NCBI GenBank assembly: GCA_030692375.1
Contig: JAUYCD010000171.1
Location: 1-32,883 of the forward strand
Length of the DNA stretch: 32,883 nucleotides
Direction: 5' to 3'
Origin: Candidatus Latescibacter sp.
GTDB taxonomy: Bacteria; Latescibacterota; Latescibacteria; Latescibacterales; Latescibacteraceae
The notes below the pieces were generated by a model. The model was not told the DNA's origin. It made no database searches and was given only the letters and a program-made list of their open reading frames with translations. Numbering within the stretch: position 1 is the first letter of the stretch; each line of letters begins with the position of its first letter. Made by a program: the position numbers and the translations under genes. Positions 1 through 32,883 of the stretch are shown here, piece after piece.

Positions 1-116
1 CGGAAGAATTTTGCTCTTTTTCATTTTGCACCTACAAGGTGTGTGGAAATCCAAAAATATAGTTTATCATAACACCTTGTAATATATACTATTTATACAA
101 ATAATGCAAGTACTTT
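1..116. other. Intergenic start of window with a 10-bp inverted repeat
   Basis: No gene is visible. TACAAGGTGT (33-42) and ACACCTTGTA (72-81) form a perfect 10-bp inverted repeat with a 29-nt AT-rich spacer, just downstream of the minus-strand propeller gene. It could help end that transcript, but there is no U-run directly after the stem, so an intrinsic terminator is not claimed. Confidence 0.4.
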
Positions 117-1637
117 TTATAAAATTATCGCTGGATTGGGGCTCTCAGATGAAAGCCCGTCATCCCTGGAAAAGGTTTTCCAGGACTGGCCATCATACTT
201 TGAAAGACCTCTATCGGTGGCAAACCAATAAACACCGTCCGGACCTTCTGTTATTGACAGGATGTTTGAAGAGAGAAGCTGGTCGTTTCCGGGATAGGTT
301 TTTAAGATATGCCCGTCATAAAGGGTAATTCCTTCCCTGACTCCGAACCATACCGAGCCGTCGGAGTTCATCGCAACCGCCCGTATCACGTTGTTCCGGA
401 GACCATCAGCAGTGGTGTATGTTTTCCAGGTAAGACCGTCATACCTGGTGACTCCCGAAGGAGTGGTGGGATTGTATACAAACCACTTGGTATTCTGATC
501 GTCAACATATATCTCGCTCACCTGATTTTGGGCCAGACCGTCCGTGGTTCTAAACAGTTTCCATGAATTCCCGTCATAGCGGGCCACTCCTTTGTCGGTG
601 GCCAGCCAGATAACACCCTCACGGTCACAAGCTACAGCTTCGACATGATTTGAAGGTAAGGGTGTATTCCAGATTGTATACCAGATAATTCGTTTGCCAT
701 CGAAGCAACTGATTCCCTTGTCTGCATTCTTGTGACAGAACCAGATACGGTTATCCCTGTCGACCGCCAAACCGCTGACCCGGTCGCTTATCAAGCCATC
801 GCTCTCCCGGTATGAAGTCCATACGTTTCCATCGAAACAGGATACCCCTCCCTCGGTGGCAAACCATTTCCGGCCGTTTTGATCCAGGGCGACAGCATTT
901 ACAGAATTGCTTACAAGGCCATCTAAAATATGGTAAGATTTCCAGGTTTTTCTGTCATAGCAGGATACTCCTCCCAGAGTGGCGAACCATAGATTTCCCT
1001 CCGAGTCAAACAATGCCTGCCTGACATTATTGTCGGTAAGCCCGTCGGTAGTGGTGTAGCGCTTCCAGGTACTGCGGTCAAAGGTATACAGTCCATTATC
1101 AGTGGAGATCCAGATTCTGCCGTCCTTTCCAACTGTCAGCCCTTGAATGGTGCCGTTAAAACTTTCCTCAGGTTTCATGTTTCCCCATGAAGTCCCATCG
1201 TACGATAGAATGCCGCCTCCGTTGGAGCCCAGCCATAATATCCCCTTCCGGTCGCACAACATGGAATTGATACTTTTTTTTTCCAACCCAAGGGTTGAAT
1301 TGCTGAAGGTCGTCCAGTTTTTCCCGTCAAACCGTTTGAGAAGAGGATAAGTATATAATAAACCACTAAATCCGAACCACGTGTTTCCTCTGGTATCGCT
1401 GGCAACGAAAGTCTGATTCAAGGATATGAGATTTCTGTCCGTATAACGGGTATAGGTGCTGTCCCTAATGTTCCACAGCACAGGCAGCGTGGTGGTTGCG
1501 CACCAGAGGGCATCACCCTGGACAGATATATCGTTTATGTTGTTGCCGTTGATAAAATATTTCCAGACGCCATCGCCGTGAGATGTCCCAGGCAACAAAA
1601 AGAAAATGATGGGGATTATTCTAAGGATAAGCCGCAT
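117..1637 (-). CDS. Secreted beta-propeller protein (two-component regulator propeller repeats)
   Basis: About 506 aa. The N-terminus (MRLILRIIPIIFFLLPGTSHG) is a Sec signal peptide, so the protein is exported. The rest is a chain of roughly 42-45-residue repeats of the type 'DGL..N.V.A...D..G..WFAT..GVS.YDG..WKSY', the Reg_prop blades that form the periplasmic sensor of hybrid two-component systems. No transmembrane helix, Y_Y_Y domain, kinase or regulator follows, so this is a free-standing propeller, perhaps a ligand-binding or surface protein. The last repeat breaks off shortly after a 'DDGLSS' start; either the N-terminus completes that blade or the gene is trimmed. ATG at 1637 is preferred over an upstream in-frame GTG (1643), because the ribosome-binding site GGAGG (1643-1647) overlaps that GTG and sits 5 nt before the ATG. 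Confidence 0.85.
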   Translation of the reverse strand: MRLILRIIPIIFFLLPGTSHGDGVWKYFINGNNINDISVQGDALWCATTTLPVLWNIRDSTYTRYTDRNLISLNQTFVASDTRGNTWFGFSGLLYTYPLLKRFDGKNWTTFSNSTLGLEKKSINSMLCDRKGILWLGSNGGGILSYDGTSWGNMKPEESFNGTIQGLTVGKDGRIWISTDNGLYTFDRSTWKRYTTTDGLTDNNVRQALFDSEGNLWFATLGGVSCYDRKTWKSYHILDGLVSNSVNAVALDQNGRKWFATEGGVSCFDGNVWTSYRESDGLISDRVSGLAVDRDNRIWFCHKNADKGISCFDGKRIIWYTIWNTPLPSNHVEAVACDREGVIWLATDKGVARYDGNSWKLFRTTDGLAQNQVSEIYVDDQNTKWFVYNPTTPSGVTRYDGLTWKTYTTADGLRNNVIRAVAMNSDGSVWFGVREGITLYDGHILKTYPGNDQLLSSNILSITEGPDGVYWFATDRGLSKYDGQSWKTFSRDDGLSSESPNPAIIL

Positions 1638-1643
1638 GATCAC

Positions 1644-1954
1644 CTCCAGGAAGTTGAAAGAGGCATCTGGAAAGATGGAAACAGGAGAAATTTACCAAAA
1701 TGAATGATATGATATTTTTCCCATATCTGCAAGAAAAATTGCATGGGAAAAATGTTGATTTCCACCGTTAAATTGCAAATTGGACGACGTCATGCCGAAC
1801 TTGTTTCGGCATCTATTTACAAACCTGTAATCTTTTATATTCTCCGGAGCAATAATATAGGAAGATTTCATTAAAAAGGCGCTTAAAAAAAAGCGCCTTA
1901 TAAAATCTCTCTCATCGTATGCAGGGTCATCACTTCACCCAATGGTGTTTTCTT
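1644..1954. other. Intergenic region with REP-like hairpin and rpmA terminator
   Basis: No gene is seen in these 311 bases. A REP-like palindrome ATGCCGAA-CTTGT-TTCGGCAT lies near 1792-1812. The same 'GTCATGCCGAACTTGTT' text reappears inverted near 15481-15500. The intrinsic terminator of the ribosomal operon is listed separately. Confidence 0.5.
1871..1900 (-). terminator. Intrinsic terminator of rplU-rpmA
   Basis: A perfect 9-bp stem (AAGGCGCTT 1876-1884, AAGCGCCTT 1891-1899) has a 6-nt loop. On the minus strand it is followed by a short T-run. It begins about 55 nt after the rpmA stop codon. The plus-strand side lacks a T-run, so it should act in the minus direction. Confidence 0.8.
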
Positions 1955-2212
1955 TTATTCTATGGCATACACGCTGATCTTTTTCCTTAATTTACCCAGA
2001 CGCTCGAATGTGACCTTGCCGTCGACAAGGGCATACAAGGTATAATCTCTGCCCACACCCACATTGGTGCCGGGATGGAACTTGGTGCCGTGCTGACGGA
2101 CGAGAATGCTCCCGGCGGAAACAAACTCGCCGCCGAACTCCTTGATACCGAGTCTCTGCCCGGCGGAATCGCGTCCATTCCTTGAACTGCCTACACCCTT
2201 CTTATGCGCCAT
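1955..2212 (-). CDS. rpmA: 50S ribosomal protein L27 (bL27)
   Basis: 85 aa, usual length. The protein lies near the peptidyl-transferase centre and helps position tRNA. The N-terminus [20 protein letters not shown] and '[20 protein letters not shown]' are diagnostic. ATG at 2212 is chosen: it gives the canonical MAHKKG start and has AGGAG seven bases upstream, whereas an in-frame TTG at 2218 would add only two residues. The mature N-terminus is present directly, without the cleaved extension found in many Firmicutes. It lies 31 bp after rplU in the conserved rplU-rpmA operon and is followed by the terminator at 1871-1900. Confidence 0.97.
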
Positions 2213-2243
2213 GAGCAAACTCCTGATTCATCATGTCCATTTT

Positions 2244-2558
2244 TCAAACGATTTGAATACTGTCCACCATAATTTCGGTGAAATCCTGACGGTGACCGCG
2301 TTTGACAGAGTAATCCTTGCGTCTTTTCTTCTTGAAAACTATGATTTTTTTATCTTTTCCCTGCCCGGTAACAGTGGCCTCAACCGTTGCCCCGTTGACA
2401 AATGGAGTACCGATAGCTATATTCTCACCATCGTTCACCAGGAGGACTTCGGGAATCTGGATTTTGCTTCCCACTTCCAGATCATACTTGGGGACCCTTA
2501 GTTTCTCCCCTTTTTCGATCTTATATTGAAATCCCTTTATATCAACTACTGCGTACAT
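2244..2558 (-). CDS. rplU: 50S ribosomal protein L21 (bL21)
   Basis: 104 aa, the usual length. It binds 23S rRNA in the large subunit. '[20 protein letters not shown]', '[21 protein letters not shown]' and the basic middle are typical of bL21; most homologues read 'YAVIxTGGKQYRV' near the start, so this copy is slightly divergent there. A strong GGAGGG ribosome-binding site precedes the ATG. The promoter at 2635-2663 fits transcription of rplU-rpmA as a two-gene operon. Confidence 0.97.
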
Positions 2559-2634
2559 ATTTCACCCTCCGGCGAAGAACCACGATTAAATCTTTTCCGG
2601 ATCCGGTAATCCGGCTAATCTTTATAGATTTGCA

Positions 2635-2663
2635 AATATAAAAAGAGTTTCATAAAGAGTCAA
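2635..2663 (-). promoter_or_regulatory. Sigma-70-like promoter of rplU-rpmA
   Basis: On the minus strand TTGACT (2663-2658) and TATATT (2640-2635) are separated by exactly 17 nt. The predicted transcription start is near 2628, giving a leader of about 70 nt before rplU. The leader contains the palindrome CCGGATCCGG, which may fold. Confidence 0.7.
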
Positions 2664-2761
2664 GGGAAAAAATCTTCTGGCCATCCCTGGAAACATTTTT
2701 TTAGGACTTGAAAGGCAAAAGAAGAAAGAACGAAATCTTTTTCGTTTGGGCTTTGGTGATG

Positions 2762-2781
2762 GGATTCAGCGCGCTGAATCC
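2762..2781. repeat. Perfect 20-bp palindrome downstream of the HD-GYP gene
   Basis: GGATTCAGCG followed by its exact reverse complement CGCTGAATCC, about 25 nt beyond the HD-GYP stop codon. No T-run follows on the minus strand. It may be a terminator-like or mRNA-stabilising hairpin, or an operator for the rplU side. Confidence 0.5.
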
Positions 2782-2803
2782 GTACAAAGGGGGACGGCGC
2801 GCT

Positions 2804-4039
2804 TTACCCTCGCTCATACCTGCCGGCCACTGCTTTTATCGAAGGAAGGACGGAGAAAAATGCCTCGATGATTTCAGGGTCGAAGTGGCGCCCGCTTCCA
2901 TTTCGCATTTCATCGAGCACCCGGCTTTCATCCCACGCTTCTTTGTATACCCGCACGCTTGAGAGGGCATCGTACACATCGGCAATGGCCACGATACGCC
3001 CGAAGAGAGGGATTTCTTCACCGCGCTTGGGCGTCGGTTTGCCTTCACTGTCGGCATGACCGGGAAGAGGCTCTCCGGTTGATATATCCACATGACCGGG
3101 ATAACCGGTGCCGTCGAAACATTCATGGTGATTCAACGCCACATCTTTTGCCGCCTCATCCAGATCGGAGGCCGGATCGTTAAAAAGCCTTGCCCCGGCC
3201 ACAGTATGCTGTTTCATGATCTCATATTCGTCCACAGCCAGCCTGGCAGGTTTTTTCAGGATGAGGTCGGATATAGCCACTTTCCCCACATCATGGAGCA
3301 TGGCGGCCATGCGAAGCACATCGCGGTTCCGTTCGGTCTCCCCGGCGGATATTCCTCTTTTCCCGGCCCAGTTCTCATAAATCTCCACCGAGTAACCCGC
3401 CACGCGGTTCACATGATTGCCGGTTTCTTTCGGGTCGCGGAGCTCCGCCATGCTGATCATGCGCAGAATGATGGTCCGCATGAGATGAGCGCGTTCGAGG
3501 GCGGCGGCGGCCTGTGAGGCAAAATAATTCACATAATGCTCGATGGCCTTGTCAAACGGGATTACCTGACGGTCCTTGTCCATGGCGTTAATCAACTGGA
3601 GAACGCCGATGATTTTTCCGGTATGCGTTTTGAGGGGAACGGTCAGGATGGAACTGGTCCGGTAACCGGATATCCGGTCGTACTGCTTGTCAATTTGAAA
3701 GGGAAGCGTACCGGGAAGATTATAAGCATCGGGGATGTTGAGGGTTTCCCCGGTCATGGCGGCATATCCGGCGAGAGAGTTTTTGTTCACCGGTATGCTA
3801 AAAGTGTTATATACGAGCTTCCGCCCCGGTTCCAACCTTGCGGAAAGAGTGTCGTTCTGTGTGAAACTGAACAGCAGCCGGTCTTCCTGTTTAATGTACA
3901 AGGAACCGGCGTCACAGCGAACAAAATCCCGTGCCGATTGGAGAATTCGCTCCATGAGGAGGTCGAAATCTCTGATTCTTGAGGAATCGATGCCGATGGT
4001 AATGAGTTCCCGGAGACGTCCGGTTTCATCTTCGATCAT
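2804..4039 (-). CDS. GAF domain / HD-GYP cyclic-di-GMP phosphodiesterase
   Basis: 411 aa, cytoplasmic, with no signal or membrane segment. Residues about 18-185 form a GAF sensor domain ('DFVRCDAGSLYI', 'SILTVPLKTHTGKIIGVLQLIN'). Residues about 195-400 form an HD-GYP domain: the metal-binding HD pair is H249-D250 in 'MLHDVGKVAISD', HHE is at 304-306, the GYP motif at 312-314, and 'IVAIADVYDAL' follows. The family hydrolyses cyclic di-GMP, so the protein probably adjusts c-di-GMP in response to a small ligand bound by GAF. Odd point: about 27 residues (TGEPLPGHAD and onward) lie between the GYP motif and 'EEIPLFGRI', where usual members have a short loop. It is monocistronic, between the csp terminator and the rplU promoter. 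Confidence 0.93.
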   Translation of the reverse strand: MIEDETGRLRELITIGIDSSRIRDFDLLMERILQSARDFVRCDAGSLYIKQEDRLLFSFTQNDTLSARLEPGRKLVYNTFSIPVNKNSLAGYAAMTGETLNIPDAYNLPGTLPFQIDKQYDRISGYRTSSILTVPLKTHTGKIIGVLQLINAMDKDRQVIPFDKAIEHYVNYFASQAAAALERAHLMRTIILRMISMAELRDPKETGNHVNRVAGYSVEIYENWAGKRGISAGETERNRDVLRMAAMLHDVGKVAISDLILKKPARLAVDEYEIMKQHTVAGARLFNDPASDLDEAAKDVALNHHECFDGTGYPGHVDISTGEPLPGHADSEGKPTPKRGEEIPLFGRIVAIADVYDALSSVRVYKEAWDESRVLDEMRNGSGRHFDPEIIEAFFSVLPSIKAVAGRYERG

Positions 4040-4074
4040 CTCTAAGCTCTCCCTGCTTCTCCCGTTTCCTGGAA

Positions 4075-4112
4075 TAAAAAATCCCCCGCTTCAACATCTT
4101 GCAGGGGATTTT
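4075..4112 (-). terminator. Intrinsic terminator of the cold-shock gene
   Basis: An inverted repeat (AATCCCC...GC at about 4081-4089; GC...GGGGATT at 4101-4110) has an 11-nt loop. It is flanked by an A-run on one side and a T-run on the other, so it can work in both directions. It lies about 20 nt after the csp stop and separates csp from the HD-GYP gene. Confidence 0.8.
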
Positions 4113-4132
4113 TTTTATTCTATGTGATTCGA

Positions 4133-4339
4133 TTATTTTTTTGCCTTGACCACATTCACTGCCTGAAGGCCTTTGGGACCTTTTTCCACATCGAACTCAA
4201 CCGTATCGCCTTCGTCCAGGCTTTTATATCCGGCCGAATTGATCGCAGAATAATGAACAAATACATCTTCACCGCTGGCCCTCTGAATAAATCCGAACCC
4301 TTTTTCACCGTTGAACCACTTTACCGTGCCTTTTTCCAT
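4133..4339 (-). CDS. csp: Cold-shock domain protein (CspA family)
   Basis: 68 aa, the full length of the family. A single OB-fold binds single-stranded RNA or DNA and acts as an RNA chaperone. The RNP1 motif KGFGFI (about residues 13-18) and RNP2 motif VFVHY (about 26-30) are intact, with the typical start [19 protein letters not shown] ribosome-binding site (GGAAGGTG) lies 4-5 nt before the ATG. A promoter at 4570-4598 predicts a leader of about 220 nt, as in classical csp mRNAs whose leaders respond to cold. A terminator follows directly. Confidence 0.95.
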
Positions 4340-4569
4340 GGATCACCTTCCCTTTTTGTTACATTCTTTCATACAGTCCCGCATGTGCAACGCGGACCCA
4401 CTTTTTTTGTACAGCCTATCGTTGCCTTTAAACGCAAAAAACCGCTCTTTGGCCCGTCTTTGAGCCTCAGGAGCGATTTCTTGAATTGCTGGGGTTTGTA
4501 CGAAAAGCCATGAAAAAATTTCCCGGACAATCAAAGCTCAACAACGGTGTACAGATATTCTGCACGGAA

Positions 4570-4598
4570 AATATATATCATATCCCGAAGAAAAACAA
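4570..4598 (-). promoter_or_regulatory. Putative sigma-70-like promoter of the cold-shock gene
   Basis: On the minus strand TTGTTT (4598-4593) and TATATT (4575-4570) have 17-nt spacing in a very AT-rich stretch. The predicted start near 4563 gives a leader of roughly 220 nt, matching the long leaders of csp genes. Confidence 0.5.
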
Positions 4599-4654
4599 GA
4601 TTTTTTTTAGGATTTTTAAAAAAAATATATTTCTATATGTATTGAGTATATAGA

Positions 4655-4757
4655 TCCTGAAACGAGTTCAGGATGACACGTGTCATGCGCTGGCTTCGAC
4701 AGGCTCAGCCAGCGGGCACTGAGCTTGTCGAAGTGCCGCTTCGCGGGAACGATGAAA
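4655..4757. repeat. Composite palindromic repeat (copy 1)
   Basis: Outer element: hairpin TCCTGAA-ACGAG-TTCAGGA (4655-4673), palindrome ATGACACGTGTCAT (4673-4686), then 'GCCGCTTCGCGGGAACGATG' from 4735. The same text occurs inverted at 15460-15526. Inside copy 1, in place of a short 'CCGAACTTGTT' linker, lies a second element of about 48 bp: 'CTGGCTTCGACAGGCTCAGC' plus 'GGCACTGAGCTTGTCGAAGT'. That inner element recurs inverted and expanded at 10524-10636. No protein is encoded; this is a nested, REP-like repeat family. Confidence 0.7.
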
Positions 4758-4833
4758 CCGTTTACCCCCTGAAGGGGGCAAGGGAAGTTTGCTCCTTACT
4801 CCTGACTTCTGACTCCCGGATTCTTCCCTTCTT

Positions 4834-5433
4834 TTACCATTTTTCCCAATGGATGTTGGCCGGGTCCCACTTATCCTTGGGCTTTTCCGCTCCGGTAGGA
4901 TAGCCGATGGAGATGATATTAAGCGGCTGGATCTCCTCAGGCAGACCAAGCACCCGTTTGACATACCTGGTCGGCTCCGGGTTGAGCCAGATGCCGCACC
5001 ATACCGCGCCCAGCCCTATAGCTTCGGCGGCCAGCAGGATATTTTCAGATGCGGCGGAGCAGTCCTGTATCCATACCTCGCTTTTACTCTTGCGGGTATT
5101 GCCGCAGACCACAATGGCGGCTTTGGCCTGGGCGATATGCTTGGTATAGGGCGAGGAGAAGGAGAGCGTATCCAAAGTCGCCCGGCTGGTCACCACCACA
5201 AAAGCCCAGGGACGGTTGTCCCCTGCGGTGGGAGAGGCCATACCGGCGCGGAGAAGGGTTTCAATCTGCTCTTTGGTTACCGGTTTGTCAAGGTATTTCC
5301 GCACGCTTTTCCGGCTGTGAATGACTGACAATGCATCCGGGATTTTAGCATTTCCCTGGGCAAAAAGCGTTATCGGTATAGAACTAAAAATCAGCGCTGC
5401 GAATACTGCAAGAAACAGGAATCTCTTAATCAT
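4834..5433 (-). CDS. Exported nitroreductase-family flavoprotein (paralog 1)
   Basis: 199 aa. Residues 1-25 (MIKRFLFLAVFAALIFSSIP...LFA) form a Sec-type signal peptide without twin arginines. The mature part is a compact nitroreductase: 'SRKSVRKYLDKPVTKEQ' supplies the FMN-phosphate arginines, 'ASPTAGDNRPWAFVVV' is the substrate/FMN loop, and 'LLAAEAIGLGAVW' plus 'ISIGYPTG' complete the fold. Members reduce nitro groups, quinones or flavins with NAD(P)H. An exported FMN enzyme is unusual, and its partner is unknown. ATG at 5433 is chosen, with AAAGGA upstream; an in-frame start at 5490 would overlap the antitoxin-like gene. It is near-collinear with the paralog at 8439-9047. The two flank the cassette array. 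Confidence 0.88.
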   Translation of the reverse strand: MIKRFLFLAVFAALIFSSIPITLFAQGNAKIPDALSVIHSRKSVRKYLDKPVTKEQIETLLRAGMASPTAGDNRPWAFVVVTSRATLDTLSFSSPYTKHIAQAKAAIVVCGNTRKSKSEVWIQDCSAASENILLAAEAIGLGAVWCGIWLNPEPTRYVKRVLGLPEEIQPLNIISIGYPTGAEKPKDKWDPANIHWEKW

Positions 5434-5486
5434 GGTTTGGCGTCCTTTGTGAAGGGTGGGTTTATGGTATTGAAATTGGATTTTCA

Positions 5487-5714
5487 TCAAGGTCTGTTCT
5501 TTTCGATTTCTGCAAATACCTGTTCCGCCGGGATTGCCGCCATTTCACCCCGCTCGAATGCATCAATTCGGTCTTCTGTTTCTTGAGCCCACAATGCATC
5601 AATGGTTTTCCTTGAACGAAATTCAAAGCTGGAAAGGAGGCTCTCAACCAACTCGGCGCGTTCAACAGGCGACAATTTCAATGCTTCCTCGAGAATCTGG
5701 TCATGGTTCGGCAT
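5487..5714 (-). CDS. Orphan addiction-module antitoxin-like protein (Unstab_antitox/TIGR02574-like)
   Basis: 75 aa, the usual length. 'ILEEALKLSPVERAELVESLLSS' followed by a 'RIDAFERGEMAAIPAEQVFAEI' tail is characteristic of the small antitoxins normally paired with a RelE/ParE ribonuclease or gyrase toxin. Here no toxin follows: the next gene downstream is the nitroreductase, 53 bp away. A good ribosome-binding site (GGAGAGGTG) precedes the ATG. The gene begins about 70 bp after the last attC, so it is either the terminal cassette with its attC and toxin lost, or a resident orphan antitoxin. It could act as a decoy antitoxin for a toxin elsewhere (inference). Confidence 0.75.
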   Translation of the reverse strand: MPNHDQILEEALKLSPVERAELVESLLSSFEFRSRKTIDALWAQETEDRIDAFERGEMAAIPAEQVFAEIEKNRP

Positions 5715-5786
5715 ATATCACCTCTCCTTTGCACTCGTGATATCCTATATTCTCACACATCGTCGAAAACTGCTCAATCTTCTTCG

Positions 5787-5845
5787 GCATAACGTTAAAG
5801 CTCAGAAGAGGCGTACTCGCATTCCTCTGGAGAGCTTTGATATAC
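5787..5845 (-). other. attC site of cassette 3 (59 bp)
   Basis: Read on the minus strand: R'' GTATATC (5845-5839, degenerate), arms GAGCTTT (plus 5832-5838) and AAAGCTC (plus 5797-5803) forming a perfect 7-bp stem, an inner 5-bp stem CCTCT/AGAGG (5824-5828 / 5807-5811), then R' GTTATGC (5793-5787) preceded by AAC. The length equals the classical 59-base element. The stop codon of the upstream gene (5849) lies 3 bp away. Confidence 0.75.
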
Positions 5846-5848
5846 ATT

Positions 5849-6397
5849 TTATATTTTTTTCCAAAGATTTATAAAAGATATCCTAACATCTTTTATGCTT
5901 TGAAATGTTTCTTGATAGCTAATCTCATGTTTTTCTGGTAATGAATTACAATCTTCTTTAAATGGATTTTTAAAACCTTTTCTATGTTTAAACGAATTAA
6001 CTTTATTTCTCATTCTAAAAATATTGTTAAAGTAGTCTATTTCACCAAGTTTAATTTTATAATAATTTTCTATTAATTCAACTATTTGATTAATTTTTAA
6101 ATCAAAAATGGTTTTATTAGGTTTTATATTTTTGGTGTTGTGATATGCTTCTGAAGCTAAACACCACAGTTCCCATTCAACGAGAGCATTTAGCTCACAT
6201 AGAGAAGCACGGATAGCAATTTCCTTCCATTGCATAGGAATAAAATATGCATTTGCTTCATCATCATAATGATTGAATTCATTTTTATTAGATCTCTCAT
6301 TTATTTTTGAATATTCTAACTCCGCTGAACATTTTATATTTTTTAAAAAAGACTCAATAGCACTTAGTTCAATATCTAGTAAAATTAATTTGCTCAT
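5849..6397 (-). CDS. Hypothetical AT-rich cassette protein, possibly HEPN-like
   Basis: 182 aa, not recognised. It is mainly helical and rich in Lys, Asn, Ile and Glu, with no signal or membrane segment. 'FRMRNKVNSFKHRKGF' (about residues 127-142) resembles the RN...H segment of HEPN-type helical proteins, but the Arg-His spacing is longer than the usual Rx4-6H, so a HEPN call is only suggestive. Base composition is far more AT-rich than the neighbours, pointing to foreign origin. ATG at 6397 is chosen for its AAAGGA ribosome-binding site; an upstream in-frame start would run into the preceding attC. It is the third cassette gene and ends 3 bp from attC 5787-5845. Confidence 0.75.
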   Translation of the reverse strand: MSKLILLDIELSAIESFLKNIKCSAELEYSKINERSNKNEFNHYDDEANAYFIPMQWKEIAIRASLCELNALVEWELWCLASEAYHNTKNIKPNKTIFDLKINQIVELIENYYKIKLGEIDYFNNIFRMRNKVNSFKHRKGFKNPFKEDCNSLPEKHEISYQETFQSIKDVRISFINLWKKI

Positions 6398-6410
6398 TTT
6401 ATTTTCCTTT

Positions 6411-6482
6411 ATATAACACCAGCGCTCACTGGTGAAGATGAAGCGAAGCGGAATCCCTGTCAATTGCAGCGCCTTGTTAGGC
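6411..6482 (-). other. attC site of cassette 2 (72 bp)
   Basis: Read on the minus strand: R'' GCCTAAC (6482-6476), then AAGGCGCTG, and at the other end GAGCGCTGGT leading to R' GTTATAT (6417-6411). The GGCGCT/AGCGCT arms (plus 6468-6473 and 6421-6426) pair with one wobble, and an unpaired G follows on one side, as in folded attC sites. The TAA stop of the upstream gene (6477-6479) is inside R'', a hallmark of cassettes. R' departs from GTTRRRY at one position. Confidence 0.78.
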
Positions 6483-7337
6483 GCCTGCTTTGGACGTCCG
6501 CACGCCCCATCTGAAAGTCTGCTTATGACGACCTGGCTTCACCCAAAACACAGCTCCGTTGGCGAGAGTGAATTCGTAATCCCACGGCGCAGTGAGTTTC
6601 GGGCGCGGTAGTATGTCGGCTGGTAGATGCGGCTTAATCGTTGGGTGCTCCGTCCATCCGGGGCCTGTTTCTCGGAACCGGGTCCAGCCGAGCCCGACAT
6701 CAGATAGCTGCCAGAGAGATCCATCGGCTAGCTCGAATATGAGGGGCTTCAAGCCATCGGCCAAAGTAAACTCCCAGACTCGAATCAGGCACTGTCGCCT
6801 GCTCAGCTTCTTCTCCAACTTCCTTACAGATTGCCTGTCGGGAAGAGGCTCTTGGGACTCACCCGCAAGAATCCGTCTCAGACCATCTTGAAGCACCTCC
6901 ACGGTTAGTCCAAGTTCTCGGTACTTGGGCTCAGACCACTCCGAAACATGGGTGTCAAGCTGGTCGAATAGCTCCGTGTAGCCGTCAAGCTCTGAGATTA
7001 GTTGTTGCACGTTCTCAACGCAAAACATAAGGTGCGCGCGCTCGAACCAGAAGTGATGCGCAAGAAAATTCCGCGCCTCTACAGCTTCCTGAAGCTCGGC
7101 ATTTAGTTCGGCTGGAAGCACGCCCTCAAGCTTAGTGGCGACATCGCCGAGAGTCAGGGAGAAAGTCTGGGCCAATTGTTCCTCCACCCTCGGGCGTGTG
7201 ATAAGATCGCGGGACGGTAGTCCTGAACAAGCAAGAATCATGCAAAGCTCTCGGTACAGGCATTCACTTTGGTAGTACGCCAAACCGAACCTCGCGTACA
7301 GTTCGCGGATCAGATCGTCCCCGGGCTGGTTGTTCAT
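6477..7337 (-). CDS. Cassette protein with HEPN-like N-terminal domain and unknown C-terminal domain
   Basis: 286 aa, no family recognised. The first ~150 residues are helical and contain 'EARNFLAHHFWF' (R89, H94), which fits the Rx4H motif of HEPN ribonucleases, with the typical N after R. Residues about 185-286 are probably beta-rich with repeated W/F/G positions ('FTLADGLKPLIFELADGSLW', 'FTLANGAVFWVKPG') and look like two copies of a short module. No signal or membrane segment is seen. As a lone HEPN-like cassette gene it could be a toxin or anti-phage effector (inference). ATG at 7337 is used; an in-frame TTG at 7343 is equally possible, and neither has a strong ribosome-binding site. Its stop codon lies in the attC. 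Confidence 0.8.
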   Translation of the reverse strand: MNNQPGDDLIRELYARFGLAYYQSECLYRELCMILACSGLPSRDLITRPRVEEQLAQTFSLTLGDVATKLEGVLPAELNAELQEAVEARNFLAHHFWFERAHLMFCVENVQQLISELDGYTELFDQLDTHVSEWSEPKYRELGLTVEVLQDGLRRILAGESQEPLPDRQSVRKLEKKLSRRQCLIRVWEFTLADGLKPLIFELADGSLWQLSDVGLGWTRFRETGPGWTEHPTIKPHLPADILPRPKLTAPWDYEFTLANGAVFWVKPGRHKQTFRWGVRTSKAGA

Positions 7338-7364
7338 CGCCAATCTCTATCTTGCCTCTCATAC

Positions 7365-7420
7365 ACCGAACGTAAAAATCAGCCAGAGCGTAAGCGATTG
7401 GCTGAATTGCCTTGTTGGAC
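7365..7420 (-). other. attC site of cassette 1 (56 bp)
   Basis: Read on the minus strand: R'' GTCCAAC (7420-7414), AAGGCAATTCAGCC, a loop of about 15 nt, GGCTGATTTTTAC, R' GTTCGGT (7371-7365). TCAGCC/GGCTGA (plus 7400-7405 and 7379-7384) pair perfectly; a T-T mismatch and further A-T pairs extend the stem. R' departs from GTTRRRY at one position. It lies about 97 bp beyond the stop of the DUF4393 gene. Confidence 0.75.
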
Positions 7421-7516
7421 AACGATTTTTTCCTTTGGCGTTGACCTCTGTCAAGGGATGACCCCACATCCTCACTCTACGAAGCGGGCCACCCGGTCGC
7501 CCTCAATCCTGTTGCA

Positions 7517-8212
7517 TCACTTGTTTGAGTACACATCTATGCTAAAGCCTTCTGGAATGCACGCCTTTGTAAAAAAGTCACCGAAAGCCGTAGATTTAAT
7601 GACTGATGACTCTATGGTACTCGTATCATCCATAATTACTTCTTCGCCATCGCTTACGAGATTGAGTGACTTTAAATGAAGGATATATGCCTCTAAGTGC
7701 TCTGGGTAAGCCAACTGATTAGCGGGAAACTCAGTAAGGTCGAAGTCATTCGATTGATTGTAGTACAGCCAACGAGTTTTGCCCCGAAGTATGTACAAGA
7801 TAAGCGCTTCATCGGGTGTCAACTGTTCAATGATGCCAACAAAACTGGGATGCGCTTCGTTTAATCGTTCCTTGTCAATTGCTCGTTTTAGTAGTTCAAG
7901 GAATAAGACCGTCAGAGGATTACCGTCATCCATGAAAAAAAGAGCACGAAGTACCGGAGCAGCTATTGAAGAGGATGCTTCAGTTTGACTCTCTTCTGGG
8001 ACTTGGCTTCGTACTTGATCGAGCCACCGAGCGAATCTATCCTGCGCAAGAGCAGCAAGCTGAAATGGTGCCGTGAAAAGTCGGAAAGTTTTCAACGCGT
8101 CGGTTGTCATACCACCGACCTGCTTAAGCGGTCCGCTGGCAGCGTCGTTGTAGGCTAACTTCACCAATTGTGAATCTGCAAGTTTTCCAAGTCCTGTCAG
8201 ATCATCAACCAT
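7517..8212 (-). CDS. DUF4393 / Abi-alpha family protein (putative abortive-infection protein)
   Basis: 231 aa. The second half 'NEAHPSFVGIIEQLTPDEALILYIL' is the signature of DUF4393 (Abi-alpha), whose members read 'HPSFVEIIKQLSP.DA.IL'. The upstream helical part 'LVKLAYNDAASGPLKQVGG...FRLFTAPFQLAALAQDRF' also matches the family pattern. These cytoplasmic proteins have been linked to abortive phage infection; the molecular activity is unknown. No signal or clear membrane helix is seen. A GGAGGAG ribosome-binding site precedes the ATG by 8 nt. It is the first cassette of the array, 40 bp from the cassette edge at 8252, with no promoter apparent between, so expression would depend on read-through from upstream. 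Confidence 0.8.
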   Translation of the reverse strand: MVDDLTGLGKLADSQLVKLAYNDAASGPLKQVGGMTTDALKTFRLFTAPFQLAALAQDRFARWLDQVRSQVPEESQTEASSSIAAPVLRALFFMDDGNPLTVLFLELLKRAIDKERLNEAHPSFVGIIEQLTPDEALILYILRGKTRWLYYNQSNDFDLTEFPANQLAYPEHLEAYILHLKSLNLVSDGEEVIMDDTSTIESSVIKSTAFGDFFTKACIPEGFSIDVYSNK

Positions 8213-8438
8213 CGTAAAATCTCCTCCCTATCGTGTTCAAGCCGCTGCCCAACAAATAATTCTGCAGCCCACTTCATAACACCCAATTAAAAATATTTCT
8301 CTCGAATCGCAAGTAAACCGGATATCATCCGATGTTTGTGTATTTTTCTTTGCGAACTTTGCGAACTTTGCGAGACAAGTGTTTCAAAGGTTTCTATCTT
8401 TTCTCCTGTCTCCTGGCTCCTGGCTCCTGACTCCTGAA
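8213..8438. other. Outer edge of the cassette array with core site and repeats
   Basis: The minus-strand core GTTGGGC (8253-8247) fits GTTRRRY and marks where cassette 1 joins the chromosome or a lost attI/attC; no palindromic attC arm is visible on its far side. At 8343-8374 lies a copy of the 'CGCAAAGTTCGCAAAGTTCG' repeat also found at 32581-32612. At about 8400-8436 there is a pyrimidine-rich run of 'CTCCTGGCTCCTGACTCCTG'-like units. Confidence 0.55.
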
Positions 8439-9047
8439 TTACCACTTTTCATAATGGATGTTTGTCGGGTCCCACTTATCCTTGGGTTTTTCCTCGCCGG
8501 TGGGATAGCCGATGGAGATGATGTTGAGCGGCTGGACCTCCGCCGGAAGCCCTAGCACCCGCTTTACATATTTGGTCGGCTCGACGTTAAGCCAAATCCC
8601 GGTCCAGACTGCGCCAAGCCCGATGGCTTCGGCGGCCAGCAGGATATTTTCAGATGCGGCGGAGCAGTCCTGGATCCATACTTCGCTCTTCAGCCCCTTC
8701 CGGGTGTCGCCGCAGACCACGATGGCGGCTTTGGCCCCAGCGAGTACCCTGGTACCCCGGGTGGAAAACGAGAGGGTATCGAGCATGGCGCGCCCGGTCA
8801 CCACGACGAACGCCCAGGGACGTTTATCTGCGGCGGTGGGGCTGGCCATCCCGGCGCGGAGAAGGATTTCAAGCTGGTCTTTGGTCACCGGCTTGTCCAG
8901 GTACTTCCGCACGCTTTTCCGGCTGTGAATGACAGTCAATGCATCCGGAATTTTTGTTTTTTCCTGGGAGAATACTGTGAGTGGGAAAGCCGAAAACACG
9001 AAAGAAACAAGGACAAGAGAAAGGAATACTGCGCGCACCGCTTTCAT
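8439..9047 (-). CDS. Exported nitroreductase-family flavoprotein (paralog 2)
   Basis: 202 aa. A Sec signal peptide (MKAVRAVFLSLVLVSFVFSA...VFSQ) precedes a nitroreductase core with 'SRKSVRKYLDKPVTKDQ', 'ASPTAADKRPWAFVVV', 'WIQDCSAASENILLAAEAIG' and 'IISIGYPTGEEKPKDKWDP'. It is collinear with, and very similar to, the paralog at 4834-5433; differences concentrate in the signal peptide and the middle loop ('RGTRVLAG' versus 'PYTKHIAQ'). ATG at 9047 has GGAGG upstream; the longer in-frame start at 9071 would put charged residues before the signal peptide. Function is inferred to be NAD(P)H/FMN-dependent reduction in the envelope; cofactor loading outside the cytoplasm is unexplained. Confidence 0.88.
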   Translation of the reverse strand: MKAVRAVFLSLVLVSFVFSAFPLTVFSQEKTKIPDALTVIHSRKSVRKYLDKPVTKDQLEILLRAGMASPTAADKRPWAFVVVTGRAMLDTLSFSTRGTRVLAGAKAAIVVCGDTRKGLKSEVWIQDCSAASENILLAAEAIGLGAVWTGIWLNVEPTKYVKRVLGLPAEVQPLNIISIGYPTGEEKPKDKWDPTNIHYEKW

Positions 9048-9524
9048 GGCTGCCTCCAGGGATAAAACCACTTTAATTTCTGAAGCGAGGGAATATTTAC
9101 CAAGAATATGCAGAAGCGGCGCTTATTAGTCAAATAAAATCATCATTTGAAAATATGCATGAGAGCCATCATTTTCACTTCTCAAATCCCTGCATTCTTT
9201 ATATCTTAATCAACGCCGGGTTCATCGGATAATACTTCTCTTTGACCCGATATATTTTTTTGTTGCTTATCGAGTTAACTCAGTTTGTTGAATAATACGA
9301 GTAAATAAAAGGCCTCACCCCCTGGCCCCCTCTACAACAAGTTAGAGAGGGAGAAACCCATCAGCAATTTTCTAAGGCATTGTTTATAAAGCACATCTGG
9401 GTCTTCCCCTCTATTGCGTGCAAGAGAGGGGATTATGGGGTGAGTTAAAAGCGGTAAAAATTTATATCAGCTTGCTGTCTAACCTTGATAAGCGATTTTT
9501 TCTTTCCTGTGAAAGGACACCTTC
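9048..9524. other. Intergenic region with a palindromic repeat element
   Basis: No gene is seen in these 477 bases between divergently oriented genes, so promoters for both sides should lie here; none is clear enough to mark. The notable content is the repeat at 9314-9444. Confidence 0.4.
9314..9444. repeat. Palindromic intergenic element with CTCACCCC...GGGGTGAG ends (copy 1)
   Basis: Terminal CTCACCCC (9314-9321) and GGGGTGAG (9437-9444) are inverted. Inside are hairpins such as CCCCTCT (9406-9412) with AGAGGGG (9425-9431). A related element with the same ends is at 15574-15674. It is non-coding and MITE-like in form, with no transposase nearby. Confidence 0.6.
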
Positions 9525-10523
9525 ATGAGCCGTTATATCGCCATTGGGCTTTTTGTTGCGGCAATTCTGGTCGCGCTGCTCGTGGTAAACCGCAGTTCCA
9601 GAAAGGAAATCCAGCCGATCACAATCGGATTCATGGTGAAATTCCCCGAGGAACCCTGGTTCCAGAAAGAAATCAAAGGGGCCCGGAAATGCGCCGAAAA
9701 GTATGGATTCAAAGTTGTGGATATAGGGGCGAGGGACGGCGACCAGGTCCTGGCCGGTATCGATAATCTGGCCGCCCAGGGCGCGAAGGGATTTGTTATC
9801 TGCGCCCCGGATGTACGGCTCGGCCCGGCGATCATGGCCAAAGCGGAATCATACAAGATGAAGGTATTCACTGTGGACGACCAGTTTGTAGGCGCTGACG
9901 GCAAATTCATGAATGTACCCTATGTGGGCATGGCGGCGCGTGATATCGGGCGGAGCATCGGGCGGCATCTTTTTGATGAGATGAAAAAGCGCGGGTGGAA
10001 GGTTGAAGAAACCGGCGCCTGCGTGGTCACCTACGATCAACTGGACACGGTTCGGGAACGCACGGAAGGCGGAACCGAGGCCCTTACCCAGGCCGGATTT
10101 CCGCCATCTCAGATATATCGCGCCCCGGAGAGCATCACCGATCAGCCGGGCGCTTTCGCTGCGGCAAATATCATTATTACCCAGCATCCGAATGTAAAAA
10201 GATGGCTGGTCTACTCGGTGAACGACGAGGCGGTGCTCGGTTCGGTGCGGGCGCTGGAAAATCACGGATTCAACGCCGATTCCATCATCGGTATCGGCAT
10301 CGGCGGCGCCACCTCCCTCCCGGAGCTGGAAAAGAAGGAGCCTACAGGATTCATCGGCACCTGTTTTGTCGACTGCGTCGGGGAAGGGTATAAAACCACC
10401 GAATATCTTTACAAGTGGATTAAAGATGGTGTTACGCCCCCTATGGACACCCGGTCTGCCGGAACGATTGTTACACGGGAAACTTTCAGAAAGGTCATGA
10501 CCGATGCGGGGTTTTTGGAATAG
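9525..10523 (+). CDS. araF: Sugar ABC transporter substrate-binding protein, AraF-like (L-arabinose)
   Basis: 332 aa. The mature part aligns by eye along its whole length with E. coli AraF: 'ITIGFMVKFPEEPWFQKEIKGA', 'LAAQGAKGFVICAPDVRLGPAI', 'MKVFTVDDQF', 'QHPNVKRWLVYSVNDEAVLGSVRA' and 'IIGIGIGG' all match. It is a type I periplasmic binding protein that would capture arabinose or a related pentose for the AraG-AraH importer. The N-terminus (SRYIAIGLFVAAILVALLVVNRSS) is a long hydrophobic stretch without a lipobox or obvious cleavage site, so it may stay membrane-anchored. AAAGGA precedes the ATG. It is first in araF-araG-araH; substrate is inferred from similarity only. Confidence 0.9.
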   Translation: MSRYIAIGLFVAAILVALLVVNRSSRKEIQPITIGFMVKFPEEPWFQKEIKGARKCAEKYGFKVVDIGARDGDQVLAGIDNLAAQGAKGFVICAPDVRLGPAIMAKAESYKMKVFTVDDQFVGADGKFMNVPYVGMAARDIGRSIGRHLFDEMKKRGWKVEETGACVVTYDQLDTVRERTEGGTEALTQAGFPPSQIYRAPESITDQPGAFAAANIIITQHPNVKRWLVYSVNDEAVLGSVRALENHGFNADSIIGIGIGGATSLPELEKKEPTGFIGTCFVDCVGEGYKTTEYLYKWIKDGVTPPMDTRSAGTIVTRETFRKVMTDAGFLE

Positions 10524-10636
10524 CGGGCACTTCGACAAGCTCAGTGCCCTGCAGTTCAGTGCCCTGCAACTCAGTGCCCTGCAGCTCAGTGCCCTGCAGC
10601 TCAGTGCCCGCTGGCTGAGCCTGTCGAAGCCAGCGA
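10524..10636. repeat. Inverted and expanded copy of the palindromic repeat, with a 15-bp tandem array
   Basis: It starts right after the araF stop: 'GGCACTTCGACAAGCTCAGT' at one end and 'TGAGCCTGTCGAAGCCAGCG' at the other match the inverted inner element at 4687-4734. Between them the 15-bp unit CTCAGTGCCCTGCAG is repeated four times (10540-10599) plus a partial fifth. Copy 1 at 4.7 kb has a single unit equivalent, so the array arose by local expansion. Confidence 0.75.
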
Positions 10637-10698
10637 GTTTGTAATGAGATTCTGCCCATTTTTTGAGGCTTTACTAGAGAGTTAGGAGGTCTTGGACT

Positions 10699-12189
10699 TT
10701 GCCAGACAACTATCTTTATTTCGATTCCATCACCAAGACCTTTCCCGGGGTAAGAGCGCTGGACAATGTCTCCTTCGGAGTGCTTGAGGGATCCGTCCAT
10801 GCGCTCCTGGGCGAGAACGGCGCCGGGAAATCCACCCTCCTGAAAATCCTCTCAGGTGTGTATACTCCCGATTCCGGCAAAATCCTTCTTAACAACAGGC
10901 CCCGCATCTTCTCTTCCACCAGCGAAGCCATCCGCTCCGGCATCGCCGTGATATACCAGGAGCTGCACCTGGTGCCGGAAATGACTGTGGCGGAAAACAT
11001 CCTCCTCGGACACATGCCGAACCGCTACGGTGTGGTTAATCGGAATAAGATGCGCGAGGACGCCCGCCGTGAGCTGGCTGTTCTGGAAGAGGAGGTAGCC
11101 CCTTCCACGAAGGTGAGCGCACTCCCCATCGCCCAGCGACAGATGGTGGAAATTGCCAAAGCCCTCATCCGTGACGCCACAGTGATTGCTTTTGACGAGC
11201 CGACCAGCTCTCTTACCGACCGTGAGGTCACAAAGCTCTTCTCGGTCATACGGGAGCTCAAGAAGAGCGGCAAGGTAATCATATATGTTTCTCACCGCCT
11301 GAAAGAGATATTCGAGATTTGCGACTCGGTAACCATATTCCGTGACGGCAGGGTGGTGGAAACCCTTGAAGACATGTCCACCATCGATCAGGATTTCCTG
11401 GTGAACCGTATGGTGGGAAGGTCCATACGGGATATTTACCAGTACAATCCTCGTCCACTCAGCGGTTCGGCAATCAAGGTGGAAGGGCTCCTGGGCCATG
11501 GTCTCTCCGAACCTGCGAACTTTGAGATTGCGCAGGGAGAAATCGTGGGCGTCTTCGGTCTGGTGGGCGCCGGAAGGACGGAGCTTTTGAAGCTCGTGTA
11601 CGGGGCTGCAAAACGGGAAGCGGGAAAAATCAGCATCCACAGCCGCGAGGTGAACATCGATGATCCTTCAGCAGCAATCACAAACGGCGTTGCGTTCTGC
11701 CCGGAAGACCGCAAGAAAGAGGGAATCGTCCCCATACGTTCCGTTCACGAAAATATCAACCTCAGCGTGCGAAAGTCTTTCGCCCGGCTGGGGATGATTA
11801 ATGAAAAGAGAGAGCGGGAGAACGCCGATCTCTTTGTCAGAAAGCTGGGAATCAAGACTCCCTCTCTGGCCAAACCGATCATGGATCTCTCCGGCGGCAA
11901 CCAGCAGAAGGTGATCCTTGCCCGCGCGCTTTCGGGGAAAGTACGGGTCATGCTCCTCGACGAGCCTACCCGTGGGATCGATGTGGGCGCCAAAAGCGAG
12001 ATCTACGGGGTTATCGAACGGCTGGCTTCGGAAGGGATCGGGATAGTTGTGGTTTCCAGCGAGCTCCCGGAAGTGATGGGCATCTCCGACCGTATCCTGG
12101 TGATGCGCCAGGGAAAGATCGTCGCTTCGATCCCCCGTGAGGAGGCCACCGAGGAGAAGCTCTTGAAACTTGCCCTGCCGCAGGTGTAA
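10699..12189 (+). CDS. araG: Sugar ABC transporter ATP-binding protein, AraG-like (two ATPase domains)
   Basis: 496 aa, the usual size of tandem sugar ATPases (AraG/RbsA/MglA). Domain 1 has Walker A GENGAGKST (residues 38-46) and Walker B with 'VIAFDEPTSSLTDREV'; its signature is degenerate ('PIAQRQMVEIAKAL'), as usual. Domain 2 has the typical modified Walker A 'GLVGAGRTELLKLVYG', signature LSGGNQQ (about 397-403) and 'VMLLDEPTRGIDVGAKSEI'. It powers sugar import from the cytoplasmic face. The start is TTG at 10699, supported by AGGAGGT eight bases upstream. It is separated from araF by the repeat at 10524-10636. Confidence 0.93.
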   Translation: MPDNYLYFDSITKTFPGVRALDNVSFGVLEGSVHALLGENGAGKSTLLKILSGVYTPDSGKILLNNRPRIFSSTSEAIRSGIAVIYQELHLVPEMTVAENILLGHMPNRYGVVNRNKMREDARRELAVLEEEVAPSTKVSALPIAQRQMVEIAKALIRDATVIAFDEPTSSLTDREVTKLFSVIRELKKSGKVIIYVSHRLKEIFEICDSVTIFRDGRVVETLEDMSTIDQDFLVNRMVGRSIRDIYQYNPRPLSGSAIKVEGLLGHGLSEPANFEIAQGEIVGVFGLVGAGRTELLKLVYGAAKREAGKISIHSREVNIDDPSAAITNGVAFCPEDRKKEGIVPIRSVHENINLSVRKSFARLGMINEKRERENADLFVRKLGIKTPSLAKPIMDLSGGNQQKVILARALSGKVRVMLLDEPTRGIDVGAKSEIYGVIERLASEGIGIVVVSSELPEVMGISDRILVMRQGKIVASIPREEATEEKLLKLALPQV

Positions 12190-12444
12190 AAAAAAGTGGC
12201 AAAGTGACAAAGTGACAAAGGCACAAAGGGGAAAGACGAGATTGAAGGATAAATAAAACAAGGAAGACAGAAGTCAAAGACAGAATAAGAGCAATACACT
12301 TCGGACTTTGTACTGCCTTTCATCATCTTTTTTTCATTTACATCATGCGAATCAGTGGTTCAGACAATCATTTATTTATCCTTTATCCTTGTCTTTATTC
12401 TGACTTCTGTCTTCTGTATTCTGTTTTTATTAAAGCGAGGTTGA
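12190..12444. other. araG-araH gap with simple and inverted repeats
   Basis: It contains heptamer-like GTGACAAA runs (about 12200-12232) and imperfect inverted segments rich in 'ACAGAAGTC' and 'AAGGATAAATAAA' (about 12244-12287 and 12369-12423). The 12341-12369 segment recurs inverted at 13468-13493 and direct at 13551-13572. No gene is seen. Confidence 0.5.
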
Positions 12445-13416
12445 GTGGTGAATGATCAAGCTGCAGCTCCGAGTCCGAAAACCATCCTGAAAGGTTTGTG
12501 GGATAACGCCAGCATTCTGGTGATATTCGTCCTGCTGTTCGCTTTCCTTTCGCTGTTCGTACCATATTTCTTCTCCTGGCAGAACATGATCGGCCTGGCT
12601 CTCTCGGTTTCCACAGTGGGAATCATCGCCTGTACCATGCTGTTCTGTCTGGCATCGGGCGACTTTGATATTTCTGTGGAAGCGATTGTGGCGTTCTCCG
12701 GTGTTCTGGCCGCAGTGATGATCAATGTCACCGGCAGCGTGATGTTCGGTATTCTGGCGGCGCTTCTGGCGGCTGGCGCGGCAGGGGCGTTCAACGGCGT
12801 GGTTATCGCCAAGCTGGGAATCAACGCGCTCATCACCACTCTGGCGACCATGCAGATCATGCGCGGACTCGGATTCATCGTATCCAACGGCACCGCAGTC
12901 GGAATAAAGGAACCCGGGTTTTTCGTTCTGGGCAACGGCAGCTTCCTTGGCATACCCAATCCGGTATGGATCACCATCGTCTGTTTTGCCGTCTTCGGAT
13001 TCCTGCTCAACCGTACCACCTTCGGGCGCAATACCCTCGCCATCGGCGGAAACAAGGAAGCCGCCCGCCTGGCCGGTATACGGGTCGACCGGATCAAGAT
13101 TCTCATTTTCACCCTGCAAGGGTTTATGGCCGGTCTGGCAGGAATAGTGCTCGCTTCACGTATGACCAGCGGGCAGCCCAACACCTCGGTGGGGCTTTCC
13201 CTCGATGTCATCGCTGCCTGTGTTCTCGGCGGAGTGTCACTCACCGGCGGCATCGGAACCATCATGGGCACCATCGTGGGGGTGTTGATCATGGGAACAG
13301 TACAGAACGCCATGAACCTCATGAACATCCCCACCTTTTACCAGTATGTCGCGCGGGGAGTCATACTGCTTCTCGCGGTGCTGTTCGACCAGATGCGGCA
13401 GCGCAGGGCTGTGTAA
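12445..13416 (+). CDS. araH: Sugar ABC transporter permease, AraH-like
   Basis: About 323 aa with eight to ten predicted membrane segments. It has the BPD_transp_2 family pattern 'NMIGLALSVSTVGIIACTMLFCLASGDFDISVEAIVAFSG', 'GVVIAKLGINALITTLATMQIMRGLGFIVSNG', 'GGNKEAARLAGIRV' (the ATPase-contact loop) and 'VIAACVLGGVSLTGGIGTIMGT'. It forms the membrane channel for the AraF/AraG importer. There are two adjacent GTG codons (12445 and 12448); GCGAGG (12435-12440) spaces better with 12448, so the true start may be one codon later. Confidence 0.93.
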   Translation: MVNDQAAAPSPKTILKGLWDNASILVIFVLLFAFLSLFVPYFFSWQNMIGLALSVSTVGIIACTMLFCLASGDFDISVEAIVAFSGVLAAVMINVTGSVMFGILAALLAAGAAGAFNGVVIAKLGINALITTLATMQIMRGLGFIVSNGTAVGIKEPGFFVLGNGSFLGIPNPVWITIVCFAVFGFLLNRTTFGRNTLAIGGNKEAARLAGIRVDRIKILIFTLQGFMAGLAGIVLASRMTSGQPNTSVGLSLDVIAACVLGGVSLTGGIGTIMGTIVGVLIMGTVQNAMNLMNIPTFYQYVARGVILLLAVLFDQMRQRRAV

Positions 13417-13649
13417 AGAAAAAAACTCTCGCAAAGTTCGCAAATACAGAAGGCAGAAGCGAAAAGATGTCTGAACCACTGATGCGCATGATGGAAATGA
13501 TAAAAGATGATAAGAAGATTGTTTCATCATATGCATCAGTTTTTATCACACGAATCAGTGATTCAGACAATCTTTTTCCCTTTCCCACTCGCCTCGAATT
13601 CTCTTACCCCATTCGACCGGCAACAGCACTAGTAGAGGAGAATATCCGG
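13417..13649. repeat. Palindromic repeat region before the LTD gene
   Basis: 'CTCGCAAAGTTCGCAAA' lies at 13428-13444. At 13468-13493 is a near-exact inverted copy of 12341-12366, with one mismatch, and at 13551-13572 a direct copy ('CGAATCAGTGATTCAGACAA'). The two arms face each other across about 57 bp, so this stretch can fold as a large stem-loop. No coding sequence is seen. Confidence 0.6.
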
Positions 13650-15332
13650 GTGAAACCTGTTTGCGGCGCTCTTTCATTCCTTTTCTTTACCATGTTCATT
13701 TCTCCCGCATTTTCGGCCACTTTGGTTATCAATGAGATAATGTTCAACCCGAACGGCAATGAAAACGCCCGTGAATATGTGGAGATCATGAACCGATCTG
13801 ATCAGCCGGTTTCGCTCGAAGGCTGCTTCATCGGACAGGGGGATTCATTCGATAAAATCATCCCCGTGCAGGGCTCGGCATGGACAGTTCCTTCAGGGGG
13901 GTACGCTCTCATCATGGATCCCGATTATTTTTCCGCCGGGGAGCCTTACGCAGGGATTCCGGCTTCGACCCCTTTCTTCACAGTTCCCGACAAGACCATC
14001 GGCTCCGGGGGGCTTTCGAACACCAATCCCAAACCTGTGTATCTGCTGTCCGCCAAAGGGGACACCCTTACGGCAGTCCGTTACCCACCGGATTGCCCGC
14101 CGGGACATTCCTGGGAACGGGTGAATCCCGGCGGTGGAGACAGCGCTGATAATTTTCGTTCCTCCCGCGATGTAGACGGCACTCCCGGAAGGGTGAATTC
14201 GGTCACTCCGCCTTCCCATAATCCCGCCCTTACCCGGGATTCTATCCGCTTCGGAGCTGCGCTACCGAAAATGGGAGAGAGCTGCGATCTTTATATCTCC
14301 TATCTGAACGGCGGGCTGTCTTCCATTTCGGGAATCAGGGTGGCGGTGCAGATTGCTCCCGATACTCCTCTTGAGAGCGTTACATTTCCCGGAGAGGTGG
14401 CGCCCGGAGAGAAATCCTCAGAACAGATTCTGCACATCTCCGCTCTGCCCGGCGGTTTTTTGCAGATACAGGCGGCGATAGATTCACCGGACAGCATGAA
14501 TTGGGCTTCCGATGATACCGTCCGGGTCGAGCTTGAGGTGCTGGTTCCGGCCGGGACGATCATCCTCAATGAAATAATGGCCGCTCCCGTCGATGGCCCC
14601 GAATGGGTGGAGATTCAGAACACCGGGACATCTCCGGTCAGCCTGTGGGGGTGGCGCATAACTGACCGAACTGGGCGGCCTTCCGAAGGGATCGGCCAAG
14701 GTGCTTTTATTCCATCTTCCGGGTATGCAGTCATTACCGGCGACCCTTCCCGGCCGGCCGTCCCTTCCGTCGCCCTGTTCATTCCGGTAAAAAAATTCCC
14801 CTCACTCAATAATGACGGCGATACCGTCATTCTTCTCGATCATACCGGCGGAATAGCTGACAGCGTATCCTATTCGGCGGCCCCGGCAGGCGTCAGCCTG
14901 GAACTTATCGCCCCAAGTCTGCGTGGAACTCCTCTGGGGTGGAACATAAGCGTCGATCCGGCGGGAAGCACACCGGGCCGCAGGAACAGCATTTTCTTTG
15001 ATCAAGGCTCCGGTGCAGGCGGCTCAACGGAAACAGGCGCTGTTCTCCTGATAGAGCCAAATCCATTCCTTGAGAAGGCCACTATTACCTATCGCCTCCC
15101 TTTTCCGCTGGCCCGTGTCCGTATGATAGTCTATGACCGCCGGGGAAGAGAGATTGCAATCATCCGTGATGCTGCGGAAAGCGGCTTCACCTGGACCGGA
15201 ACCTGGGATGGCCGCTCCGGGGGGAAGAAACTTCCGGCGGGTCCTTACATCCTGTACCTTGAGGCGCTGAATAAGACCACGGGGAAAATGACCGTGATAC
15301 GGAAGACGATAGTGGTGGCGTCCCGGCTTTGA
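13650..15332 (+). CDS. Secreted lamin-tail-domain protein with FlgD/CHU-type C-terminal domain
   Basis: 560 aa. The start is GTG at 13650, with AGAGGAG nine bases upstream; it leads straight into a signal peptide (VKPVCGALSFLFFTMFISPA, cleavage near FSA). Two lamin-tail (LTD) beta-sandwich domains follow: 'LVINEIMFNPNG...EYVEIMNRSD' near the N-terminus and 'IILNEIMAAPVDGPEWVEIQ' in the middle, with a CARDB-like segment between. The last ~95 residues ('IEPNPFLEKATITYRLPF...VYDRRGREI...LPAGPYILYLEA') are FlgD-Ig-like, as in many exported proteins of FCB bacteria, where a similar tail can serve as a secretion or anchoring signal. It is probably a cell-surface or matrix protein. The open frame extends upstream into araH, but that part overlaps a clear gene. 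Confidence 0.88.
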   Translation: MKPVCGALSFLFFTMFISPAFSATLVINEIMFNPNGNENAREYVEIMNRSDQPVSLEGCFIGQGDSFDKIIPVQGSAWTVPSGGYALIMDPDYFSAGEPYAGIPASTPFFTVPDKTIGSGGLSNTNPKPVYLLSAKGDTLTAVRYPPDCPPGHSWERVNPGGGDSADNFRSSRDVDGTPGRVNSVTPPSHNPALTRDSIRFGAALPKMGESCDLYISYLNGGLSSISGIRVAVQIAPDTPLESVTFPGEVAPGEKSSEQILHISALPGGFLQIQAAIDSPDSMNWASDDTVRVELEVLVPAGTIILNEIMAAPVDGPEWVEIQNTGTSPVSLWGWRITDRTGRPSEGIGQGAFIPSSGYAVITGDPSRPAVPSVALFIPVKKFPSLNNDGDTVILLDHTGGIADSVSYSAAPAGVSLELIAPSLRGTPLGWNISVDPAGSTPGRRNSIFFDQGSGAGGSTETGAVLLIEPNPFLEKATITYRLPFPLARVRMIVYDRRGREIAIIRDAAESGFTWTGTWDGRSGGKKLPAGPYILYLEALNKTTGKMTVIRKTIVVASRL

Positions 15333-15459
15333 TGAAAAGGGAGCAGTTGCAAAGGTCGGATAAAAAGAGTATTTTTTTACGTTTATCAGACATCGATGTA
15401 TTTTATTACGTTTCTTTTCAAAATAGATGCCGAAACGGTTGCTAAAAGATGCGCTGCGC

Positions 15460-15526
15460 TTTCATCGTTCCCGCGAAGCGGCAACAAGTTCGGCATGACA
15501 CGTGTCATCCTGAACTCGTTTCAGTA
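15460..15526. repeat. Composite palindromic repeat (copy 2, inverted)
   Basis: 'TTCATCGTTCCCGCGAAGCG', a 'GCAACAAGTTCGGC' linker, ATGACACGTGTCAT (15495-15508) and 'CCTGAACTCGTTTCAG' form the reverse complement of 4655-4757 without the nested 48-bp insert. The linker also matches the hairpin near 1792-1812. Confidence 0.7.
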
Positions 15527-15573
15527 TCTAATTCCATATTACGTTCATGATGACACGAATTTCAGGTTCATTA

Positions 15574-15674
15574 CCTCACCCCCGTCCCCTCTCCTAGTTA
15601 GGAGAGGGGTGACTCTAAACTGGCCTTATTTTCCCTCTCCTGACTAGGAGAGGGTGGCCGAAGGCCGGGTGAGG
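15574..15674. repeat. Palindromic intergenic element with CCTCACC...GGTGAGG ends (copy 2)
   Basis: Inverted ends CCTCACC (15574-15580) and GGTGAGG (15668-15674). Inside is an 11-bp stem CCCCTCTCCTA/TAGGAGAGGGG (15586-15596 / 15599-15609) and a second similar hairpin from about 15633. It is related to 9314-9444 by its ends and CT-rich hairpins. It sits immediately upstream of the SDR gene and could affect its mRNA. Confidence 0.6.
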
Positions 15675-15695
15675 TTTTTATAAGGAGGATGTGCC

Positions 15696-16493
15696 GTGGA
15701 TTTACGGTTGAAAGACAAGGTGGCGCTGATCACCGGCGGAACGAACGGTCTGGGTTTACGGACCGCCCGGGCGTTTGCACAGGAGGGCGCCCACGTGAGC
15801 GTCTGCTCCATCGACCCGGAGGAGGTGCTTTCGCGGGTGGAGAACGAGCTGAAAACATACGGGGTTCAGGCGGCGGCGCTCAAGGCGAATGTCTGCATCG
15901 CAGAACAGGCAAAATATGTTGTTGAGGAGACCATAAAACGTTTCGGCGGCATCGATATCCTCATCAACAATGTCGGGAAACGTTTCGGCGACAGCCTGTT
16001 TGAGGCCACAGATGAGGAGTGGTTCAAAACCTATGATTCCATCATCTTTCAGGCTATCCGCATGATCAAGCTGGTGACCCCCGAAATGCGCAGGCGCGGC
16101 GGAGGGTCCATCGTGAACATATCCTCCGTATCCGGCTGGCTGCCCCAGCTTGCGAAGGGAAGCCAGTACAGCTCATCCAAGGCGGCGCTCATCTTCCTTG
16201 CCGAGCCTCTGGCGCTGGAGCTTTGCCATGACAACATCCGGGTGAACACCATTTCGCCCGGTTCCATGATCAGCCCCGACGGCGTCTGGGAGAAATGGCG
16301 TCAGCAGCATCCCGAGGACTTCGAGACCTATGTGCGTGAGGGATTCCCCAGGGGACATCTCGGCTACCCGGAGGATATAGCCGACGTGATTGTGTTCGTT
16401 GCCTCCCCTCGGGCGCACTGGATCAATGGCCGTCACATCCCGGTTGACGGTCTTCAGCAGCCCAATCCCGCACCCGGGTACAAAAACTGGTAA
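15696..16493 (+). CDS. SDR-family NAD(P)-dependent oxidoreductase
   Basis: 265 aa, a classical short-chain dehydrogenase. The cofactor motif TGGTNGLG is at residues 13-20, NNVG at 91-94, catalytic Ser in 'NISSVSG' (about 143-144), and YSSSK with Y158/K162. 'VNTISPGSM' and the C-terminal 'WINGRHIPVDGL' are typical. The reaction is oxidation or reduction of a hydroxyl/carbonyl group; the substrate is unknown. The start is GTG at 15696 with AAGGAGGA six bases upstream. It is followed after 27 bp by the first of the large membrane/SpeE-like genes, so the two may be co-transcribed. Confidence 0.93.
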   Translation: MDLRLKDKVALITGGTNGLGLRTARAFAQEGAHVSVCSIDPEEVLSRVENELKTYGVQAAALKANVCIAEQAKYVVEETIKRFGGIDILINNVGKRFGDSLFEATDEEWFKTYDSIIFQAIRMIKLVTPEMRRRGGGSIVNISSVSGWLPQLAKGSQYSSSKAALIFLAEPLALELCHDNIRVNTISPGSMISPDGVWEKWRQQHPEDFETYVREGFPRGHLGYPEDIADVIVFVASPRAHWINGRHIPVDGLQQPNPAPGYKNW

Positions 16494-16520
16494 GAAGAAA
16501 ACGATGTAAAGGAATGCAGT

Positions 16521-19500
16521 ATGGCAAAGCACAAAGAAAGTAAAAGCAAAGCTGTATCGAAACCGGAAAAAACCAGCACATTGGCTCCTCCCTATTTCCT
16601 TGTTCTCAGCTTCTTTTTCATCTCCGGAATGACGGGTCTTATCTATGAGATTCTCTGGATCCGGATGATAGTTAAAATTATCGGGAGCTCGCCGTTCGCG
16701 GTCAGCATCGTGCTTACTGTATTCATGGGTGGTCTGGGTCTGGGGAGCTATCTGGCCAGCCGGTATATAGACCGGCATAACACTCCCCGTGAGCTGGTGA
16801 AAATATACGGCGTTCTGGAACTTGTGATCGGGGTATACGGTTTGGTTTTGCCGGTGCTGCTCATCCTTTTCAAGCCATTGTATGCATTCCTGTACAATCA
16901 CCTGTTCGGGTACTTTCTGTTCTATAATCTCCTGACTTTTTTGGGATGCTCGTTTCTGCTCATCCTGCCGGTGACCTGTATGGGCGCTACCCTGCCGGTT
17001 TTAAGCCGCTTCTATGTAACCAGGCTCTCCCGCATCGGCGCCTCGCTCGGACGTCTGTACAGTATCAATACCATCGGCGGAGCGCTCGGCGCCCTTTTTT
17101 GCGGATTTTGGATCATTAATTTCTGGGGAGTATGGGGTTCCCTGGCATTTGCCATCCTCTTGAATATCACCATAGGGCTTTCCAGCATCTATCTGGCATC
17201 AACCCTGAAAAAAGGCCCGGTTCCTTTGGCTTTCGAAGCGCCATCGGCGAACGACAAACCATACTATGCTTCGGCTATCGGCGCCGGGGCGCTGGTTATT
17301 TTCGCCGTATCCGGTTTCTGTTCCATGGCCTATGAGGTGATCTGGACAAAACTCCTTGGGCTGATTGTCGGACCTACCACTTACTCTTTTACCGTGGTGC
17401 TGGTGACCTTCATCACCGGGCTTGCGGTGGGAAGCATGCTGTTCGGATGGCTGGCCGACAGGACAGGGAAACCTGGCCCCCTCCTTCTCTTTTCCCAGAT
17501 CGCCGCGGCTTTGAGCGCTCTCTTCATCAGTCAGGTGCTGGGGAACAGCCAGGCATTCTTCGCCAAACTCATCTTCTCCTTCAAAGATAATTTCACTCTG
17601 CTCATGATGATAAAATCAGGCGCACTATTTTCCTTTATGTTCTTACCCACGGTGTTTCTCGGCGCTACATTTCCTCTGGTGGGGAAACTGTATACCCGTT
17701 CCCTCGGCTCTGTGGGAAAATCCATCGGTTTTGCCTATTCCATCAATACTGCTGGCGCGGTGCTCGGCTCATTCTGCGCCGGATTTATCCTTATCCCTCT
17801 CCTGGGAAAGGAACACAGCCTGAGTCTGCTCACTACCTTACAGCTTACCACGGTTCTGGTTGTCGGAAGCATCATGTACGCGAAAATCCTCAGGAAGGCT
17901 GCCTTGATCCCACTGGCGCTGGCTGTCCTGATAGGAGGCATGGCCGCCGTTTATTATCCGCATTGGGACCGTTTTCAGCTCTCCACCGGGAAATATCATC
18001 GGTTTAATGCTCCCTGGCTGAATGGATTGGGATGGATGGAGGCGCTGTTTAAAGGCAATGAAAAAATTGCCGCACCGCTCAAGGGGGAGTTAGTCTATTT
18101 TGGAGACGGAATAGGGGGGTTCACCACGGTAATTAAATATGTCGATTTTATCGGAAAAGTTCAATACAACCTGTACAACAGCGGCAAGGCTGATGCTTCA
18201 ACCCAACCGGCGGATATGTCCACCCAGACTCTTTTAGCACATTTCCCCCTTCTCTTCCATCCCGATCCGAAACGGGTTCTGGTGCTTGGCCTTGCAAGCG
18301 GAATTTCCGCCGGAGAGGCTCTCTTTTATCCCATCGAAAAGCTGGATGTTATCGATATCAATCAGCAGGTAGTGGCCGCAAGCGACTTTTTCCGCCCCTG
18401 GAACAACAATGTTCTGTCAAACCCGAAGACCGAACTCATCGTTCAGGACGGCCGTGCTCACATGGAATTGACCAACCGAACCTACGATGTGGTCATTTCC
18501 GAGCCTTCCAACCCGTGGATGGCCGGGTTGGCTTCCCTGTTCACCCGTGATTTCTTCGAACTGGTCAAAGACAGACTGAACAATGACGGCATTTTTGTAC
18601 AATGGCTTCATTCGTACCAGATCGACTGGGCGGATTTTGCGCTGATCGGGAGGACATTCCATCAGGTTTTCCCCAACAGCATCCTGGTCTGTACCGGCCT
18701 TTACGGTACAATTCCCGATTACATTCTGGTCGGTTTCAAAGGGAATCATGGACTGGATATACAAACAGCGGTTAAGAACTTTCCCAGCAGCCGTAAATCC
18801 GGAAATATGGTTCTCAATAATCCCCTCCTGCTCTATGCTCTCATTGTCGGCGAAAATCTGGGAAAACTATTCGGAGAGGGTCCTATCAACACCGATAATC
18901 GGCCGATGCTGGAGTTTTCAGCACCCAAGATGGTGCATACCATTGATCCCACGATCCCGTCACGGATAGCGGAGGAGGGATTGCTGAGCCGTCAAACGCA
19001 GAGCGTTGTCAGTGAAATCAATGCCAATGTGGACTCACAGATAGATAAGGCCGTTTTTACACTTTCGTTCAACAACCCCTTCAAGGATATGGTCGACCTC
19101 GCCAAAGCCACTCCGGAACAAAAAGTACGGTATGCCGCTGTTCTATCAGATTACTGCTCCAAAAACCTGGTGGAAGATTTTTCTTTCATCAGCGACCCGG
19201 AATTACTGAAAATGTGTATCATGGCGCAGATCGGGGCCATGCAGAAAAAACTCGCTGCCTCGCCGGAGAAGGACCGCCTTCTCACTCATCTGGGAAATAT
19301 GTATGGTTTATTGAAACAGCCCCAGGAATCTGCAAACATTTTCCGCCAGGCGATAGCCGCCAATCCTCGATATGACAAGGCGTACTTCAATCTGGGAATT
19401 GCCCTCTCCGAACTGAATCAACTCGATGAATCCACCAGTATGTACCGTAAGACGATTCAAATCAACCCCTCTTATGCCAGAGCATACCATAATTTGGGAA

Positions 19501-19691
19501 ACAACCTGGTCCGCCAGGGAAACCTTGGGGAAGCGGCTGAGAAATACCGTCAGGCGCTTTCCTTAGACCCCGGATATGCCCCTACTCACCGGAACCTGGG
19601 GGTTGTTCTTAAAAGATTGGGCCGGACTGCCGAAGGGGAGAGACTTATAGAAGAGGCGGCAAGAATCGGTCAAAATCCGGTGAAGATGTGA
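16521..19691 (+). CDS. Fused membrane (MFS-like) / spermidine-synthase-like / TPR protein, paralog 1
   Basis: 1056 aa. Residues about 24-475 are a polytopic membrane domain built from two similar halves: 'GMTGLIYEILWIRMIVKIIG' (36-55) parallels 'CSMAYEVIWTKLLGLIVGPT' (267-286). Residues about 520-750 form a Rossmann domain like spermidine synthase: 'VLVLGLASGISAGE' for the nucleotide, D612 in 'LDVIDINQ', D643 in 'QDGRAHME'. The catalytic Asp motif of true spermidine synthases is replaced by 'ISEPSNPW' (E661), so aminopropyl transfer is doubtful. From about 915 there are three to four TPRs ('AYFNLGIALSELNQLDESTS' and so on) for protein contacts. It follows the SDR gene by 27 bp and is followed after 36 bp by paralog 2. 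Function unknown. Confidence 0.9.
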   Translation: MAKHKESKSKAVSKPEKTSTLAPPYFLVLSFFFISGMTGLIYEILWIRMIVKIIGSSPFAVSIVLTVFMGGLGLGSYLASRYIDRHNTPRELVKIYGVLELVIGVYGLVLPVLLILFKPLYAFLYNHLFGYFLFYNLLTFLGCSFLLILPVTCMGATLPVLSRFYVTRLSRIGASLGRLYSINTIGGALGALFCGFWIINFWGVWGSLAFAILLNITIGLSSIYLASTLKKGPVPLAFEAPSANDKPYYASAIGAGALVIFAVSGFCSMAYEVIWTKLLGLIVGPTTYSFTVVLVTFITGLAVGSMLFGWLADRTGKPGPLLLFSQIAAALSALFISQVLGNSQAFFAKLIFSFKDNFTLLMMIKSGALFSFMFLPTVFLGATFPLVGKLYTRSLGSVGKSIGFAYSINTAGAVLGSFCAGFILIPLLGKEHSLSLLTTLQLTTVLVVGSIMYAKILRKAALIPLALAVLIGGMAAVYYPHWDRFQLSTGKYHRFNAPWLNGLGWMEALFKGNEKIAAPLKGELVYFGDGIGGFTTVIKYVDFIGKVQYNLYNSGKADASTQPADMSTQTLLAHFPLLFHPDPKRVLVLGLASGISAGEALFYPIEKLDVIDINQQVVAASDFFRPWNNNVLSNPKTELIVQDGRAHMELTNRTYDVVISEPSNPWMAGLASLFTRDFFELVKDRLNNDGIFVQWLHSYQIDWADFALIGRTFHQVFPNSILVCTGLYGTIPDYILVGFKGNHGLDIQTAVKNFPSSRKSGNMVLNNPLLLYALIVGENLGKLFGEGPINTDNRPMLEFSAPKMVHTIDPTIPSRIAEEGLLSRQTQSVVSEINANVDSQIDKAVFTLSFNNPFKDMVDLAKATPEQKVRYAAVLSDYCSKNLVEDFSFISDPELLKMCIMAQIGAMQKKLAASPEKDRLLTHLGNMYGLLKQPQESANIFRQAIAANPRYDKAYFNLGIALSELNQLDESTSMYRKTIQINPSYARAYHNLGNNLVRQGNLGEAAEKYRQALSLDPGYAPTHRNLGVVLKRLGRTAEGERLIEEAARIGQNPVKM

Positions 19692-19727
19692 AAACCGTAA
19701 CTGGTAAAAAGGCGAAAGGAATGCAGC

Positions 19728-22700
19728 ATGGCAAAACGCCAGGCTCAAAAAAATAAAATCCAGGCAAAATCGGAAGCGCAGGACAGGTTCAAAATACCCT
19801 ATTACCTTGTTCTGTGCTTCTTTTTCATATCCGGAATGACCGGCCTCATCTATGAGATCCTGTGGACCAGGATGATAGTTAAGATCATCGGAAGCGCCCC
19901 GTTTGCAGTGAGCATCGTACTCACCGTGTTCATGGGTGGTCTGGGGCTGGGGAGCTACCTGGCCAGCCGCTCTATCGACCGTCTGAAAACACCTGGGGCG
20001 CTGGTGAAAATTTACGGCATTCTGGAATTGACTGTCGGCGTGTACGGTCTGGTTTTGCCGGCGCTGCTCGTTCTTTTCAAACCGCTCTATGCGCTCCTGT
20101 ACAACCATCTGTTCGGGCATTTTCTGGTCTATAATCTCTTGACTTTTTTAGGATGCTCGTTCCTGCTCATCCTGCCGGTGACCTGCATGGGCGCCACCCT
20201 GCCGGTTTTGAGCCGGTTTTATGTGACCAGCCTCTCCCGGATCGGCGCCTCTCTCGGGCGCCTGTACAGTATAAACACCATCGGGGGAGCGCTCGGCGCC
20301 CTTTTCTGCGGATTCTGGATCATCAATTTCTGGGGAGTGTGGGGTTCCCTGGCTTTTGCCATACTGCTCAATACCGTCATCGGGCTTTCCAGCATCTACC
20401 TTGGTACGCGAAAACCGGGTGACGGCATCCCACGGGAAAGGGATGAGCCTTCCGGCGCCAGGCAGCCGGAGTATGCCCGGATGATTGGGATTGCGGCGCT
20501 GGTTATTTTCGCCGTATCCGGCTTCTGTTCCATGGCCTACGAAGTGATATGGACAAAACTCCTGGGGTTGATCGTCGGGCCTACCACCTACTCTTTCACC
20601 GTGGTGCTGGTAACATTTATCACCGGACTTGCAGCGGGAAGCATGTTTTTCGGATGGCTGGCCGACAGAACCGGGAAACCGGGCTTTCTCCTTGTTGCCA
20701 CCCAGATCGCAGCGGCTGTAAGCGCTCTCTTCATCAGCCAGGTGCTGGGGAGCAGCCAGACATTCTTTGCAAAACTTATTTTTACCTTTAAAGACAATTT
20801 CACCCTGCTCATGATGGTGAAATCTCTTACGCTGTTTTCGTTTATGTTATTTCCAACTTTTTTCCTTGGGGCCACGTTTCCGTTAGTTGGCAAACTCTAT
20901 ACCAGATCTCTCGACGCTATAGGAAAATCGATCGGATTTGCCTATTCGATCAACACACTCGGCGCCGTTTTGGGTTCTTTCGCAGCCGGTTTTGTTCTCA
21001 TACCGCTCCTGGGAAAGGAACACAGCCTGAGCCTGCTCGCCGTAATGCAGCTTTTCACTATCCTTATCGCCGGGGGTATCATCACGGTAACGGCCCGGAA
21101 GAAGGTAGCCTTATTGGTACCGTTAGTGCTTGCCGTTCTGCTCGGTATTATGGCCGCCGCATACTATCCGCACTGGGATCGGAGGCTGCTTTCTATCGGG
21201 AAATATCAACGGTTTGACAAACCGATGCTGAACAGTATGGGATGGTATGAGTCGCTCGGTAAAGGTAATCAAAAGATGGCCGCCAAAACGTCAGAGCAGC
21301 TGGTTTTTTTCGGGGACGGAATCGGCGGATTTACCACCGTTATGAAATTCATCAATATCGACGGGAAAATTGATTTCAGCCTTTACAACAGCGGAAAAGC
21401 GGACGCCTCAACCATGAAAATGGACATGACCACCCAGATCCTCCTGGCTCATTTCCCGCTGCTCTTTCATCAAAGCCCGAAACAGGTGCTTGTTCTCGGT
21501 CTGGCCAGCGGAATCACTGCCGGAGAAACATTATATTATCCTATTGAAAAACTGGATGTAATCGATATCAATCAGCAGGTTGTCGCTGCCAGTAACTTTT
21601 TCCGCCGGTGGAACAACAACGTGCTTTCGAATCCAAAAACCGAACTCATCGTACAGGACGGCCGCGCCCATATGGAACTGACCAGGCGGAAGTACGATGT
21701 TGTTATTTCCGAACCATCCAATCCCTGGATGGCCGGTCTGGCCACATTGTTCACCCGGGAATTTTTTGAACTGGTCAAAGAAAGACTCAATGACAAAGGC
21801 GTATTCGTACAATGGGTTCATTCATACCAGATGGATTGGGACACGTTCACTCTGATCGGCCGGACATTCCATGCCGTGTTCCCGAACTGCAAACTTGTCC
21901 GCACCTCGGATGTCTTTCCCGATTATCTGTTGATCGGTTTCAAAGGTGACGGCGGCCTGGATATGGGTACAGCGGAAAAAAACATGCAATATGCAATAAA
22001 ATCTCCCAATATGGTTCTTCTCGATCCTCGAGTGTTTTACGACCTTATCGTAAACGAAGATTTTGAAAAACTCTGCGGCCAGGGCCCGATCCATACCGAT
22101 AACCGGCCACAGTTGGAGTTTTCGGCTCCCCGGCTGATGTATCTTGAAGATTTCACCATCCGTGATAATCTGGTAAAGAAAAGATGGCTGACACCCGGAA
22201 CCGAGAGGATAATTCGCGAAGTCTATTCCGATGTCAATGCCCAGATCGATAAGGCTGTTTTAACACTTTCATTCAACACTCCGCTTCCGAACATGGTTGA
22301 TCTTTCGAAAGCATCTCCCGAACAGAAAGCGCGGTACTCCGCAGTTCTTTCCTCCTACTGCTCCGAGAACGTGGTGGAAGATTTTACCTTCATCAGCGAT
22401 CCGGAATTACAGAAAATGTGCATATCGGCCCAGATAGAAGCGATGCAGAAAAAGATCAACACCGTGCGGAATAAGGATCGTCTCTTTTCACATATTGCCA
22501 ATCTGTATAACCTGCTGAAAATGCCCCAGGAAGCGATAAGTTATTACACCCTGGCGATCGAAACCAATCCTCGCAACGAAGTTGCATATATCAATCTGGG
22601 GAATCTCCTCGCCGAACAGGATCTTTTCGATGAAGCGATCCGGATGTACCGGGAGGCGGTTCAGATCAATCCTCTCTATGCCAAATCTTTTTATAACTGG

Positions 22701-22901
22701 GGATGCCTTTTGGCCCGTCAGGGAAAACTTGTCGAAGCGGAAGAGAAATTACGCCGCGCGCTCTCCCTGGACCCTGAATTCGCCCTTTCACACCGTTCCC
22801 TGGGGGATGTTCTTACAAAACTTGGTAAATCCGCCGAAGGGAATGAACATCTCGAGGAAGCGGCGAAGCTCGGCCAGAACCAGTCAACTGCTGTAAAATA
22901 A
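19728..22901 (+). CDS. Fused membrane (MFS-like) / spermidine-synthase-like / TPR protein, paralog 2
   Basis: 1057 aa, the same architecture as its neighbours: two-half membrane domain, SpeE-like domain ('VLVLGLASGITAGE', 'LDVIDINQQVV', 'QDGRAHMEL', 'ISEPSNPWMAGLATLF') and C-terminal TPRs ('AYINLGNLLAEQDLFDEAIR'). It starts ATGGCAAAACGC with a basic, lysine-rich first 20 residues. It is the most divergent copy in its second half ('GWYESLGKGNQKMAAKTSEQ', 'YQMDWDTFTLIG'), while its first ~150 residues nearly match paralog 3 and residues about 150-225 match paralog 1. The gene closes the first part of the cluster; a HEPN-MNT pair follows. Confidence 0.9.
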   Translation: MAKRQAQKNKIQAKSEAQDRFKIPYYLVLCFFFISGMTGLIYEILWTRMIVKIIGSAPFAVSIVLTVFMGGLGLGSYLASRSIDRLKTPGALVKIYGILELTVGVYGLVLPALLVLFKPLYALLYNHLFGHFLVYNLLTFLGCSFLLILPVTCMGATLPVLSRFYVTSLSRIGASLGRLYSINTIGGALGALFCGFWIINFWGVWGSLAFAILLNTVIGLSSIYLGTRKPGDGIPRERDEPSGARQPEYARMIGIAALVIFAVSGFCSMAYEVIWTKLLGLIVGPTTYSFTVVLVTFITGLAAGSMFFGWLADRTGKPGFLLVATQIAAAVSALFISQVLGSSQTFFAKLIFTFKDNFTLLMMVKSLTLFSFMLFPTFFLGATFPLVGKLYTRSLDAIGKSIGFAYSINTLGAVLGSFAAGFVLIPLLGKEHSLSLLAVMQLFTILIAGGIITVTARKKVALLVPLVLAVLLGIMAAAYYPHWDRRLLSIGKYQRFDKPMLNSMGWYESLGKGNQKMAAKTSEQLVFFGDGIGGFTTVMKFINIDGKIDFSLYNSGKADASTMKMDMTTQILLAHFPLLFHQSPKQVLVLGLASGITAGETLYYPIEKLDVIDINQQVVAASNFFRRWNNNVLSNPKTELIVQDGRAHMELTRRKYDVVISEPSNPWMAGLATLFTREFFELVKERLNDKGVFVQWVHSYQMDWDTFTLIGRTFHAVFPNCKLVRTSDVFPDYLLIGFKGDGGLDMGTAEKNMQYAIKSPNMVLLDPRVFYDLIVNEDFEKLCGQGPIHTDNRPQLEFSAPRLMYLEDFTIRDNLVKKRWLTPGTERIIREVYSDVNAQIDKAVLTLSFNTPLPNMVDLSKASPEQKARYSAVLSSYCSENVVEDFTFISDPELQKMCISAQIEAMQKKINTVRNKDRLFSHIANLYNLLKMPQEAISYYTLAIETNPRNEVAYINLGNLLAEQDLFDEAIRMYREAVQINPLYAKSFYNWGCLLARQGKLVEAEEKLRRALSLDPEFALSHRSLGDVLTKLGKSAEGNEHLEEAAKLGQNQSTAVK

Positions 22902-23020
22902 ACCGGGGGCAGCTCATCTGATCTGATATTTAAAAGGCTTGTGAAAAGGTCTTTTATTTGATTAATTATAACTTGACAGGATACATCCATAAAAGTGGCA
23001 ATTGTTATTACAGGCATCCA

Positions 23021-23320
23021 ATGACCCCCAACATGCAACGTAAAATAACCCGTGCAGCCGCCGCATTGAAGTCATACGGTGCTATCGAGGTGTATATCTT
23101 CGGATCGCTTGCGGAAGGAACGTTCACACGGGATTCCGATGTTGACATGGCAGTGAGCGGGCTGCCGCCTGGTGTGTTTTTCAGGGCTTTGGGTCATGCC
23201 CACGAGATTCTCGGGCGGCCTGTTGACTTAATAGACCTTGATGATGGGAGTCTGTTTTCGGAATACCTGAAAAAAGAAGGGCTTCTTCTCCATGTCGACC
23301 ATATTGAGAAAAGAAATTGA
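23021..23320 (+). CDS. mntA: MntA-like nucleotidyltransferase antitoxin (HEPN-MNT system)
   Basis: 99 aa, a minimal nucleotidyltransferase. 'YIFGSLAEGTFTRDSDVDMAV' gives the complete GSx10DxD motif (G28-S29, D40, D42) that binds ATP and metal. In HEPN-MNT pairs this enzyme silences the HepT ribonuclease by adding AMP to a tyrosine. ATG at 23021 is chosen to begin close to the fold; ATG at 23033 or TTG at 22958 are also possible, and no candidate has a strong ribosome-binding site. Its last 29 bases overlap hepT, so translation is coupled. Confidence 0.88.
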   Translation: MTPNMQRKITRAAAALKSYGAIEVYIFGSLAEGTFTRDSDVDMAVSGLPPGVFFRALGHAHEILGRPVDLIDLDDGSLFSEYLKKEGLLLHVDHIEKRN

Positions 23321-23759
23321 AATACAGTTGGCAGAATTAAGGCATTTTATAGAAACTTACGATAAATTACTGGGGAATGAATATAAAGGTGATCCTGGTG
23401 ATATAGTTACTATTGCTCTTGCCGCTATCCTCCATTCGTTTTATACGGGAATTGAAGGGATTTTTAAACGAATTGCCAAACGAATAGACGAAACTTTACC
23501 TAAAGGAACGGATTACCATGCACGATTGCTAGAGATGATGTCGAAGCCTAGCAGCCAACGACCTCAGGTAATTTCCGAATCTCTCTCCCGAACACTTAAA
23601 CAATATATGGATTTTCGTCATATGTTTCGGCATGCGTACGCTAATTTCCTGGTTTGGGACAGGATGGAACCGCTTGTATACGAATGCAAGAACTCCTTTC
23701 ATCAGTTCGAAGCAGAGTTGATGGATTTTCTAAAGAAAATCGAAACACCAGAGCAATAA
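23292..23759 (+). CDS. hepT: HepT-like HEPN ribonuclease toxin (HEPN-MNT system)
   Basis: 155 aa, all-helical. 'DFRHMFRHAYANFLVWDRM' contains R109-x4-H114-x-Y116, the exact Rx4HxY motif of HepT toxins: Arg/His are the RNase site, and Tyr is the residue AMPylated by MntA. 'LAAILHSFYTGIEGIFKRIAKRID' is the typical helix of this subgroup, which resembles the longer HepT-like proteins. It cleaves RNA when free and is held in check by the overlapping mntA product. The pair serves as plasmid-type stabiliser or phage defence in other bacteria. ATG at 23292 lies inside mntA; a TTG at 23304 is an alternative. Confidence 0.9.
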   Translation: MSTILRKEIEIQLAELRHFIETYDKLLGNEYKGDPGDIVTIALAAILHSFYTGIEGIFKRIAKRIDETLPKGTDYHARLLEMMSKPSSQRPQVISESLSRTLKQYMDFRHMFRHAYANFLVWDRMEPLVYECKNSFHQFEAELMDFLKKIETPEQ

Positions 23760-24074
23760 CCCTGCAAAGGAGTGTCCACCGCACAATCTCCCTGAAGTTA
23801 ACCTCGGGGTCGTGATGGTGAACCGGGACTGCTTCCCGGCGAAGAGGAAGCACGGGAAGTAGGCGTATTACGGGCGGAAGGGGTAATTGTGCAAGAGGCG
23901 CTTGCATCAATGAATCGAGCACTGGCTTTTCTGTATTCCCGCCATCTCGCGATACCGTTTGGGCGTTCAGCTCGATGGTTTGAATTGTATTTTACAATGA
24001 GTTGAGTCGAAGAGCGGAACTCCGGTTCTGTCTCCGGGTGTTGGGCGCTCTTGCTATTAAGGAAATCATAAGCC
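23760..24074. other. Intergenic region between hepT and the glycoside hydrolase
   Basis: No gene is called in these 315 bases. One plus-strand frame is open from 23802 to a TGA at 24003-24005 (67 codons) but lacks a start codon with a ribosome-binding site and has no recognised similarity; it may be a decayed gene tail. A lone GTTGGGC (24040-24046) resembles an integron core but has no attC arms. Confidence 0.35.
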
Positions 24075-25487
24075 ATGAAACCCATCCATCTTGCCGTTCT
24101 GGCGCTCGCCGTTCTTCAGTGCGCCCCGTACAATGCTCTTCGCGGCGGTCCCGCCGTGCCAATTTCTTTGCATCCTGGTAACCCGCACTACTTTCTCTTC
24201 CGTGGCAAGCCCACGGTGCTGATCACCTCCGGCGAACACTATGGCGCGGTGCTCAATCTGGATTTCGATTATGTTCCTTATCTGGACGAGCTAAAAGCCC
24301 ACGATCTCAATCTCACGCGCACCTGGGTGGGAACCTACCGTGAGATTCCCGGCTCTTTCAAGATCACCGACAATACGCTCGCTCCCCACCCAAACCGGTA
24401 TATATGTCCGTGGGTCCGGAGCACCACCCCCGGATATTTCGACGGCGGCAACAAGTTCGACCTCACAAAGTGGGACGACCATTATTTCAAGCGCCTGAAG
24501 GATTTCATGACTCAGGCTTCCAGGCGCGGCATCGTGGTTGAGCTGAATCTCTTCTGCCCCAACTATAACGATAATCTCTGGGGTGCGAGCCCGATGAACG
24601 CCGCCAACAACATCAACGGGATTGGGGGCTGCCCAAGCACCGAGGTCTACACGCTGAAGCACAAGGATCTTGTCGACATCCACGAGACGGTCACTCGGAA
24701 GATCGTTCAGGAGCTGCGCGGCTTCGACAACCTCTATTACGAGGTATGCAACGAGCCTTACTTCGGCGGGGTAACTCTGGAGTGGCAAAACCATATCGTG
24801 GATGTGATCGTGGACGCCGAAAAAAAACTCCCGCGAAAACACCTGATCTCGATGAACATCGCCAATGGCCGGGCGAAGGTCGCGAACCCTCATCCGAACG
24901 TTTCCATTTTTAATTTCCACTACTGTGTTCCCCCGGACGTGGTCGAGATGAACTACGGCCTTAATAAGGTCATCGGCGAGAACGAAACCGGTTTCCGCGG
25001 GAAGAAGGATGTAACCTACCGTACCGAGGGATGGGAGTTCATCATCGCCGGAGGCGGCTTGTATAATAACCTGGATTATTCGTTCACTTCCAAACACGCC
25101 GACGGTTCGTTCATGGATTACAAGTCACCAGGCGGCGGCAGCCCTGAGTTGCGTCACCAGCTCAGCATCCTCAAGGACTTCATCCACAGTTTCGACTTCA
25201 TTCGCATGGCCCCCAAGAATGCTGTCATTAAGGGGGGAGTCCCGAAGGGTGCGACGGCTCGGGCTTTGATGGAATCGGGCAAACAGTATGCGCTCTACAT
25301 CAACGGTGGTAAACAAGCAGACCTGAAACTGGAGCTCCCGGCGGGGACGTATGTCATCGAATGGCTCGACACCAGGATCGGCGCAATCGTCAGAAACGAG
25401 AAATTGCAGCACCCGGGAGGAGTCGTCGCGCTCCGTTCGCCGGAATATTCCGAGGACATCGCACTGAGGATAAAGGCGTCCCAATAA
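24075..25487 (+). CDS. Secreted glycoside hydrolase-like protein (clan GH-A type, with C-terminal beta domain)
   Basis: 470 aa. The N-terminus (MKPIHLAVLALAVLQCAPYN) is a signal peptide; the Cys at 16 might be lipidated, but the lipobox is poor. Residues about 30-370 look like a (beta/alpha)8 barrel: 'DNLYYEVCNEPYF' has the N226-E227-P228 triad with E227 as acid/base, and 'VIGENETGF' (E302 or E304) is a likely nucleophile. The last ~90 residues ('QYALYINGGKQADLKLELPA...VIEWLDTRIG') resemble the small beta domain (Collagen_bind_2 type) following DUF4038-like hydrolases. It probably cleaves a plant or microbial polysaccharide outside the cytoplasm; the substrate is unknown. A weak AAGGA lies upstream of the ATG. 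Confidence 0.8.
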   Translation: MKPIHLAVLALAVLQCAPYNALRGGPAVPISLHPGNPHYFLFRGKPTVLITSGEHYGAVLNLDFDYVPYLDELKAHDLNLTRTWVGTYREIPGSFKITDNTLAPHPNRYICPWVRSTTPGYFDGGNKFDLTKWDDHYFKRLKDFMTQASRRGIVVELNLFCPNYNDNLWGASPMNAANNINGIGGCPSTEVYTLKHKDLVDIHETVTRKIVQELRGFDNLYYEVCNEPYFGGVTLEWQNHIVDVIVDAEKKLPRKHLISMNIANGRAKVANPHPNVSIFNFHYCVPPDVVEMNYGLNKVIGENETGFRGKKDVTYRTEGWEFIIAGGGLYNNLDYSFTSKHADGSFMDYKSPGGGSPELRHQLSILKDFIHSFDFIRMAPKNAVIKGGVPKGATARALMESGKQYALYINGGKQADLKLELPAGTYVIEWLDTRIGAIVRNEKLQHPGGVVALRSPEYSEDIALRIKASQ

Positions 25488-25662
25488 CAACAATCGTGCA
25501 GTTTCTGTGAGCGGCGCGACGGGCGCGCGCATGTCCTGAACCGGCGATGCGAATGATAATAATGATGGAAAGATCAGACCGAAGTAATATCAGAAGTTAA
25601 TCAAGAGTTTCTCGCCGTGCTGCGGGGTAGCTGGTGATATGTCGGTTGAAAGGAACACCTGT

Positions 25663-26673
25663 ATGACGCGAAAGCAATTTATCGCCGGTTTGGCAACCTC
25701 GTCATTGCTGTTCCCCGGCTCCCATCCATCCCCGGCGGCAACCGAAAAATCGGCGGTGGTCTACGAGGCATTCGATGAAAGGATGGTAAACGGAAACAAG
25801 CCGATCGGAACAAAAGTTGACGAGAAGACAGTCATTGCGGCAGTGAATTCAATTATAAAGAAGATGTCTGGAAAGAATGACATTGGAAAGGCGTGGCAGA
25901 AATTATTGCCGGGTGTCACTCCGCAGTCGAAAATTGCCATTAAACTCAACCTCCTCCATCCGTACAACGGTCCTCAGTTTGCTATACTGAAAGCTGTTGT
26001 TCTCGGCTTAAAATCCATGTTCAAGGATTCATTCCCACCCGGACACATTTTTGCCTTCGATAATACTGCCGATAATATTAGCGGTAGGGTCGATGCAACT
26101 TATGGTCCCGATAATCTCAACGCATTGGGTATTGTGCGGAACCCTGATGAATATACCGGCGATGCGATGACCGTGGCGGGAAAGACCATGTACATTTCCA
26201 AAACGTTAAGCGATGCGGATTACGGCATATGCATGGTTGCCTCCAGACGACATCAATATTTTGCGGGCCAGCTTTCGGGAGTAATCAAAAACATGATGGG
26301 AGCGCTCAGTACAAACACGACGCGCTACGAAGCATTAATGGCGTCCAATGAAGGGGGATTCCATGATAATTCGAACTATGCGGCATATATAGACATGTTT
26401 AAAAACTATATGAAAGACCATCTGCATCTGTATATAGCCGACCATGTTCTGATACCCTTAAACGAAGCGCGGCCATACGTACGAGTGGGAAATAGGATTG
26501 TAATAGGAAAAGACCCGTGCGCTGTTGACACCCGGTCGGTCGATATTCTAAACAGCCTGTTCACCTTTGAGGAAAGTGAAAAACCGACCACAACGGTTCC
26601 AATGGCACTTGCCAAAGCAGGTATCGGGACAATCAAGTACGAACTGAAAACGATTCCCGTCTCTCTCGATTAG
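25663..26673 (+). CDS. DUF362 domain protein with export signal
   Basis: 336 aa. The N-terminus MTRKQFIAGLATSSLLFPGS resembles a Tat signal in layout but has RK rather than RR, so the export route is uncertain. The rest matches DUF362: 'KIAIKLNLLHPYNGPQFAIL', 'SDADYGICMVASRRHQYFAGQLSGVIKNMMG', 'LYIADHVLIPLNEARPYVRV' and 'VIGKDPCAVDTRSVDIL'. The family function is unknown; some members carry [4Fe-4S] ferredoxin domains, which are absent here. ATG at 25663 is preferred: AAAGGA lies eight bases upstream and the signal begins there, while ATG 25639 would prepend 'MSVERNTC'. Confidence 0.82.
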   Translation: MTRKQFIAGLATSSLLFPGSHPSPAATEKSAVVYEAFDERMVNGNKPIGTKVDEKTVIAAVNSIIKKMSGKNDIGKAWQKLLPGVTPQSKIAIKLNLLHPYNGPQFAILKAVVLGLKSMFKDSFPPGHIFAFDNTADNISGRVDATYGPDNLNALGIVRNPDEYTGDAMTVAGKTMYISKTLSDADYGICMVASRRHQYFAGQLSGVIKNMMGALSTNTTRYEALMASNEGGFHDNSNYAAYIDMFKNYMKDHLHLYIADHVLIPLNEARPYVRVGNRIVIGKDPCAVDTRSVDILNSLFTFEESEKPTTTVPMALAKAGIGTIKYELKTIPVSLD

Positions 26674-26685
26674 TCGGAGGCGGAA

Positions 26686-26785
26686 GTTGTCGCATAGCGG
26701 GCATTGGTCAGTGCCGAGGAGAACGGAAGGGATTTGTCCGCAGGGCAGAAGTATTCTCCGAAGCCTGCTGACCAGAGGAGACAAC
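26686..26785. promoter_or_regulatory. Long imperfect stem-loop upstream of the cupin gene
   Basis: Nested inverted segments: GTTGTC (26686-26691) with GACAAC (26780-26785), TGGTCAG (26705-26711) with CTGACCA (26768-26774), and GGAGAA (26718-26723) with TTCTCC (26754-26759). They enclose a 30-nt loop. It lies in the 218-bp gap between the DUF362 and cupin genes and could be a structured leader or processing site. No known riboswitch is recognised. Confidence 0.45.
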
Positions 26786-26891
26786 CGTAATAACGAATGC
26801 AGGCTCACAAAGGAGTATACTACCTTGATCCACTGATGAAAACCGGTGTTGGAACTGTCCATAATCAATCCCATGAAAAAGGAGTCGTTAC

Positions 26892-28580
26892 GTGAAAAAA
26901 CTTCTGGTACTACTGTTGGCGCTTTCTTTTCCCATTGTCGCTTATGCGCAGGAAAAAGGTACGCTCGACCTGTACAATCTCGACGTGAAACCGTTCGATC
27001 CGGCGGTCGATCCTGACGGCGCACTGTTCGTGAAAAACTGGAAGGATTCGGTAAAACGTACCGTATTCGGCGCCCTTTCAGAGTGGGATATCCTCACCCC
27101 GTGCGATGGTACTTCCGAGCGCCCGAAAACCCGCGGCGCCGTGCTGACAGCTATTAAAAGGCTTACCTACGGCGTTTTAAATCCGGGGAAAACCACCACT
27201 CCTGCCGTTTTGAAAGATGAGCAGAAAATCTTCTATTTCGTTTCCGGAAACGGAACCCTGGCCGGAGATAAAAAGTCCACGGAAGTTCGGGAAGGCATCG
27301 GGGTGGTCGTTGCTCCCGGCATCAATTTCACTATAAAAAACACGGGTAAAGATCCCCTCGCCATGTATATCATCACAGAGCCTATTCCTGCCGGTTTCAA
27401 GCCGAACACAGAAATCGTGGTCAAGGACGAACGAGGCACCAGGTGGTCGAGCAACAACGTTCACTGGAGCCATAACTACAAGAATTTCCTCACCGCAAAG
27501 GATGGTCTCGCGGTTATTACCGGCATGGGCCCCGTATGGTATTTACCGGAGACCATCGGACAGCCTCATACTCATGGCGACCCGTCCGAAGAAATCTGGT
27601 TCGCCCTCAGCGGCGACACAACTCTCCTTCTCGGCAAGCAATTCTTCCACCTGCCCCCCGGCGCCGGGTACAAGATTCCTCCCACCGGCTTCACCGGTCA
27701 TGCAAACATCAATGCTTCCGACAAACCCATCAAAATGTTCTGGTTGATGCGCAACGTAAAAACCGATAAAGTAGGATTCAAATACGGGCAGCTCGATCCG
27801 AAACCGTACGATCCCAAGACCGAATCCCATATTGACATGTTCATTTCCGGCTATAAAGAGCACATGCAATTTTCCACCCACGGCACCTTGCTGGAGCGTC
27901 CCATCTTCACCCATAATGGCGGCGACGCCGCCAGTCCGACCGACCGCGGAAGCGTCCTCAAATACCTCGACCGTTTCACCTATGCCATGCTTGTGGAAGG
28001 CGACCGAACAACGCCGACCACTTTGAAGGACACCCAGGAACTCTATTATATCCTGGAAGGAAAGGGCATAGTGACCGGCGGCGGAAAGACGTATAATCTC
28101 TTCCCCGGTGCGGCTTTCATGGTTCCGGCGGGCCTTGAATTTGTCATGGAGAATACCACCGGCGCTCCCATGACCATGTTTCTCGCGGCTGAAAAGGTCG
28201 ACGAGTCCTTTAAACCGGTCAAGGAAATTGTCTGGCGTGATGAGAATGTGGAGAAGTTCCACACCACGAATTCCCACTGGGTTCACAATAACAAGTGGCT
28301 TATACAAAAAAAGGAGGGACTCTCCAAAATCGACCTGTTCCTCACAGTCACCCTTCTGCCGGATACATTTGCCCAGCCGCACAGCCATGATCCGGGCACC
28401 GAGGAGATATGGGCGCCCATCGACGGCGCGGTTAACTTTATGCTGGGGAAACAGCTCCGGAAAATGGATGTAGGGGAAGCGTACCTCATTCCCCCGGACA
28501 GCAAGACTCCGCACGCCAATTTCAACCAGAGCAAGAAACCCGTTAAAATGCTGTATATCGGTCTGTTCAACCAGAAATAG
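26892..28580 (+). CDS. Secreted protein with four cupin modules (duplicated bicupin)
   Basis: 562 aa. Signal peptide MKKLLVLLLALSFPIVAYA, cleaved before QEK. Two homologous halves (about 24-295 and 296-562) each hold two cupin modules. Modules 1 and 3 ('VLKDEQKIFYFVSGNGTLAG' and 'TLKDTQELYYILEGKGIVTG') lack metal histidines. Modules 2 and 4 keep them: PHTHGDPSEE (H226, H228, with H270) and PHSHDPGTEE (H497, H499, with H541). So each half pairs a structural and a probable metal-binding cupin. The role may be enzymatic or sugar/ligand binding in the envelope. The start is GTG at 26892 with AAAGGAGT upstream. It ends 15 bp before paralog 3, so the two are probably co-transcribed. Confidence 0.88.
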   Translation: MKKLLVLLLALSFPIVAYAQEKGTLDLYNLDVKPFDPAVDPDGALFVKNWKDSVKRTVFGALSEWDILTPCDGTSERPKTRGAVLTAIKRLTYGVLNPGKTTTPAVLKDEQKIFYFVSGNGTLAGDKKSTEVREGIGVVVAPGINFTIKNTGKDPLAMYIITEPIPAGFKPNTEIVVKDERGTRWSSNNVHWSHNYKNFLTAKDGLAVITGMGPVWYLPETIGQPHTHGDPSEEIWFALSGDTTLLLGKQFFHLPPGAGYKIPPTGFTGHANINASDKPIKMFWLMRNVKTDKVGFKYGQLDPKPYDPKTESHIDMFISGYKEHMQFSTHGTLLERPIFTHNGGDAASPTDRGSVLKYLDRFTYAMLVEGDRTTPTTLKDTQELYYILEGKGIVTGGGKTYNLFPGAAFMVPAGLEFVMENTTGAPMTMFLAAEKVDESFKPVKEIVWRDENVEKFHTTNSHWVHNNKWLIQKKEGLSKIDLFLTVTLLPDTFAQPHSHDPGTEEIWAPIDGAVNFMLGKQLRKMDVGEAYLIPPDSKTPHANFNQSKKPVKMLYIGLFNQK

Positions 28581-28595
28581 GATAGAGTAAACGCC

Positions 28596-31500
28596 TTGGC
28601 TAAACACAAAACGAAAAAAAACAAAACCCTGGCGAAAACGGAAGCACAGGACAAGTTCAAAATGCCCTATTTCCTTGTTCTGTGCTTCTTTTTCATTTCC
28701 GGGATGACCGGCCTCATCTATGAAATCCTGTGGACCCGGATGTTAGTAAAGATCATCGGAAGCGCCCCGTTTGCAGTCAGCATCGTATTGACCGTATTCA
28801 TGGGCGGGCTTGGTTTGGGGAGTTATCTGGCCAGCCGCTTCATTGACCGTCTGAAAACACCTGGTGAGCTGGTGAGGATTTACGGCATTCTGGAGTTGAC
28901 TGTCGGCGCGTACGGTCTGGTTTTGCCGGCGCTGCTTTTCCTTTTCAAACCGCTATATGCGCTTCTGTACAACCATCTGTTCGGGCATTTTCTGGTATAT
29001 AATCTCCTGACGTTTCTGGGCTGTTCGTTCCTCCTCATCCTGCCTGCGACCTGCATGGGGGCTACGCTGCCTATTCTGAGCCGTTTTTATGTGACAAAGC
29101 TCTCCAGTATCGGCGCCACTCTGGGGCGCCTTTACAGTATAAACACCATCGGAGCGGCAGCCGGTTCGCTTTTCTGCGGATTCTGGATCATCAATTTCTG
29201 GGGTATATGGGGTTCCCTCGCTTTTGCCATACTGTTGAATGCCTTTATCGGGCTTTCCAGCATGTATCTGGGGTCAATCCTGAAAGAGAGTGGGGCATTT
29301 CAGGCAGATACGGAAGCCTCCCCTACGGGAAAACCCTTTTATGCCCCGGTTATTGGCGCCGGAGCGCTGGTCATCTTTGCCGTATCAGGCTTCTGTTCCA
29401 TGGCGTACGAAGTGATTTGGACGAAACTCCTGGGGCTGATTGTCGGCCCAACCACCTATTCTTTCACCGTGGTGCTGGTAACCTTTATCACCGGTCTTGC
29501 GCTGGGAAGCGTGCTGTTCGGTTGGCTGGCCGATAAAACGGGAAAGCCCGGCGCTCTTCTGCTCTATACCCAGATCGCAGCGGCGGCAAGCGCTCTCTTT
29601 ATCAGCCAGATACTGGGAGAGAGCCAGGTATTTTTCGCAAAGCTCATTTATACGTTCAAAGACCATTTCACACAGCTCATGATGGTAAAATCAATTATTC
29701 TCTTTTCATGCATGTTTTTACCTACCGTGTTTCTCGGCGCGACATTCCCCCTGGTCGGAAAACTGTATACCCGCTCCATCGGAGCGGTGGGCAGATCGAT
29801 CGGATTCGCTTATTCCATAAATACTCTGGGCGCCGTTCTCGGTTCATTCTGCGCCGGGTTTATCCTGATACCTCTCCTGGGAAAGGAACTCAGCCTGAGC
29901 CTCCTCGCCGTCATGCAGCTCGTTACGGTTCTGGTTGCCGGAAGTATTATATTTTGGAAGACCCGGAGAAAAGCTTCAGCATATGCCCCCCTGATACTCA
30001 CAGTCCTGGCAGGATGCCTGGCTGCTACGTACTATCCCCACTGGGATAGGAAACTCCTTGCCACGGGGAAATATGAGCGGTTTGATACACCTGTGCTGAA
30101 CGGGATGGGATGGATGGAGGCGCTGTTCAAAGGCAATAAAATAATTGCCGAGGGATTCAAGGGGGAGATAGCCTATTTCGGAGATGGGATAGGTGGGTTC
30201 ACCACAGTGATCAAAGACACAGATTTTATCGGGAAAGTCGAGTACAATTTATACAACAGCGGCAAGCCGGACGCTTCAACCCAGCCGGCAGATATGCCTA
30301 CCCAGACCCTTTTGGCCCATTTTCCGCTTCTCTTCCACCCTGATCCGAAACAGGTTTTGGTACTCGGCCTTGCCAGCGGAATCTCTGCCGGAGAGGTTCT
30401 TTACTATCCCGTTGAAAAACTTGATGTTATCGATATCAACCAGCAGGTTGTTGAAGCCAGCAATTTTTTCCGCCCTTGGAATAACAACGTTTTATCAAAT
30501 CCCAGGACCCAGCTTATCATCCAGGACGGCCGCGCTCACATGGCATTGACAAACCGAACCTACGATGTGGTTATTTCCGAACCTTCAAATCCCTGGATGG
30601 CCGGTCTGGCTTCCCTGTTCACCAGCGATTTTTTCGAGATGGTAAAAGAAAGGCTCGAGAGAGACGGAATTTTCGTGCAGTGGATTCATTCTTACCAGAT
30701 CGACTGGGCGGATTTTGCCTTGATCGGGAGGACATTCCACAAGGTATTTCCCAACAGCATCATGGTCAGCACAGGATTATTCGGCTCGGTGCCGGATTAC
30801 ATGCTGATCGGTTTTAACGGGAACAGGGGGCTGGATATGGATGCGGCGATTAAAAATTTTACTTACAGCCGTAAATCCGGAAACATGGTTCTCACAAATC
30901 CCCTGGTATGTTATTCTCTCATTGTTAACGAAGATCTGGGAAAATTGTTCGGCGAGGGCACTGTCAACACCGACAGCCGGCCCCTGCTGGAGTTTTCCGC
31001 GCCTAAAGTGATGCATTACAATGATAACACAATCAATGCGCGGATTGCATCGCAGAGTTGGTTGAGTCCGAAAACAGCGAATGTGATCCGGGAGTTCACT
31101 ACGAACATCGATGCCCAGATCGACCGGGCTGTTTTCAGCCTCTCTTTCAATAGTCCGACCCGCGATATGGTCGACCTTGCAAAAGCCTCTCCCGAACAGA
31201 AAGCACGGTATGCTGCAATCTTGTCAGATTTCTGTTCCAAAAACATTGTTCAGGATTTTTCATTCATCAGCGACCCGGAGTTCCAGAAGATATGTATCAC
31301 GACACAAATCGAAGCGATGAAGAAAAAAATCGATACCCGGCATGAGAAGTATCGCCTCTATTTTCATTTGGCAAATCTGTATCTCCTGCTGAAAAATTCC
31401 GAAGAAGCTGAAAACTATTACCGCAAGTCGATTGCGGCAAATCCCCGCTACGACAGGGCATATTTCAACCTTGGAAACGTTATCTCCGAACAGAACCGCC

Positions 31501-31778
31501 TTGATGAATCAGAAAGCCTGTACCGTGAGGCGATTCGAATCTATCCGTATTATGCCAAGGCATACCACAATTTAGGGAATGTACTGGTCCGCCAGGGAAA
31601 GCTGGAAGAAGCGGCGGAGAAATTCCGCCGGTCGCTTGCATTGGATCCCGGGAATGTCCAGTCACACCGGAATCTTGGGTTTGTACTAAAAAAATTAGGC
31701 AGGATAGCCGAAGGGGAGAGGCACCTTGAAGAGGCGGCGCGGCTTTCGGAAAATTCACCCGGCGCATCACCGCGATAG
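28596..31778 (+). CDS. Fused membrane (MFS-like) / spermidine-synthase-like / TPR protein, paralog 3
   Basis: 1060 aa. It has the same three-part layout: membrane domain with duplicated 'GMTGLIYEILWTRMLVKIIG' and 'CSMAYEVIWTKLLGLIVGPT', SpeE-like domain ('VLVLGLASGISAGE', 'LDVIDINQQVVEA', 'ISEPSNPWMAGLASLFTSDF') and TPRs ('AYFNLGNVISEQNRLDESES'). It starts with TTG at 28596, giving MAKHKTKKNK, which matches the ATG starts of its paralogs. Its first ~150 residues are closest to paralog 2, but the second half ('GWMEALFKGN', 'STQPADMPTQTLLAHFPLLFHPDPK', 'YQIDWADFALIGRTFHKVFP') is closest to paralog 1, a mosaic pattern. It lies 12 bp before the DUF268 gene. Confidence 0.9.
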   Translation: MAKHKTKKNKTLAKTEAQDKFKMPYFLVLCFFFISGMTGLIYEILWTRMLVKIIGSAPFAVSIVLTVFMGGLGLGSYLASRFIDRLKTPGELVRIYGILELTVGAYGLVLPALLFLFKPLYALLYNHLFGHFLVYNLLTFLGCSFLLILPATCMGATLPILSRFYVTKLSSIGATLGRLYSINTIGAAAGSLFCGFWIINFWGIWGSLAFAILLNAFIGLSSMYLGSILKESGAFQADTEASPTGKPFYAPVIGAGALVIFAVSGFCSMAYEVIWTKLLGLIVGPTTYSFTVVLVTFITGLALGSVLFGWLADKTGKPGALLLYTQIAAAASALFISQILGESQVFFAKLIYTFKDHFTQLMMVKSIILFSCMFLPTVFLGATFPLVGKLYTRSIGAVGRSIGFAYSINTLGAVLGSFCAGFILIPLLGKELSLSLLAVMQLVTVLVAGSIIFWKTRRKASAYAPLILTVLAGCLAATYYPHWDRKLLATGKYERFDTPVLNGMGWMEALFKGNKIIAEGFKGEIAYFGDGIGGFTTVIKDTDFIGKVEYNLYNSGKPDASTQPADMPTQTLLAHFPLLFHPDPKQVLVLGLASGISAGEVLYYPVEKLDVIDINQQVVEASNFFRPWNNNVLSNPRTQLIIQDGRAHMALTNRTYDVVISEPSNPWMAGLASLFTSDFFEMVKERLERDGIFVQWIHSYQIDWADFALIGRTFHKVFPNSIMVSTGLFGSVPDYMLIGFNGNRGLDMDAAIKNFTYSRKSGNMVLTNPLVCYSLIVNEDLGKLFGEGTVNTDSRPLLEFSAPKVMHYNDNTINARIASQSWLSPKTANVIREFTTNIDAQIDRAVFSLSFNSPTRDMVDLAKASPEQKARYAAILSDFCSKNIVQDFSFISDPEFQKICITTQIEAMKKKIDTRHEKYRLYFHLANLYLLLKNSEEAENYYRKSIAANPRYDRAYFNLGNVISEQNRLDESESLYREAIRIYPYYAKAYHNLGNVLVRQGKLEEAAEKFRRSLALDPGNVQSHRNLGFVLKKLGRIAEGERHLEEAARLSENSPGASPR

Positions 31779-31790
31779 TTGAGGCAGAAC

Positions 31791-32567
31791 ATGAGGAAAT
31801 TCAAAAGCACACCCTATAATCTGGCTTACCTGGCTTTCAGGTGGATACAGCCTTTTTTCAATCCGATGGAGTTTTTCCCGGCTTTTCCCCGGTATATCCG
31901 GTATTTCCGGGACTGGTTACGGTATTCGAGGATGAATGGGGCGGAATCGATTCGATTCAGCGATACATATCCCTGCATCCATGAACGAACCCCTGCTACC
32001 GGTTTCGACAGGCATTACTTTTACCAGGATATTTGGGCGTTTAGGAAGATTGTTGCCTCTGGCGCCGGCGCGCACGTTGATATCGGCTCACGGGTGGATT
32101 ATGTCGGTTTTCTCACCGCAGTCACCCATGTCACCTTCATCGACATCCGCCCGCTCGAAGCGGCGCTTGAAAACTTCGAGTCGAAAAAGGGGAGCATCCT
32201 GGCCATACCCTTTGAGGACAGATCGATACCGTCCCTATCCTGCCTGCATGTGGCCGAGCATATCGGTCTCGGGAGGTACGGAGATCCACTCGACCCCTAT
32301 GGGACTCAGAAAGCCTGCCGTGAGCTGTCACGGGTTCTCGCGCCCGGCGGAAATCTCTATTTCTCGCTTCCGGTGGGGAAGCCCCGGCTCTGTTTCAACG
32401 GGCAGCGTATCCATTCACCGGGACAGATTCTCGAATATTTCAGCGGCCTACGGCTGGTCGAGCTTTCCGGGATAAACGACGATGTGAAGTTCACTCAGAA
32501 TATCGACAGGTCTGTTCTGGAAAACGCCGATTATGGCTGCGGGCTTTTCCATTTTACAAAAGACTGA
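31791..32567 (+). CDS. DUF268 family methyltransferase-like protein
   Basis: 258 aa. 'HVDIGSRVDYVGFL' (about 95-108) resembles SAM motif I, 'TFIDIRPLE' a following acidic strand, and 'LSCLHVAEHIGLGRYGDPLD' (about 149-168) is the DUF268 signature, followed by 'ELSRVLAPGGNLYFSLPVG', typical of class I methyltransferases. DUF268 genes often occur among glycan or envelope-biosynthesis genes; no substrate is known. The ATG at 31791 has GAGG six bases upstream; a TTG at 31779 would add four residues. With the third large paralog just upstream, the two form a transcriptional pair. Confidence 0.85.
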   Translation: MRKFKSTPYNLAYLAFRWIQPFFNPMEFFPAFPRYIRYFRDWLRYSRMNGAESIRFSDTYPCIHERTPATGFDRHYFYQDIWAFRKIVASGAGAHVDIGSRVDYVGFLTAVTHVTFIDIRPLEAALENFESKKGSILAIPFEDRSIPSLSCLHVAEHIGLGRYGDPLDPYGTQKACRELSRVLAPGGNLYFSLPVGKPRLCFNGQRIHSPGQILEYFSGLRLVELSGINDDVKFTQNIDRSVLENADYGCGLFHFTKD

Positions 32568-32883
32568 ATCTAACTGCAATCTCACGCAAAGTTCGCAAAG
32601 TTCGCAAAGAAATATTATTAGACAGGATTAACATGATCCACAAGGTTAGCCCGATTAATTCATAAACATGAATTTTCATTCTTATTGGCCGGAAACTATA
32701 GCCCCCTAAATCCCCCGAAGGGGGACTTAACAAACTGCAAGGCAATGCATAATTGGTTTTTTTATTAAAGTTACACTTTTACATTTTCATCTTTACCACG
32801 AAAAGTCCCCCTTCGGGGGATTTAGGGGGCTGCCTTCCAATATTAATTATAAGAATTTGTTAAAAAAAGAGTTAAGTAAGAGT
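32568..32883. other. Repeat-rich intergenic end of window
   Basis: No gene is seen. 32581-32612 carries the 'CGCAAAGTTCGCAAAGTTCG' repeat (inverted relative to 8343-8374), and 32700-32831 a MITE-like element, listed separately. Confidence 0.5.
32700..32831. repeat. 132-bp MITE-like element with perfect 28-bp inverted repeats
   Basis: The left arm (32700-32727, starting AGCCCCCTAAATCCCCC) and right arm (32804-32831) are exact reverse complements over 28 bp. Each arm itself contains a TCCCCC/GGGGGA hairpin. The 76-bp AT-rich centre has no open frame. No flanking duplication is obvious and no transposase is present. Similar CCCCCTAAATCCCCC text is common as a dispersed repeat in many bacterial genomes. 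Confidence 0.75.

Follow-up and report, generated by a model that had tools for sequence, protein, structure and literature searches.

A predicted integrase-less integron cassette array and its attI-like start site, one of at least 16 dispersed in the genome of Candidatus Latescibacter sp.

Three genes, each followed by a predicted attC site, lie one behind the other on the minus strand between positions 5787 and 8253 of the window, which is the whole of contig C171 (32,883 nt) of a 3.9-Mb draft genome (MAG; G000) in 273 contigs with a completeness of 97% and a contamination of 3.4%. The comparison sample comprised 64 genomes of the phylum and four genomes of the family, all four of the latter being fragmented drafts. 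RpoB identity is 65% to phylum members, against 55% to Riflebacteria, the nearest named match, which rules out Riflebacteria as the phylum of the host. REP-like dispersed repeats at 1789–1818, 4651–4688 and 15457–15531 of the window have many 85–100% identical copies on other contigs of G000, and several of the contigs bearing the further strong attC sites have such repeats in common with the window, so that these contigs probably belong to one genome. An Rfam search of the window gave no match.

The attC sites were sought with a covariance model built from 17 aligned sites of annotated class 1 integrons, other plasmid integrons and two phylum members; the model contained no window sequence, and the window was scanned with filters off. 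The three palindromes taken for attC sites in the original prediction proved to be the three best matches in the window, all on the minus strand, with 30.0 bits (6411..6482), 29.8 bits (5787..5845) and 18.2 bits (7365..7420), the last being a moderate score (E 0.09 in the window); the next match reached 9.5 bits. The suggested folding of the bottom strands was better than that of shuffled DNA at the sites beginning at 5787 (z -2.8) and 7365 (z -2.2), and no better at 6411 (z -0.7). Of the R''/R' cores described for every site, the R'' of the 5787 site is degenerate (GTATATC) and lacks the AAC triplet. Cutting at G^TTRRRY on the minus strand yields cassette 1 of 882 bp (8252–7371, from the attI cut to the attC cut), cassette 2 of 954 bp (7370–6417, from attC cut to attC cut) and cassette 3 of 624 bp (6416–5793, likewise between attC cuts, as read from the sequence), exactly the lengths first proposed, and a single gene precedes each attC site, as had also been stated. 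In cassette 1 the attI core and the R'' (GTCCAAC) are complementary at 6/7 positions, and in cassette 2 the core of the preceding site (GTTCGGT) and the R'' (GCCTAAC) pair only partly by inspection; core complementarity is imperfect in both cassettes 2 and 3. The sites of the window escaped a strict scan for perfect cores, since within an array each site takes its R' and its R'' from different cassettes. At least two attC sites thus lie within 4 kb with no intI nearby, and the absence of intI from the whole 32.9 kb agrees with what had been reported. Judged by the attC model and the cassette structure, the earlier reading as an integrase-less cassette array was right, and by its sequence the locus is a CALIN-type, integrase-less integron array of three cassettes, starting at its own attI-like site.

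The gene of cassette 1 (7517..8212, minus strand) codes for a 231-aa protein of the Abi_alpha family (PF14337, Pfam E 2e-25; PADLOC PDC-S47, E 2e-25), which is a candidate defence protein. The genes of cassette 2 (6477..7343, minus strand, up to 288 aa) and cassette 3 (5849..6397, minus strand, 182 aa from ATG) belong to no known family. Neither the cassette 2 protein nor, above the cut-off, that of cassette 3 matched Pfam, NCBIfam or PADLOC, and the single-sequence structure models of both were poor (pLDDT 38). For the cassette 2 protein, a search against the named genomes gave no relative; a plasmid of Candidatus Tenderia encodes a distant one (30% over residues 9–158). Directly past the last attC lies a lone Unstab_antitox gene (5487..5714, minus strand; Pfam E 2e-15), followed by neither a toxin gene nor an attC, which possibly represents a fourth, truncated toxin-antitoxin cassette. 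Two nitroreductase genes with a DNA identity of 78–85% (4834–5490 and 8439–9071) flank the array, and the relatives G007 and G008 have one nitroreductase gene each. An empty insertion site was sought in the relatives and none was shown; the nitroreductase contig of G008 stops shortly past the gene, and synteny is absent.

The core GTTGGGC at 8247–8253, ahead of cassette 1, had been listed as a core site. It is indeed the insertion core, but it forms the end of a conserved attI-like element (type A; 8247..8317, minus strand) that had not been recognised. This copy scores 68.2 bits against the attI-A model, which includes it, is 84–86% identical to copies on contigs C140 and C18 (8251–8312 against the sequence just ahead of the SIR2 gene of C140, 84%), and forms no hairpin over its approximately 70 bp (0 kcal/mol). 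The promoter scan of the window element found no site on the cassette strand and that of the C18 copy found one, at background level; therefore, no Pc promoter is claimed.

Eleven type A copies were found in G000 (C171, C140, C229, C18, two on C258, C187, C99, C155, C96 and C264; 44.8–75.8 bits), together with five clear copies of a second family, type B (C180, C212, C244, C264 and C137). The mean pairwise identity of the 20 bases ahead of the core is 75% in type A and 91% in type B, that of the GTT of the core is 100% and 87%, respectively, and that of the 20 bases past the core is 26% and 27%, the random value being about 25%. The upstream flanks align as far as the core, the downstream flanks do not align near it, and the left ends of the copies are ragged rather than sharp. 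A conserved, non-hairpin sequence that ends at G^TTRRRY and is followed by different cassettes is therefore present, and a conserved flank with a sharp border at the core is the pattern expected of an attI that is followed by a different cassette in each copy; the putative function as attI is assigned from position and sequence. At no fewer than 16 places in G000, attI-like sites appear to lead into captured genes, and most would hold one to three cassettes, several of which resemble defence or toxin-antitoxin genes. Among the products of the first genes behind the copies are Abi_alpha, SIR2, TIR, a PemK toxin, DUF6946, an AAA_15 ATPase that resembles GajA and AbiLi, and unknown proteins; the TIR gene is followed by a RelA/SpoT gene. 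Integron cassettes are known to carry toxin-antitoxin and defence genes; several of the cassettes lack any defence or toxin-antitoxin match. On C258 (2489–4454) the order is attI-A, GajA/AbiLi-like ATPase gene, attI-A, small gene, with no detectable attC between. On C212 (10803–11196) a single cassette with a type B attI lies between gspF-like and gspG-like genes, apparently inside a secretion or pilus operon.

Besides the window sites, five further strong attC sites (31.4–34.7 bits) were identified in G000 on C229, C212, C140, C122 and C99, with one gene directly ahead of each, against a background in which 57 of the 64 phylum genomes gave no match to the attC model at E<=0.01. At several of the 16 attI-like sites (C258 twice, C155, C96 and C137) no attC was detected after the first gene. 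A circular cassette supplies its own TTRRRY at the start and its R'' at the end of the inserted copy, and the two should therefore be complementary within one cassette. This was examined in 11 attI-gene-attC units, 10 in G000 and one in the related genome G006, whose attC had been found with the model independently of the attI core. In these units, the attI core and its own R'' pair at 40 of the 44 variable positions, whereas shuffling of the partners gave a mean of 23.8 and none of 200,000 permutations reached 40. The set includes the weak attC of C18 (15.1 bits), and it leaves out the C264 unit with the TIR gene, which has a 7/7 core match and was found by a core-guided search. The complementarity across the 11 units implies that separate cassettes were inserted at the attI-like sites by integron recombination.

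No IntI above the curated cut-off was found in the four family genomes, two of which are at least 95% complete, and among the phylum genomes it was found in 7 of 64. The other tyrosine recombinases of the family genomes are probably Xer- or phage-like, judging by score. A complete integron, with an intact IntI bearing the IntI-specific domain, was not identified, and present activity is unsupported, because none of the four family genomes has an intact IntI. Remnants of the gene do occur. On C180 the C-terminal last 36 or so amino acids of IntI are encoded immediately ahead of a type B attI, which a gene and an attC follow, and on C212 the last codons of the IntI reading frame, as read from the sequence, are kept just ahead of a type B attI. 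In G006, which belongs to another genus, C684 (2526–2855) carries an IntI gene of 109 residues with an in-frame internal deletion (residues ~39–254 missing), followed in one direction by attI, gene, attC, gene and attC, and its attI core matches the R'' at 7/7 positions. These three layouts indicate that attI lay downstream of intI in this family, as in archaeal integrons (PMC9668308). Beside the attI-like copies of G000, only remnants of intI were seen for type B (C180 and C212); the window has no intI, and at the type A sites searched no IntI fragments were found. In another family of the phylum, long attC sites (~120 bp) lie close to an intact IntI, and the layout is the standard divergent one (G059 C7, 2278–13760).

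By its sequence, the attI-like element is also carried by related genera. In G008, an attI-A copy on C108 (36.5 bits) is followed by a DUF3788 gene and then by an attC of 23 bits, and in G007 a copy is located on C312 (33 bits). A vapBC-type pair lies divergently beside attI-A in two genera, on C155 of G000 (4863–5584) and on C312 of G007 (486–1207); the content past the attI-A core differs, a hint of conserved sites whose content changes, but synteny is absent beyond the vapBC-type pair.

The reading that we prefer, with a probability of roughly 85%, is that the three-cassette array stands at its own attI-like site with no adjacent integrase and was built by recombination of the IntI kind, coming from elsewhere or from the past, and that the same holds for about 15 other sites. 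The observations that bear on this mechanism are the attC sites, the attI repeat family, the sharp border at the core, the core/R'' complementarity, the IntI fragments and the presence in related genera. The substrates of an IntI-kind tyrosine recombinase would be the double-stranded attI and the bottom strand of circular cassettes in its folded form, both cut at G^TTRRRY; the cassette would go in between the two halves of the attI core, and repeated insertion would build the array, as it would at the other dispersed attI-like sites of G000. We infer the enzyme to be IntI, acting in trans or before the loss of intI, and the timing of the events likewise; the cassettes may be expressed from upstream promoters.

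G000 is rich in REP-like repeats, and the palindromes could in principle be of that kind or due to chance, an explanation that the attC scores, positions, orientation and core complementarity leave hardly credible. It is very improbable, too, that the cassettes entered generic secondary sites of the attG type without any attI: such insertion is known for IntI1 (as cited in PMC12901181 and PMC12444791), and the CALINs of Xanthomonas lie at several loci, but attG sites would have no common sequence beyond the core, and do not predict the same repeat of 70 bp or more that is found ahead of the core at 11 (or 5) sites. A further possibility, that the integron is active and the array an ordinary CALIN belonging to it, with the intact integrase missing from incomplete or mis-binned MAGs, is rather unlikely. 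All four family genomes are drafts in many pieces, the completeness of G000 is 97%, and drafts inflate CALIN counts according to the authors of IntegronFinder (PMC9024848); however, the enzyme is absent from all four genomes, the IntI fragments are genuine partial genes inside contigs, the repeats common to the contigs argue against mis-binning, and 16 attI copies would be left unexplained.

How the attI-like sites multiplied bears on what the scattered units are. They may be the remains of several whole integrons, duplicated or acquired, that lost intI by decay and now form a fossil system, for which we see about even odds. The IntI ends just ahead of type B attI on C180 and C212, the internally deleted IntI ahead of attI in G006, the ragged left ends of the attI copies and the lack of an intact IntI in the four family genomes speak for such decay, whereas the type A sites searched have no IntI fragment, core and R'' still pair perfectly in many units, and the cassette genes are open. 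Alternatively, and only tentatively, the type A attI (~70–240 bp) would itself have spread as an independent repeat, for instance within attI-ORF-attI cassettes moved by IntI, giving a scattered network of landing sites for a single integrase acting in trans. The eleven type A copies have no intI remains, the tandem arrangement on C258 has the matching order, and in class 1 integrons cassettes with the attI-ORF-attI layout are able to recombine (PMC12901181); on the other hand, the copies have no common right end or terminal repeats, and no integrase was found to serve the network. Integron decay is best supported for type B, and spread of attI itself is possible for type A. A bolder version, which we consider doubtful, is a dispersed integron, in which more than a dozen orphan attI sites on the chromosome of this family, multiplied independently of intI, would take up defence cassettes at numerous loci simultaneously with the integrase in trans.

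Integrons have been reported from many phyla and Archaea (PMC9668308, PMC9024848) and IntI occurs within this phylum, so that the extended host range outside Proteobacteria, proposed in the original prediction for the case of an FCB-type host, carries little weight. Sites of the attI type are hardly described outside class 1 (PMC9024848), and the typical description of an integron places a single attI next to intI, whereas here 16 attI-like sites occur in one genome. From the two attI families, with their sharp borders and the internal control that core pairing provides, consensus sequences of attI can be drawn for an undescribed lineage, and a 16-site genome makes it possible to test directly if capture sites can multiply independently of the integrase. 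Standard software has no search for attI, and would therefore overlook the pattern and list the loci as separate CALINs or lone attC matches. In a limited literature search a repeated attI family was not encountered, which does not prove the absence of precedent.

CALINs, defined as clusters of attC with no intI nearby (IntegronFinder, PMC9024848), have in common with the window locus the three clustered attC behind co-oriented genes away from intI, but the array described here begins at a conserved attI-like site, and more attI-cassette units are scattered over the genome. In archaeal integrons attI lies immediately downstream of intI (PMC9668308); here likewise intI remains are followed by attI and co-directed cassettes (C180, and C684 of G006), although intI is reduced to fragments. 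The Xanthomonas CALINs at several chromosomal loci resemble the present case in cassettes lying away from intI and in the progressive loss of the integrase, while repeated attI at these loci is not described in the available part of that report (PMC12444791) and the cassettes of G000 begin at repeated attI. The attI-type (Delta-attI) cassettes of class 1 and 2 integrons share the attI-ORF-attI layout with C258, but what follows the ORF there, in mobile integrons, is for the most part a short remnant of attI, unlike the long attI ahead of genes on a chromosome found here (PMC12901181). The sole precedent found for an intI-less array with its own attI is the CALIN of the Shewanella prophage M16-3, which likewise has attI at its start (PMC9892861); there, one extra attI exists beside a complete integron, whereas here at least 16 copies of two families occur with no intact intI. 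What is unusual about the array is that its start is an attI-like site of which at least 16 lie dispersed over the genome, and it is this, not the host range, that is the notable point.

Follow-up and report, generated by a model that had tools for sequence, protein, structure and literature searches.

A segment of the Candidatus Latescibacter sp. genome was found to encode three paralogous proteins in which an MFS-type membrane part is followed by a spermidine synthase (SpeE)-like domain and a TPR tail. Our preferred explanation, to which we assign a probability of about 0.5, is that each protein is a transport-coupled, transferase-type module whose SpeE-fold and TPR domains face outward, whose pocket has been retooled, and whose gene was duplicated after acquisition.

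Three fusion proteins in one locus

Positions refer to the whole stretch of DNA that was analyzed (32,883 nucleotides), termed the window. The presence of three membrane/SpeE-like/TPR paralogues in one locus, as given in the preliminary description, was confirmed (Table 1), with pairwise identities of 71 to 75% over the whole length. Chance or an assembly artifact was excluded, as the copies differed at 25 to 29% of protein positions and 58 to 60% of synonymous sites.

Table 1. Features of the locus, with positions in the window
Feature	Position	Strand	Description or basis
Copy A	16521..19691	+	1056-aa MFS / SpeE-like / TPR protein; full ORF
Copy A MFS domain, 12 helices, residues 23-456	16587..17888	+	Structure predicted with AlphaFold2; MFS transporters as Foldseek matches
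Copy A 13th hydrophobic helix, residues 459-478	17895..17954	+	Predicted to leave everything after it on the extracytoplasmic side
Copy A SpeE-fold domain, residues 523-805	18087..18935	+	PF01564; Foldseek match to spermidine synthases, probability 1.00
Copy A ISEPSNPW motif	18495..18518	+	Codon search
Copy A TPR tail, about residues 917-1049	19269..19667	+	TPR families, AlphaFold2 model
Copy B	19728..22901	+	1057-aa paralogue; full ORF; 36 bases past copy A
Copy B 13th helix (approximate)	21105..21167	+	
Copy B ISEPSNPW motif	21705..21728	+	Codon search
Copy C	28596..31778	+	1060-aa paralogue; full ORF; TTG start
Copy C 13th helix (approximate)	29973..30035	+	
Copy C ISEPSNPW motif	30573..30596	+	Codon search
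DUF268 / methyltransferase-like gene	31779..32567	+	Directly 3' of copy C; start probably an ATG a few codons in

Profile searches matched PF01564 and several TPR families to all three copies, and the AlphaFold2 models (pLDDT of 89 to 91) matched solved SpeE and MFS structures, in agreement with the proposed combination of membrane part and TPR tail. A 12-helix pseudo-twofold MFS fold was present (pLDDT of 90.6) and matched solved structures with a Foldseek probability of 1.00 and a TM-score of up to 0.71 by target. The first 456 residues of a copy share the fold of the MFS transporters OxlT, MHAS2168 (a homologue of Rv1410), and FLVCR, but these transporters have no fused SpeE or TPR domain and their sequence identity to the trio is 12 to 18%. 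With scores of 117.6, 118.7, and 119.7 bits against a curated cut-off of 40 for the MFS_SpdSyn profile NF037959, the three copies are members of the catalogued "fused MFS/spermidine synthase" family, which is widespread and uncharacterized. The order of MFS and SpeE domains is shared with this profile; the profile, however, is a half-MFS form of 480 positions, whereas each copy here comprises all 12 MFS helices, a 13th helix, and the TPR tail. Direct literature searches for fused MFS/spermidine synthase proteins gave no useful result, and leads were obtained from papers on polyamines and PspA.

Exchange of residues in the SpeE-like domain

The overall fold and the ribose- and adenine-contacting acids of SpeE aminopropyltransferases (e.g., those of Thermotoga maritima and Thermus thermophilus) were present in the trio. 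Those enzymes, in contrast, are soluble, cytoplasmic, and usually paired with SpeD, and they keep the Asp residues that are exchanged here. In Thermotoga SpeE numbering, the Asp of the GGGDGG loop is D101, the partner of the amine group in decarboxylated AdoMet. The aminopropyltransferase signature was gone from the clade to which the trio belongs, the exchanges being D101 to S, D170 to E, D173 to N, and Y76 to T. In the trio, the catalytic Asp of DSTDP was replaced by E and the second Asp by N, the Tyr of YHE was replaced by T, and the loop read GLASGI (copies A and C) or GLASGIT (copy B), which does not fit the decarboxylated AdoMet-binding signature of SpeE aminopropyltransferases, GGG(D/E)G(G/A) (PMC11107197). 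Hence, the earlier statement that the nucleotide-binding residues remain was borne out for D612 (ribose contact) and D643 (adenine contact) but not for the loop, in which Asp has become Ser.

The replacement of the catalytic motif by ISEPSNPW was found in each copy, and codons for this motif occurred at these three sites in the window against a chance expectation of about 0.01 match. The E substitution is not peculiar to the locus; EPSNPW proved to be the regular motif of one patchy NF037959 clade spanning several phyla. The exchanged residues were fixed in the clade (E in 51/69, N in 57/69, and S in 55/69 sequences), and the ribose and adenine acids were kept in 69/69 and 68/69, respectively. 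A dense cluster of near-invariant polar residues occupied the former active site, the conserved set consisting of K556, D565, T568, Q569, S593, H647, E661-P-S-N-P-W666, Y699, D733, D792, and E798. At positions that were at least 95% conserved in the 33 other clade members, the trio retained 102 of 103 residues in the membrane part and 66 of 71 in the SpeE domain. E661 lies directly past strand 4, and many class I methyltransferases have a catalytic or substrate-binding acid just after this strand. Covariation of a cysteine pair, C879/C899, was also considered as a possible sign of an extracytoplasmic domain; both residues were present in 20 sequences, neither in 10, and a mixed state in 6 (Fisher P = 0.0002, uncorrected), an association that was weak among the 24 representatives of <50% identity.

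Polyamine genes in the genome and in other carriers

No SpeD (AdoMet decarboxylase) was detected with the PF02675 profile in the genome, which is 97% complete, while the control was positive in 8 of 14 genomes. The profile for class 2 AdoMet decarboxylase (PF01536) also had no match, its control being silent too, and neither DUF350 nor NspC was found in the genome. SpeD was missing from 8 of 15 carrier genomes, and in all four SpeD-bearing carriers checked (G100, G101, G110, and G111) SpeD had near it a further, stand-alone SpeE whose residues were intact. Ordinary spermidine synthesis was rejected because the signature residues are lost and the genome has no detectable AdoMet decarboxylase, in line with the earlier view that the proteins do not make polyamines.

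Predicted topology of the membrane part

The membrane part consisted of the 12 MFS helices and a 13th helix, which was evident in 48 of 52 homologues and weak or shortened in 4. Charge bias indicated an N-in orientation in 52/52 homologues, with a mean K+R count of 18.6 in cytoplasmic-side loops versus 4.6 in the others. Because the membrane part has 12+1 helices and the N terminus is inside, the SpeE and TPR domains of the trio should lie outside the cytoplasm, a prediction based on the positive-inside rule and a hydropathy count, both of which are fallible. Two independent lines agreed with this placement. In sister proteins, two extra helices flank the SpeE domain, which fell in a predicted outside loop, most clearly in L127 and similarly in L118 and C62, the last being from the same genome as the trio. 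Split versions, in which a 6-helix MFS half and a SpeE-like protein are encoded separately but side by side, are distant relatives of the trio; a Sec-type signal peptide, called by eye and hydropathy, was present on 8/8 of their SpeE-like proteins, one of which is encoded in the present genome. An MFS-unlinked relative, L142, had no signal peptide. The 13-helix, N-in arrangement and the predicted outward position of the SpeE and TPR domains are new in the present analysis. Since the SpeE-like domain would face outward, members of the family are probably not makers of polyamines in the cytoplasm.

In AdoMetDC/DUF350-linked SpdSyn-like fusions, too, a SpeE-like domain comes after an integral membrane domain; L109 represents the PspA-linked 7TM form of these fusions (PMC11237479). 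By the same counting, L109 was N-in and would face outward like the trio. The trio, however, lacks SpeD, DUF350, and PspA-type neighbours, and its catalytic residues are exchanged; in L109, Y, H, D101, D170, and D173 are all retained.

The preliminary description had implied a cytoplasmic transferase or scaffold. A membrane-anchored, AdoMet-dependent transferase (e.g., methyl- or 3-amino-3-carboxypropyl-) with a TPR scaffold on the cytoplasmic face would be in keeping with the retained ribose and adenine acids, the plentiful AdoMet of the cytoplasm, the loss through D101 to S of the residue pairing with the amine of decarboxylated AdoMet, and the missing SpeD. It requires, however, an even number of helices or an inverted MFS domain and conflicts with the uniform N-in bias, the 13th helix after the MFS domain, and the signal peptides of the split forms, and we regard it as unlikely.

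Phylogeny, selection, and gene neighbours

The trio was monophyletic (support of 100/100), and its sister was a mostly Thermodesulfobacteriota clade (99/98). Within the phylum, the motif was confined to 5 of 64 genomes, three copies were found only in the present genome, and near relatives did not have the trio type. The GC content of all copies equalled that of the window, without a compositional sign of recent transfer, and any transfer would therefore be old. The tree and the distribution suggested that the trio probably arose by lateral acquisition followed by local duplication, the acquisition step being tentative.

All three copies were under purifying selection (omega of 0.14 to 0.17). 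A degenerate pseudoenzyme or pseudogene was rejected on the basis of these values and the conserved residue set, and conservation of the whole set around E argues against a decayed enzyme. The tails diverged fastest, with identities among copies of 52 to 63% versus 78 to 80% for the membrane part. Purifying selection and tail divergence only partly back the suggestion that triplication reflects selection for dosage or different partners; they fit different partners but do not demonstrate them. The neighbourhood survey yielded no constant neighbour across phyla, and recurrent neighbours mainly reflected synteny within Neomarinimicrobiota. The DUF268/methyltransferase-like gene is a possible operon mate of copy C, a pairing that is not conserved elsewhere.

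Discussion

Under the preferred explanation of a transport-coupled extracytoplasmic module, each copy would be a 13-helix MFS-type transporter carrying a C-terminal SpeE-fold domain and TPR tail outside the cytoplasm, that is, in the periplasm if the cell is two-membraned. The SpeE domain is not an aminopropyltransferase of the known kind; its nucleoside pocket is retained, and the residues binding decarboxylated AdoMet and putrescine have been swapped for a new, strictly conserved set. The MFS part may carry a small molecule, either adenosyl-containing or cationic, through the membrane, the SpeE-fold domain may modify or capture this molecule or an acceptor at the outer side, and the TPR tail may dock partners; both the nature of the substrate and its coupling to transport are suggested tentatively. 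A single ancestor would have been acquired laterally and then duplicated locally to give the three copies. AdoMet is not known from the periplasm, which makes the conservation of a nucleoside pocket in that compartment puzzling.

The SpeE fold could instead be a noncatalytic outward module, serving as a ligand-binding or gating domain for MFS uptake or as a sensor. The predicted location, the loss of the catalytic Asp, and the still more varied sites of other NF037959 members (GIMDP, VLTPDP, and SMPAP) agree with such a role, but the near-invariant polar cluster in the former active site is more enzyme-like, and we give this possibility a low probability. A membrane-bound aminopropyltransferase acting from decarboxylated AdoMet onto an acceptor other than putrescine is highly improbable, given the missing SpeD, the replacement of GGG(D/E)G(G/A) by GLASGI, and the alteration of both D170 and D173. 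Such a role was reportedly proposed by Li et al. (2019, Biochem J, doi 10.1042/BCJ20190561) for AdoMetDC-linked MFS-SpdSyn fusions, which belong to the same broad family. That work is cited in PMC12803844 for bacterial fusions outside spermidine/spermine synthesis, and aminopropylation of other substrates by such systems is discussed in PMC11237479.

Genes named "fused MFS/spermidine synthase" are common in genomes, and metabolic reconstructions may misread them as polyamine synthesis. If the outward orientation of the SpeE-like domain is correct, this naming misleads, and function would be testable by searching for a ligand that is transported and an acceptor in the periplasm or at the surface, not for a polyamine in the cytoplasm. 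Culturable Pseudoalteromonas and Sphingomonas offer simple test material in their split, two-gene forms with signal peptides. More speculatively, the widespread class of transporter-fused SpeE-fold proteins may act at the outer side of the cytoplasmic membrane, through adenosyl-dependent chemistry with a donor carried across by their own MFS domain or through binding of such a ligand there, with the EPSNPW clade as one retooled branch; if true, this would be a previously unrecognized extracytoplasmic use of an AdoMet-enzyme fold.

Organization and origin of the locus

A catalogued, uncharacterised protein family has undergone local amplification at this locus. The preliminary description had placed three large open reading frames on one strand, and all three (copies A, B and C, the trio) were intact there (see table). 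Pairwise alignment detected 71 to 75% identity from end to end among the proteins, each of which matched PF01564 and TPR families and, in profile searches, clearly exceeded the cut-off set for NF037959 ("fused MFS/spermidine synthase"). Codons for ISEPSNPW occurred 3 times in the window versus 0.01 expected. Copies A and B are separated by 36 bases, and the 5.7 kb between copies B and C encode a nucleotidyltransferase/HepT-like pair and DUF6298, DUF362 and four-cupin proteins. The pair, with an MntA score below its cut-off, is probably a type VII toxin-antitoxin module. The gene directly 3' of copy C showed no conservation beside trio homologues elsewhere. Elsewhere in the window, an Abi_alpha (PF14337) gene is flanked by two nitroreductase-family paralogues with signal-peptide-like starts.

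Coordinates of the trio and of other features
Feature	Location	Strand
Nitroreductase-family paralogues (n = 2)	window 4834-5490 and 8439-9071	-
Abi_alpha (PF14337) gene	window 7517-8212	
Copy A, 1056 aa	window 16521-19691	+
Copy B, 1057 aa	window 19728-22901	+
MntA-like nucleotidyltransferase and HepT-like pair	window 22958-23759	+
562-aa protein, four cupin domains, secreted-looking	window 26892-28580	+
Copy C, 1060 aa	window 28596-31778	+
DUF268/methyltransferase-like gene	window 31779-32567	+
764-aa protein, SpeE domain between MFS halves, two extra flanking helices	contig C62, L030:11460-13754	
Adjacent genes for a SpeE-like protein and a class I methyltransferase-like protein, both exported-looking, and for a 6-helix MFS half	contig C18, L028:6096-8552	

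The trio was monophyletic (support, 100/100), with a mostly Thermodesulfobacteriota clade as its sister (99/98). EPSNPW, the motif at the former catalytic Asp site, was present in 5 of 64 genomes of the phylum, only this genome among them having three copies, and in 13 of 395 Thermodesulfobacteriota genomes, with no more than two copies each. Other carriers were also multicopy, with four pattern matches in genome G102 and three in G112. The simplest account is that the gene was acquired laterally long ago and then duplicated locally; differential loss is a possible alternative to the acquisition. Pairwise dN/dS values between copies were 0.14 to 0.17, and identity was 78 to 80% in the membrane part, 68 to 80% in the SpeE domain and 52 to 63% in the tail.

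A re-tooled active site without an aminopropyl donor

The first new point is a re-tooled active site without a source of decarboxylated AdoMet. Alignment to Thermotoga SpeE, used as the reference, detected the exchanges D101 to S, D170 to E, D173 to N, Y76 to T and H77 to Q, and retention of the ribose acid (E121 in the reference, D here) and the adenine acid (position 153, D here). Among 69 homologous domains, position 170 was E in 51, position 173 N in 57 and position 101 S in 55; the ribose-acid position held D or E without exception, and the adenine-acid position held D in 68. The D170 exchange therefore characterises a subfamily and is not peculiar to this locus. The GGG(D/E)G(G/A) loop of SpeE aminopropyltransferases, highly conserved in tested enzymes (PMC11107197), is replaced by GLASGI in the trio. 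Stand-alone SpeE proteins encoded near SpeD in the same carrier genomes kept the Asp residues, an internal control for the alignment, and wider-family members in these genomes had still different residues at the catalytic site. Five more SpeE-domain proteins of the Latescibacter genome (contigs C7, C18, C62 [two] and C132) all differed in their catalytic-site motifs (NDADVP, LDAYYGD, VEPLQP, MSMPAP and SDPVDP).

Profile searches of this genome (97% complete) did not detect the AdoMet decarboxylase PF02675, which was matched in control genomes; DUF350 and NspC were likewise not found in it. PF02675 was absent from 8 of 15 genomes with close trio homologues. PMC12803844 cites a study (Li et al., 2019) as showing that bacterial relatives of membrane/aminopropyltransferase-like fusions have no role in spermidine or spermine synthesis.

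Predicted fold and topology

For copy A, AlphaFold2 modelling with 52 homologues gave a mean pLDDT of 89.4, and the middle part of the model matched aminopropyltransferase crystal structures with a probability of 1.00. The membrane part, modelled separately (pLDDT, 90.6), matched MFS transporters with a probability of 1.00 (e.g., OxlT; TM-score by target, 0.71). Structure prediction, which the preliminary description had proposed, therefore identified its "two-half" membrane domain as an MFS fold. PDB entries 9d7v and 9d7x ("spd-bound" and "spm-bound") ranked 7 and 9 in this search; they give only a weak hint of a polyamine-like ligand, because MFS folds broadly match one another.

The second new point is converging evidence for a predicted extracytoplasmic SpeE-like domain, a location that the 2019 study may already address. 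The models placed a 13th helix (residues 459 to 478) after the 12 MFS helices, and this helix was hydrophobic and nearly uncharged in 48 of 52 homologues. K plus R averaged 18.6 in loops on the N-terminal side versus 4.6 on the opposite side, with the same direction in all 52 rows, so the N-terminus is predicted to lie inside and the chain beyond helix 13 outside. Should this prediction fail, a cytoplasmic AdoMet transferase is a possible reading.

Inserted-domain and split relatives independently support the predicted outward SpeE domain. The relative in record L127 has 14 helices in clear alternation and a SpeE domain between the MFS halves with two additional flanking helices, which is predicted to place this domain in an outside loop; the relatives in L118 and L111 and the 764-aa contig C62 protein had the same arrangement, less clean. 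Split versions divide the parts between adjacent genes, one for a 6-helix MFS half and the other for a SpeE-like protein (n = 8; contig C18 and seven plasmid records from Pseudoalteromonas, Sphingomonas, Xanthomonas, Aeromonas and Pseudomonas). All eight SpeE-like proteins started with a short positive stretch and a hydrophobic core, usually with a small-residue cleavage site; a distant relative unlinked to an MFS half (L142) had no such signal-type start. The third contig C18 gene encodes a methyltransferase-like protein whose start also resembles a signal peptide, and the gene set is possibly an operon for extracytoplasmic adenosyl chemistry. A 7-helix Peribacillus fusion (L139) was N-in by count, with its domain predicted outside, and two haloarchaeal fusions had ambiguous helix counts.

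Possible function

The conserved pocket (K556, D565, T568, Q569, S593, D612, D643, H647, E661, N664, W666, Y699, D733, D792 and E798 in copy A) and the transporter fold suggest transport-coupled ligand capture or modification. A small adenosyl or cationic ligand would be captured or modified on the outer face, coupled to transport through the MFS part, and the TPR tail may hold partners.
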